A DNA stretch of 64,000 nt, taken from positions 34,837,949 through 34,901,948 of the forward strand of contig OX387182.1 of assembly GCA_947561395.2 (NCBI GenBank), read 5' to 3'. The stretch is from Buxus sempervirens. Its lineage: Eukaryota > Streptophyta > Magnoliopsida > Buxales > Buxaceae. The notes below the pieces were generated by a model. That model was not told the origin of the DNA and made no database searches. It worked only from the letters and a program-made list of their open reading frames with translations. Of this stretch, positions 1-64,000 are shown in pieces. The first letter of the stretch is position 1. The number at the start of each line of letters is the position of its first letter. A program made the translations under genes and the position numbers.

Positions 1-420
1 ACCGGAGAAGAGAACCCTAATGACCGAATCTATTGTAGCTACCCGCAGGTAACTAGGAGAGAGAACCCTATTTTTTTTCTGAAAGCAGATCTCTTTTAGA
101 TACCCGCAGGTAGCTGGGAAAGAGAACCCTATTTTTGGTGAGAGCTGATCTATTTTAGCCACTTGGAAATGACTGGGACAGAGAACCCTACTGAACTGAT
201 CTATTTCAGCCACATGGAAGTGACTGAGAAAGAGAACCCGATTTAACTGGTCTATTTTAGTCGCCCTCAAGCAACTAGGGAAGAGAACCCTAAAACACTG
301 ATCTATTTTAGCCATTCGACTGGGAAAGAGAACCCGGGGTTAAACTGATCTATTTTAGCCGTCTTGGCAAGGGAAGAGAACCTTCAATTCAGGGAGATTT
401 ATCTGAGCTCAGTATCACAG
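1..420. repeat. Tandem repeat, about 57-60 bp unit
   Basis: About seven degenerate units follow one another. Each has a gatctattttagcc core followed by gggaaagagaaccct. The array starts outside the window. Such arrays are common in the non-coding 3' half of Tat and Ogre elements. Confidence 0.8.
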
Positions 421-488
421 GGTTGGACCACACATGGTCACAAAAGGGGGGCTGAAAAACAGCACTCAGGGTTGCCTTAACCAATTTT

Positions 489-810
489 CTGACTCATCCA
501 TCGGTGGTCTTGGCAATACAAAGATTCAGCTAGTAGTACCCGGACGTTCCGCAGCCAATATCCGATTCAACCATCGGCAGCTTTGGTGTCGCTATTTGGG
601 GTAGGCTATGCTAGGACGCTCCTCCACCAATATCCGACTTATCCATCGGCAGTTTCGGTGCCCTAAGATTTCAGCTAGTAGTACTCGGACATTCCGTAGC
701 CAATATCTGATTCATCCATCGACTGCTTTGGTGTCACTACCTGGGGTAGGCTATACCAGGACGCTCCTCCACCAATATCTGACTCATCCGTCGGTGGTTT
801 CGGTGCCCTA
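489..810. repeat. Tandem repeat, about 146 bp unit, 2.2 copies
   Basis: Two full units and a partial third share gactcatccrtcggtgg, the text gctagtagtac and the text gacgctcctccaccaat. A related short motif (actcatccgtcggcgg) occurs near 19690 in the internal region of the minus-strand LTR-B element, so the two internal regions are distantly related. Confidence 0.75.
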
Positions 811-1154
811 CAGGTTTGACCGAATGATCTTGAAAAGATGCAGACGAGTGTGATCTGAGCTCAAAGTCTTGGGTGATTTAAACACTTGCTGGGTTTCACG
901 ATCTCAATGAAAGAGATGCAATTAAAAGAGTTGGATGGTTGCAGTGACCAAGAATATTGCAATTAATGAAGAGAGATGGTCTGTCGGAGACCGAATTGCC
1001 CTATTTTGGAGGGAATTGATTCTTTTATTTCAGATTCTTGTTTTGTTAAGTCCAAAAAACATATCATAATGAAAGAAAATTCATGCTTAATCAAAAAGTG
1101 CAACCATGGCACATAATATATCATCATGCTTATCAAATAAAACAAAGCCAAAGT

Positions 1155-2592
1155 CTAGCTAGGTTGGTCGTCATCATAGTGGGAGGACACGACTTGCCTC
1201 CTCAAGGCACGTAGAAGCTTGTTCCGCAGACGTCGATCCTCCTCTGCGCACTTGCGCACTAATTCCATTTTGTGTTGCAAGGCCATATTGGCCTGCCAAC
1301 TCTCCCGTTCCGAATCCACATAAGTTGAATGGACACGAGAGTGGGCTTCTTGCAGTTCGGCCACCCTGTCCCTGTATGTGTTAGGGGGCGGAACTGGAAT
1401 GTCACTAGAAGTGACGAGCTGAAGAGGCGGGGGGGCCGTCGTGGCTGAATTCCTGAGCTATCCACTGCTCGTAATCCTGAAAGTGGGATTGGGTGAAGAT
1501 GTCCTCCCGGTACACACACACCGTCTTCCATTCTATCAGCAGCTGCTTCCTCACTTCCTTGGTGAGCGACCCAATTAAATCGCTAGCATCGTCCTTGACC
1601 GGGATTCCTTGCAGCTTCCCAAACTGTCTCAGAACCCGAATCGGATAGTACGGCACAGCATGGGTAAGGCCTATCAGGGCAAGGCATTCTCTATTCTTGA
1701 AAGCCAGGATGGGGGTGTAGGTGAAGTTGAATGTACCCCACTATCTGATATTCGTTCCTCCATTCAGATGGAGAAAGTAGTCTAGCCAAGCCTCACGAGT
1801 GGGAAAGTCAGGGCGAATCTCTCTTCGGGCCATCCATGTGACGTTGTCACGAACTAGCCCGTAATGTGCACTGACAGGTTCTGAAACCATCAGGAGGTCT
1901 TGCGGCCAAATGTGGAGAAGAGGAGCGCACCCTTGAAACCTCTGGGTTCCATTCTTAGACAAGGTGAGGGAATGAAACAATTGAGCTAGGATCAGTGGCA
2001 TGATTTGGTATCCCACCTGGAGTTGATCCACAATTTCCATGACGGCCAAATTAATTGTGTCTCCCCCAGTCGGAAAGAAGATTTGTGACAGAACCATAAG
2101 GGTGAAGGCGTCAAACCAAACACGGGGTCTTTCCTGCTTTTTGTTTCTTATCTTTTCAGCTAGGAATGTTTTGGTGACCCTCATGAATGATTTGTCACCT
2201 CCTGAAGTCTGGAATTCTCCCCTTGAGAGGCCAAAAAAAACACAAGCTTCATTCTTGTAGCTTTCTTTGAGACTTGGCCTAGTGGGTTCTCTAAGGTCAC
2301 CAAATTGAAGGAATAGGTCAAATTCCTCAATTGTGGGAGTCAACTCATTGGTCCCGAATCAAAACACTGAAAGCTAGGGATCCTAGAAAAGCAGGGCTGC
2401 TTGGATCATATCCCAGTTGATTGGAACGTTTAACAAGGACAGGGTATGCCCCATATGGTATCGTGCCTCCCATTCGATCTGCTCATCCCCTCGGAGCTGC
2501 CTTGTCCAAGAGTGGATCTAGGGGGTATCCCAGGCGCACTTCTCTATCTTAGGGAAACAGGTTCTCTCAGACGAGGATGAAGATGCCATGCC
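1155..2592 (-). pseudogene. DUF7745-type passenger gene, decayed copy
   Basis: The clearest block (2343 down to 1741) encodes a protein with TPTIEEFDLFLQF near its start, a phenylalanine-rich middle and the motif GCAPLLHIWPQDLL. A further block (about 1656-1405) has VLRQFGKLQGIPV. These match the order of conserved features in plant DUF7745 proteins, a family related to the plant mobile domain and often carried by transposons. The same order occurs in the gene at 37146-38799 (TPIVEEVETILNL, CAPILQ, RVIRQFGEEVQGI). A likely start is near 2590. The copy has a few breaks and is not expected to be functional. Its biochemical role is unknown. Confidence 0.7.
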
Positions 2593-3536
2593 AACTATCC
2601 GACCGAAATTCCAAATCAATTTTAGGGTTCCACACCAGACTCTTAATCAGTTCTAAAACATGCATAATTTCAAGCAAAAGGGTGAACCACTACCGATTTT
2701 AACATACATCTACAGGATAGAGCAAAAACTAAGACAGTGCGAAATTTAAATTCAGGCACACATGGTGTGTGGTCCTAAGGGTTGGCGCCAGTTGAGGCGC
2801 GACTCCTAGACATACTTGTGTAAGGGAGCACGTCCAAGTCCTGATTAGTCTTTTGTCTTTCATCTGTTCTTTCATATGCTTCTGGTGTCGGACCACAAGA
2901 ATTACAACTGGCCATCGAGGGCAAAACTTTACAAGATATTTACAAAAGCTACAAAGAATTCATCTTTGGGGCTGTTGGGAGCCCAAAAGAAGGGTACAAA
3001 TTGTTTCCAAGGCGGGTAAGCTAAAATTCCTAAATCTAGGGTTTAATGCCCCTGTTCTAATCTGGCATGCTTTCATTTGTTTATCTGATCTGGCCGGCTT
3101 TCATCTATTATAAAAGACCAATCTGGACATAGAGTGCTCCCAGCGGACTTTAATGGGTCAAGACCCTCAGCTTACAGGACTCAATGCATGGATCTGGGGT
3201 GGTTCCCCTGATCAAAGTTAGGTTAGTTTCCTAAATTAGGGCTAAGGAAGCCCTGAATCTAGGGTTTACTCAATTTGATGCAAAAAGCGGGGGTTGCTGC
3301 CCCTAATGGACTCTTGTGTTTTAGATTGATTTTACTCCTCTTGTATTTATCATTGACATCACAATCATAATCACAAAGCGTGATTTATTCAGAAGCGTTA
3401 GGTGGGGAAGGATACCCAGCCCGAGACATACGCCTACAAGGGTCTAAACCAGTACTGGATCCTCGCGTACCACGGCAAGAAACCTGTGGCGCTAATGAAC
3501 TCCAGAAAACTGGGGGGATGGGTTTACCCTGCTTTC
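2593..3536. other. Non-coding retroelement sequence, nothing further recognised
   Basis: No LTR ends, arrays or convincing genes were seen. A short open stretch at 3402-3536 runs up to the solo LTR; it looks coding-like in composition but I do not recognise it. Confidence 0.4.
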
Positions 3537-4788
3537 CCTGGTGTAAGCACTTCATTTTTGCGCTCCCGGAAGAGCCGGAAATGCAAAACCCGACTAAAAA
3601 GTCAAACTCTGAGGGGTCAAAAATTGACCTTTTGATCAAGTGAAAATTGGCCACTTTGCTTTATCTCAATGGATAGAGAATCCCGACACGAGTCCAACAC
3701 AACTGAGTTTGCTGGAATCAGAGTCCGAATGAAGGTTCTATTGGCTGGTCAAACTTGAGGGTGAGCCGAAAGTTGACTTTTTTCGAACCCCGTGCCAGGT
3801 GCTTAGCCCTATGTCATTGGATAGAGAATCCCGACACGAGTCCAATGTAACTGAGTTTGCTCAAATCGGAGTCCGGATGAAGGAGATATGAGCTGTCGAA
3901 GTTTCCATGCAACAAAACCAGACACTGCACACGTGGCGAAGAAACTGTGCACGTGGCGATGAATGCAGCAAAATATCTCAGGGACTAAATCTCAAATATC
4001 TAAAAATCATCAAATATCTCAGGGACTAAACCAAAATTCGCAGGGTTAGGAAGTCCACGTAGGTTTACTTTGGGAGCATGGGGTTTCGTTTTCGTGCACA
4101 TCTCAGTGCCTCTTAGTTGCTGTTATTTGGCTTGGTTTCAGCACTTTTCAGAGGAGCATGTTCCTCATGTTTTATCCAATGTACCCCCATGATAAACCCC
4201 CCTACTCCCTTCTTGATTTCCTCTTCTTTTACTTGTTTTTTTCGTGACCCTTTGTGGCATTTTTCTCTGCTGGCCGTACCCTTTGGGTTTGTTGCTCTTG
4301 GTTGTATTTATAGCAGGTAAGGTAATCTTTGCTTGCTAGTGTTCTTCCCCTTTGTCTTGCTACTGTTAGAAATACCAAGCATGCTCCCCTCACCTCCTGC
4401 AACACCCTTCCCCTTTGCTTAACCCCATAACAGCATGATGATGCTTTTTTACTCCTTGTTTAGGTAGATAAGCCATGTTCTCCCTTGTTGGTTGGATTGA
4501 TCGGAATGCATGTGTGCATGCATACAGTATGCCTTATGGTTTGAAGCCCTGAGCATGATCCCACTGCTGTTCCCCAGCAGGTTTCTCACCTACTTGGCAT
4601 GTTTATCCCCCCTCCATGTCGCTGTTTTTATTGTCTAATTGCCATGTTTTTTTTGGTATATGCATTGACATGCCTCCCCCACCTTCTTTGCAATAATCCA
4701 TTCAAGTTACTGCTGGGAACAGCAGCATGCCTCGGTGTCACTGCTGTTCCCAGCAGATCTGCCATCACCTCTGAACCCCCAGGGCAGC

Positions 4789-7700
4789 TGTAAAACCCCG
4801 AATTTTCACTAAATAAATAAATAAAAATTTAATACGAATATTTGGAGTGTTAATGAATTTGTCAAAATAAATTGGGGATTTAATATAAAGGAATGATTTG
4901 CGGTACTTATAATTCATTCGGGATGTATAACGGACTAATAATGACAAAGAGAATAAACTTGGAAATTTTGGAAGAAATTGAATGGGTAGATGTGAAAATA
5001 TTGAGAGAAGGGTAATTCGGTCAATTCACATTAATTATCGGTAAAATAATTAAATACATTAATTAAAATTTGTTATTAGACTTGAGAAATACTAATAGAT
5101 TCAAATTGGGGTTTAGATTGTCTATTAACAATGATATTTAAAGCTTAGTAATTGGAATAATGGCATATTGGTAATTATGTTTGATTTGAAGCCTGAAGTC
5201 GAGGAGATGAGAATTTTATTGAAGGATATTAATTATAATTATAGATGATCACACTGATAGGGGAGATCTGGTGTTTGACGCAGATCTGACCGTTGGATCG
5301 CGAGATATCGAGTTAAGTATGGATTAACGGTCCTTATTAAGTCTAATGGGTGGATGAGTATGGAACCTGATCCTAGGGAGATGCGTGGGATCAGGGAAGA
5401 ATAAAATAGGGTTGAATAGTTTTAGTTGTATTCGTAGGATGTCTTGTGCGTTGAAGTTGGAGGCTGCGGCGGAAGAGAAGAAGAACGAGAGAGAGAAAGG
5501 GAGACCGAGAAGAAGGAGGAAGAGGGCATATCTCTGGTTTCTCACCATTCCTGGAACGTCTCTTGCCTGCGAAGAGGAGAGGAAGTCTCTGGTTGGAAGA
5601 AGAAAGGATTTGAGCGGATGGAGGTAGGTGGCACTTCGTTTTAACGATTTTTGTGTTTATGAGGTTATTCGATTCGATTGCATGATCTCCTATGTTGTAA
5701 ATGTGTGTATATTGATTTATATTAATTTATATGAAGTTTAGAAGAGATTAGAACACAAAAATTTGATGTTTAGAAACTCGGTTCGTCGTTTGGGTTAGAG
5801 CGCCGAGCTCGCCTGCGCTCAGCGCTCCTGGGCGATGTTCGGCGTTAGTTAAGAAATTTTGAGCGCCCAAGATCGCTAAGTGACGGTTACTCAGCGCTCG
5901 TTTTATTTAAATAAATCACGCGTTTCCGAAAAGCACTACCGCTGAAGACCGCCAAACTCGTTACCTTAGCGATCCTAGGTGGTCGTTGTAAAACACAATT
6001 TTATGGTTGCAATCATTACAAGCCTAATGTTTAATAACTTTTATTAAAATTTAGTCAATAACACTCATTTGTAATAACTCCCTTTTTACTTTATTTGACT
6101 TAAACTAAAACCTAAATACTTCTATTTGTCTTTTATTTGACTTAAACTAAAACCTAAATACTTCTATTTGTCTTTTTGACCATGACTAAACCTTAATAAC
6201 CTTAAAAACACAAACCAATTTAAAATCATGCTATGTACGTGAATTCCTCCCACTATATCCAAACTTGAATAATTTTTATATTATAACCGAAACTTAATTA
6301 AATTGTATTACCTTAAAAACCACTCACCTATACTGTTAAACAATTGAGTATTAATGTAATTAATACATGATTAGAACCGCACTCTAGCGTACGTGTTATG
6401 CATCAAATTTCTTACTTAATTAAATATCTACCTAACAATAAATTGGGTTATCATGCTGAAGATATTTTTATAGATACTGAACAAAATATTATGATTAATA
6501 AACTAGGGAACTGTTTAGAACCGGACTTTGAACATGAACCTAATATGTTATAAATAATAATGGAATTGAGAATTATCTGCGTGATGGCTTGGTGGCCAGC
6601 TTTATTAATAACCCGCTTGGTGGCGGAGATACCCGTTTGGTGACGGAGACCCTAACCTGCTTGGTGGCAGAGATACCCGCTTGGTGGCGGAGACCCTAAC
6701 CTGCTTGGTGGCAGAGATACCCGCTTGGTGGCGGAGACCCAACCCGCTTGGTGGCGGAGACCCAACCTGCTTGGTGGCAGAGATAACCCGCTTGGTGGCG
6801 GAGATACCCGCTTGGTGGTGGAGACCCAACCTGCTTGGTGGCAGAGATAACCCGCTTGGTGGTGCAGATACCCGCTTGGTGGCGGAGACATTACCTCATG
6901 CGGGAGAGATTCATTACCTCCTGTGGGGCAGATGTATTTCCGATGGATTGCATCCTACAGGAGAGATACCTCATGTGGGGGAGATGTGATTATGCGTGAT
7001 TGCATCCCACATGGAGGATGGGTGTGTGAGTTACCACTGGAAGGTGAGGAAGCTATCTCCTACGGTAGAGGTAGATGCTAGGTGTTCACATCCTGTGGTA
7101 GAGTTATGCTGTCTCCTGCAGGGGGTACCTGTAGTCTTAGAGATGTGCATTCTCTTGCGGAGTTTGTGTGGATACTAGGTGTTTACATCTTGTGGTAGAG
7201 ATAGGCTACTACCTGAAGGTTGGCTTTTATTACTGATATGATGATTAATTCTCAGGTTGATGGATTGTTATTTAAAAGGAAATATTGAAATGTCATAATT
7301 GAACAGAACTGTTAAAATGGAATATTATGGAATCATGAATAAATGTGGAACTGCTCTTAAGAAGACACTACAGAAAATAAACCAGAAACCATGGGAATGT
7401 GAAATATAATACATTGTCCTTTAAATTGAAATGAAACACACATGATTAACTTCTTTTAATTCGGGCACTAACTAAATGTTTGTTGTATCGTGATTATTCG
7501 TTTATCTCATTGACTGTAATTACTCGCCTATTTTACCGTGCATGAAACCACTGTTATTTTCTATATGTATAAACTGTTTCCTCATGCATGTGTTACCTAC
7601 TGAGATAGTTGTATCTCACCCCTACTTTATATTCTACTTTTCAGGTTATCTTGGAGAGGACGCCACGGGTTAGACAGATAGTGGGTTGAAGTCTAGAAAT

Positions 7701-7995
7701 TCCATATGAAAAGAGTAGGGTGATTTTATATAGCTGTATTTATTTTAGTGGAATCGTAATAGATGATTTTGTAGGATATTAAGAGTTAGTTAAATTTGTA
7801 GTTGCCTTTCATTTGATTAGTTAATGTAATTGGATGATTCAGCTTCTAATAAATAATTTAAGCTTCCTAGTACTCTGATAAATCTTAAGTTCTTCATTTC
7901 CTTATATTTGAACTGATTGTAATGTACCACAAGTTAATGCCTTGATCCGAGTCAAAAAAATGAGAAAAAAAAAGACCCGGATTCGGGGCGTTACA
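4789..7995 (+). mobile_element. Solo LTR of the LTR-A family (Tekay/Del-like ends)
   Basis: It starts TGTAAAACCCCGAATTTTC and ends ATTCGGGGCGTTACA, with the perfect 5-bp target duplication gcagc at 4784-4788 and 7996-8000. Length is 3207 bp. LTRs of about 3 kb ending in CGGGGCGTTACA are typical of Tekay/Del chromoviruses; no coding part remains, so the family is inferred from the ends. It holds a GC-rich agcgc/gatcgc block near 5800-5960 and a minisatellite at 6600-6895. It lies wholly within the solo LTR-B and so is younger than it. Confidence 0.9.
6600..6895. repeat. Minisatellite of about 20 bp in solo LTR-A
   Basis: About 13 or 14 copies of a unit like cccgcttggtggcggagata. Degenerate related units continue to about 7200. 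The related minus-strand LTR-A copy has an 80-bp array at the matching place (57850-58270). ORFs reading through this array are artefacts of the repeat. Confidence 0.9.
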
Positions 7996-8817
7996 GCAGC
8001 ACCTTCCCAAGCCATCTGGGCATTTTCGTGTGCACCAATAAGGCCTACCCTTTGCATGTGTACTTGCTATCCCTTCCCTGTGAGAATATGATCCATACCC
8101 TACCAGGTATAGTTACTATTCTTGGCACCCCTGGAAGTTTTTTATAGCAAACCAGTGAGCATGCATGGTCTTCAGAGCTGCTGCCGGCAGTAGCAGCAGC
8201 ATCCCTCCCCCTACCCTAGTGGAGTTGAGTAGCATATCATGCCTAAATTTGTGTGCCATGAACATAAGACCTTGTTGCCATGCTCCCCTACCCCATGGTC
8301 CATAATTTTTAGTCTCGAGAGATCATACTAATCCCCTCCAAAGGGGTGCTGTACCAGCAGATTTCCATTTGCTTGCCCTCTCCAATCAGTTCCCCCAAGT
8401 GCCATGCATGAATACCTTTGATCCCCATGAAGCCCTCTCTCACCTAGCAAGGACTTATTTTCTTTACATACTATTTGCTTTGCATGTGTGCATAAGTTAT
8501 GCTTTGCTGTTGGAAGCCCTTGCCATGTTCACCATCTTCCCCCTTGTTGTGATGATGATTAGCCTATGCGTGCATGCTTTCCCCCTTCTCAACATCCATG
8601 TATTCCCAGCCCCGTCGCTTACTTAATCCTTCATTATTTAATGTTGTACCCGTACCCACAGCAAGCCCCATGCTTTCTTGCCTTTGCTGGAGAATCCCAA
8701 AAGCGAAGCCAAATGAGGCTTCTCCCCTGAACCTGAACCAATGTGGGCCCACACAGGTTGTAGAAGACCCCTGAAAATAACCCCAACTGCCAAAATCCGA
8801 AAAAGGCCATTTTGGTG

Positions 8818-8881
8818 TGATCCGGCAACTCAGGCCGGATCACCTATGGGCTGTGTGTATCCGGCAACTAAGGCCGGATAC
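8818..8881. promoter_or_regulatory. Two CCG-N11-CGG palindromes (25 bp each)
   Basis: Positions are 8818-8842 (arms tgatccggc and gccggatca) and 8857-8881 (arms gtatccggc and gccggatac). Each has 9-nt arms and a 7-nt centre, with CCG and CGG separated by exactly 11 nt. They lie between the CATG-rich and GGCCCA-rich parts of the solo LTR-B. Confidence 0.8.
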
Positions 8882-8989
8882 ACACAGAAATACCATTTTT
8901 ATGTTTTTTGGGGTTCCTTGCCGAATTTTGTGATGGTTTGAACCAAACCAAGTGAACCAATAGGGTTTCCGGGTGACCCGGAAACCCAA

Positions 8990-9620
8990 CATGGGACCTG
9001 GACCATGGTCCAGTTTGGAAACATTAGTGGGCCTTCCAACGGGGCCCACCAAGCCCGATGAATTCAAAAGCATGCAAATAAGTAAGATTAAGTAAAGTGA
9101 ACTAATTGAACCGGGCGGGCCAAACCCAATGCGGCCCACCCGAACCTTGATGTATGGAATTGGTGTGTTTAAATGCGTGGTTTGGCCGAGACCTAGGGCA
9201 AGGGCCTATCGGGCCCGCCAAAGCCTGCTAACCGAACCAGGGAAGGGTGCAAACCCTAGACTTCAAAGAACTGGGCTTTCAAAGCCCAAATCTGGATCAT
9301 GGGCCCCAAGCCCAGTGACTAGCCCGTTTTGTTAAAGCTAAATAAAATAAATCCAAAACACTCTTGGCAACCATCATGGGGGCCCACCCAGGGGCCCGCA
9401 AACCAGGCAAACCCATTGCATGAAAATCACTAAGTCTCACAAACTTGAATAAATCAAGTAAAATCAATTCATTACACCCAAGCCCAAAGGGCCTCCTAGG
9501 CTTAGGCAGAGGCCCACCAGAGGCACATGGGCTCACCCAAGCCCGCCAAGGACACTGTGGGCCTTCCAACAGGGCCCACCCAATCAGACTGAGACAACTT
9601 AAGTAAAACAAGATAAAATC
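8990..9620. repeat. GGCCCA/TGGGCC-rich block of LTR-B
   Basis: Several dozen GGCCCA, GGGCCC or AAGCCC words occur on both strands. The block recurs in every LTR-B copy (11110-11770, 21530-22280, 47400-48150, 48900-49560). TGGGCY is the core of plant site II promoter elements bound by TCP factors, but function here is not shown. Confidence 0.7.
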
Positions 9621-9930
9621 AATTAAAGGGACCCACACCCCTCACAAGGTCCCGACAGACTTAACCCAATTGCATATCGGATTAAGAATTGGGTGAGACC
9701 AAGTAAGCTGACTCAAACGAGGGAACCCACGAGACCCGTCATCCGATGGGGTGGGTTGGGGTGTCTACGGACTTCCCCAGACCGCAACCGAAACCCTACT
9801 TAGAATCTCAAAAGCCGCAGACCCAAGCCTTAATAGACAAGATTAGGCACCCAGGTGTCCGCCTGCACCCCATTAGGTGGTGGCGACTCCGAACTTTCCC
9901 GTGCCGCGTTCTCGACGCGCGCACACCTGG

Positions 9931-10491
9931 CAAGCCACGGGAGCGTAGGTGCTAATACCATCCCAAAAGTCAGCTCATATGAATCAGAAGGGTGGCTGCT
10001 AGAGAGGTCTAAGTCGTAGTAAAGAAGATGCAATATCTGTATTTCACTCATTCATTCAGGGTTGGATCATTCACACATCCTCCCTCATTCGTGTCACCCC
10101 ACGCAGTTTATGAAAAAAAACTAGAAATGAAAATCCATCCACGGTGTGGTGGCGTGCCCATGTGTGCAGTTTGGCTGCGTGCTGTGTCTAATCGGGTGAG
10201 TTTTGTCTGGATTTTGCTGATAGAGGAATTTTTACCGTTTCGTATAGTAAGGTGCAGAATTGGCACCCAATACGAGCTTCTGGTAGAGTCTGCAGAATTG
10301 GTACGCAATACGAGGTTCTAGTAGAGTCCCCAGGGAAGTGGAGGGTCACAGGGAACCACTTAAATTCCACTTTCCTTAGGCAATTATCTCATCCTTTTAA
10401 CAGGACTCCCTAGAACAAGCAGTTGCGCGTATTCTATGCCATACTTAATAAAAGACAGTAAAAGATCCTAGAACAAACTAAATCCCTCTTA
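9931..10491 (+). mobile_element. Internal region of the older Tat-like element, right part
   Basis: This resumes the sequence that stops at 3541; the junction is the target duplication of the solo LTR. It contains a 2 x 38-bp tandem repeat at 10253-10328 (unit starts tgcagaattgg). No gene is recognised. Confidence 0.5.
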
Positions 10492-10814
10492 TGTTGACTC
10501 ATTCTAACTAGGGGTCGCACGGCGGGGCGCACGGATTTCATGCGTGCCTTCGGACGGGTAAAACGGGAAGGTTAGAGTCACCACCGCCTGATGGGGTGCA
10601 GGTGGACACCTGGGTGCCTAAGTTTGTCTATTTGGATTGATCTACGGCTTGAGATTCTAAGTAAGGTTTCGGTTACGGTCCGGGGAAGTCCGTAGACAAC
10701 CCGGTCCGCCCCGTCGGGTGACGGGTCTCATAGGTTTCTCTTGGTTTAAGTCAACTCATTGGTTTCTCACTCGATTCCTAATCCAAAATGTAATTTGGTT
10801 AAGTCTGGCGGGAT
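10492..10814 (-). mobile_element. Outer minus-strand LTR-B, piece 1
   Basis: This carries the reverse complement of the 3' end of LTR-B (ggtgcaggtggacacctggg and neighbours), which is repeated at 10815 onward. It stops at 10814 and picks up again at 47393; rejoined it matches the same stretch of other copies (near 11110 and 48890). The exact left end is uncertain: TG at 10492 is a guess. Confidence 0.65.
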
Positions 10815-11778
10815 TGTGTGCTGGGTTGCACGACGGGGTGCACGGATTCGCGTGCATCCGGATGGGTAAAATGGGAAGGTTGGAGTCGCCACCGCCTGAT
10901 GGGGTGCAGGCGGACACTTGGGTGCCTAAGTTGGTCTATTAGGCTGGTCTGTGGCTTGAGATTCTAAGTAAGGTCTCGGTTACGGTCTGGGGAAGTCCGT
11001 AGACACCCGGTCCGCCCTGTCAGTTGACGGGTCCCATAGTTTTATCCTGGTTTGAGTCAACTCGGTCTTTCATTCACCCGTTTCCTAATCCAGCATGCAA
11101 TTTAGTTAGGTCTAGCGGGACCACCTGAGTAGTGTGGGCCCCTTTAATTAATTTTATCTTGTTTAATTAGTGTGAACTGAGTCTGATTGGGTGGGCCCTG
11201 TTGGGAGGCCCACGGATGCCTTGGTGGGCTTGGTTAAGCCCGCATGTCCCCTTGTGGGCTTCAATCTAAGCCTACGAGGCCCTTTGGGCTTAGGTTAAAT
11301 GAATTGATTTTATTTATTTATTCAATTTAGAGACTTAAGTGATTTTCATGCAAAAAGTGTGCTTGCATTGGTTTGCGGGCCCCAGGGTGGGCCCCCATGA
11401 AGGTTACCAAGTATTTTAATTTATCTTTGATTTAATTTTCAACATGGGCTTAGACATTGGGCTTGTGGCCCATTAGTCCAGACTTGGGCCGAAAAGCCCG
11501 AGGTTTTCTTGAAGTCAGGGTTTTAACCCTTACTTGGTAGGTTATAGGCTTAGCGGGCCCGATAGGCCCTTGCCCATGGTCTCGGCCAAACCATGCTAGA
11601 TTAACACATCATGTTACAAAATGGGTTTTTGGGTGGGCCGCATTGGGTTTGGCCCATCCAGCTTAGTTGATTAACTTGTTTAATTTACTCATTTACATGC
11701 ACAAGAGTTCATTGGGCTTGATGGGCCCCGTTATAAGGCCCATTGTGTATTCGGTTGGACCAGTGGTCCAAGTCCCAT

Positions 11779-14700
11779 TATAAAACCCCGAATTTTCACA
11801 TAATAAATAAATAAATAATAAATAAAAGGAAAAATGAGTTTAAGTCTTAGATAAAATAAAAAGTGAGATCTAGAGGATAAGTAATTCAAATAAGTAGTAA
11901 GTTGTAAATAAAGAAAGAATTATAAGGAAATTAGCCTAAAAAGGTAAAAAGGGTATTTTGGTAATTTTTAGAAAAGGGTAATTAATAAATAGATTATTAA
12001 ATAATAACTAGGATTAGAAAATAGAAGAAAATAATTTATTTAGACAAGTTAGAAATTAAAAGAAATTAATAAAAGCCCAAATGTAGAAAAAGGGTAATTA
12101 GGAGATTTCAAGTCTTAATTTGGAGAAAATAAGGTTTTAGGTGATAATAAGGTTTAATTAATTATTATGCACGAAAATAGGTTGTAAGTAGGAGTTTAGA
12201 TGATAAGAGATTTAATTAATAATGCTTTAGTAGAAAAATAAAAGATGGAGAAAAAGTAGGAATTAAATTAGAAGGGTTAGACTTTAACTAGACCATGGTT
12301 GGCTTAGCCCAAATTAAAGGAACCTATTAGGGTTGGTTTAGGACTTCTAAAGCCAAGTATAAATAGGAGATTAAGGTGAGACAAGAGAGAATTTTCGTGG
12401 GTTTTATAATGAGAGAAAAGAGGGAGAGAAAGAAAGAAGGCTGTTAATGGAGTTGTCCAACTAGTCTCCATCAAATCGAGATCGGGGAAATCCATACGGT
12501 GGATCGACTTCAAATTTGGAGGTTTGTTCATGACTGATGGAACTACAATGTGAACGGTGGAGATTTGAATTGGAGAACTCTAGCTTGGTGCGTTTGGAAG
12601 CAAAAGTCAGGTCCAGAATTAGAAGCTTCAATGGAAGAAGGATTTTAGCGTATAAGGCAAGTAGTAACCCTTGGAAAACTGGAGGAACTGCATGATTTCG
12701 TTTTCTGTGATTTCATATGGTTTGAATGGATTAGTCAGAACTGTATTTACATGGAATCAAAGTGCTTATATTTTAATGATTGGTATTCTTGATGTATTTG
12801 TCAAATTAAAGAAGAAAACTTAGTTTGATTATGCAAATAAATATAGGAGGGTATTTAATTAATAAGAATTAATCTAGAAGACTTTAGGTATGTTTTAGAA
12901 TGTTAGTAGATTAATTTAGACCAAGGAAATATATAGCAAAAGCTTAAAAATCCGAACTTTGTAAATCTGGAATTTTCTGTCTAAATTTGCACGAGTAAAT
13001 TTGCACGAGTGCCTAGGATCGCCCAGGACCGCCTAGCCCTGTAGAGGTAGGCGCTCTATGTAAAATTTGCAGATTTTTGGGGATTTTGTAATACGAATAA
13101 ATATCCAATAATTTTTCTGATTAGTTAAGCATATTAGCATCATTATAAGGACCTAATTAAGGTATAAAAATTATAAAATTAAATTGGAAATATTAACCAA
13201 TAAATTGAAGGTTATAATGAAAGGTTTGTCCAAAATGGTATGGATATTGAGATAAATAATACTACTGGAATTTATAGGATAAAACACTTCCTAAACTTTA
13301 TTTTAGGTCTGTAGGACATGCTGAAGAATAAAAATACAGAAAACCTAAATAGAAACTATCTTAGGTATGAAGATAGGAAATTGGATTCTAACAAAGGGAT
13401 TAATTAAAGGAAACTCTAAGTAAGATTTGATTTACTTTATTTGAGCTTTCGATATGAATGTTGGTTTCTGGAATTGCATAAACTCTGATTTCTATCGAAT
13501 TTATGATACATGAGCTTTATTTTGAATATAATTAAGAAATTGCATATGTAATTCTGAAAAAGGCTTTATTTGGATTATTAAGGATTGAATCATGGTTATC
13601 CCATGGAATGGAATACTTTGGTATGGATTGGTATGTGGTATGATGTTGTTCACTTTACTTTTACGGTTGGGTGATACGGTTTCTGTGGTTGAGTTGATAC
13701 TAGCTTTTACGGTAGAGATGGGTAATCCTCTGTATAGAGATGTGTAACCCTTTACAGGTAAAAGTGTGTATGCCTCCTACAGTAGTGTGTCCTTCCGTAT
13801 GTGGTTTTATCGTGGTTTGTGTCAGTGGGCTTAGCTGTATATGGATCCATACTTTTGGCTAGTTAGCTAAGTGGTATTTAGTTTGGGTTGAGTTACTCCT
13901 ATATGCGAGCGCGCTTCCCTTGCAAGTTAGTTTGCTCTGGGAAGGTCCTATGTCTGGAGGGACACCTCGGTGCGCCACTGGTGATTCCCTATACATGTGG
14001 ATAAGCGACCATCTCCATGTATTGATTCTGGTGCTGCATGCTGGTGGTACATGCCAACTCTATTGAGTTCGTGCGCAATAAGTCGGTGACTACGGCTCTT
14101 GTCTATAGCTACGCTGCATGGGGCTTGAGTATCATTAAGTAGCACTGCCCCTAAGCCATACGGTGGTATAGCAGTTAGTTGAGTGTCATCTCAAATACTT
14201 ATAATCTTTGTGAGTCCTACAATGGCACATGTTTTATCGCTTTTGTTTGTTTTACCCCGTTAACATCCAATTGCTGGTATTTATACATTATTATCTGTTT
14301 CATCGCTTTATTTGGAATTGCCATGGATAACTTGGATTTCTCGTCATATCGTTGATTAATCGAATACCTCATGACTATTTGCTTACATTGGACTGTTTCT
14401 AATTACATGCACCTGTTACTTGCTGAGATGTAAATCTCACCCCGTTTTCCCCTATTTTTCAGGTTGCTTGGAGAGATCGCGAATATGGGGTTTATTTGAT
14501 GGGTAGAATTATAATCGATATAAATGTTCTCATGTTGACTAGATAAATGTGATTGTAATATGAATTAAATATATTGATTAAAGAATTGTTTTTATTGGCC
14601 ACCAGAACTCTGATATAATTAATTAGTTTTTAAAATTGTTACGAATCTTAGTTTGTATCTGACCCCAACTACGTGGTAACACCTCGAGTTTGGTTGTTGA

Positions 14701-14780
14701 ACCAGACTTGGGTTGTTACAGTAGCGAACCGGGTTCGGGTTGGGTGCCGGTTTGCACTGACCCGGGTTCGGGGCGTTACA
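11779..14780 (+). mobile_element. Solo LTR of the LTR-A family
   Basis: It begins TATAAAACCCCGAATTTTCAC (TG changed to TA) and ends GGTTCGGGGCGTTACA. The target duplication cccat is perfect (11774-11778 and 14781-14785). Length is 3002 bp. A TATA box, TATAAATAG, lies near 12358 on the + strand, followed by the likely transcript start. A GC-rich gcctaggatcgcc block lies at 13005-13070. It is closest to the copy starting at 62434. Confidence 0.9.
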
Positions 14781-14802
14781 CCCATCTTGGGTTTTCGGGT
14801 GA

Positions 14803-15136
14803 CCCGGAAACCCTATTGACTTGATTAGTTTAGTTAACAATGGCATTAAAGTGGTGAACAATCAAGAAAGGCACCAAACAATATTAACAACAATGTAGCC
14901 GACCTAAGTTGTCGGCTACACATAATCACCCTTGTAGTCGGCTTTCAAGGCCGGCTACACAACAGATTCCCAGAAACCATATTGACTTGATTAGTTTAGT
15001 TAACAATGGCATTAAAGTGGTGAACAATCAAGAAAGGCACCAAACAATATTAACAACAGTGTAGCCGACCTGAGTTGTCAGCTACACATAATCACCCTTG
15101 TAGTCGGCTTTCAAGGCCGGCTACACAACAGATTCA
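14803..15136. repeat. 167-bp tandem duplication inside LTR-B
   Basis: Two units (about 14803-14969 and 14970-15136) differ by a few bases. Each carries two CCG-N11-CGG type palindromes. Confidence 0.85.
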
Positions 15137-15163
15137 GCTGATCCGACCTGAGTTGTCAGATCA
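14895..15163. promoter_or_regulatory. Cluster of five CCG-N11-CGG type palindromes
   Basis: Sites are 14895-14919, 14934-14958, 15061-15085, 15100-15124 and 15139-15163. Arms are of the gtagccgac/gtcggctac type, and gatccgac/gtcagatc for the last. Some sites carry one changed base in a triplet, but the 11-nt spacing is kept in all. Confidence 0.8.
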
Positions 15164-16350
15164 GCTAATAGAAATCTAAATTTTGGATTTTTCCCATAAG
15201 GCTGGGCTCCTGGGCTTCTTAGGAAGGTTCTAAAGTTTCGTGGGCCCCTGGGAAGGCCCACACAGATTCTGGAGATGGGGAATCCCCTCATCTTTGTTCT
15301 CCTTTGGTGGTTTCTACAACAAGGAAAGGAGGGGGGGGGGGCATGGGAGGTTGCCTCCTTTCACTTGAGCCAACTACCGCAGCCCAACAGGGACCAATGT
15401 GTCCATGTTTTGGTCACTTGATTCCATCAAAACGGCAACCGAAATAAAGCCACGAAAGCACAAGTAAGCAAGGGTATGAGCATGATCCAATCCAAATCAT
15501 CACCAAACACATCTTGATATATAACATGCATGTGGGCAAGGGTACTCATGCTCAAATTCATGTGAAGGGAGATGATGACTTGGGGGTGGAGAGTAACTTA
15601 ACATGCCGCTAAGTTGTGGATGTGTGCATGTACATGGTGTGTGTAGGCAAAGAGAACCAATCATGACATGAATAGAACAACAAAACAGAGAAAACACCCG
15701 CTGTAGGGAAGTGGGACAGCAACTATACATGAAAAGAAACATGCTTAATCATGCGTGGGGATAGCACAAACAGGCATGGGGGATGGCTTGCATGCATACG
15801 GTTGTTGGGCTGTGTTTGGGGAGAGGAGGCACACCAATAGGCATGCTAGAGGGTACAAATCAGCAAGCGAGAAAGGGGGAAGAGGATCACGTTAGCGCAC
15901 ACAACCGGTAAGTCTAAATAACCATGCATGCATACTATCTTAACATAACAAACACATGCTGCAAGTGTCAAGAACAGCAGCCAATAAGAAAGATTTAGGC
16001 CGGATCTAAGCATGATAACGAGAGTGAAAACCACATGAAAAGTGTAGGGAAAGGGGGCCTTCATGCATGGTGCTAATGGACTAAACTAGAGGGGAATGGG
16101 GGTGATTGAACATGCTGGAGACAGCCACGGCCAAAGGGGCAAAGGGGGACATGCTAGCACATGTAAACATGCATATTTCTCAACCACTAATGATGCCAAA
16201 GCAACAACTCATCGAATGGAAAAAGTAAACCAAGATGAAGGGAAGAGAGGGGATTAATGGGGGTACATTGGAGTGGAAAGAGAACTGAGAAGGAACAGGC
16301 TCCTCCTTTAAATAAATGAGATGGAAACTTAACCCAACAGCAACTGAAAA
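15137..16350 (-). other. CATG-rich middle part of LTR-B
   Basis: This is ordinary LTR-B sequence rich in GCATGC and CATG words, including a G12 run near 15334. No genes are supported. Comparable stretches lie at 4080-4788, 7996-8700 and 52400-54300. Confidence 0.6.
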
Positions 16351-16959
16351 CCATGGAGACATGTGAAAAAACACCACTCTCATGATCCCTTTGGTGCATT
16401 CGAAATACTCATCTTACCTTGGAGGGACAACACCTTGCGGTGTTGTGAGAAAGTGATGGAGATGGAGAGGAAGAGCATAATAACTAACCCCCAGCAAATA
16501 CAAGATACACATAAACTTTTACATGCTCCAAGTCATGTCATGCTCATATATGTTAAATAAAATCATGCTAGAATGCTCACCTTGGGGTTTTAAACCCTTA
16601 TAGAATGTGGGTGAAGCCTCCTTGAAGCTTGGACGGCTGCTAGAGCTTCCTTCTCCACCACCAACAGCAAGTCGTCTTCCTTTTGATGGGATAAGGAAGA
16701 AGGGGAAGAAAGAAAAGAGGAGTTACAAGGCCTCAAGGTGGTGTGGTGAAGGTGTATGGGTGAAGAAAGAGTGAAAGGGAAGAGGATTTTCTCCTTGGGG
16801 AAGAAGGGTGGAAGCTTGGAGAGAGGTTGGAGCTCTTGGAGAAGAAAATGGTGGGAGACAAAAGTGTCTCCAATCCCATACGTATGGGGCTCCATGGGGA
16901 TTTTATTATGTGGATGATAAGGGGTAAATGCATATGATGCATGCATGGGGAAAAGGTGT

Positions 16960-17150
16960 TTGGAGGAGAGAGAGAGAGAGAGAAGGATGCATGAGGTGTT
17001 GCATGCATGGATGATGCACATGGGGAACACCAATCATGTGAGAGAGAGAGAGAGATGCATGCATGGGTGATCATGGGGGGAAGAGAGAGAGAGAGAGGTG
17101 TATGCATGATGCATGCATGGATACTCATGAGGGAGAGAAAGAGAGAGAGG
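16960..17150. repeat. GA microsatellite with ATGCATGC units
   Basis: Alternating (GA)n and tgcatgcatg tracts in three or four rounds of about 75 bp. The matching array in the paralogous LTR is at 46495-46725. Long ORFs here are products of the simple repeat. Confidence 0.9.
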
Positions 17151-17859
17151 TGTTTGCATGCATGATGCATGGGGATGCACATGGGGAACACTAATCATGA
17201 GAGAGAAGTTGAAAATCTTGATATTTGCAGATTGGCCCCTGGGCTATTTTCTTATCAATTTGATATTTATGGATTAATCCCCAGATAATTACAGATTTAT
17301 CCCTAAGATATTTGAGAACTTTTGATATTTACAGATTCATCCCCGAGATATTTTTAGCATTTTTGATATTTACAGACTCATCCTTAAGTAATTACAGATA
17401 TGCCCTCAGATATTCTTGAATGTTCTGATTATTTACGGATTTGCCCCCAGACACATTTTTTCTGCTGTTTTTGCCACGTGGGTAGTTTTTAGGGTTTCTT
17501 GTTTTGCTCATAACTTATTATCTGGGACTCTGATTCGAGCATACTCAGTTGCATTGGAATCGTATCAGGATGACTTGTCCATTAGGACAAGTTTGGGCAG
17601 CTGTTCTGGGGTTTAGCAGAAAGTCAATTTCTGCTCCCCCCTTAAAGTTTGACCCGCCTGTAAATCCTTCATCCGGACTCCGATTTCAACAAGCTCGGTT
17701 GCGTTGGAACTATGTCGAGATACTCTATCTATGGAGATAAAGCAAGGTGGTCAATTATCACTCGATCAAAAAGTCAACTTTTGCCCCCTTAGGGTTTGAC
17801 TTTCCAACTAGGGTTTGCATTTCCAGCACTTCCGGGGGCGCAAAAATAAGGTGCTTACA

Positions 17860-17875
17860 GCTGCCCCTCTTTGCC
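17860..17875 (-). other. Polypurine tract next to the LTR-B 3' LTR
   Basis: On the minus strand this reads as a purine-rich run with AAAGAGGGG directly before TGTAAGC at 17859. This sets the orientation and marks the left LTR as the 3' LTR. The giant element has a comparable tract (gggggcag) before its 3' LTR. Confidence 0.7.
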
Positions 17876-20310
17876 GGAGTCACCTTGCGGATGAACGGCA
17901 AAGAGAAAAAAGAATTTCGTTTTTGGGCCTGGCATTTCTGTCAACATGGTCAACGAGCTTCGTCCTTTGAAGTTCTCATTAGAAATGGGGAAGCGTCCAA
18001 ATGATGTGGCACCACTTCCCGGCTTCGGTGTTTCCTTACCCTTTTGGTTTTCGGGTTTTTGTAGGGCAACTCTTCATTCAGCATTTAGTTTATGTTTGAA
18101 AGAGATTAGATTGGACTTAAGCTCGCCAACCTGTTTCGGCATTGATGCCAGACGCTTGACAACATTCTTTTCTTCTTGTTTGTTCCATTAAAGCTTTTAG
18201 GTGTCTTCAGATTTCTTGTCTTTTCCCTTTGGGCTTAGTAGTTTTTTTTAGAGAGATGGCCAGGAGTTGATTTAGAAGGGGGGAAGAGTGAGAAAAGGAG
18301 GCAGGAAGGGAGAGGTGCTGTTGGTGAAGAGGTGCTCTTAGCATTGTCCGATGCCTCAAGGGAGCTCACACACCTGCCCTATTCTATGTACAAAAGTGGG
18401 AAATCAAAAATTACAAAAGGGGCCAATTTGACCAGTGGTTCTTCATTTTGCCTTTCTTCTTCATGTCTTGACTCTCTGTCTTTTTCAGAAATGGAAGCAT
18501 CTTGTTCCGACCTCGCAGAGACACTTTGCACTAGGGACGCCTCGTCCTTCAGCATTGGGAGACGCTCTGCTCCTTAGCGATTTCAGATGTGAGAGTCGCC
18601 TTGCTCCTTAGGTATTTCAGATGTAGGAGTTGCCTTGCTCCTTAAGGACACATTCCTGTGTCATTTAGATGTGGGAGACGCCTTGCACCTTAGGGATTTT
18701 AGATGTGGGAGTCACCCTGCTCTTTAGGGGACACACTTCCGTGTCATTCAGATTTGGGAGATGCCTTGCTCCCTAGGGGACACACTTCCGTGTCATTCAG
18801 GTGTGGGAGACGCCTCGCTCCTTAGGGATTTCAAATGTGGGAGTCGCCTTGCTCCTTAGGTATTTCAGCTATGGGAGTCGCCTTGCTCCTTAAGGACACA
18901 TTCCTGTGTCATTTAGATGTGGGAGACGCCTTGCTCCTTAGGGATTTTAGATGTGGGAGTCGCCTTGCTCCTTAGGGGACACACTTCCGTGTCATTCAGA
19001 TTTGGGAGACGCCTTGCTCCCTAGAGGACACACTTCCGTGTCATTCAGGTGTGGGAGACGCCTTGCTCATGAGGTTTTCAATCTTGGGGGACACCTTGCT
19101 CCATTAGTTTCGGAGTCGCCTTGCTCCAGGGACGCCTTGCCCTTTTAGTCTCGAGAGACGCCTTGCTCTCTGTGGTTGGGAGACGCCTTGCTCCATTAGT
19201 TTCGGAGTCGCCTTGCTCCAAGGACGCCTTGCCCTTTTGGTTTCAGAGTCGCCTTGCTCCAGGGACGCCATGCCCTTTTAGTTTTGAGAGACACCTTGCT
19301 CTCGGTGGTTGGGAGACGCCTTGCTCCATTAGTTTCGAAGTCGCCTTGCTCCAGGGACGCCTTGCCCTTTTAGTCTTGAGAGACGCCTTGCTCTCGATGG
19401 TTGGGAGACGCCTTGCTCCTTAATTTCGGTTTTTTGGAAGACATCTTGCTTCTGTCTTCAATTCTTGGAGGCACCTTGCTCCATTCTGTTTTCAATCTTG
19501 GGAAGCACCTTGCTCCATTAGAGTTGGGAGACGCATTGCTCCTGCTGTCTTCAATTCTTGGAGGCACCTTTCTCCATTCTGTTTTCAATCTTGGGAGGCA
19601 CCTTGCTCCATTTTTCTTGGGAGACATCTTGCCCCTTATGTCTTGACTTCTTTCTCTGTCTAGGTTGTTCCTGAGGTTGCCTCTACCAATCTCCAACTCA
19701 TCCGTCGGCGGCTTTGGCGTTAATCTCTTCTGCGTCTCATGTGTGAATACATGATGATGGTTCTTTCTTTGCATTAGCGTGTGACTATGCCGTGATTCTT
19801 TTTTTTTGTCTCTCTCAAGTTCTGTTAGTACCTGCAAAAGTTTAAGTGAAATTTAGTTAACCAAAATTTGCTTATCATCAAAATTATGTGCAAATTCAAG
19901 CAATTTCTTTCTTTTTTCTTTTTTCTTTATATATTTTTTTTGATAGAAATCTTTTGGAAGTTCACCAAATGTTTGGAGTTTCCTCTTTCCAAGTGAGTCC
20001 ATGGCAAGACCAATAATCTTTGGGTCAATTACCTGACACTCTCATTTAGACTTAGGAAATTGTGCTTCTCGGCACTCCCTGTAAGGGTCTCAACATTTTT
20101 TTGCCTACAATAGCATGCCCCAGGTAGGAATGAGGGGGATTGTTTTGGTTCAGGGGGTTTCTTTGGCACTACCCTCCCCTAGTTCTTTTGACTTTCTCTC
20201 TCTTGTTTTTTTTCTTTCTCCCACCCCTGGTTGGGGGTTGCGGAATGGTTTTTCTCTCATTGGTTCCCTCATTCGGGTTCGGTGCCTTGCCTCAGCCTAA
20301 ATATCTCCTT
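17876..20310 (-). mobile_element. Internal remnant of the minus-strand LTR-B element
   Basis: This is non-coding 3' internal sequence. It holds the tandem array at 18558-19650, an actcatccgtcggcgg motif shared with 489-810, and a T-rich stretch at 19890-19945. No gag, pol or passenger gene is recognised. Confidence 0.55.
18558..19650. repeat. Complex tandem array built on gacgccttgctcc
   Basis: About 35 short units of the form ggagacgccttgctcc alternate with variable linkers (for example cacttccgtgtcattcag and ccttttagtctcgag). Higher-order units are about 60-100 bp. ORFs through this region follow the repeat only. Confidence 0.85.
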
Positions 20311-21226
20311 AATTTATCTTTTTGTAAAACAGGAAATTTGATAAATTATTTTGGTCTTAAAACATCTTAATTAATGATTAAAATTGACTAAAAATAGTTT
20401 GGAATTGAATCAGGGTTTGAAATTACGAAATTATGCATTTTCTGCAAGAGCGCCTAGGATCGCCCCGGTGGTCTAAGGTAAGCGGTAGTTGATTTTTTAT
20501 CACCGACGATAAATCGTCTCGCGATCTCAGGCGGTCTCAAAATTTATACTAGTGCCTAAGAGCGCCGAGGATCGCCTAGCACAGTCGAGGTCAGCGGTCC
20601 CTCGAAAACGTTCAGAAACAGTGTAAAAATATGATTTTTCACGTCCAAGATCATTCTAACATACATATAATATTGTTATCAAACTAAATACATGAATATA
20701 TCGTACAAAAATATGCTTTGCAGATTAAACAATCGTAAATCCAAAAACAAACAGAAAACGGTGTCACCTACCTTTGTTTACTTTGTTTCTCCTTCTCCTC
20801 TCTAAACAACAGTACTCACAGACATGAGATATTCTCTAGGCGATGAAGAACACAAGCCAACGTCCTTCCTTCTTCTTCTTCCTCAGTCGCGCAGTCTCTC
20901 TCTCAGTTTTGTCTCTTGCGGCTGTTGAATATGAACGAGTATTCCAAAACGTATACAATTATGTTATTTTAATGCATTATATACCTAAGATTCCACGCAA
21001 CTCACATGCATTAGACTCCACGCATAGCCCAATCAAAATACAGCTTACTTTAATTATTAATCTTACCTTGATATCTCTCGATCAGACGGTCGGATCTGCA
21101 TCCAACTCTGGATCTCCACTATTTATATCATCCCCTACATTAATAAAATATTTCCATCAGTTATAACTCTCAAGGATATTATTTAATAATTTATTATATT
21201 ATTTAAGGAAAATTTGGGGTTTTATA
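20310..21226 (-). mobile_element. Truncated LTR-A copy
   Basis: It matches the minus-strand copy at about 59170-59955 in order: a GC-rich gcgcctaggatcgcc block (20450-20610), a gtgtcacctacc motif, a TTC-rich stretch, then the end AATTTGGGGTTTTATA at 21226. The part that should reach the CGCCCCGAA end is missing. The left limit is approximate. Confidence 0.65.
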
Positions 21227-22281
21227 GCATGTATATCCCCATGTGACTTGAATGTATTCCTATTTGCTATTTTAACATGTTTAGCATGGTGTTCATCTCA
21301 TGTTAGTTAAAGTGTAGCCAGTACATGCACCCACTCTAGCATGAAGGTGGTTTTCCAAGCTTTCTTGCGATTTATTTTATTGCCAATGGGTCGTCGTTTT
21401 TAGAATGAGAAGGAGGCTACGATAGGGACACTCCGTCCCTGTTTGCTTGTTGAAACAAGGGAAGGGAACCCCCACCCATCCCCTTACTGTTTGATTTTGG
21501 AAAACCCCAACAAGAAAGCCTAATGGCCCCATTCGGACCACTGTGGGCCCACACAGGGGCCCACAGAGACCCTATACATGCTCACAAACCCCAAGAACCA
21601 GTTCTCAGTCCAAAAGGTGACAAAATGAGTTTCGGCAGGTTGCCCGAGAACTCAAGTCGGTCAAGGGCATTCTTTGGTTTAACCGAAATTGGATTTCGGT
21701 TAAACCGGGAATACAATATAACCGAAGTCCAATTTCGGTTATACTGTTATTCATGTTTAACCGAAATGGAATTTTGGTTATTGTTAAAATTCTCCAAAAC
21801 CTGATTTTTGCATGATGGTTGATTTGCTATGTTATTCAAACCGAACCGGTTGAACTAGCAGGGTTTCCGGGTCAACGGGAAACCCAAAATGGTACATGGG
21901 CTTCCAAGCCCAATTGGATCCTTTGGTGGGCCTTCCAACGGGGCCCACCCAGCCTAAGATCACTTTCAAAAATAAGCAAGATAATTAATACAAATCAAAT
22001 GGGCCAAACCCTATGAGGCCCACCAAAGCCCAATAAAAAGTGAAGCATGCTGGCTTAGTGTAAGAATGGTTTGGCTGTGATTGTGGGCACGGGCCTATCG
22101 GGCCCACTAAGCCCATCAACCCAACTGGGCAAGGTCCAACACCCTGACCCACTGAACCCTGGACCATTTGGTCCAAGTCTAAACCAATGGGCCCTAAGCC
22201 CAAGGTCTAACCTACTTTTGGAACCTAAATAAGATAAATCCAATAAATCACTTGGCTACCATGTGTGGCCCACCAAAGGGG
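21227..22281 (+). mobile_element. LTR-B fragment on the + strand
   Basis: It has the same order as 8600-9410 of the solo LTR-B: CATG-rich sequence, three CCG-N11-CGG palindromes (21679-21781), the gtttccgggt motif and a GGCCCA block. It is opposite in orientation to its neighbour at 22282 and is joined to it at a ccatgg word. Confidence 0.7.
21679..21781. promoter_or_regulatory. Three CCG-N11-CGG type palindromes, ttaaccgaa arms
   Basis: Sites are 21679-21703, 21718-21742 and 21757-21781. Arms are ttaaccgaa/ttcggttaa or close to it. In the first, pairing extends beyond the 25-bp core on both sides. Confidence 0.8.
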
Positions 22282-22847
22282 CCATGGAGACATGTGAAAA
22301 GACACCACTCTCATGCTCCCTTTGGTGCATTCGAAATACTCATCTTACCTTGGAGGGACAACACCTTGCGGTGTTGTGAGAAAGTGATGGAGATGGAGAG
22401 GAAGAGCATAATAACTAACCCCCAGCAAATACAAGATACACATAAACTTTTACATGCTCCAAATCATGTCATGCTCATATATGTTAAATAAAATCATGCT
22501 AGAATGCTCACCTTGGTGTTTTAAACCCTTATAGAATGTGGGTGAAACCTCCTTGAAGCTTGGATGGCTGCTGGAGCTTCCTTCTCCACCACCAACAGCA
22601 AGTCTTCTTCCTTTTGATGGGATGAGGAAGAAGGGGAAGAAAGAAAAGGGGAGTTACAAGGCCTCAAGGTGGTATGGTGAAGGTGTATGGGTGAAGAAAG
22701 GGGGAAAGGGAAGAGGATTTTCTCCTTGGGGAAGAAGGGTGGAAGCTTGGAGAGAGGTGGGAGCTCTTGGAGAAGAAAATGGTGGGAGACAAAAGTGTCT
22801 CCAATCCCATACGTATGGGGCTCCAGGGGGACTTTATTATGTGGATG
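22282..22847 (-). mobile_element. 5' LTR of the minus-strand LTR-B element, left piece
   Basis: Nearly identical to 16351-16914. It ends at gtggatg, where the giant element inserted, and resumes at 46445. Its own left end is missing. Confidence 0.85.
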
Positions 22848-22961
22848 TGTAGACACCCCAAATTGCACCTCGATATAAGAGAATACTCAAAATGAACTTT
22901 AAAAGTCTTATTTTGAGCTTTGACATATGTCAAACACTCAAAAACTCTCAAAATCGGTGCC

Positions 22962-23228
22962 AACTGTACTGAGTATACGGTTTTTGTAATTTTGGTCTCA
23001 ACCGCTCTGTATGTGCGGTTGCAGCCGCACACACAGTACGGTTGATATCCATGCTTGTTGTGTGAGCTGCCACGTGGCTTCGCGAAGCTTCGGCCATTGA
23101 GCCACGTCGACAGCAATCATGACGAGCGTAACTAAATTGAACCGTCCTGTATGTGCGGTTTGGTTAAATTTGTATAGAAACCGCACTTATAGTGACGGTT
23201 GTGTTGAAACCGTACTATGTATGCGGTT
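22962..23228. promoter_or_regulatory. Cluster of six CCG-N11-CGG type palindromes upstream of the LTR promoter
   Basis: CCG/CGG pairs: the 22962 site (first triplet changed here, CCG in the 3' LTR), 23002-23018, 23025-23041, 23142-23158, 23181-23198 (spacing 12) and 23210-23226. Outer arms are mostly aaccg/cggtt. They lie 200-470 bp before the TATA box. The same cluster is at 44143-44409 in the 3' LTR. Confidence 0.8.
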
Positions 23229-23429
23229 TTGGCTGTTTCGAGGATTTGCGAAATGGCTCGATTTCTTAGCCTTATTTACGCATATTACCTCTCTCTCAGG
23301 GACTTGAACTCCCTATTTCAACCTCCGAAACTTCTAGTATTACACCAATTCAAGCCTTGGAGGAGAATTGGAATAATCTAGAAGGCCTTCTAGGCCTACC
23401 CTTGGGACTCTTCTACCCTTGGCTTGGCC

Positions 23430-23438
23430 TATAAATAG
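23430..23438 (+). promoter_or_regulatory. TATA box of the 5' LTR
   Basis: TATAAATAG, following ggcttggcc. It is identical in the 3' LTR at 44611-44619. Confidence 0.7.
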
Positions 23439-25260
23439 AGGGGTCCTCCTCTTGCAAATGGCTGATAATTTGAAGCTTGGAAGCTCTGCAAGAAGAGGGA
23501 GAACTCTGCTGGATTGCTGCCTCAAGTATTCAAGCTACCAAAGGTAAAGCTCTAGTTGATTTTCAGCACTCTTTTTACATTCCAACTCTCTCATCTTCTA
23601 CCTTTCTGTAGTGTAAGGCCACTTTGTGTTGTTTTGTAGCCCCAAACCCCTTCTAAAGTACCTGGGAATCCTCTCTAGCCGTAAAACGTGAAGAGAGAGC
23701 CTTGGGAAAAGGAAGGTGGAATGGATCCTCTAGGCTTAGAACCTATAAGTGATGAAGACCATGCTATGTGGTTATTTTAAGCCTATGGATGTTTATTTTC
23801 TGATGTTTTGCACTTGCTCATGGAGAAATATGTGAATCCTTGCTCTCAGTAGCAAAGGATTCCATCCTTCTCCTAGGGAGTGAATTTTCACATGTTCACA
23901 CACCTTTCACCATTTTTATCAAAGAAGCTAGATCTTGGATTTCCATGTTCAATACAGGAAATCTGAATCCATTGGCTTCAAAATGAATCTTAGAACTTCA
24001 TGAGATGGTTTTTTGTTGATTTTTAAGGTTTTGGTCGAATCCACATGCACTGGTTTCCATGTTTTACCCAAAAATCTTCAAAACAGCGCAGATCTGTGGC
24101 CTGTCTTGGAATGCTTATAACTTCATCCTCCGGATGAATTCTTGAGTGATTCCAAAGACATGTGATAGATGGATATGCCTATTTTATATCTGGAAAATTT
24201 CGTCCACTTTTATGTAGCCAATTTTTGACACCATCTGTTCAAAGTCTGTAAGTCATTTCAGCCCAGATTGCTTAACTTGCCGCTTTGATGGTGCACATTT
24301 TGCTCAGTTTTAATCTGTTTTGTGTGATTCTAATTTCTGAGTTTTCCTTGAGAGGTCTATTTTCATTTCCAACTGGTTTCAGCAGATTTTGATCTGTTTT
24401 GTGCCTTGGGTGCTCAGTTGACTCAGAGGTGCTCGCTGGCATAGTCCAGAGCTAATCTGTGGTCTTCTAGGCCTGTTCAAGAGAGCACACAAGTCACATC
24501 CGGATAGAGTTTGGTGTGAGGTTTTTTTCTTTAGAAATATGGCACTACATACTTCCCCCATACCAATTTTCATGAATTTTTATTGAGCCAAACTCCACGA
24601 ATAGGATTTTGAAAATGCCTACTCTACACTTTTCCAAGCTATAAACAGCAAATTTCAGATGTGGATTTCTCTTTTATTTTGAATCGGATTGAGTTGAAAT
24701 TTTTACTGTATATTCTACTACATACCAGTTTTCAAATGGCTTTGGTTTCATTGGATTTGGATTTAAATTGAGTAAGTTATGGTTAATCAAAGCTTTCAAG
24801 CTCTTTTGATCTAATTTCTCCAGATTTGCCTTAGCTTGATTTTCTTCATTTTCACTTGGATTTCCCTTCACTCATGAAGTTTTAGAGGTGATGGATCCAC
24901 AAAAAGAGTCTAAGCCCATTAGACTTCTCATGTGGGATGGTCACACACATTGTGCTTGTTATAAGCACCCTTTTTGTTCATTTTTATTAGCAAACAATTT
25001 CTAACATAAGCAAGCATGTGGCAACCGTCTTAGATGGATGAGTGGGGGTGCCTAACACCTTCCCCTGCTCATAAATAATTCCCCTTACCCAATCTCTGGA
25101 TTTTTTCTTGTATTAGAGCTACTTTGGCTCTATTAGGCATAGATGAACCCTTTGGTGTCCATTCACACCTTAAAATGGATGGTGGCGACTCTTAGCTTTT
25201 ATCGACCCCCGCGTGATGATATAGGAAGTCATTCGAGATGACGAATCCATGTCTCACAAC

Positions 25261-25279
25261 TGGTGACTCTGCTGGGGAT
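25261..25279 (+). other. Primer binding site
   Basis: tggtgactctgctggggat starts 2 nt after the 5' LTR. This is the usual form for Tat/Ogre elements (tggcgactc-type PBS). The tRNA is commonly given as tRNA-Arg in Ogre; I have not matched it here. Confidence 0.8.
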
Positions 25280-26856
25280 TTCTCGTAGAATTGAGCCATG
25301 TTTTGCTTGCTTGTATTTGTTTGATTTTTATTGATTGTTTGATTGTTTTGATTGATTGTAAGGAGCATGCTAGACTTGTGTGTTTCTGTTTCTGAGAATC
25401 CAAGACCCATGAGAATAGGGTATGTGATGTATGCTTGGTTGTATTCAAAACCATGTTAGTGGACCTAGATAGTCTTACCATGCTAGGTTGCCATTTTTTT
25501 TGTGATAAGCATGCTTTGATTAGAATCTTAATGTGATGAGCATGAGATCAGAATTTTTTAGAGATGTTTACTTTGTATCAAGCATGCTCACCATGATTTA
25601 TTTGCTTTTTTGTATAACATGATAACATGCTTGCATGATGCTTGTGTGAATGCATGTTTAGATTGAGCATGCTAGGTTTTTATTACCTTGATATGCTTGT
25701 GATTACTTATCAAATTTGATCTCTATATCATGCCTTGGTGAATGTGTATGGCTTGCATGGCTACGAAAAAAAGAGTGGCAAGGGTGGGACGTTGTGTTGA
25801 ATGTGACCATCTTTTTCAAATGCACTTGAGCACTTTTTTTTTTTTTTACACAGCCTACCTATCACCTATAGGAAGTTGAACAAGAATGTGTGTAGCTTGG
25901 CGCACCGAGGTCGTTACTTCGGAAAGCGAAAGTGAAAACATTCACCTTAGAGACTTTGAGCCAATGATGTGATGACATGGTGGATCTAGAATTCTGGTCA
26001 TACACTAGGCTTGAGCTCTAAGTTGCCAATAAGCCAAAACCCAAAACCCCTACGCGAAGGTGGAGAAACACCCTTTTGGCCAAAATAAACCAAATGCGAT
26101 GGGGAAAGGGTTTGTAATTGAGGGAAGGCCGTCTTGCATGGTCAGGTGGTCCAAGGCATGATATGGACACCATTTGGAAGGTAAACATGAGGTAACAAGG
26201 TAATTTCAACCTATTATTTGTGGTAACCTCTATACTTTGTAAGTATCAAGCTCATGGTGTCCATCTGTTTGGGATTTTGTTTTCCCAGAAAATTGCTTTT
26301 AGCCTAGGATTGGTGTAGCCCTTAGAGAGAGTTTTTACTCTTTGTAGGTGTCATTCTACCCAAATGCCCATAGGAGGCACCCAAAAGTCCCCAAATTCCA
26401 TGCATTAGGTGTCCATTTTAGGAGGGAGCCTAGGCCCTCCTTTGTATGAATATGGCTAATCCTCTTTCTTGCAGGGAATTTGTGTGTGAAGGCCACCCAG
26501 GAGCTGCTGGTGCAAAGGGCCTTTTCTTTTTCTTTTTGTTTAAGAAACTCTCATTCTCAAGCCTAAGGAGGCTAAAATTGTAATTTTATTTTGATTCATG
26601 CCCTTGAAGGCCAATTTGTATTGTAACATGTTTCTTTTATTGTAAGAGATCTTTTTTGTGCCTATTTGTGGTCTCCCCATGCAACCTCATGAAATTCATG
26701 GTTTAAGCGGGCTTTTAATGCCATTTGATGTGTCAAATGCCCAATTTGGGGCAGTCTGGAAGCCACCCAATGGTGAACAGTGTGTTTGGGCATTTAACCA
26801 AGCTAATAAAACCAATTGGAAAAAGAAACGAATCGAAAATCTGTGTTTTGGCTTAC

Positions 26857-26943
26857 AACCGTCCTGAGTATGCGGTTGTCTGCATTTTCGCTGCAATCGC
26901 ATGTATCATACGGTTTGGACCAAACCGTCCTGAATGCACGGTT
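26857..26943. promoter_or_regulatory. Three CCG-N11-CGG type palindromes in the leader
   Basis: Triplet pairs: 26859-26875, 26897-26913 (first triplet TCG) and 26925-26941. Arms are aaccg/cggtt. Confidence 0.75.
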
Positions 26944-27668
26944 TTAAGCCGAAATCCCATTCCAGCCTTGCTAATTAAACATTTCTGGGTCCTTTCATCC
27001 CTAAGTCCTATAAGCAAGTGGGCAGGTGTGCTAAATAGGATAAATGGCATATAAACCATTCCAAATCCACCCAAACCAAGAGATTAAGGTCATTTTTAAA
27101 ATATTCACCTAAATTGAACAAATCAACTCAACTCAAAGGTGGAAATGATAAAATAAAAGTTGGCTCAAACTAAAAATAGGTCAAACACCTCAATTTGAGG
27201 GTTAAGTCCACATTGGGCTCTTTTTGTCCAAATTGACCACTTAACCCATCTTAAGTGAAGTAAATGATTAAAAGAAAATTGGTTCGAATAACCAATCTAA
27301 TCATACTTCAACTACAAAAATTGAACTTGGAAATCACAATAAGCTTCCAAAGCATGTTTTAAGCTTAAAGTGGGATCTAAACCAAGAGTAAAAGAAAGGA
27401 AGCTCAACTCTTTTGAAATGGAACAAATTCCAACCAAAAATAAGAAATCTTTAAGCATAAAGTATTCAAACTTTTAAGATTTCAAATCATAGGTCATTTG
27501 GAAACCTTTGAATTCCAAGTCAAATCATTCAAAATTTTGAATAAAAGAAAATTTCAAATAAATCATCACCTTAAAGGCAAGTTGAGTCTCTTTTTAACTC
27601 AAAACACCTAAGGGGAAATCAAAAATATTTTTAGGCATCTGAAAGCCTTGGAATTTCAGAAAATCAAC

Positions 27669-28058
27669 TCATAGGACTCCTGGAAGCCTGAAATTCCAGA
27701 TCTTTTTCAAAATCCTCATAGGCCTTCTAAAGCCTGAATTTAGAAACTCATAGGACTCCTGGAAGCCTGAAATTCCAGATCTTTTTCAAAATCTTCATAG
27801 GCCTTCTAAAGCCTGAATTTAGAAATTCATAGGACTCCTGGAAGCCTGAAATTCCAGAATTTTTCAAAATCTTCATAGGTCTTCTAAAGCCTGAATTTAG
27901 AAATTCATAGGACTCCTGGAAGCCTAAAATTCCAGAATTTTTCAAAATCTTCATAGGCCTTCTAAAGCCTGAATTTAGAAATTCATAGGACTCCTGGAAG
28001 CCTGAAATTCCAGAATTTTTCAAAATCCTCATAGGCCTTCTAAAGCCTGAATTTAGAA
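27669..28058. repeat. 78-bp tandem repeat, five copies
   Basis: The unit begins tcataggactcctggaagcc and includes ccttctaaagcctgaattta. Units are well conserved, then decay into single motifs (ggaagcctgcgtaattccaa) up to about 28370. The minus-strand ORF here is a repeat artefact. Confidence 0.9.
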
Positions 28059-28599
28059 AATCATAGGCCCCTGAAAGCCTGCGTAATTTCAGGAGGTTGT
28101 GGAAGCCTTAATTCCAAAGCATAAGCCCTTGGAAGCTTGCGTAATTCCAAGTCTCGAGTTTGTCTAAGGATTTTTTTTTACTTTGGACATCTCATTTCTT
28201 GTGGAATAAGTTGGAAGCCCTAGAATTTTCCAATATTGGTAGGTCTTTTTCGTACCAACCAAGTCATAAGCCCTTGGAAGCTTGTGTAATTCCAATGCTT
28301 GATTTGACTATAGGCCTTTACTATAGCCACATCATCTTTTGTGGGACATGTTGGAGGCCCTAGAATACTCCAACAGAATTTCTGTGGTTTGATCTTTTTC
28401 GTATCAATCACCTCATTTTAATAAGGTTATTTTAACCATAAATCCAAAAGGCAAAAAAATATGAATATAAGGAAAATCCCAAACTCATGTTCACCAAGCC
28501 TACATGCATGCATTCATAGGTGTGTAAAATTGATTTAATAGGATACTAATATTTTTTCTTTGTCCTTTTTCTTTTAACAAAGGTTTCCGGTTCCTACTG

Positions 28600-30950
28600 C
28601 AACCATTGCTCCTCGACGTTCTCAGAGACTGAAATCTGCCACTATGAATCCTATTGAAGAACAGTCCACTGTTTCTGCTGAGGCCTTTGCTCAACTGTAA
28701 GAGCAAGTGGCAGGGATGACAAAACTACTGGAGAATTTGCTGGCCAACCAGGCAGCTCAGGCCCAGATGCAGGCGCAGCAGGCGTAGGCTCAGGTTCATC
28801 AGGCTTCATCATCCCACAATGCACCACCACAGGCTCCACCCCAGACTGACCTTCCACCACCAGTCCAACCTATCCCACCTCAACCTGAACTCTACCAGCC
28901 AACCCCCGAACCTATCTTGATCCGGGAGGAGGAATCTGAATATAAGAGGGAGAAGGAGAAAGAAAAGGAGAGACTGAGGGTAGAAGTGGAGAGAAAATTT
29001 TTGGACAAGCTGGAGTCCATTCAAGAGGAGCTGAAAGAAGTAAGGGGGATCAACACGTTGGGTGGTACCAATTTTAAAGATCTCTGCATGTACCCCGACA
29101 CGTGCCTACCTGCCAAATTTAAGTGCCCGGACTTCGAGAAATATGACGGCACCGGATGCCCAATGAGCCATCTGAAGCTCTACTGTGGGGCATTGTGCCA
29201 ATTTGGCCAGGATGATGGTATTTTGATCCAGCTATTCCAGAGAAGCCTGACAGGGGCAGCTTTGAGGTGGTTCGCAACAGTGGACCACGGTAGAATCAGA
29301 AGGTGGAAAGATCTGGCTGATGCTTTCCTAGCTCAATACAGATTCAATGCTGACATCGTGCCAGACAGGTACGATATGATGAAGATGAGCAAGGGAAGAG
29401 ATGAGACAGTCAGGCAGTATGCCAAAAGGTGGAGAGAGGCCACCTCTCAAGTCAGGGCGCCCATGATGGAACCAGAGATGGTTACCACCTTAATTGGCAC
29501 ACTGGGGTAGCCATTTTACAATCACTTGGTGGGTCAGATTACCACCAGCTTTGCTGCTCTAGTACAAGTTGCAGACCGGATTGAGGATGGAATCAGATCC
29601 GGGCGAATTTATGACCACTCTGCCTCGGCTCGTCAGCAAGAGCCCACTTCTGATCCTTCTGCCCAGAAGCAAAAAAATGGGGCAAGAAGGAACGGAGGGA
29701 AGAAAGAAGGGGAAGTAAATATGGTACAACCCCAACAACCCAAAAAACCACTCCAAGTCAATATTGCTGCACCTCCATCCAGCCCAGTGCAGCCGCAATC
29801 GACCTATCAAAACCCTCTCAATATTAATGTTCCTCAAGCAGCAATGCCCAACCAAAAAGGGTATTCTCGAAAGAGGAGAGAGACGCTTGGATGGCGTCTA
29901 GAAAGAATAGGGTCCTTTCCCCTCTTCCTGTGACTCCGTCCCAGCTATTTCCAACTCTGTTAAACGCGGGGTATGTTACCCTGAAAGAACCAAATCCGAA
30001 TGCTTCGAAGGGAAAGAATTTCGATCCCTCCACCACCTATGAATACCATATGGGTGCACCAGGACACCCTACAGACAGGTGTTGGCCATTAAAACATGCA
30101 ATCCAGGATTTGATCGATCAGGGAACCTTGTTGTTTAACACGGCTGCACCCTCTCCCGCCAGGACTGACATTGGTCAGAATCCTCTGCCCCAGCATAATG
30201 AGGTTGGTCCTTCCAATTTTGTAGGGACCGTCTCTTCTGGACCTAGGACGTTTGATCCCTCGCAGTTAATTGCGCCAATAGGGACGTCCGTTAAGGTCTA
30301 TTTTGACCAAGAAGAGATAGGGGAACAAATCAATGTCATTTCTGGAAATAAAGGAAGTGGCAAGACTGTGGAGGACATTAATGCCTCTCTGAACCGGGCC
30401 GCTTCTCTCATGGCCCAGCTTAATGTAACCAAACCCCCTCTCATCATTAATTGCAACCAGGCTGTTGCTCCCCCACCTACTCCATCATCCAAACCATCTT
30501 TGGTCATTAATTATGACCCCACCACAGCATCAATTACCTCCGTTTCTTCTCAGACCTTGAAATCCTCTCAACCCAAGGAACCCAGGCAATCCTCGCCTCT
30601 GGTTATTGAGGTGCCTTCTTCTAACCCCATTCCCACATCAACTCCTGCACCAAGGTCTCATCTCCAGCCCTTGGTATTTAACGTTCCTAAACCCTCCTAT
30701 TCAGAAACTGCTGTACCTTGGAACTACAGCGAGGGTTATACGACCACTATCCCAGTGGCCAGGAATCAGAGTCAGGAGGAAATAAATCTCATGACAAGAT
30801 CAGGGAGATGTGTGGAAGGAAAGGAACAAGAAAAGAAAGAGGCAGAGCAAGTCCAGAAGGGGAAGGCCAAGATAGGGGAAGACACCCCCCAGGTCGTCAA
30901 TGATGAGGTAGCAGACCTCCTAAAAATACTGAAAAAGAGTGAATTCAATA
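28600..30950 (+). CDS. gag: gag region of the giant element (Tat type)
   Basis: The region codes for a proline- and glutamine-rich leader, a charged segment, then the retrotransposon gag core near 29090-29510, with FKCPDFEKYDG, LIQLFQRSLTGAALRWF and RQYAKRWREA. This order is usual in Tat gag. A long low-complexity P/S/T/Q-rich tail follows. It would form the particle shell. The region has a few breaks in this copy. Confidence 0.85.
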
Positions 30951-31089
30951 TTGTCGACCAATTGATCAAGGTCCCTGCCCAGATATCAATACTGGGATTA
31001 TTCCTTAATTCAGAAAAGCATAGGGACTCATTAATAAAGGTACTCCAAAGTGCTCACGTGCCTAAGGCGATTGAGCCAAACCAGCTCGG

Positions 31090-31650
31090 CATGATGATCG
31101 GCCAGATCTTATCTCATAATGTAATAAGCTTTTCAGAAAGCGAGATAAGCCCTGGCGGATGTTATCATGTGGACCCTTTGCACATCACTGTGCTTTGTAA
31201 GGGTAGCATGATAGCCCGGGTCCTAATCGACAACGGGTCAGCCTTAAACGTCTGTCCCTTGGTAACATTTGTGAGGCTTGGTCTGGACCAATCCAAAATA
31301 AAGCAGAACGGAAGGATTAAGCCTTAAACGTCTGTCCCTTGGTAACATTTGTGAGGCTTGGTCTGGACCAATCCAAAATAAAGCAGAACGGAAGGATAGT
31401 GAGAGCTTTTGATAGCTCCAAAACACACTCCCTAGGGGAGATTGAATTGCCGATTACCATCGGACCGAATATCTTTAATATCACATTCGAAGTGATAGAT
31501 ATTCCTGCTGCCTTCAATCTACTTCTGGGAAGGCCGTGGATACACTCAGCTAGGGCTATACCATCCACCCTTCACCAAAGGGTAAAATATATAAGGGGTC
31601 AGAGGGTGATAACTGTCCTAGTCGAGAGTCTAGTCCCTCCCGTCATACCA
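31090..31650 (+). CDS. Protease region of the giant element
   Basis: An aspartic protease region is marked by ARVLIDNGSALNVCP near 31220 and by a downstream hydrophobic-LLLGRPWIHSA motif (about 31520-31560). Both are standard for Tat proteases. It cleaves the polyprotein. The region is damaged in this copy. Between protease and RT, Ogre elements are known to splice out an intron; whether this element does so was not determined. Confidence 0.8.
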
Positions 31651-32639
31651 CCTGACGTACCTTTCATTAATGTGGAATTAACGGCAAACAAAATTGCGTT
31701 TCATTCTTTTCAGTTTGAAACAGTCAACTTCATACCTGGGGGTTGTCTAAAAAAGAATGAGAAGTTGACATGCGCCAACAAGATGGTGGAAAAGGTTTTA
31801 AGAGATTGCAATTTCCACCCAGGAATGGGGTTGGGAATTAATCTACAAGGAAGAGTGGAGCCCATAGAGGCACAGAGGTTGGTCCCACGAGCAGGACTAG
31901 GGATGAAAATAAGAAGATGGAAGAGGGGACCACAGAAAGAAAATGGTAACGAAAGGGAGAAAAATCAAGGAAAATTCCCTCATTTAAGGGAAACTTTTCC
32001 GAAGCCCTCTCATACCATTCAATTGTCTCCTCCTACAGATTCCTCCAAACCTCCATATTTTAATGATAATCCTTTTAGAAAACCCTTTACCTCAACCATT
32101 CAACCTTTTATCCCCTTTTCACCCACTTTGGCGCCTAAAGCCGTGGATGAGCCTGAGCCACTGCCACGAGAACAGCAGGATTTCACGGAAGAGGCAGGGG
32201 CATTCTTTGCAATGACAGAGGATGAAGGAAGAGAGAAAGCAGAAAAAGAGGTTCCTTTTATTGACTGGGCCTCAATCAAGATCCCAGATGAAGTCACCTC
32301 TGAACTCAGCCCCGAAGCAGAAAAGGGCAGTTTTTCAAATCCGGTAATGATGGTATCGGATCAAGAGCTTGAGGAGGAGCAGGTTTGCACTATACCACCT
32401 GTTCCAGAGGGCTTTGCACTAAAAAATTGGGAAGAGATCCCTTTGACATTTGAGGCTGCATATGGTTGGCAATCAGCTGCGGCCTCAAAAAAAAACTCCA
32501 TTAGTGGATTGCCCTTTTCCTGAAGGTTTTAATGAACCTTCATCTTCAGGAAAAGCCTCTTTAGAAGGTTCTCAAAAAACCCAAAAAGATTTTTCAACTT
32601 TTTCCAGAAAATCTAAATCTTTCAAAATGGTCCAGACTG

Positions 32640-35600
32640 CTTATGAACCATATATACAGACTGAATTAGAGCAAGTTGAATATGACTTCGACCTCGAGCT
32701 CGACTTCGACCTAATGGGGATTGAAGAGGAGATCGAGGCTGAAGACGATGACCTTCCAAGAGAAATATCATATCAATTGGAACGTCACGAAAAGGGTATT
32801 CAACCTAATATTGAAGAAACCATTTCCATAAACCTGGGAACCGAAGAGGACCCGAAAATTGTAAAGATTGGTGCATGCTTGTCTGATATGCAACAGAAGG
32901 AAATGTCCCAATTCTTGGCCGATTACAAGGACGTGTTCGCATGGTCTTATCGGGATATGCCAGGGTTGGATACAGACATGGTTGTACACAGGCTGCCAAT
33001 CCTGCCAGGAGTAAAGCCCATTAAGCAGAAATTAAGAAGGTTGAAACCAGAGTGGACTTTAAAAGTCAAGGATGAAGTAGTGAAACAGTTTCAAGCCGGG
33101 TTTTTGGCGGTTTCCACATACCCTGATTGGCTAGCTAATGTAGTCCCGGTTCCAAAGAAGGATGGGAAGGTCAGGATGTGTGTAGATTACAGAGACTTGA
33201 ACAAGGCGAGCCCGAAGGATGATTTTCCTTTGCCACACATCGACATCTTGGTTGATAATACGGCAGTGCACAGCTTGTTCTCTTTTATGGATGGTTTTTC
33301 CGGATATAACCAAATCAAAATGGCAAAGGAGGATCAAGAGAAAACCACTTTTATCACTCCTTGGGGAACCTTTCACTACACAGTCATGCCTTTTGGATTG
33401 AAGAATGCCGGGGCAACATATCAGCGAGCCATGACAGCCCTTTTCCATGACATGATCCACAAAGAAATGGAGGTCTATGTAGATGATATGATCACCAAAT
33501 CGTGTGAAGAGGAAGACCACTTGATCAATCTAAATAGGGTATTTGACCGTCTAAGGAAATACAGCTTAAGGCTTAATCCAGCAAAGTGTGTTTTTGGAGC
33601 CACATCAGGGAAATTGTTGGGATTCATTGTAAGCAGAAGAGGGATTGAGATAGACCCGTCTAAAGCAAAAGCAATCATTGAGATGCCGCCTCCTAAGACT
33701 GAAAAAGAAGTTAGGGGTTTTCTGGGAAGAATCCAATATATTAGCCGGTTCATAGCACAACTCACTGCTATTTGCGAGTCAATCTTTAAGCTTCTAAGAA
33801 AGAATAACCCAACTATATGGAATGAGGATTGCCAACAAGCATTCGACAAAATAAAGGATTATCTGTTAAATCCACCTGTTCTGGTACCGCCAACTCCAGG
33901 AAAACCATTGATTCTGTATCTATCGGTTTTAGAAACATCAATGGGATGTGTATTGGGGCAGTATGATGAAACAGGCAGGAAAGAAAAGGCTATCTACTAT
34001 TTGAGCAAGAAGTTCACAGATTATGAGACGAGATATTCGCCTTTGGAAAAGACTTGTTGCGCTTTGGTATGGGCAACTCAGAGGCTTAGGCATTATTTCT
34101 TAAGCTATTCGACTATGCTGATTTCAAGGATGGATCCGTTAAAATATCTGTTTGAAAAGCCGGCTTTAACTGGTAGAACAGCGAAGTGGCAGCTTTTGCT
34201 TTCAGAATTCGACCTGACATATGTCACTCAGAAAGCAATCAAAGGTCAAGCGATTGCTGATCATCTAGATGAACACCCATTACCAGATTATCAGCCTTTT
34301 AAGACGAATTTCCCTGATGAGGCTTTCTTATTTGCTGAAGAGGAAGAAAGTGAAGACTCCTGGCAGATGTTCTTTGATGGGGCTGCAAATATGAATGGAA
34401 ATGGGATCGGCGCAGTATTAGTGAAGCCGGATGGTTCACATATCCCAATCGCAGTGAAATTGAGGTTTCAGTGCACGAACAACATAGCAGAGTATGAAGC
34501 GTGTATAATCGGATTGCAGGCTGCTCTGGATCATGATGTTCAAGAACTTGACGTATATGGGGATTCGAGTCTTATCATCTTCCAAACAACCGGTGAATGG
34601 AAAACCAAAGATCACAAGTTGATCCCATATCACCAATATTTGGAAGAAATAAGTACCAAATTTACTCGAATTTCTTTCAGCTATATGCCAAGATCTAAGA
34701 ATCAGTTTGCGGATGCCTTGGTGACATTGGCTTCGATGGTTAGTATTCCAGAAGGGGTAGACATACAACCACTGGAAATTGAAGTTAGAGACGAGCCAGC
34801 TTATTGTCTTGTTTTAGAAGGAACGCAAGAAGCAGAAATACCATGGTTTCAAGATATCAAGAATTTCTTGAATAATCGAGGTTTTCCAGAAAGCGCCAAT
34901 CCTACTGAAAAAAGAACAATACAGAGGTTAGCGGGGCAGTTCCTCCTAAGTGGTGGGCAGCTATACAAAAGATCTTACAGTAATGTTCTACTTAGATGCG
35001 TCACCAAGGTTGAAGCAGAAAGGTTGATTGAAACAGTGCACGGAGGAGTCTGTGGGCCGCATATGAATGGACACATGCTCGCAAGGAAAATACTGCGATT
35101 GGGATATTATTGGTCTACAATGGAGCACGATTGTTGCCTACATGTTAAGAGATGCCATTTGTGCCAAATATACGCTGATAATAAGCATGCACCACCAAGT
35201 GAGCTGCACAGCATGACCTCTCCATGGCCTTTCTCTATGTGGGGTATTGATGTCATTGGGATGATTTCTCCAAAAGCGTCAAATGGACACCGGTTCATTC
35301 TAGTGGCAATCGATTATTTCACAAAGTGGGTTGAAGCTGCTTCGCATGCAAATATTACAGGGAACCATGTTCTTAAGTTTCTGAAGCACAACATAATTTG
35401 TCGCTACGGGTTGCCAAAGGCCATAGTTTCAGACAATGCTTCAAATATTAAGAACAAGGATATGAAGAAGATGTGTGAGCAGTTTCAGATAACTCATCAC
35501 AAGTCAGCCCCATACAGGCCAAAGATTAATGGAGCAGTAGAAGCGGCAAATAAGAACATAAAGAAAATAATCCAGAAGATGGTAGTAAGTTATAGAGATT

Positions 35601-36091
35601 GGCACGAGATGTTACCATTTGCTCTCCATGCTTACAGAACCTCAATCCGAACTTCTACTGGGGCAATGCCATATTCCTTGGTTTATGGAACGGAGGCAGT
35701 CTTACCTGTTGAAGTAGAAATCCCTTCATTGAGAGTGCTTATGGAAACAGAAATTGAAGAAGCTGAATGGGTTCAGTCAAGATATGAGCAACTCAATTTG
35801 ATAGAAGAAAAGCGTTTGAATGCGCTTTGCCACGGTCAACTGTATCAGAAGAGAATGGCCAAAGCCTACAATAAGAAGGTGAAGCCCAGAGCTTTCCAAG
35901 TGGGTAATTTAGTCTTAAAGAAGATATTGCCATTTCTGGAAGACCCTCGCGGAAAGTTTAAGCCAAATTGGGAAGGACCTTATGTAGTGAAGAAGGTCTT
36001 GTCAGGAGGCGTTCTCATCTTGGCAGAAATGGATGGGGCAGATTTTCCTGAGCCAATTAATTCCGATGCGGTCAAACAATATTTCCCTTGA
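32640..36091 (+). CDS. pol: pol: reverse transcriptase, RNase H, second RNase H, integrase
   Basis: The frame is open throughout. RT lies at about 32990-33640 with VDYRDLNKASP, MPFGLKNAGATYQ and the catalytic YVDD at 33473-33487. The Ty3-type RNase H follows at about 33800-34250. A second, archaeal-like RNase H lies at about 34360-34740 (FFDGAANMNGNGIG, NNIAEYEA, YGDSSLI), the mark of the Tat lineage. Integrase has its zinc-binding HHCC part at about 35039-35175, its core at about 35215-35580 with D, D and E in GIDVIG, SDNAS and GAVEAANK, and a C-terminal part with FQVGNLVLKK near 35900. It ends at 36091. This part looks whole. Confidence 0.95.
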
Positions 36092-37145
36092 AGGAATATC
36101 ACAAAGAAATGATCCAAGGCCATTTTTTCTTTATCCCTCACAAATTTTTAATATCCCTAGATTAAACCAAGTTGAGCCTGTTCGTGTTTTAAAGAACCCA
36201 AACTGGAGCTTACAGTCGCGACTGGGGCAAAGTTAATAAAACAAACAACAAAGAAGGGAAAATAGCAAAGAAAGGCCAAGTACAAAGAAAAGAAAAAAGG
36301 CCAATATTGGGAATGGGGGTCGCATCCATTATAGCTGTAAGCCCAGTTGTCCCATTTCAAAGATGTCAAAATTTTGAGCCTATAATAACCTTCTTTCATA
36401 AACTCAACCCAGCCTTCATTTCGTCCTATTGGTCAAGTCCTCGGTGATCTGTGTGTATTCCTTCAACTCGCGTTGTTGAAAGGGCAATGACGGAATAAAT
36501 AAAGCCGGCCCTAGTGAAAACCGTAATAGGCACTAGGGGCAATATTGGCAAAGAAAAGGCAAAAGAAAAAAGAATAAAAAGAAAAGAAAGAAACAGAAAA
36601 AGAGGTCACCAACCGCACTTGGAGTACAGATTGAACCAAACCGCCCTTTGACTACGGTTTAGGCAGAAGGGCTATGCAACCGCATATTGAAGACGGTTTT
36701 GGCTAAACCGTTCTGAATGCACGGTTTTGGGCAGCAGAATTGAGTTGAGCAAATTTTCCGCACAGCACTGAACCAGTAGGCTGTGGCATACCCCCTGGAA
36801 GTGGGAAGGAAACTTGGGGATGAGTCTAAAGGTTCCAAGGGGGACGGAATGGCTTCCTCCTCATTAACTAAAATACCCTTTTTGCCCAACTTACTTCAAT
36901 TCGTCCAACTACATGGGATTAAAGCATTATGGACCAATTTACAATAAAAACACACAAAAATGAAAATTATATTTTGGTCGATGATGAGAAATCAATGACT
37001 TTTCATTAAAACTGTCAGTTTTTACAAGCATATGAGAGTTCTAAGGCCAATAGTATAAAAACCTATTTTGTATTCTCTATCTTTCCGCTAGTGGAGTTTC
37101 TCTTTGTACAAAAGTGTAAAAAAGAAAAAAATACAATAAAAGGGG
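36092..37145 (+). other. Spacer between pol and the antisense genes
   Basis: Non-coding. Three CCG-N11-CGG palindromes lie at 36639-36726, with a partial fourth at 36611. A-rich stretches lie at 36230-36300 and 36540-36605. Nothing else is recognised. Confidence 0.6.
36639..36726. promoter_or_regulatory. Three CCG-N11-CGG palindromes after pol
   Basis: CCG/CGG pairs at 36641-36657, 36680-36696 and 36708-36724. All have aaccg/cggtt arms and spacing of exactly 11. Confidence 0.75.
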
Positions 37146-38799
37146 CTAATCTCTATCCCCTAGCCTTTTTTCAAGCTCTCTGATCCAAGCCGCCTGAACC
37201 GCCACAAGCCTTTCAGCCCCCTCTGCATCTGGGTCACTGAGGAATGAGATGACGTCATCTGAGAGGGTCTGTCTGGTCCTCATATCTCTGAGCCTGGCCA
37301 TGGTCTCATCATGCCTACGCCATGCGGCTCTCACCTCGAAGCGACGGGCCTGTATCTGCTCTGATAACCGTCTCTCCAGATCTTCCTTCTCCAATCTCAA
37401 GGTTCGGGCCTCCTCCACCCATATGTGCTGAAGCCGCCTATGAGAAGCCCGTTCAGTCTCCAAGAGGTCCTCATAGGTAGGACACGGGATAGCAGGAGGA
37501 TCTACCGGTACAGAAGCGCAGCTCTGCACCTGCTCTTTAATCCAAAAGAGGTAGTCCTTCTCATGCAATTTGGAGAAGACAGGACCTCTCAAGAAGCAAG
37601 CCTGCGACCAGTCCTTCAACAGGCGGAAGCATAGCCCCATGGTGGCCGATGTGAGCGGACCTATGAACTCTTCATATCCCTGAGGTACCAGAATCCCCTG
37701 CACCTCCTCTCCGAACTGCCGGATGACTCTCAAAGGCAAGTAAAGCAAGGCAGACCTCAAGCCCATGAGCACAGCGAAATTCTGATCGAAGAAGCTGATC
37801 ACTATCTCGACAGAAGGCTGATAAGCACCAGGCCATCTCACCTGGTCGTCCTGAAGCGTCCCCAAGAAAGCGAACCATCTCTGTTTGCCGCCATGGATGT
37901 TGGGACACCCCCTGTTACTCATCAAAACAGGAATGTTCAATCTGGGGAAGAAGCGGCGGGTTATCTCTTCAACTTGACTCAGGTGGTCAAGGAGCCAGAG
38001 CTGCAAAGAAAAGGGAAGCATTTCTAAACTTAGAAAATCTCAATTTTGCAATAAAAATTATAATTCAAGAAAGAGGTTCAGATTTTACCTGAAGTATAGG
38101 GGCGCAGGCAAGGAAACTTTTTTGCTTCCGATGATAGCAGTCAGTCAAGGCCTGGTATATTTCAGCCAGGATCATAGGGGCAAGCCTTTCGAGCTCCCTA
38201 ACTTGGCAAATGACTGAAATGAGGGATAAATCAACCTCGCTATCACCTCGGGGGAATAAAAGTTGATTGACCACTATCAAGGTCAAAGCATTGAACCGAG
38301 CCGATTGGTTTGAGCTGTTCAACAGCTTTTCAGTCAAAAATGACTTTGATAGGGTCAATAGGGCGTCGGCTTCCCCTAGCTCTTTCTTGCTAATTCCTAA
38401 AAAGGTGGAGGCTTCCTTTTTGAAGCTTGGTTTGAGAGGTGGATTGACTACTTTCTTCGAAAACCTAAGGTTGAGGATGGTTTCAACCTCCTCGACTATA
38501 GGGGTCATCTCTTTTTCCCCAAACCTAAAGAGGTTCAGTTGGGGCTCCCAGTTCCCAATCAATGCCTCTATGATTTCCCATTTTAAGGGAACCTTTGGGA
38601 TTGAGAGAAGGTGGCCTAGATTGGCAGAATCCCAATCTATCTCATCTTGTGGGGTCATTGAATCAACCCACCTCTCATAGTAAGTATCTACAACGGCATA
38701 CCTAGTCAAATTGGGAGGTTTGGACCTAATTTTTGGCCTAGGTGCTAATGTTTCAGGTACAGAAGATGAAGAGGGCACAGAAACTGAATCAGAAGCCAT
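37146..38799 (-). CDS. DUF7745-type passenger gene, antisense to pol
   Basis: Two exons are visible on the minus strand, 38799-38089 and 38000-37146, separated by an 88-bp intron with GT and AG borders and a pyrimidine-rich 3' end. Exon 1 encodes an S/P-rich start, ERWVDSMTPQDEIDW, FRFGEKEMTPIVEEVETIL, FLGISKKELGEADALL and ends CAPILQ. Exon 2 encodes LWLLDHLSQVEE, RVIRQFGEEVQGILVP and a charged, probably coiled-coil C-terminus (EKEDLERRLSEQ). These features fit plant DUF7745 proteins, relatives of the plant mobile domain. It appears whole. The molecular function is unknown. A TATA-like box and a CCG-N11-CGG palindrome lie about 110-140 bp upstream of the start. A decayed relative is at 1155-2592. 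Confidence 0.8.
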
Positions 38800-38904
38800 T
38801 AATGGGCAAAAGTGGATTAAAGGCAGCTAGGAGAGAGAAAATCACCGAAAAGGGGGTTTCTGGCCTAAGCAATACGTCAAAATGACGTCCTGCCCGCAAT
38901 TCGC

Positions 38905-38937
38905 GGCTTTAAAATAACCACACTCAATGTGCGGTTG
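38905..38937 (-). promoter_or_regulatory. Putative antisense promoter of the DUF7745 gene
   Basis: On the minus strand a TATA-like TATTTTAAA (38908-38916) lies directly downstream of a palindrome with triplets at 38918-38920 and 38932-38934 (spacing 11, one triplet CCA). A second palindrome is at 38987-39003. The start codon is at 38799. Confidence 0.5.
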
Positions 38938-39235
38938 CATTCCCGCAAAGTTTAAAAATCGCGGGATAAGCACGGTTCTTGCATAACCGCCCTGTATGTA
39001 CGGTTTTTGCACAAAAATAGTTTTTTCTTCTTTCTTTTAATAAGTCATGTTCCCCAAAAAAACCTGTTACCTGTATAGCAGTTGCAACATGATAAACATA
39101 CACAAAAGAACAAAAAATTACAAGAAAAGAAACAAAAATAACTAATTTTCTCTTTTTCATATAACTGCAAATGGATACATCATGTTTTATATACAAATAT
39201 CAGATAAATCCTAATCTAAACCTATCTCCCACAGG

Positions 39236-42041
39236 TCAATCCCCCTCGCCTCTACCTCGCCGTCGCTGCCGGATGAAAAAATGATCTGAGAAGCGCTGGC
39301 TAGCAGGAGAAGATGGCTCGCCAAGTGAAGATGGACCAGTAGGAGGCTCTGGGTCTGCAGGAGGCGCAGGATCGGTAGAAGAAGCAGGAACGGGAACTGG
39401 ATCATCCCGGGAAAGATCCATGAAGCAGGAAACTGAAGTATCCGTCGCCAAAGGGACCAGCTCCAGAACCCGGGAATCCTCGGCAGGAGGAGAGGAATCT
39501 ATAGGATCCGCTGCATCACACACCTCTGCCACCTCAGGCTCAGCTACACCTGGCATATCCTCCTCTCTCACGGGCTCGGCCGCCTCAGGAACCACAAGAG
39601 CCTCTGAGTCACCCTCCGCTGTCTCAGGAGCGGTCTCCGGCTCAGATACAAGAGCAGTCTCAGATACAGGCACAGCCTCTGGCATCTCAGCTGACTCAGG
39701 AACTGCAGCAGCAGAAGTAGCCTCGGCCGCCACCTTAGTCTCTCTCTCTGGGATCTCTGCAGCTCCTAAGGAAAAGGATAGAGTACGAGAACTGGATGGT
39801 GAAGCTGCCACATCCTCCTGGAAAACAAAGAAGGATTAATCAGAAGCAGAAAAGATAAAGAAAAAAATACAGAAACTGAAAAAGACAGACCTGAGCTCCT
39901 GAAGGCCCCGCCTGGCCCTGAGCACTGGCCAACTGGGCCCGCAAGTCGGCAATAAGAGCGGCCTGCCCAGTAATGATGACGTCACTCTCAGCTATGGCAG
40001 CATCCCTCTCAGCCAGCTGGCGCTCCAGATCCGCATATCTAGCCCGGACCTCCTCTAGCTGTGCCTCCTGAAATGAGATAAGAAGAAAAAAGATATCAGT
40101 CAAACTTTAAACAAGAGAAGGAGACTAAAAAGACTGCACAAGGGAATGAAATTTGTTATACCGTGGTGTCGTACAAGCGGACCACCACCCCTCCAATCTC
40201 AGTAACTCCACCTCGAACGGGCATGGGCTGCATAAGACAACCCACTGAGACCTGCCCGAACCAGGTATCATAGTCACCATTGACTAAAAGGCCATCTCCT
40301 CCCTCCCAATCGCCAAAATGGGCAAGGTCGAATGGACCAGGAGGGGTGAAGGGTGCAGTAGTTGGAGGAGCCACTGGGATCCGGAGCTCGCCAGTATTCT
40401 GGAAGAAGAAGCGCTCGCCGAGGTACCATATGCTACCCAACTACCCGATGAAGAATGGGTACCTTTGACGCCGCTGATCCAAAGCAAAAGCGTCATCCAC
40501 GAAAGGCTGAAAAGCCAACTCATCGTGCAGGCCGTCGAGACGGGGAACAGATAGCTGAGGATAAACAAAGGAGAATGTCAGATTCTGACAAAAAGGAAAA
40601 AATAAAAGAAGAAAGTGCTTACCTCTCTCCTGAAGGTCTTGTCCAGGTGAGCCCTGGCCGACCTAGGGCGACTCTTCTCTGAGTCGCGCCTAATCCGATT
40701 CCACCGGCGGGCCAAGGGAAACGTCCCCTCAGGCAATGTGGAGGTAGGGCGAAAATGGGCCACATAGACCCGAGCAAAGAACTAAAAGAAAAAAAAAAAG
40801 AGATAAGCAAAGAAAAAAAGAGAAGAAAAAGAAAAAAAAGAAAAAAGAAAAAAAGAAGAAAAAATAGAAGAGAAAAAAAAAGAAAAGAAAGGAAAAAAAG
40901 AAAGAAAATCATTTATACCTGCAGAAAGGGCCAAAAGAACCTGCAACCCACTCCAGCTCCTCTGGGAGAGGATAGGCCAGAAACCACTCATCGTAGGCCC
41001 GCTAGCAAGGTGCTGTAGACAAGCTGGCCCCAAGCATACTCCCTCGCTCGGTGCAGATCTCGGAGAAGGCTCAGGAAATGGGGATTGACCGAGGTAGTAT
41101 CCTCCAAGCAGAAGCAGGATCCCATCATCAGAAGGAAAAAAAATCGGAAGGCCACGGGAAAACTGGGATGCTCTGCTGCTAAGGTGCTGTATCCCCTCTG
41201 CAGAAATGTCTCCCTCAACCAGGTCCGTGAAATACGGGTAATCCTGCTCCTGTCCCACGCCGCCACAGGCATCTCATCATATTCCAAGAGCTCGACGATC
41301 TCCAAATCCGCCGGCCGATCCATCTCAGTGATGACATCTCCAGTCATCCTGATCCAGTAATGAGAGAGAAGTCGGAGGGGCGAATACCAATCTCCACGTC
41401 AGGCAGATGAAAGCTCAAGGTCTCTGGGAAAAATCGCTCCATCAGGGCCAGGATCAAAGGCCGATCCTGGCGAACGCCGGTAATGGTGATGAAGGGGCCA
41501 AATCCAAAACGGCCCATCTTTCGACGCAAAGGAGTCGAATAGGCCGCTACTACATCGGCAAAAAGGGCCCAGCTCCCGCGAAAATGGGAAGATGGAAAAG
41601 CAAGAGGAATGTCTGCCTTGACGCCCGCCGAAGGATGCGTCGTCAAATCATGGAGGAGAGGGGTATCTCGGATCTGATCCGCTATCTCCGAAGGAATGGC
41701 AACACGAGTCACCCGGGCTCCTGCCCTACCTCTACGACGAGCTCCCCTACGCTCTCGAACCTCGGCAACAGGCTAGAAAAGCAAATGAGAGGGTTTCAGA
41801 TTGAATGTGGTAAAAGAGAGGTCTGTTTTTTGAAAAGAAGAGAGAATACCTCGGGTACCGACTCCAGCGAATCCCCAGACGCTCCAAAGTCTGAATCTGA
41901 AAGCTCCAGACTGCTGGGAGAATAAGGATCAGGGTCTGGCTCGGCCCTAGAAGAAGATGCCACATCGGCCGGATCCCTCCGAACCCTCGAAGAGGAAGGC
42001 TCATCTGTGGGACCCCGAGAAGCGCGACGTGTACGGGCCAT
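39236..42041 (-). CDS. Plant mobile domain (PMD) type passenger gene, antisense to pol
   Basis: Coding blocks run from 42041 down to about 39236, separated by short intron-like gaps, some with clear borders (for example 41849-41773). The first block has an acidic, serine-rich N-terminus (MARTRRASRG). The next have RRKMGRFGFGPF, LMERFFPETLSFHLPDVEIG and a 'LITG' motif near 41350, then FRFFFLLMMGSCF and LHRAREYAWGQL (41000-41150), then PLARRWNR (about 40700). These are hallmarks of the plant mobile domain found in MAIN/MAIL-type host proteins and in transposons. A coiled-coil block (about 39890-40075) and an E/A/P-rich tail (39236-39811) follow. Blocks were not joined; at least one break is likely. 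Function is unknown. Confidence 0.7.
40785..40905. repeat. Purine-only low-complexity tract (AAAGAAAA)n
   Basis: About 120 bp of almost pure A and G on the + strand, within the PMD gene's span and probably in an intron. ORFs made of lysines or phenylalanines here are artefacts. Confidence 0.9.
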
Positions 42042-44028
42042 CTATAGGATCAAATTGCAGGGGGAAATTCATTATGTTTTCGGCATTTAAGATCATTATA
42101 TCTACTTTCATGTGTCCGTTAATTTAGATTTTTCTGGATTAATCAAGTTTGTTTTATTTGCAGAAAAAATGGAGATCAGAAGAAGCACTTCAAAAAGTGC
42201 CCCGCCAAACCAGGATTTGACTCTTTATTATTTCTGTTATATATAAGAACTATATATAAGAAACAAAATTTCCTATATATGTTTCTTATAAACGAGAAAA
42301 AAAAGAGAAGAAGAAAGGTTCATGAAAGGATCTATTCAGAGTTTTCAATTCATTTTCAATTCTAGAGTCTTGACAGGTTTACAAACTTACCTAAAATCCT
42401 AAACTGTTAAATGTGTTTTAATTTTCAGGTTCACAGGGAAAAGCAATCACAGAATCCAGGATCACTCAGTTCCTAACAAGCATCCGGATGTTCAACTCAA
42501 ATTAAGGTTTCTGGATCAATCCTATTTGTGTCAGCATCAATTGGATCCAAAGCCAATCAATGCCAGCATACAAGTAAATCAGGGGGAGACATCTATGCCT
42601 CTATCCCAAACAGCAGAGATCATGCATAAACAAGTGGAATGCTAACCAAGAGAAGTCAGATGTATAGTAGCATGAACAGATATAGAAATTGAAAATATTG
42701 ACAGCATTGGCATTCAAAAAGATCACAAATTGTCAGAAATCCATATTTTCGGCAGGCATAGCATTTGGGGATTTTCTTCAGTCAAGACATTCAAGCATGT
42801 CGGAAAAGCAGAAAATTCCAGTCTAAGGGTTCAAGCTAGCAGAAATAGCATACCAAGTTTGCAAAGCATAATCAATAAATTGATCAGTCGCCAAGTACAT
42901 ACAGTCCAGATGAAATATTGGCAAGAAAAAAGCAAAGCATAGGCCAATTTGGGGGGGGGGGGGTCTCCCTCGACCAAGATCAAAATCATGCTAGAAATCT
43001 GAAGCTATACAGGTCATGGAGTTCAGATCGATACAGTCAGTGGGCACATACAAGATTGGGGATTTTCTTATCCCATTAACAACAAGGTGACTAAGGCATT
43101 AAATCAATGGCAAATTTCGTGTATAAAAGCATTCAAATCATGGAATCAGAGCACAAAACTTTCGAACAAATTGTTTGCAAATTCGGACAAGGATTCGGCC
43201 ACCTACCTGTATCAACCGAAAAATAAGTCTGGCAAGAAAAACAGGAGCTTGACCTCACCAGGAACTTGGAGGAGGGTCGATTGAAGTGGCAGTCGAGCAA
43301 GCTCAGAACAGAGGACAGTATGACGGGTCCGCCGGAAGCTACAGTCACCATGAGGATTGTCGGTCACTCGAAGAAGCTAAGTCACCGGAAAAAAACGGAA
43401 ATCACTGGAGAGAGCAGAGTTCACCGGGAAAAGATGATGTTGCCGGAGGAGGTGTCTTCGTTGGAGGAGAAGAGGTGAAAGCCGGAGAGAAGGCACGGTC
43501 GCCAGAGAAGAAGAACAAGATTGGAGTTCAAGGGTTTTTGCGAGCAAAGTGAAGCCAGTCGCGGTCGCGTTTATATACAACCTAGACAACCGCACATACA
43601 GAACGGTTGGTATTAATATTGTCGAAAACCGCACATACAGAACGGTTGAAATCGAAATTGTTAAAAACCGCATGTTCAGTACGGTTGGCACCCAACAATG
43701 AATTTTCAAAACTTTTCCAATCTCTTTCAAAGGATCTGTGTCCAGGATAGTTGTGAATTGCAAGAAGCACCACCCTATCAACTTTTGCTTTAAAAATTTG
43801 CTCAAATCTCACTTCATAGCCACGAGTGCTCTGTGAGACACGAGAAGAGGATTTGCCCCTTAAAGTTAGGGACTTTTCATCAGATCCTCTAAACAAATTC
43901 TTTTTCAAAAATCAAGTTGGAATTCTTGCAGCTCATGATCGAATGGACATGATCTTGGGAAGCACAATTTGCGGGTCTTTTTCCTCTCCGCTGTTAATTG
44001 ATTCCAATTCCAGCAAACAGGGGGCAGT
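42042..44028 (+). other. Non-coding 3' region, with PPT
   Basis: About 2 kb between the PMD start and the 3' LTR. It has a G13 run near 42952, the antisense promoter at 43570-43686, and ends with the polypurine tract acagggggcag directly before 44029. No + strand gene is supported. Confidence 0.6.
43570..43686 (-). promoter_or_regulatory. Putative antisense promoter: TATATAAA plus three CCG-N11-CGG palindromes
   Basis: On the minus strand TATATAAA (43570-43577) lies 10-110 bp downstream of three palindromes with CCG/CGG pairs at 43590-43606, 43629-43645 and 43668-43684, evenly spaced 39 nt apart. A transcript would run toward the PMD gene (start at 42041). This copies the layout seen upstream of LTR TATA boxes at 54352 and 51229. 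Confidence 0.6.
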
Positions 44029-46439
44029 TGTAGACACCCCAAATTGCACCTCGATATAAGAGAATACTCAAAATGAACTTTAAAAGTCTTATTTTGAGCT
44101 TTGACATATGTCAAACACTCAAAAACTCTCAAAATCGGTGCCAACCGTACTGAGTATACGGTTTTTGTAATTTTGGTCTCAACCGCTCTGTATGTGCGGT
44201 TGCAGCCGCACACACAGCACGGTTGATATCCATGCTTGTTGCGTGAGCTGCCACGTGGCTTCGCGAAGCTTCGGCCGTTGAGCCACGTCGACAGCAATCA
44301 TGACGAGCGTAACTGAATTGAACCGTCCTGTATGTGCGGTTTGGTTAAATTTGTATAGAAACCGCACTTATAGTGACGGTTGTGTTGAAACCGTACTGTG
44401 TATGCGGTTTTGGCTGTTTCGAGGATTTGCGAAATGGCTCGATTTCTGAGCCTTATTTACGCATATTACCTCTCTCTCAGGGACTTGAACTCCCTATTTC
44501 ACCCTCCGAAACTTCTAGTATTACACCAATTCAAGTCTTGGAGGAGAATTGGAATAATCTAGAAGGCATTTTAGGCCTACCCTTGGGACTCTTCTACCCT
44601 TGGCTTGGCCTATAAATAGAGGGGTCCTCCTCTTGCAAATGGCTGATAATTTGAAGCTTGGAATCTCTGCAAGAAGAGGGAGAACTCTGCTGGATTGCTG
44701 CCTCAAGTATTCAAGCTACCAAAGGTAAAGCTCTAGTTGATTTTCAGCACTCTTTTTACATTCCAACTCTCTCATCTTCTACCTTTCTGTAGTGTAAGGC
44801 CACTTTGTGTTGTTTTGTAGCCCCAAACCCCTTCTAAAGTACCTGGGAATCCTCTCTAGCCGTAAAACGTGAAGAGAGAGCCTTGGGAAAAGGAAGGTGG
44901 AATGGATCCTCTAGGCTTAGAACCTATAAGTGATGAAGACCATGCTATGTGGTTATTTTAAGCCTATGGATGTTTATTTTCTGATGTTTTGCACTTGCTC
45001 ATGGAGAAATATGTGAATCCTTGCTCTCAGTAGCAAAGGATTCCATCCTTCTCCTAGGGAGTGAATTTTCACATGTTCACACACCTTTCACCATTTTTAT
45101 CAAAGAAGCTAGATCTTGGATTTCCATGTTCAATACGGGAAATCTGAATCCATTGGCTTCAAAATGAATCTTAGAACTTCATGAGATGGTTTTTTGTTGA
45201 TTTTTAAGGTTTTGGTCGAATCCACATGCACTGGTTTCCATGTTTTACCCAAAAATCTTCAAAACAGGGCAGATCTGTGGCCTGTCTTGGAATGCTTATA
45301 ACTTCATCCTCCGGATGAATTCTTGAGTGATTCCAAAGACATGTGATAGATGGATATGCCTATTTTATATCTGGAAAATTTCGTCCACTTTTATGTAGCC
45401 AATTTTTGACACCATCTGTTCAAAGTCTGTAAGTCATTTCAGCCCAGATTGCTTAACTTGCCGCTTTGATGGTGCACCGTTTGCTCAGTTTTAATCCGTT
45501 TTGTGTGATTCTAATTTCTGAGTTTTCCTTGAGAGGTCTATTTTCATTTCCAACTGGTTTCAGAAGATTTTGATATGTTTTGTGCCTTGGGTGCTCAGTT
45601 GACTCAGAGGTGCTCGCTGGCATAGTCCAGAGCTAATCTGTGGTCTTCTAGGCCTGTTCAAGAGAGCACACAAGTCACATCCGGATAGAGTTTGGTGTGA
45701 GGTTTTTTTCTTTGGAAATATGGCACTACATACTTCCCCCATACCAATTTTCATGAATTTTTATTGAGCCAAAGTCCACGAATAGGATTTTGAAAATGCC
45801 TACTCCACACTTTTCCAAGTTATAAACAGCAAATTTCAGATGTGGATTTCTCTTTTATTTTGAATCGGATTGAGTTGAAATTTTTACTGTATATTCTACT
45901 ACATACCAGTTTTCAAATGGCTTTGGTTTCATTGGATTTGGATTTAAATTGAGTAAGTTATGGTTAATCAAAGCTTTCAAGCTCTTTTGATCTAATTTCT
46001 CCAGATTTGCCTTAGCTTGATTTTCTTCATTTTCACTTGGATTTCCCTTCACTCATGAAGTTTTAGAGGTGATGGATCCACAAAAAGAGTCTAAGCCCAT
46101 TAGACTTCTCATGTGGGATGGTCACACACATTGTGCTTGTTATAAGCACCCTTTTTGTTCATTTTTATTAGCAAACAATTTCTAACATAAGCAAGCATGT
46201 GGCAACCGTCTTAGACGGATGAGTGGGGGTGCCTAACACCTTCCCCTGCTCATAAATAATTCCCCTTACCCAATCTCTGGATTTTTCCTTGTATTAGAGC
46301 TACTTTGGCTCTATTAGGCATAGATGAACCCTTTGGTGTCCATTCACACCTTAAAATGGATGGTGGCGACTCTTAGCTTTTATCGACCCCCACGTGACGA
46401 TATAGGAAGTCATCGGAGATGACGAATCCATGTCTCACA
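44029..46439 (+). repeat. 3' LTR of the giant element
   Basis: 2411 bp, the same length as the 5' LTR, with about 30 differences by eye. It has the same palindrome cluster (44143-44409) and TATA box (44611-44619). It ends GTCTCACA, followed by ggatg. Confidence 0.95.
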
Positions 46440-46444
46440 GGATG

Positions 46445-47392
46445 ATGAGGTGTAAATGCATATGATGCATGCATGGGGAAAAGGTGTTTGGAGGAGATAG
46501 AGAGAGAGAGAAGGATGCATGAGGTGTTGCATGCATGGATGATGCACATGGGGAACACCAATCATGAGAGAGAGAGAGAGATACATGCATGGGTGATCAT
46601 GGGGGGAAGAGAGAGAGAGAGAGGTGTATGCATGATGCATGCATGGATACTCATGAGGGAGAGAGAGAGAGAGGTGTTTGCATGCATGCTGAATGGGGAT
46701 GCGCATGGGGAACACTAATCATGAGAGAGAGGTAGCAAATCTTCATATTTGCAGATTGGCCCCTGGGATATTTTCATATCATTTTGATATTTATAGATTA
46801 ATCCCCAGATAATTACAAATTCATCCCTAAGATATTTTAGAACTTTTGATATTTATAGATTCATCCCCGAGATATTTTTAGCATTTTTGATATTTACATA
46901 CTCATCCTTAAGCAATTACAGATATGCTCTCAGATATTTTTGAATGTTCTGATTATTTATGGATTTGCCCCCAAACACCTTTTTTGCTGTTTTCTCTGTT
47001 GTTTTTGCCACGTGGGCAGTTTTTAGGGTTTCTTGTTTTGCTCATAACTTATTATCCGGGACTCTGATTCGAGCATACTCAGTTGTGTTGGAATCGTGCC
47101 AGGATGACCTGTCCACTAGGACAAGTTTGGGCAGCTGTTCTGGGGTTTAGCAGAAAGTCAATTTCTGCTCCGCCTTCAAGTTTGACCCGCCTGTAAATCC
47201 TTCATCCAAACTTCGATTTCAGCAAGCTCAGTTGCTTTGGAACCGCGTCGAGATACTCTATCCACTGAGATAAAGCAAGGTGGTCAATTATCACTCGATC
47301 AAAAAGTCAACTTTTGCCCCCTTAGGGTTTGACTTTCTAGCTAGGGTTTGCATTTCCAACACTTCCGAGGGCGCAAAAATGAGGTGCTTACA
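46445..47392 (-). mobile_element. 5' LTR of the minus-strand LTR-B element, right piece
   Basis: It continues 22282-22847 after the giant insertion and matches 16915-17859. It contains a GA/CATG microsatellite (46495-46725) and ends GGTGCTTACA. Confidence 0.9.
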
Positions 47393-47511
47393 GGGACTGC
47401 CTAAATGGGGTGGGTCCCTTTAATTGATTTTTATCTTGATTAATTTAAGGTGGACTGGGTCTGATTGGGTGGGCCCCGTTGGAAGGCCCACGAATGCTTT
47501 GGTGGGCTTGA

Positions 47512-47725
47512 TTAAGCCCACATGCCCCTGGTGGGCCTCGGTCTAAGGCTACGAGGCCCTTTGGGTTTTGGCTTAGTTTGGTTGTTTTTAACTTAGGGTT
47601 TAGATTTGGGGATTTAAGTTAAGCCCACATGCCCCTGGTGGGCCTCGGTCTAAGGCTACGAGGCCCTTTGGGTTTTGGCTTAGTTTGGTTGTTTTTAACT
47701 TAGGGTTTAGATTTGGGGATTTAAG
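47512..47725. repeat. 107-bp tandem duplication
   Basis: Two nearly identical units starting at 47512 and 47619 (ttaagcccacatgcccctgg). This is a recent local duplication inside LTR-B. Confidence 0.9.
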
Positions 47726-48268
47726 TTAAGTATTATGTCCAGTGGGCCGGATGGGTTTGTGGGCCCATTGGGTGGGCCACACAAGTGTTGCCAAATATTT
47801 TAATTTATCTTGCTTAGATTCACCAAAATGGGCTGGACATTGGGCTTGGGGCCCGTGGTCCATATTTGGGCTTGAAAGCCCAAGTTCTGTGAAGTTAGGG
47901 TTTGAACCCATAATTTCTTAGTTAATGGGCTTGGCGGGCCCGGCAGGCCCCTGCCCTTGGTCTTGGCCAAACCATGCTACTTATTACATCATGCTACAAA
48001 GTGAGCTCTGGATGGGCCGCATTGGGTTTAGCCCACCCGGTCCGATTAGTTAACTTACTTATCTTGCTTATTTACATGCTCAAGAGTTCATTGGGCTTGG
48101 TGGGCCCCGTTGGAAGGCCCACTGTGTATCCGGTTGGACCGGTGGTCCATGTCCCATGTTGGGTTTCCAAGTAACCCAGAAGCCCTATTGGTTCACTTGG
48201 TTTGATTGCAAGAATCACTTGAATGCAACAAAAATTAGGAGAACACACCAAAGTGGCATTTCTACCAC

Positions 48269-48332
48269 ATAGCCGACTTTCCTGGTTGGCTACACACAAG
48301 TTTCAGGTGATCCGACTTGAGTTGTTGGATCA
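48269..48332. promoter_or_regulatory. Two CCG-N11-CGG type palindromes
   Basis: Sites are 48269-48293 (arms atagccgac/gttggctac) and 48308-48332 (arms tgatccgac/gttggatca). The right triplet is TGG in both, and spacing is 11. Confidence 0.75.
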
Positions 48333-49919
48333 CCCTGAAACTGGATTTTTTGGGGTTTTGCAATTGGGGTGACTTCCATGGGCTCCCTAGGAAGTTTCTA
48401 CAAGTTGTGTGGGCCCCTGAGAAGGCCCACATTGGTTCAGATAATGGGGAAGCATCCCCTTTGATCTCTTTTGGGATTTCTCAATAAAGACAAGGGGTAG
48501 GGAAGAAGGCATGGGGCTGCTGCCCGCTCATTTCTTTTCAACAACTCCAGCAATAGCCTAGGGGTCTTGGCACCCCTATCTTGGGCATTACACTTTGCCA
48601 GGTTGTGCGCGCGTCGGAAACGCGGCACGGAAAATTCGGAGTTTGGAGTCACCACTGCCTGATGGGGTGCAGGCGGACACCTGGGTGCCTAACCTTGTCT
48701 ATTAGGGCTTTTGGTCTGCAGCTTTGAGATTCTAAGTAGGGTCTCGGTTGTGGTCCGAGGAAGTCCGTAGACACCCCGGTCCACCCCGTCGGGTGACGGG
48801 TCCCTTAGGTTTATCCTGGTTTGAGTCAGCTCACTTTGGTCTCACCCGATTCCTAATCCGATATGCAGTTTGGTTAAGTCTGGCGGGACCGCCTGAGTGG
48901 TGTGGGTCCCTTTTATTGCTTTTATCTTGATTAATTAGGTGATCTGGGTCTGGTTGGGTGGGCCCTGTTGGAAGGCCCACGGTGTCCTTGGTGGGCTTTG
49001 GTCAAGCCCATGTACCCTTGTAGGCCTCAGTCTAAGCCTGAGAGGCCATTAGGATTTTTGGTTCAATGAGTTGATTTTATTTTGGAGTTCAAGTTGGATT
49101 ATTAAGTGATTTATATGCAAAGCGAGCCGGTTTGGTTTGTGGGCCCATTGGGTGGGCCGCACATGGTGGCCTGGTAATTTATTGGATTTATCTTACTTAA
49201 GTTTCCAAAAAATGGGTGGGACACTGGGCTTGGGGCCCGTAGTCCTGATTAGGGCTTGAAAGCCCAGGTTATCTGAGGTTAGGGTTTTGAACCCTTACTT
49301 GGTTGGTTCGTGGGCTTCGGCGGGCCCGATAGGCCGTTGCCCTTAGTCTCGGCCAAACCACGCATTTCATGCATCAATTTCACAAGTCCAGTTCGGGTGG
49401 ACCGCCTTAGGTTTGGCCCGCCCGGTTTAATCGGTTAATTTTGCTTATCTTGATTAATTGTCATGCATACATGTTTATTGGGCCGGGTGGGCCCCGTTAG
49501 AAGGCCCACTGGAAATCAAGTTGGACTGAGGGTCCAAGTCCCATGTTGGGTTTTCGGGTGACCCGGAAACCTTGTTGGTTTATTCGGTTTGGTTTGGAAA
49601 TGGCACTCACATTCAGCAATAATCACAAAAAATATACAAGACTGACACTTTGTCAGGGAAAAATTGGCTCATTATACTGGGTCCAAGGGGACGTACCCGG
49701 GGCCCCTGTGGGCGGAGCGAAGTGGAACCCACGGGGAGGGGTACCTCCTTGTACCAAGGAATGAGTTGGACGCGCGGCGAACAACGGGGTTGGGGGGTAC
49801 GGTAAAGGGCATTTTCGGGATTTTTCAAAAATATGGCAATTCGGCCTTTTTTTTTAGGGGTATGTGACGACCTCAGGCAGTAGGCGCAAGGTCAGCGAGG
49901 TGGGCGGACCGAAAAAACC

Positions 49920-50215
49920 AAAAAAAATGATCCGCGGGCGAAGTGGGCGAGAGTTGAGCGCACCCAAATCAAGTGGGCGCGAGCTCGGCGCACCCAAAAA
50001 TCAAGTGGGCGCGAGCTCGGTGCACCAAACAATCAAGTGGGCGCGAGCTCAGCGCACCAAAAAATCAAGTGAGCGCGAGCTGAGCGCATCCAAAATTAAG
50101 TGAGCACGAGCTGAGCGCATCCAAAAAAAAAAGTGGTCGCGAGCTCGGTGGATGCTTAAAAAAACGATCCGCTCACCCTTTTTTTGGGTGCGCCGAGCTC
50201 ATACCCCTACGAAAC
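49920..50215. repeat. About 32-bp tandem repeat with GAGCTC/GAGCTGAGC palindromes
   Basis: Six or seven units of the form agtgggcgcgagctcggcgc followed by an A-rich spacer. Each unit contains a near-palindrome around gagctc. It sits where other LTR-B copies have CCG-N11-CGG clusters. Confidence 0.85.
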
Positions 50216-51228
50216 CCGATATTCTGGTTTTTTGCTCACACTCCATTTCTGATTGTTTTTTAAGCTCTGTAAGCCCTCCCAGGTGTTCCCCAGACTCCCA
50301 AGAGACCTCAATCATGCATTGAAAATAATCTAAACATGCTTCATCACACAACCCCAAATCTCTTTTTAAACAAAACCAAACCCGATGATACATAAAACCA
50401 AGCCCGATGACTTCACAGGGGGTAATGGGGATGATGGAGCATGTTAGCAAGCACATAGGCAGGGGGTTGGGGAGCATGTTGGCATGTTTAGTAAAAATTA
50501 AAAAGAGAACATAGAAGACAGAGATTGCATGGGCAAGAAAAAACAAACTCTCACCCACGCCTGGACTAGATCGGACCTCCAAGCATGTCAGGTAATCGTC
50601 AGCGAAAGGAAAGAGAGGGGGGGGGGGGGGTTTACAGGGATATAAAAGACTCATTTAACCGGGAACACACTCGCTTTTACACCAAATCCGATATTGCCCA
50701 GACCGTAGCCTGGGAGATCCCATGTGGAAGCAAATGTGGTGGATACTATACTTTCACAAATATCATGCAAGAGAATCAGTTTTCATATATATGATATAGA
50801 AGCTAGTGGGGAACAATACCTGAAAGTTCCTAGCTCTTTCGTGGAAGTGTGTGACCTCCTCGAAGCAAGCACACCAACTGTGAACTTCTTCTCCAACAGC
50901 TGCAGCAAGCGGCTCCTCCGGCTTTTGGTAGAAGAATGAAGAAGAAGAAGAAGAGGAGAGGGGGTTCGGAAGGCAAGGTCGGGTGTTGGGTGAGGGAAGG
51001 CAGGGGAAAAGGGAGTCGGTCCAATGATCCCAAGGGAACCAACCGAGAAGAGAACCCTTCAACCAAGAAAAGCTTTTCACTCCAGAATTTCCCAACCCGA
51101 AAAAGCCAATCTTCAATAACCCAGAAACTTTCCAACCAAAAAAAAACTTTTCAACCAAAAATTTCCGAACCCGAAAATGATCCCACCCGAAAATCATCCA
51201 ACCCTTTGCGTGAAATCTCGCGCGGCCT

Positions 51229-51272
51229 TATATAGGCGAGAAAAAAGGGATCCGCTCAGCTTGCGCTGAGCG
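51229..51272 (-). promoter_or_regulatory. Putative LTR promoter: TATA plus perfect palindrome
   Basis: On the minus strand tatata (51229-51234) lies about 19 bp downstream of a perfect inverted repeat, cgctcagc/gctgagcg, with a 4-nt centre (51253-51272). Confidence 0.55.
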
Positions 51273-51630
51273 CATACCCGCTTGCCAAGTCCGCCCGAGC
51301 GGCAAAATGATGAGAAATCATTTAATGCCGCTGCTCGCCGGTCGAAAAATCCAGCTTTTTTAGATTTAGTCCCTGGCAATTTTTGGTTTAATCCGATATT
51401 CCGGGATTTTTACAGATTTAGTCCCTGGGATATTTCGAACATTTGGATATTTACGGATTTGATCCCCGAGATATTTTCCTGTGCAACTCGCCACGTGCAC
51501 AGCTTTTGCCACGTGCGCAGTTCGCCGGTTTTGCTGCTCGGAAACTTCGTCAGCTCATATTTTCTTCATCCGGGCTCCAATCTAGGCAAACTCAGTTGCG
51601 TTAGAATCGTATCGGAGCCCTCCATCCCAT

Positions 51631-52218
51631 GACCTAGGGGTAGGCCTCTGGATCGGATTTTAGCAGAAAGTCAACTTTTGGCTTTGTTCAAGTTTGACCG
51701 CCCGCAGAACCTTCATCCGGACTCCGATTCCTGCAAACTCAGTTGCGTTGGAACCGCGTCGAGATTCTCTATCCACTGACCTAGGGGTAGGCCTCTGGAT
51801 CGGATTTTAGCAGAAAGTCAACTTTTGGCTCTGCTCAAGTTTGACCGTCCGCAGAACCTTCATCCAGACCCCGATTCCTGCAAACTCAGTTGGGTTGGAA
51901 CCATGTTGAGATTCTCTGTCCAATGACCTAGGGGTAGGCCTCTCGATCGGATTTTAGCAGAAAGTCAACTTTTGGCTCTGGTCAATTTTGACCGCCCGCA
52001 GAACCTTCATCCAGACCCCGATTCCTGCAAACTCAGTTGCGTTGGAACCGTGTCGAGATTCTCTGTCCAATGACCTAGGGGTAGGCCTCTGGATCAGATT
52101 TTAGCAGAAAGTCAACTTTTGGCTCTGCTGAAGTTTGACCGCCCGCAGAACCTTCATCCGGACTCCGATTCTTGCAAACTCAGTTGCGTTCGAACCGTGT
52201 CGAGATTCTCTATCCAAT
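51631..52218. repeat. 147-bp tandem repeat, four copies
   Basis: Unit starts gacctaggggtaggcctctg at 51631, 51778, 51925 and 52072: exactly 147 bp each time. Units are a few percent diverged. Other LTR-B copies have one or two related units (3660-3900). Confidence 0.9.
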
Positions 52219-52345
52219 GGCATAAAGCGAGGTGGCCAATTTTAACTTGATCAAAAAGTCAACTTTTCACCCCTTAGGGTTTGACTTTCTGTCCAGGGTT
52301 TGCATTTCTGGTTTTTCTGGGGAGCGCAAAAATGAGGTGCTTACA

Positions 52346-55186
52346 CCAACCAATAGGTAATCCAAGACCAACAACAAGGCACATCAAACCATGCAAGTTA
52401 ATCACAAAACAATGCATGCTGTGGACATTTGAGACAGCAGCCTCTAAAGACAATTCGGACCAGTTTTAGTCATGCTAAAGGGATGGGAAGTGCTTAGGGA
52501 CTATGGGGAAGGGGTTACATTCTTGCAGGGTGCTAAGGGCTGGGTTGGGAGTGCAAAAAAGTGGGTAAACCTGTTGGGTACAGCAGCCGAACAACAAGGG
52601 GAGGGAGAGCATGGTAATGGTGGATGCATACATACATGCCCGCATTCATAGTGACCACACAAGGTAGTCATGCCATACATGCACATAGCAAAGAGATAAA
52701 AGAAAACACATAATGTGGAGGGGCAAATGCAGCTACTATTAAAGGCATTTAGACATTCTAAGGGGTGCCAAATAACAGACAAGGATGGGGATAGACTGCT
52801 GTTATCTCCAGCAGCAACCCCTAGGGATCATACCAAGGGGTCATGGAGGTAAAGGGAGTATGGTTGCATTCATACATGACACATGGAGGGGAGGGACTGC
52901 CCTGGTGGTGCGGGTGTCTAATGGGCTGGTTTAGGGGTGTACACAAGTGGGTAAGCTTGCTGGGTACAGCAGCTGTCCAGGGGGTCTGCACATACTAAAA
53001 AGGGGTTGGATTGGGAGTAAGGGGATCATGCACACATAGGTTAAAGGGCTAGGCTTGGGGGGGGGGGGAAGCGTAGGCACCTTGATAGACCTGCTGAAGA
53101 GTGTGGGACAGCAATAGATAGTGAGGGTTTGCTGCTGTCTTCCGCAGCAAATTGCATGGGTCATAACAGGGGATCATTGGGGTGGGGGAGCATATTTATT
53201 AACCACAAAATAGCAAACAAAAGAGAGGCAAACAAAGGGGCACATTAATTCTTCAAAACAACAACATGCTATCAGCAAAACAGTGGGCTAAAGAAAGGGG
53301 AGGGGAGCATTCATGCAGGATGCTTAGGGGTGGGATTAGGTGTGCCAAGCAGATGGACAACCTGCTGGAGCAGCTACTGTCCAGGGGGTTTTAGGTATGC
53401 TACAGTCATCAAATATAAAGGGGGAGGGGATCATGCTTATATGCACAAAAATAGCAAGTGATAAGGGGTTGGGGGAACATGTTGGTGCGCCCTACCATAG
53501 CATGTTAGCTGGTAGGGGGGGAGGTTGTTGCTGTCATCCACAGCAGCTCCAGAATCCATGTCAAAGGGGGGTACAAGGGAGACATGCATCTCAAACATAA
53601 ATAGAAAAGAAATCTCACCACAGTCCATGCATGCCTTGTCATACACCAAATAAGTAAATCTGCACATCCAAACGTGCATTCACCATGGCACACAAAGGGA
53701 AGAGGATATGAGGAGCAAAAGAACACTCAGAAAAATTACGAAAAGGTGAGAGAAGAGGAAAATCAAGAAGGGTGATGGGGGGTTATATGGTGGGTACATT
53801 AGATTTGCTCAAGAGGGAACACACTCCCTCAAAAAAAAATAGTAAGAGAAAACCCAAAATAGTAACTTGGAAGACATAAAAGTACATGGACGATCTCTCA
53901 TCCTCTCCCTAGAGTTACACGTACTCTACTTCTTACCTTGGAGACCTCCATATGGCAAGGTGGGAGCAAACATACAAAGGTAATGCAAAAATAACAGCTC
54001 CAGGTGAGGGTTAGATCAAACATCATGTTAATGGCTCATTTTCACTTATGTAATGTAAAATACCACAATAAACGATACCTGAGGGGTGAAGAGATTCTGG
54101 AGCAATGTATGGAGCCCCTTGGAAGCAGAACCAAGTGCTGGAAGTCTCCTCTCCAGCAGCAACAGCAGTAACTCCTCCTCTTGTTGGGGTGAAAGTGAAG
54201 AGGAAGAAGGAAAGGAAAGGTTTGGACAACCTTAAGGTGGTGTAGGGAGGTGGTGGAGGCAAGGGAGGTTAAGGAGGAGAGGATTCGGACCAACCAAGGA
54301 GGGGGAAAAAGGGTTAAGGCCAGCAACCCTCGGCGAGGGGGGTTGCTGGCCTATTTATAACCTTCAATTTGTATCCAACCTGATAGGTCGGATACACTAG
54401 CAATTGCTTGTATCCGACCTATCTGGTTGGATACATTAACATTTCTTTGTATCCGACACAAAAGGTCGGATACAAACAGCATGATTGAAAAAATTTAATG
54501 CTGCTATAAAATCTGTCGTAAAATTCGACAAGATTTCTGCAGAGATTTTTTGTATCCGACATATTGTGTCAGATATGAACAAATTTATTTGTATCCGACA
54601 TATTTCGTCGGATCAAAAAGGCGAGTTTTTGATATTTACAGATTGCCCCCGGATTTGACACCTAAGATAATCGCAGATTGCCCCCTGCGAAATTTTAGTT
54701 CAATCCCTGAGATATTTTGTACATTTTGGATATTCACGAATTACCCCCTGAGATATTTATCTGCGTTTCCCGCCACGTGTGCAGTTCTTTTACCACATGT
54801 GCAGTTTCCGGCATTGCTGTCCGGAAACTTTAACTGCTCATATCTTCTTCATCCGGATTCCGATTTGAGTAAACTCAGTTGCGTTAGAACCATATCAGAG
54901 TCCTCTATTCATTGTGGCAAGGTTAAGTAGCTGATCTAGGGTTTAGCAGAAATTTCATTTCTGCTCCCCCTCAAGTTTGACCAGCTTGCAGATCCTTCAT
55001 CCAGACTCCGATTCCAGCAAACTCAGTTGCGTTGGAACCGTGTCGGGATCCTCTATCCATTGAGATAAAGCAAGGTGGCCAATTATCACTTGATCAAAAA
55101 GTCAACTTTCGCCCCTTGGGGTTTGACTTTCCAGCTAGGGTTTGCATTTTCAGCACTTCCGAGAGCGCAAAAATGAGGTGCTTACA
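52346..55186 (-). mobile_element. Outer minus-strand LTR-B, piece 3
   Basis: A CATG-rich part (52400-54300, with a G-run near 53057), TATA-like tatttata (54352-54359), five palindromes (54371-54615) and the LTR end GGTGCTTACA at 55186. It probably continues 47393-48604, split by the LTR at 48605-52345, but the join shows no clear target duplication. Confidence 0.6.
54352..54615 (-). promoter_or_regulatory. LTR promoter with five CCG-N11-CGG type palindromes
   Basis: The minus-strand TATAAATA is at 54352-54359. Palindromes of 25 bp lie upstream at 54371-54395, 54410-54434, 54449-54473, 54552-54576 and 54591-54615. Arms are gtatccgac/gtcggatac. The first three and the last two are each spaced 39 nt apart. 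Confidence 0.75.
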
Positions 55187-56242
55187 CATCCATCCAAACA
55201 GACCTTGAACAACCAAAATATCTTCATACAAGGCATCTAATACAAACAGAGAGATGGATGGCATGCATGTGAATAGTGAAAACAAGTATCTTACAAGAAG
55301 ATCTAATATGCTAGCTTAAACACTAAAAATGACTTAACCATGTTAAGAATAATGGATGAAGTGCTGGAAACAGTGGATGATGCTCCTTTTCTAAGGAAAA
55401 AAATTTAAAAATGAAAAGCATGAAACCCAGAATAGGTCTATAGATGTGCTGCACACCGGTGTGTGCAGTGCCTTTTCCCTAAAAGAGGTACACAAAATAA
55501 TAAGTGAAAGTGAACGGGTGTGTGTGCATGGAACACTATTTCCACACACACATGATCATGAGAAACTAACGAGTATACGGCAAGAGATAATAACTATGTT
55601 AAATGAAGGGAAAGAGGGTAAGATGTTTAAGGGTACAAGAGATACGAAAGAGGACAAACCCCTCTTAGAAACTATAAATCCTCGAAAGAAAGAGAATAAA
55701 ACATCTTATTTAGATGTACTCATCCTTACTTCAGAAATAAGGATCTCCTCCCATCTTTTAGTATGGAGTCCCCCTTACCATGGGGACTCCCCATAATATG
55801 CAAAACAGAAGTAAAGTGGTTAGAAGAAAAAAGACAATAGAAAATCAATCCAGAATAACCAAAAGAAATATGCTCCAAAGTGGCTTATTTCAATACATAT
55901 TGAATAAAATACAACCAAAATTCTCACCTTGAGTTTGTTTTACTATTTGGATGTGTGGTGACCTTCAGGAGGATGTGGTCAACACCTTAGAACCTCCCTT
56001 AGCTCCCAAATATAAGCTTTCTCTTACCTTCAAAGGAATAGAAGAGAAGAGGAGATGAAAAAGGTGACTTCAAGAGTAAAATGGGAATTTAGTGGGGCTT
56101 AAGAGAGTGGAGAATAGGTTGAAATGATTTGCAGGTCTCCAAATGGGCAGGGGGACGACAGGGTTCAAGAGGCCTCCCTCTAAACAATGGGGCTGGGCCC
56201 CTAATTATAGACAATTTTTTCCGGAACCGCACTTGAAGTGCG
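55187..56242 (-). mobile_element. Unclassified LTR-like fragment
   Basis: AT-rich sequence with CATG words and no convincing gene. At its right end a minus-strand TATA-like ctataat (56204-56210) lies beside a CCG-N11-CG(G) site (56227-56242) cut by the Athila LTR. The layout suggests an LTR related to the giant element or LTR-B. Confidence 0.4.
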
Positions 56243-56897
56243 TGATGTACTTTTTCTCAAGTGCACGAATTTTTAACAAGTAATAAAATGATGAGATAGA
56301 GTGTCGAACCCACAAGGAATTTTAGTTACTAAATACTGAAATTACTATCCTAAATTTTATTTGGACAATCGAAAAGTGAGATGGATGATTAAATAGCAAT
56401 TAAAATTAATAACTAAGAAAATACAGAAATAAGATTCAATAAGAGATTAAAATACTAAGGCGTTTGATTTCATCATAGCCAATCAGGATTAACTTCTAAA
56501 TACACATGCCCTTGAATATTATAACCCAATTTGAAAGCAAAAATCCCTATCCTATCCAATGGTCTCTCTCAAGCACCAACGAACTTACCTCCCCACGATA
56601 ACTTATGATATCTCTATGCCGATTTAAAAGCAAGTAGGCACATTAAGATCTATGGATTTTCATGTACAAATACACAAAGCTACATAAACCATGCCAATAC
56701 CTCTATCAACATGTAGAATATGGTATTTTACCACAAGGAACTGAGGTTGTATATCTCCTCTCGGTCTCAATACAACTTCCAAATATAATTAAAGGGTGAT
56801 CAAGCACTCAATTGGGTTAAGCACAATAATAAAATACTCAAAGAATGAATCATAAATTCAATAGCAATGATATTCAGAGTTAAAACTTCATGTCTAG

Positions 56898-59800
56898 TGT
56901 AACGCCCCGAACCCAGGTCTATGCAAAACAAGCACCAAACCCGAATCCGAAGTGATACTGGGCCAAAAGCTACTAATTACCAGACATTTAAATCCAACTA
57001 ATTTCATTTATTATCAGAGTGCGGAGAATTAAAACATTAATTTCATCAATATGCGTGGCTAACTATAACCATCAAACTAACTCATCAATATAAATTCATA
57101 AATATGGTAAACGGGTTTTCTAACACACTTTCTCTCATATTCAATTAAATCATAAACTATCTATCAAGGTACATCTATATCAACCTTTAATAGAAAGATC
57201 TAAACTAAATAAGAAAAATCCTCAGCTCAGTAATCTGCAACTCCCCCTCGAGTCAACCCCAAGGACGCTTTCACGTGGAACAACTGAAAAATAAGAATAA
57301 GAAGTAGGGTGAGATACAACTATCTCAATAGGTAACACATGCATGCTAGAAACAGTTTATATATAAAAGTAATCATTCATGCACGATAAAATAATCGAGT
57401 AGTCACGGTCGATAAAAGAACGAGTAATCACCATATGAAACCAACATCTAATTAGTGTTTGGAATAAAGAGAGTTTATTATATAACCTTCGTTTCAATTA
57501 GAAAGGCAATGTAATATAAATCACATCTAAAGGGTTTTCCAATTCACTGCCAGTATTGCTTTCCCTAAAATAATTCTATAATTAATTCATGGTTCATTTG
57601 TATTCTATTTTTGAGTCATTCAAATCAAATCACAGCTAAACCGTTTAATCAAACTCTTCTTATTCAAATGTAGATCATGTCATTCATAATTAATAATAAA
57701 TCTCCATCTGATAACAACATTCTCCCATGTAGGATGCAATCACGCAATAATCACATCTACCCTACATGAGATCTCTCCCGCAAGAGTCATCATATCTCAC
57801 CCACAAGTGGTCACATCTCACCCGCAGGTGGTAATCACATATATCTCCCTCGTGGGATGCAATCACATCATGATTACATCTCCCCCACAAGAGGTCACAT
57901 CTCTCCCGCAGGAGGTCACATATCTCCCCTGTGGGATGCAATCCAATCAGGATTACATCTCCCCCAACAGGAGGTCTCATCTCTCCCGCAGGAGGTCACA
58001 TATCTCCTCTGTGGGATGCAATCCAATCAGGATCACATCTCCCCCAACAAGAGGTCTCATCTCACCCGCAGGTGGTCACATATCTCCCCTGTGGGATGCA
58101 ATCCAATCCGGATCACATCTCCCCCAACAAGAGGTCTCATCTCACCCGCAGGTGGTCACATATCTCCCCTGTGGGATGCAATCCAATCAGGATCACATCT
58201 CCCCCAACAGGAGGTCTCATCTCACCCGCAGGTGGTCACATATACATCTCCTTTGTGGGATGCAATCACATCATGAATACATCTCCCCCACAAGAGGTCT
58301 CTCCCGCAGGAGTTATACATTTCACCCGGAGGTGTTCTCATATCTCATCCGCAGATGGTACAATCTCCTATAGCCATCATGGCATTCAGTCCACAGTCCA
58401 ATTATATTTTGAGAAGGAAATTACTTATATATAATCCTTGTAATCATTTCAAATGAATTTGATCCTCTTTAAACCTTAAATTGTACTAAATCATAAAACA
58501 AGGTGGTTAAATATCTAATATAAACTTTTTAGTATAATTGGCCTTCAGAGACACCTTAAGAATAATCTTATAGAAGTGTTACAAGTGGTGAAAATCCAAA
58601 TACCCTATTTTATAATGATTTTGGACTAAGAATGTCATAAAGTTCTCAAAATACATTTTGGATGAGTGGAATAGTCTTAGGATTCCCAATAAGGTCACCA
58701 TACCAAAAATCAATCAATTATGAAACAGAAAGTTTTGGACCCCAAAAATATTCCAAGTCTGATTAAAAAGTTGACTTTTGGTATATAATTTTTCTAGACA
58801 AATCTACAAGGAGTTTCAGGCTCAAATTTTGGTTGTAGTCCATTGAAGGGTAAACACATCTACTAGAATTTTATGGGCTTCTGAATCACTCATCTGGGTA
58901 TCAAACCCAAAACGGGCTTTTTGCTAAAAACCGGGAAAATTGGAAATTTAGGCATGAACTGGAAAGTTTACTTTTTATTGACTAGGAATTGGACCTTGGA
59001 ATTATTTTTATTGGTTCCAAATGGGGGAGTAAAACCTTATTTACATGTAAAGACTTAAGTAAATTGAGCAATAAATACACAGGACATTTACTTAAATGTC
59101 TTTCGGGTAAACAAGGGTGCTGTGTAGGAGGCTCAGGTAATTTGGAAAAGGGTTGGAGAAGAAAAGGGGATGAAAAACTGTCAAAATTGCATTTTTTTGT
59201 TAGAGCGCTCAGGATCGCCTAGGCGGTCAAAGGTCGGCGGTAGTTCAAAATTGAGCGTCGACGGTACGTCTTCCAGCGATCTACAGATTATAACTAGCGC
59301 CGATGATCCCCGAGCACAGTCGAGGTCGGCGGTCGTTCGAAAACGAACAGAATCAGTTCCAAAACATGATTTTTCTCGTCTAAACTCATTCTAACATATT
59401 TATAACATGATTATCTAACTAAATACATCATTACATATCATAAAAACATGCTTTTCCAATTAAACGAATGCAAATCCAAACACGAAGGTAAAACGGTGTC
59501 ACCTACCTCTATTCGTGCGTTCTTCTTCTTCCTCCTCTAAACCAGCAGTGATCACACTCTTTACGGTTGCAAGACAGTCTCCTGAAGATGAAAACCCAAG
59601 ATAGATTCTCTCTCCCTTCTTCTTCTTCTTCTTCTCTTCTTCTTCCTCAATCGTGCGTTAGTCTTCTGCGGCTATCGAATACAAAGAGAATACAAACGTG
59701 TGTGTTTTAGGTTATTTAATTGGTATTTATACTCTCCGATCCCATGTAGCTCACATGCAAACTTTCCTATACACACAGCCCAATCAGAATACATACCTCG

Positions 59801-59955
59801 ATATCTCATGATCGGACGGTCAGATCTGCGCCTAACTCCTGATCTCCACTAATAACGATATTCTCTACAATAATAAATTATTTCCATCCATAATAATCCT
59901 CAAGAATATTAATTATTATTTTATTTTAATATTTGGGAAAATTCGGGGTTTTACA
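56898..59955 (-). mobile_element. Solo LTR of the LTR-A family in the Athila LTR
   Basis: On the + strand it reads TGTAACGCCCCGAAC...ATTCGGGGTTTTACA; length is 3058 bp. Flanks tctag (56893-56897) and tttag (59956-59960) form a target duplication with one change. It holds the 80-bp minisatellite, a GC-rich gatcgcc block (59200-59345) and a minus-strand TATAAATA (59724-59731). Confidence 0.9.
57780..58340. repeat. 80-bp minisatellite in solo LTR-A
   Basis: The word tgggatgcaatc recurs at about 57853, 57933, 58013, 58093, 58173 and 58257. Units alternate cccgcaggaggtc and cccccaacaggagg words. Overlapping + strand ORFs here are repeat artefacts. Confidence 0.9.
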
Positions 59956-60170
59956 TTTAGATTACATCAAAGCCTTAGTAATAAAAATTAGTTCATGATT
60001 GAACTAAGAACAACCATCAAAGACAGAGTATATCAAAAGAAACAGAAGAAAAGGGAAGAAATAAACTAATGAAGATCCAAGCTCTGATTACTCCCACGTC
60101 CCAGCTTCCTTCTCATGTTCCAAGCATCCACCAAAAAAAAACCTTTCTCACGTTCCCCAACTCTCTCTCT

Positions 60171-60177
60171 TTATAGA
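60171..60177 (-). promoter_or_regulatory. TATA box of the Athila LTR
   Basis: TATAAAG on the minus strand, followed by a GA-rich stretch. The gttcgaacg motif cluster lies 240-570 bp upstream. Confidence 0.5.
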
Positions 60178-60414
60178 AATTCCATCAACTTGAAGAAGGA
60201 TCCTCCAAGAGGAATAGCAACTTTCCTTCAAAACAAGAAGCTCCATGGAGGAAAGAAGTTTCTTTTTCTTGTTTAACCACGAATTAAGGTTCCAAAAACA
60301 ACCTCTCCTCTTCAATTAGAAACCCTTAAAGATCCTCCTAAAAGTTAGAAGAAGATCCCCAAGAAAAAGGAAACAAATCAGAAGAAAATCATAATTTTAT
60401 AGCTGTTTTTACGA

Positions 60415-60740
60415 CTTCAGCGTTCAAACGATGCATCAAATGCGGGTCTAATGCTCAAGTCATAGAACTACTTCTTCTCCTCCTCTTGTTCAAACGGCAA
60501 TCTCACTTGGGCTCTATCAATACCAATGTTCGAACGGTGCATCTAACGCTAGGTTAAAATACACTAACGTCCGAACGCCGCGTCTAACGCTATCGAACGC
60601 AACTCTCGGGTTTCTTTGTAGACTTTGAACGTTCGAACGCTGCTTCAAATGCTATCAAACGCTACTCTCGAGTTTGTCTGCAATTGTATTTTTCACTGAG
60701 CATTCGAACGGTGCTTCAAACGGCTATCTAACGTTGATCA
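60415..60740. promoter_or_regulatory. Cluster of about six cgttcgaacg-type palindromic motifs
   Basis: Sites near 60419, 60488, 60527, 60562, 60643 and 60699 share the form gttcgaacg, ntgc, tc and aacgct. The core cgttcgaacg is a perfect 10-bp palindrome in the best copies. Confidence 0.65.
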
Positions 60741-60968
60741 TAACTTCTTCAATTTGACTCCGATTTTGACACTGACTGAACCATGATTCTTATAACCACC
60801 AAGAGTGTCTCTACATCAACAAATTAGGCACAATTTAGATAATGAAGATAAAATACAAAGATGAAGGAATTTGGCAACTTCTAAGTATAATTGGGAATTA
60901 AATATGAGATAAAACCAGATAAGTCATGAAATTAATGTGATAAAATGTGGTATTTTCATGACTTATCA

Positions 60969-62433
60969 CACCCCCAACTTACTTTTTGCTAGTCCCTAGC
61001 AAAACTGAACTAAAACAAATAAAACAGAAAGTCCTAACTATACCACTTTCGCTGGCATTCTTGATTGCATTTAGCATATGCAACAAGCCTTTAAACCCCT
61101 AGGTGTCCCTAGTGGACAGGTTATAGTCTCGTGAGGGTTTACCAGTATGATACCCACAAACATGAAATTGATTTGAAACTCATGCTATCAAAGAAGATAA
61201 AGCAACACCCAGAACAATAGTTAACATTCAAGGATAACTTAAAAATTGAAACTCCATGTTCACAATCTTAAGAAATAAAAAATGAGCCTAATCACTTATA
61301 CTTAGATAGTGGAACATCACAAGTGCCTTTGGTGTAAAGTGATCCTACATATCATTATGAGGCTTCAAAATAATTCCATTATAAAAGTTCTAACAAACCC
61401 AAATTTAGATGACTCCTTATTTTATGAAACAACCAAGGCATGACATTTTGAGACTTTCATTTTCTATATTTTTTTCCTTTCAAAACATGTGGACTATGCA
61501 ATGTCTACCTTCCTTAAGCTTTCTACTTGACCCATTTATCGAGCGTTGGACCAATGACTCCCGAACCAGATGGCTCAAAGGGCATTAGGTGTGAAGACAC
61601 CCCTATGGGTTTTACTAGCTCGAGTCAAAAAGGCTACAAAGCTAAACTTGCCACATTATCAACCATTTAAAACTCCTTACCTTTTGACACAAACACTCAT
61701 TGCGTAGTGAGGCAAGAGGCCCGGTTACTTAGTAAAAAGGAGCTCAAAATACAATTTTCCTCAAAAAGCCTTTTTTTAACTCAATCATCCACAATTACCA
61801 TGCCAAAATTGTCCATCTATAAGTCAATCAACAGAAATCAAGTTATCAAAACTTCTATGAATGGTTTCAGTTCTCATACCCCACACACAATGTGTTAGTG
61901 TGCTCATGCTAAGTTCAAAGTGAAACAAATGAAATCACACTATCCAAAGATAAATAATGAAGGCCAAAATTTAGAATTCCCAGTAAAGTGACCATGTGTT
62001 TAACTGTTAAAGCTTAACCAAGAATATCAAGCTATCTGGCTTGCTAGACATGGGTTAGAAATTCACATCACAAAGAAGCTATCCCATCAGTAGGCTATCC
62101 ATCACATCAAAGAAAAATCTGGGTTTTTGAGATCACCAAAACAGAGGTCAACAAAACATGTGACTTCAGCACATCACCCCCCAACTTGAATCTAACATTG
62201 CCCTCAATGTTCAAAAGCAAAATGAAAATAAAGAGAAAGGGACAAAATACTCCCCGGATTTTTAGATGTTGAAATTGACTATAGGATGGACTTTGATTAC
62301 TGTAAACAACCTCCAAGAACCTGAAAAATAAATAAAAAAAATGAGTATAAAGGAAAGCAGAATACAAAAATTAAAATGAAGAATACTTGGGTTGCCTCCC
62401 AAGAAGCGCTTGGTTATAGTCATGAGCTTGACT
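60969..62433 (-). other. Athila internal 3' untranslated region
   Basis: Non-coding with the Athila boxes named above. Small ORFs (for example near 62107-62367) have no support. Confidence 0.6.
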
Positions 62434-64000
62434 TGTAAAACCCCGAATTTTCACCTAATAAATAAATAAATAATAAATAAAATAAAATATGAGTTAAGTC
62501 CTAATTAAAATAAAAAGTGAAGATTTAGAGGATAATTAATCCAAATAAGTTCTAAGTTGAAAATAAAGAAAGAATTTTAATGAAATTAGCCTAAAAGAAT
62601 AAAAAGGGTATTTTGGTAATTTCCAGAAAAGGGTAATTAGTAAATAGATCATCAAATAATAATTAGAATTAGAAAATAGAAGAAAACAAATTATTTTGAC
62701 AAGTTAGAAATTAAAAGAAATTAATAAAAGCCTAAAAGTGGGAAAAAGGGTAATTAGGAGATTTCACGTTTTAATTTGGAGAAAATAAGGTTTTAAGTGA
62801 TAGAAATGTTTAATTAAATATTTTGCACGAAAATAGGTTATTTTCATGAGTTTAGATAATAAGAAACTTAATTAGTATTGTTTAAGTAGAAAATAGAAGG
62901 TGGAGAAAAAGTAGGAATTAAATTAGAAGGATTAGACATTAACTAGACCATGGTTGGGTTAGCCCAAATTAAATTAGCCAATTAGGGTTGGTTTAGGATT
63001 TCTAAAGCCTAGTATAAATAGGAGACTAAGGTTAGACAAGAGGAAATTTTCGTGGGTTTCTTATGGAGAGAGAAGAGGGAGAGAAAGGAAGGAGGTTTCT
63101 AATGGATGTGTCTGACCAGCCACCATCAAAACACGATCGGGAAAAATCCGTGCGGTGGATCGCCTTCAAATTTGGAGGCTTTGTTCTTCACTGATGGAAC
63201 TACATTGTGTACGGTGGAGATTTGAATTGGAAGAGTATAGCTTGGTACGGTTGGGAGCAACATTCGGGTCTAGAATTAGAAGGTGCAATAGAAGAAGGAT
63301 TTAGCGTATAAGGCAAGTAGTAACCCTTGGAAAACGTGAGGAACTGCATGATTTCGTTTTCTGTGATTTCATATGGATTGAATGGATTAGTCAAAATAGT
63401 ATTTACATGGAATCAAAATTGTTATATTTTAGTATTTGGTGTTCTTGAAGGATTTGTTGAAATAATGGAGAAAACTTGGTTTTACCATGAAATAAATTTT
63501 AGGATGGTATTTAATTTATAAGGATTAATCTAGAAGGCTCTAGGTATGTTTCAGAAAGTTTGTAGATTAATTTAGACCAAGAAAACATAAAGCAAAAGCA
63601 TGAAAATACGAAATTGGAAGATCTGGAAAATTCTGTTAAAAATTGCACGAGCGCCTAGGATCGCCCAGCCCTGTAGAGGTAGGCACTCTAAGTAAAATTT
63701 GTAGATTTTGGGGATTTTGTAATTTGAATAAATACCCAATAATTCTTATGATTAGTTAAGCATGTTAGCATCTTTATAAGGACCTAATTAAGCTATAAAA
63801 ATTATAAAATTAATTTGGAAAGAATAAGTAATAAATTGAAGGTTATAATGAAAGGATTGTTTATAAAAGAGTCAAAGGGTATGGATATTGCTAGAAATAA
63901 TACTACTAAAATTTATAGCTTATAAACATCTTTTAAACTTCATTCTAGGTCTGTAGAACATGCTGGAAAAATAAAATACAGAAAAAATTCAAATAGAAAC
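62434..64000 (+). mobile_element. LTR-A copy, cut by the window end
   Basis: Starts TGTAAAACCCCGAATTTTCAC after tgact (62429-62433), the presumed target. It follows the copy at 11779 closely: TATAAATAG near 63013, and a GC-rich gcctaggatcgcc block at 63650-63690. Whether it is a solo LTR or the 5' LTR of a full element cannot be seen. Confidence 0.85.

Follow-up and report, generated by a model that had tools for sequence, protein, structure and literature searches.

Arrays of outward-facing CCG-N11-CGG palindromes in LTR retrotransposons of Buxus sempervirens, probable promoter sites of a dimeric DNA-binding protein

The window, i.e., the whole stretch of Buxus sempervirens DNA that was analysed, is 64,000 nt long. 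It contains a giant Ogre-like element of the Ty3/gypsy type (Table 1), which sits inside an older LTR element. Pfam domains RVT_1, RT_RNaseH, RVT_3, Integrase_H2C2, and rve follow each other in this order at 32447-36091. The Tat/Ogre lineage is marked by a second RNase H, located between RH and integrase (PMC6317226), to which RVT_3 of the giant element would correspond if taken as that additional domain. Two further marks of the lineage, an additional ORF with the plant mobile domain (PMD) and a very large size, reaching about 24 kb, are found as an antisense PMD/DUF7745 ORF and a 23.6-kb span. Among the 15 ORFs run against Pfam, no Zn2Cys6 match was obtained. The ORF at 29828-31327 and the PMD half-ORF gave chance matches only when compared with solved structures; an AlphaFold2 model of the N-terminal half of the window PMD, computed without an alignment, had a mean pLDDT of 40.6 and was not used. 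A tRNA scan was empty.

Thirteen clusters of palindromic sites are located in the window: four in anchored LTRs, five in internal regions (21644, 26859, 36641, 38918, and 43590), and the remaining four at 8822, 14899, 15065, and 48273. A preliminary description of this DNA had treated the arrays as a feature of LTRs, which is right for the four anchored clusters but not for the five internal ones, some of them upstream of antisense genes. The arm sequences it gave for each cluster are present. At all six array places of the giant element the arms are mostly AACCG. The array at 21640 belongs to the internal part of the older, minus-strand-reading element, near its 5' LTR, and at 14803-15135 a 167-bp stretch has simply been duplicated. 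The 25-bp units of the array at 54371 begin at 54371, 54410, 54449, 54552, and 54591 (spacings 39, 39, 103, and 39). Only unit 54449 preserves both triplets together with the full set of nine arm pairs, unit 54591 keeps both triplets and has lost the two outermost arm pairs, and units 54371, 54410, and 54552 have one triplet base changed each. The word "strict", used earlier for these palindromes, is thus too strong for this array, three of its five units having a changed triplet base.

Table 1. Palindrome arrays and associated features of the window
Feature	Position	Strand	Details
Two units, period 39	8818..8881		arms TGATCCGGC/GCCGGATCA, GTATCCGGC/GCCGGATAC
Five units, period 39	14895..15163		arms GTAGCCGAC/GTCGGCTAC, GTAGTCGGC/GCCGGCTAC, TGATCCGAC; partly in duplicated 166-bp stretch
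Four units, period 39	21640..21781		arms TTAACCGAA/TTCGGTTAA and one GCCCGAG/GTCGGTC unit, centre AACTCAA
Giant Ogre-like Ty3/gypsy element	22848..46439	+	LTRs 22848-25258 and 44029-46439, 98.8% alike
Array, 5' LTR of giant element	22960..23230	+	mostly AACCG/CGGTT; TATA at 23430, ~200 bp downstream
Leader array of giant element	26855..26945	+	first unit centre CTGAGTA
Array between pol end and 3' end of antisense gene	36637..36728	+	no TATA found
Antisense DUF7745 / plant mobile domain gene	37146..38826	-	two frames: 38826-38065, 38039-37146
Array upstream of antisense PMD gene	38914..39007	-	AACCG/CGGTT; ~115-210 bp from likely start codon
TATA box	43571..43577	-	TATATAAA; 9 bp from array
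Three-unit array, period 39	43586..43688	-	directly upstream of minus-strand TATA
Matching array, 3' LTR of giant element	44141..44411	+	TATA at 44611
Two degenerate units, period 39	48269..48332		arms AGCCGAC/GTTGGCT, ATCCGAC/GTTGGAT
TATA box	54353..54359	-	minus-strand TTATAAATA; 12 bp beyond last array unit
Five-unit palindrome array	54371..54615	-	arms GTATCCGAC/GTCGGATAC; LTR begins ~55186, minus strand

The window holds 34 exact CCG-N11-CGG sites, and every other spacing from 3 to 25 gives 0-14. Under a relaxed rule (at most one changed triplet base and six of eight symmetric pairs) there are 33 sites, and in 12 a triplet base is changed; roughly 30 sites of one 25-bp layout had been noticed before. 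A generic palindrome scan of the window (9-nt arms, at most one mismatch) gave 36 hits with loop 7 and 6-7 in three shuffles, but 35 with loop 5 and 30 with loop 9, loop 7 being separated weakly from loop 5. In 13 sample stretches of 10 kb from preset places on four contigs (130 kb), arrays are present in four. Raw CCG-N11-CGG counts in these samples (34) do not stand out, as other spacings reach 32, and arm symmetry is therefore needed as a criterion. Arm-symmetric sites of the window and samples number 65 with N11 and 6-35 with each remaining spacing between 5 and 19. The non-N11 peaks in the samples come largely from the satellite-like L015, covered by half; when it is removed, the N11 count is still 65, against 7-21 for seven other spacings resolved by sample.

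The palindromic sites occur genome-wide. In the 676.5-Mb B. sempervirens assembly, the one genome behind all genome-wide counts, the loose pattern ANCCG-N11-CGGNT was found 76,013 times, with N10 2,067 times and with N12 3,516 times. N11 thus exceeds N10 about 37-fold and N12 about 22-fold; a lack of such enrichment in LTRs had been named in the preliminary description as what would refute it. Arms are matched in 48,312 (ATCCG..CGGAT) and 19,195 (AACCG..CGGTT) sites, while mixed-arm sites number 1,822, with about 28,500 expected under independent arms. A backwards-letter control gave 17,501, 30,749, and 13,783 sites for N10, N11, and N12 of the loose pattern, and 318,846 stands against 203,329 over N3-N33; it is large because reversed letters form a different word, GGC..GCC, and it was not the main control for this pattern. 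Neighbouring spacings and tighter patterns were relied on instead, the latter with 48,312 versus 292, 19,195 versus 1,691, and 4,335 versus 0. An arm-blind pair search yielded 62,287 pairs and 3,397 in a reversed-pattern control.

Periods and symmetry were computed from 73 listed pairs, all lying below position 3.5 Mb on contig C1, with symmetry counted on distinct units (89 of 108 for inner positions, 33 of the 38 for which both flanks are available). Among the inner positions, 1 and 2 are symmetric in 68 and 55 of 89 units (expected 33.0 and 33.7), outer positions 1 and 2 in 22 and 30 of 33 (expected 13.2 and 15.6), and no symmetry was detected in these units at inner positions 3-5 or outer positions 3-6. 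The unit is two inverted 7-bp half-sites (NN-CCG-NN) with cores 14 bp apart and a mostly free 7-bp centre; by these counts, the 9-nt arms proposed earlier shrink to 7 bp per arm. Neighbouring units follow at periods of 28 (27 pairs), 39 (34), 27 (5), 38 (4), or others (3). The periods 28 and 39, equal to 14+14 and 14+25, are both found within one array. Fungal zinc-cluster proteins of the Gal4 type read CGG triplets as dimers at a fixed spacing that sets specificity, and the Gal4 site is an inward-facing CGG-N11-CCG. The main symmetric unit here faces outward (CCG-N11-CGG) and varies in the bases that flank it, the opposite orientation having been recognized already from the window; in period-28 arrays, however, the triplets follow each other at 14 bp in either sense.

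Half-sites are 5-7 times better conserved than centres and gaps in seven PMD promoters of one family, where they differ by 0.044, centres by 0.242, and gaps between units by 0.300. Homologous arrays aligned by BLAST (55 alignments, several being out-of-register repeats) give 0.091 for half-sites, 0.321 for centres, 0.299 between units, and 0.130 for flanks. Alignments above 98% identity or shorter than 100 bp were excluded, as was L003, which overlaps L002; alignment A4 leaves out L001 and L040, where homology is not clear. Half-sites more diverged than flanks were found in L014-L004 (13/55 versus 28/196) and L014-L002 (12/49 versus 29/195), which is read as arm switching, and in L005-L006 (7/26 versus 27/150) and the window pair 8818-48269 (8/28 versus 58/256), where the excess may represent decay. 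Local duplication could have made the units, with symmetry as a by-product of satellite amplification; the arrays are tandem and the block at 14803 is a plain duplication. Such an origin was already disfavoured and has the slightest probability of the readings weighed here, as it does not account for the conservation of half-sites in the PMD promoters, for CpG-containing triplets that ought to decay faster and not slower, for in-register arm switching in homologous arrays, or for periods 28 and 39 in a single array.

The switching was followed in seven homologous LTRs, in which both arms change together at corresponding sites and 18 cells are changed on both sides. Covariation is 0.210 versus 0.110 (0 of 500 shuffles); one of five covariation measures, further pair types, is not above shuffles in these LTRs (13 versus 14.8). 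In LTR unit 4, GGT..ACC alternates with GAC..GTC while the centre CTGATAT is kept in six of seven copies. No paired changes were found in the second family, the seven PMD promoters, where half-sites are simply conserved. The proposal that both arms change together thus holds across families, by the counts of matched and mixed arms, and at homologous sites of one LTR family; the independent arm change that had been set against it was not what these related copies revealed. Given the N11 enrichment and the paired changes in related copies, the palindromes are best read as selected for their symmetry.

A TATA box is in the expected place in four of the 11 window spans scanned. It lies just past the array at 54353 and 43571 and in all seven PMD promoters of the family L030-L036, and TATA-adjacent arrays occur on either strand. 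The distance from LTR array to TATA ranges from 12 bp (54371) up to about 150-200 bp (L014 and the giant element). In the giant element, none is in the expected place at the PMD promoter (38914-39007), the leader, or the post-pol arrays, nor is one in four smaller-element spans. No clear TATA was recognized between the array at 38914 and the likely PMD start codon, and the leader array does not match the TATA pattern, a weaker TATAAAC being present at about 27050. The array at 43586 with its TATA is presumed to be the promoter of a second antisense transcript.

With this architecture, symmetry, conservation, concerted switching, and partial placement upstream of TATA, the palindromes are probably (roughly 0.7) promoter sites in LTR retrotransposons of Tat/Ogre type, to which a dimeric protein binds sequence-specifically. 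Binding by the protein, activation (or keeping the promoter unsilenced), and encoding of the binder by the element are inferred. A dimeric protein or a hairpin had been suggested at first, and the protein is favoured because the difference of 11 between the periods is close to a full turn of the helix, TATA boxes directly adjoin some arrays, and mismatches are kept in 7/7 copies. RNA stem-loops with a 7-9-bp stem and a 7-nt loop, kept paired by covariation for packaging, stability, or translation of genomic RNA, are an improbable alternative. They fit the arm covariation in one LTR family, the contiguous stem with a constant 7-nt loop, and the presence of the 3'-LTR U3 and internal arrays in sense genomic RNA. 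On the genomic-RNA strand of the PMD promoters, G-T mismatches exceed A-C (27 versus 12, other 19, of 245 cells), though these are few inherited mismatches repeated in seven copies. No wobble bias is visible in the LTR family (G-T 5, A-C 6, other 3, of 190 cells), mispaired units such as AACCGTA..TACGAGC are unchanged in 7/7 PMD promoters, and hairpins would predict neither the 28/39 periods nor TATA adjacency on either strand.

As protein-binding promoter elements of Tat/Ogre-type elements, the phased arrays would hold neighbouring sites on the same helix face, since 28 and 39 bp differ by 11. In the two elements compared, one arm type recurs at LTR, leader, and antisense-gene promoter regions; one protein could therefore control both directions and would switch sense and antisense transcription jointly. 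Because the CCG-flanking bases change in both arms of most units between families, the data suggest that protein specificity and sites diverge together, family by family. Many plant factors have short CCG- or CGG-containing sites, and each family may instead have acquired sites of a different host transcription factor, which suits the arrays upstream of TATA but is rather unlikely. Several arm types share the 14-bp spacing, the 28/39 periods, and the CTGAGT centre, which argues for one protein family with changing specificity over unrelated host factors. Everted repeats of auxin response factors (TGTCGG) were rejected, as they fit GTCGG arms at most, and not AACCG, GCCCG, or AGCCG. Sites of a host silencing factor targeting these elements are very improbable: family-specific sites may fit an arms race, but repressive sites should be lost and the half-sites are kept.

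No description of CCG-N11-CGG arrays in LTR elements was found among the titles and abstract openings that searches of the open-licence PubMed Central literature listed. Two of the closest known systems are from DNA transposons, to which VANDALs belong. VANC anti-silencing proteins of Arabidopsis VANDALs are associated with family-specific dense short motifs in non-coding DNA, and motif and protein are proposed to evolve together; the motifs (YAGTATTAY, AGTTGTCC) have one orientation, are not palindromic, and have no fixed period given in the passages considered (PMC5735166). A VANC-type system also involves an element-encoded protein that binds the motif, with loss of DNA methylation. Here too, a family-specific motif is repeated in non-coding element DNA, but as palindromic inverted half-sites and not as direct motifs of one orientation. 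In CACTA elements, the En/Spm motif is CCGACACTCTTA, close to CCGACAACTCAGG of the present sites; CACTA repeats are not known to have a CCG-N11-CGG geometry. In En/Spm and Tgm, the element-encoded TNPA binds subterminal repeats whose short reiterated motifs differ between families, co-diversification with the protein has been suggested, and the Tgmt* repeats form 14 stem-loops, i.e., inverted pairs (PMC2613891). CACTA repeats are, however, DNA-transposon termini needed for excision, whereas the anchored arrays described here belong to LTR elements, in which they occupy LTRs, internal regions, and antisense promoters. An element-encoded binder would make them the LTR-retrotransposon counterpart of VANC or TNPA and offer a series of DNA-binding proteins, each with its natural targets; a host factor would account for a coordinated activity across many families. 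With their fixed geometry, 76,013 copies of one loose form, and natural specificity switches, the sites make the transcriptional control of large plant retrotransposons and the function of their antisense ORFs directly testable, through screening of candidate proteins against the arm variants that are known.

The antisense PMD/DUF7745 protein is the leading candidate for the binder, tentatively. PMD was reported in 57% of Ogre elements in a survey, and for Retand, DNA binding of TRP28 was predicted, a regulatory role proposed, and family-specific tandem arrays between pol and 3' LTR described (PMC11963269, PMC6317226). Element group and gene position of these antisense ORFs are as here, but the passages considered describe no palindromic arrays, target site, or antisense-promoter arrays. 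The PMD proteins MAIN/MAIL1 are linked to a "DOWN" promoter motif and transposon silencing (PMC7156037); they are host proteins, and the main text of that paper contains neither "CGG" nor "palindrom-", the motif itself being in a figure. In a self-encoded circuit, likewise a tentative reading, the antisense PMD-type dimer would bind arrays at three places, namely the LTR U3, the leader, and the promoter of its own gene, and its specificity would have diverged per family in step with sites that number tens of thousands. The preference for the two bases next to CCG would then differ by family, families sharing one genome would not cross-activate, and PMD, including that of MAIN/MAIL1, would ancestrally be a sequence-specific promoter-binding domain. 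DUF7745 as the universal partner of arrays was rejected, as 10 of the 12 top-scoring loci (L018-L020, L022-L028) are array-free in the flanks examined and two (L021, L029) have arrays. Arrays are present at 10 of 20 DUF7745 loci once the window copy and L030-L036, chosen by frame length and not by array, and proved to be one family, are added. L014, counted apart, has an ORF matching PF10536 and mostly ATCCGG arms at three arrays.

Contig C1 of a 676.5 Mb assembly contains the window, whose LTR retrotransposons are nested. The pol ORF of the giant element encodes reverse transcriptase, RNase H, a further RNase-H-like domain (RVT_3), and integrase, in this order. According to the available text of PMC6317226, the extra RNase H of Ogre and Retand elements of flowering plants sits between RH and integrase, and the plant mobile domain (PMD) is present in 57% of Ogre elements. 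The giant element is taken as Ogre-like because RVT_3 before integrase and the antisense PMD match these surveyed features.

Features located in the window and their coordinates
Feature	Position	Strand	Remarks
Giant element	22848-46439		LTRs 2.4 kb, 98.8% alike; sits within an older element
G-patch domain	31321-32523		In the ORF immediately 5' of the giant's reverse transcriptase ORF
Antisense ORF region of the giant	38826-37146		Matches DUF7745 and plant mobile domain
Array of LTR at 55186	54615-54371	minus	Ends 12 bp before TATA box
Array	43688-43586	minus	Ends 9 bp before TATA of presumed antisense transcript
Units with centre CTGAGT (or ACTCAG)	8818, 15061, 15139, 22960, 26855, 44141		
Second palindrome, GGGTTTCCG-GGTGACC-CGGAAACCC and variants	8963-8987, 14789-14813, 21861-21885		Near arrays of the smaller elements
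Tandem repeat	51564-52219		Period 147 bp (nucleosome length); akin to LTR sequence 54847-55187
Tandem repeats of about 80 bp	57789-58301, 27622-28081		57789-58301 akin, inverted, to 6893-7048

The window has 34 CCG-N11-CGG sites, and at most 14 at any other spacing from 3 to 25. The exact spacing emphasized in the preliminary description is enriched over its neighbours in the whole assembly, with 76,013 sites of ANCCG-N11-CGGNT versus 2,067 for N10 and 3,516 for N12; a variable-gap search over N3-N33 gave a total of 203,329, possibly a lower bound. With the pattern letters read backwards, the control is uninformative for loose patterns (30,749 at N11) and small for tighter ones. The exact 18-base form GTATCCGAC-N7-GTCGGATAC has 4,335 sites genome-wide and a control of 0. 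The array in the LTR at 55186, described as strictly palindromic, does contain five units, but one is perfect, one more keeps both triplets, and three have one triplet base changed.

Matched arms prevail genome-wide, with 48,312 sites of ATCCG..CGGAT (reversed control 292) and 19,195 of AACCG..CGGTT (reversed control 1,691). Mixed sites ATCCG..CGGTT number 907 and 915 on the two strands, while about 28,500 are expected under arm independence by arithmetic from the margins. Among 89 distinct units from the arm-blind search, symmetry exceeds column make-up at inner positions 1 (68 vs 33.0) and 2 (55 vs 33.7), and not at positions 3-5; for outer positions, counted on the 33 distinct units that have both flanks, it does so at 1 (22 vs 13.2) and 2 (30 vs 15.6), and not beyond. 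The site is therefore composed of two 7-bp half-sites flanking a free 7-bp centre. ATCCG families have an extra GT outside each arm, which is near-invariant, so the symmetry test gives it no credit.

An arm-blind two-unit pattern found 62,287 neighbour pairs (reversed, 3,397). Among the 73 pairs listed, which, like the units used for arm symmetry, all lie within a few Mb of the start of a single contig of this one genome, the period is 39 in 34, 28 in 27, 27 in five, 38 in four, and other in three. In the giant element and its relatives, one array can contain both periods, 28 and 39, whose difference of 11 bp would correspond to about one helical turn. Elsewhere on C1, a period-28 array with CCGTA-type arms (3409085-3409184) and a period-39 array with CCGG arms (3409342-3409475) are only about 160 bp apart, perhaps by nested insertion. 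Units centred on CTGAGT number 7,914 + 7,770 = 15,684 genome-wide, with several arm types (reversed control 25). Such a unit stands at the end of many of the arrays listed, and the centre may be a polarity mark or the site of a second factor.

A TATA box is in the expected place in four of 11 window spans scanned, namely the two minus-strand arrays tabulated above and the arrays of the giant's two LTRs; the remaining spans, including the giant's PMD promoter (38914-39007), have none there by the pattern used. In both LTRs of the giant, TATA lies about 200 bp downstream of the array. Seven relatives that carry DUF7745 and belong to one family (L030-L036) all have a five-unit array, about 20 bp, CTATATAAA, and the start codon, in this order. 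Locus L014, with ATCCGG arms, has one array before its 3' LTR, another inside the LTR with TATA about 150 bp further downstream, and a third in the presumed leader. The promoter region at the first of these resembles the giant's. It has a degenerate TATA as well as a CGACCGCGAC stretch downstream, and beyond it the minus-strand ORF 1259-1936 matches PMD. As arms are mostly AACCG at all six places in the giant and mostly ATCCGG at the three arrays of L014, arm type is consistent within and different between these two elements.

Seven homologous LTRs (L014, L039, L041, L004, L038, L037, and L002) share four units in common register, one of them partly deleted in L002. Unit 4 is CCGGT..ACCGG in three copies and CCGAC..GTCGG in four, with the centre CTGATAT constant in six of seven; the inner bases of unit 3 have three states, both sides matching in each. 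Paired cells make up 95.1% (shuffles 90.2, slid controls 17-46) and 18 cells are altered on both sides, although kinship among the sequences inflates pair counts and the switch may represent few events. The claim that arms change together thus holds in these LTRs (covariation 0.210 vs 0.110, reached by 0 of 500 shuffles), where further pair types are not above shuffles (13 vs 14.8). The PMD-promoter family has no paired changes, and its half-sites, mispaired ones included, stay as they are, which counts against a simple concerted switch. In four diverged pairs (L014-L004, L014-L002, L005-L006, and window 8818-48269), half-sites differ more than flanks.

Each triplet contains a CpG, and neutral, methylated half-sites should decay fastest. 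Pairwise difference among the seven PMD promoters is 0.044 in half-sites, 0.242 in centres, 0.300 in inter-unit gaps, and 0.079 in the post-array stretch. Across homologous arrays aligned by BLAST (55 alignments, some of them pairing out-of-register repeats from the same copies), it is 0.091, 0.321, and 0.299, respectively, and 0.130 in flanks.

The simplest account of these patterns would be that the arrays are dimer sites near promoters, recognised at the DNA level. The available parts of the papers on the nearest systems, VANC motifs (PMC5735166), CACTA subterminal repeats (PMC2613891), and Retand antisense ORFs with DNA binding predicted from TRP28 (PMC11963269), contain no description of a CCG-N11-CGG site. 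Element-specific repeated regulatory sites are already known as such; we rate as new their palindromic, phased form in LTR retrotransposons.

The putative binder would be an activator or anti-silencer and not a repressor, because the elements retain the sites. One protein family is predicted, which would contact CCG in a constant way and read the two bases to either side variably. Both the antisense PMD-type protein and a host family are candidates. PMD is a candidate because an array lies upstream of the DUF7745 gene in 10 of 20 loci examined, three arm classes have elements with PMD genes, and these genes differ strongly from class to class (giant vs L014, 25% identity over 52 residues). Against it count the other 10 loci, which show no array in the flanks examined, and the membership of seven of the 10 array loci in one family. 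Structure prediction for PMD gave no usable model. Another element family (L018, L022-L028), without palindromic arrays in the flanks examined, has DUF7745 frames of 446-509 aa near the apparent 5' end of the internal region, six of eight without an inner stop.
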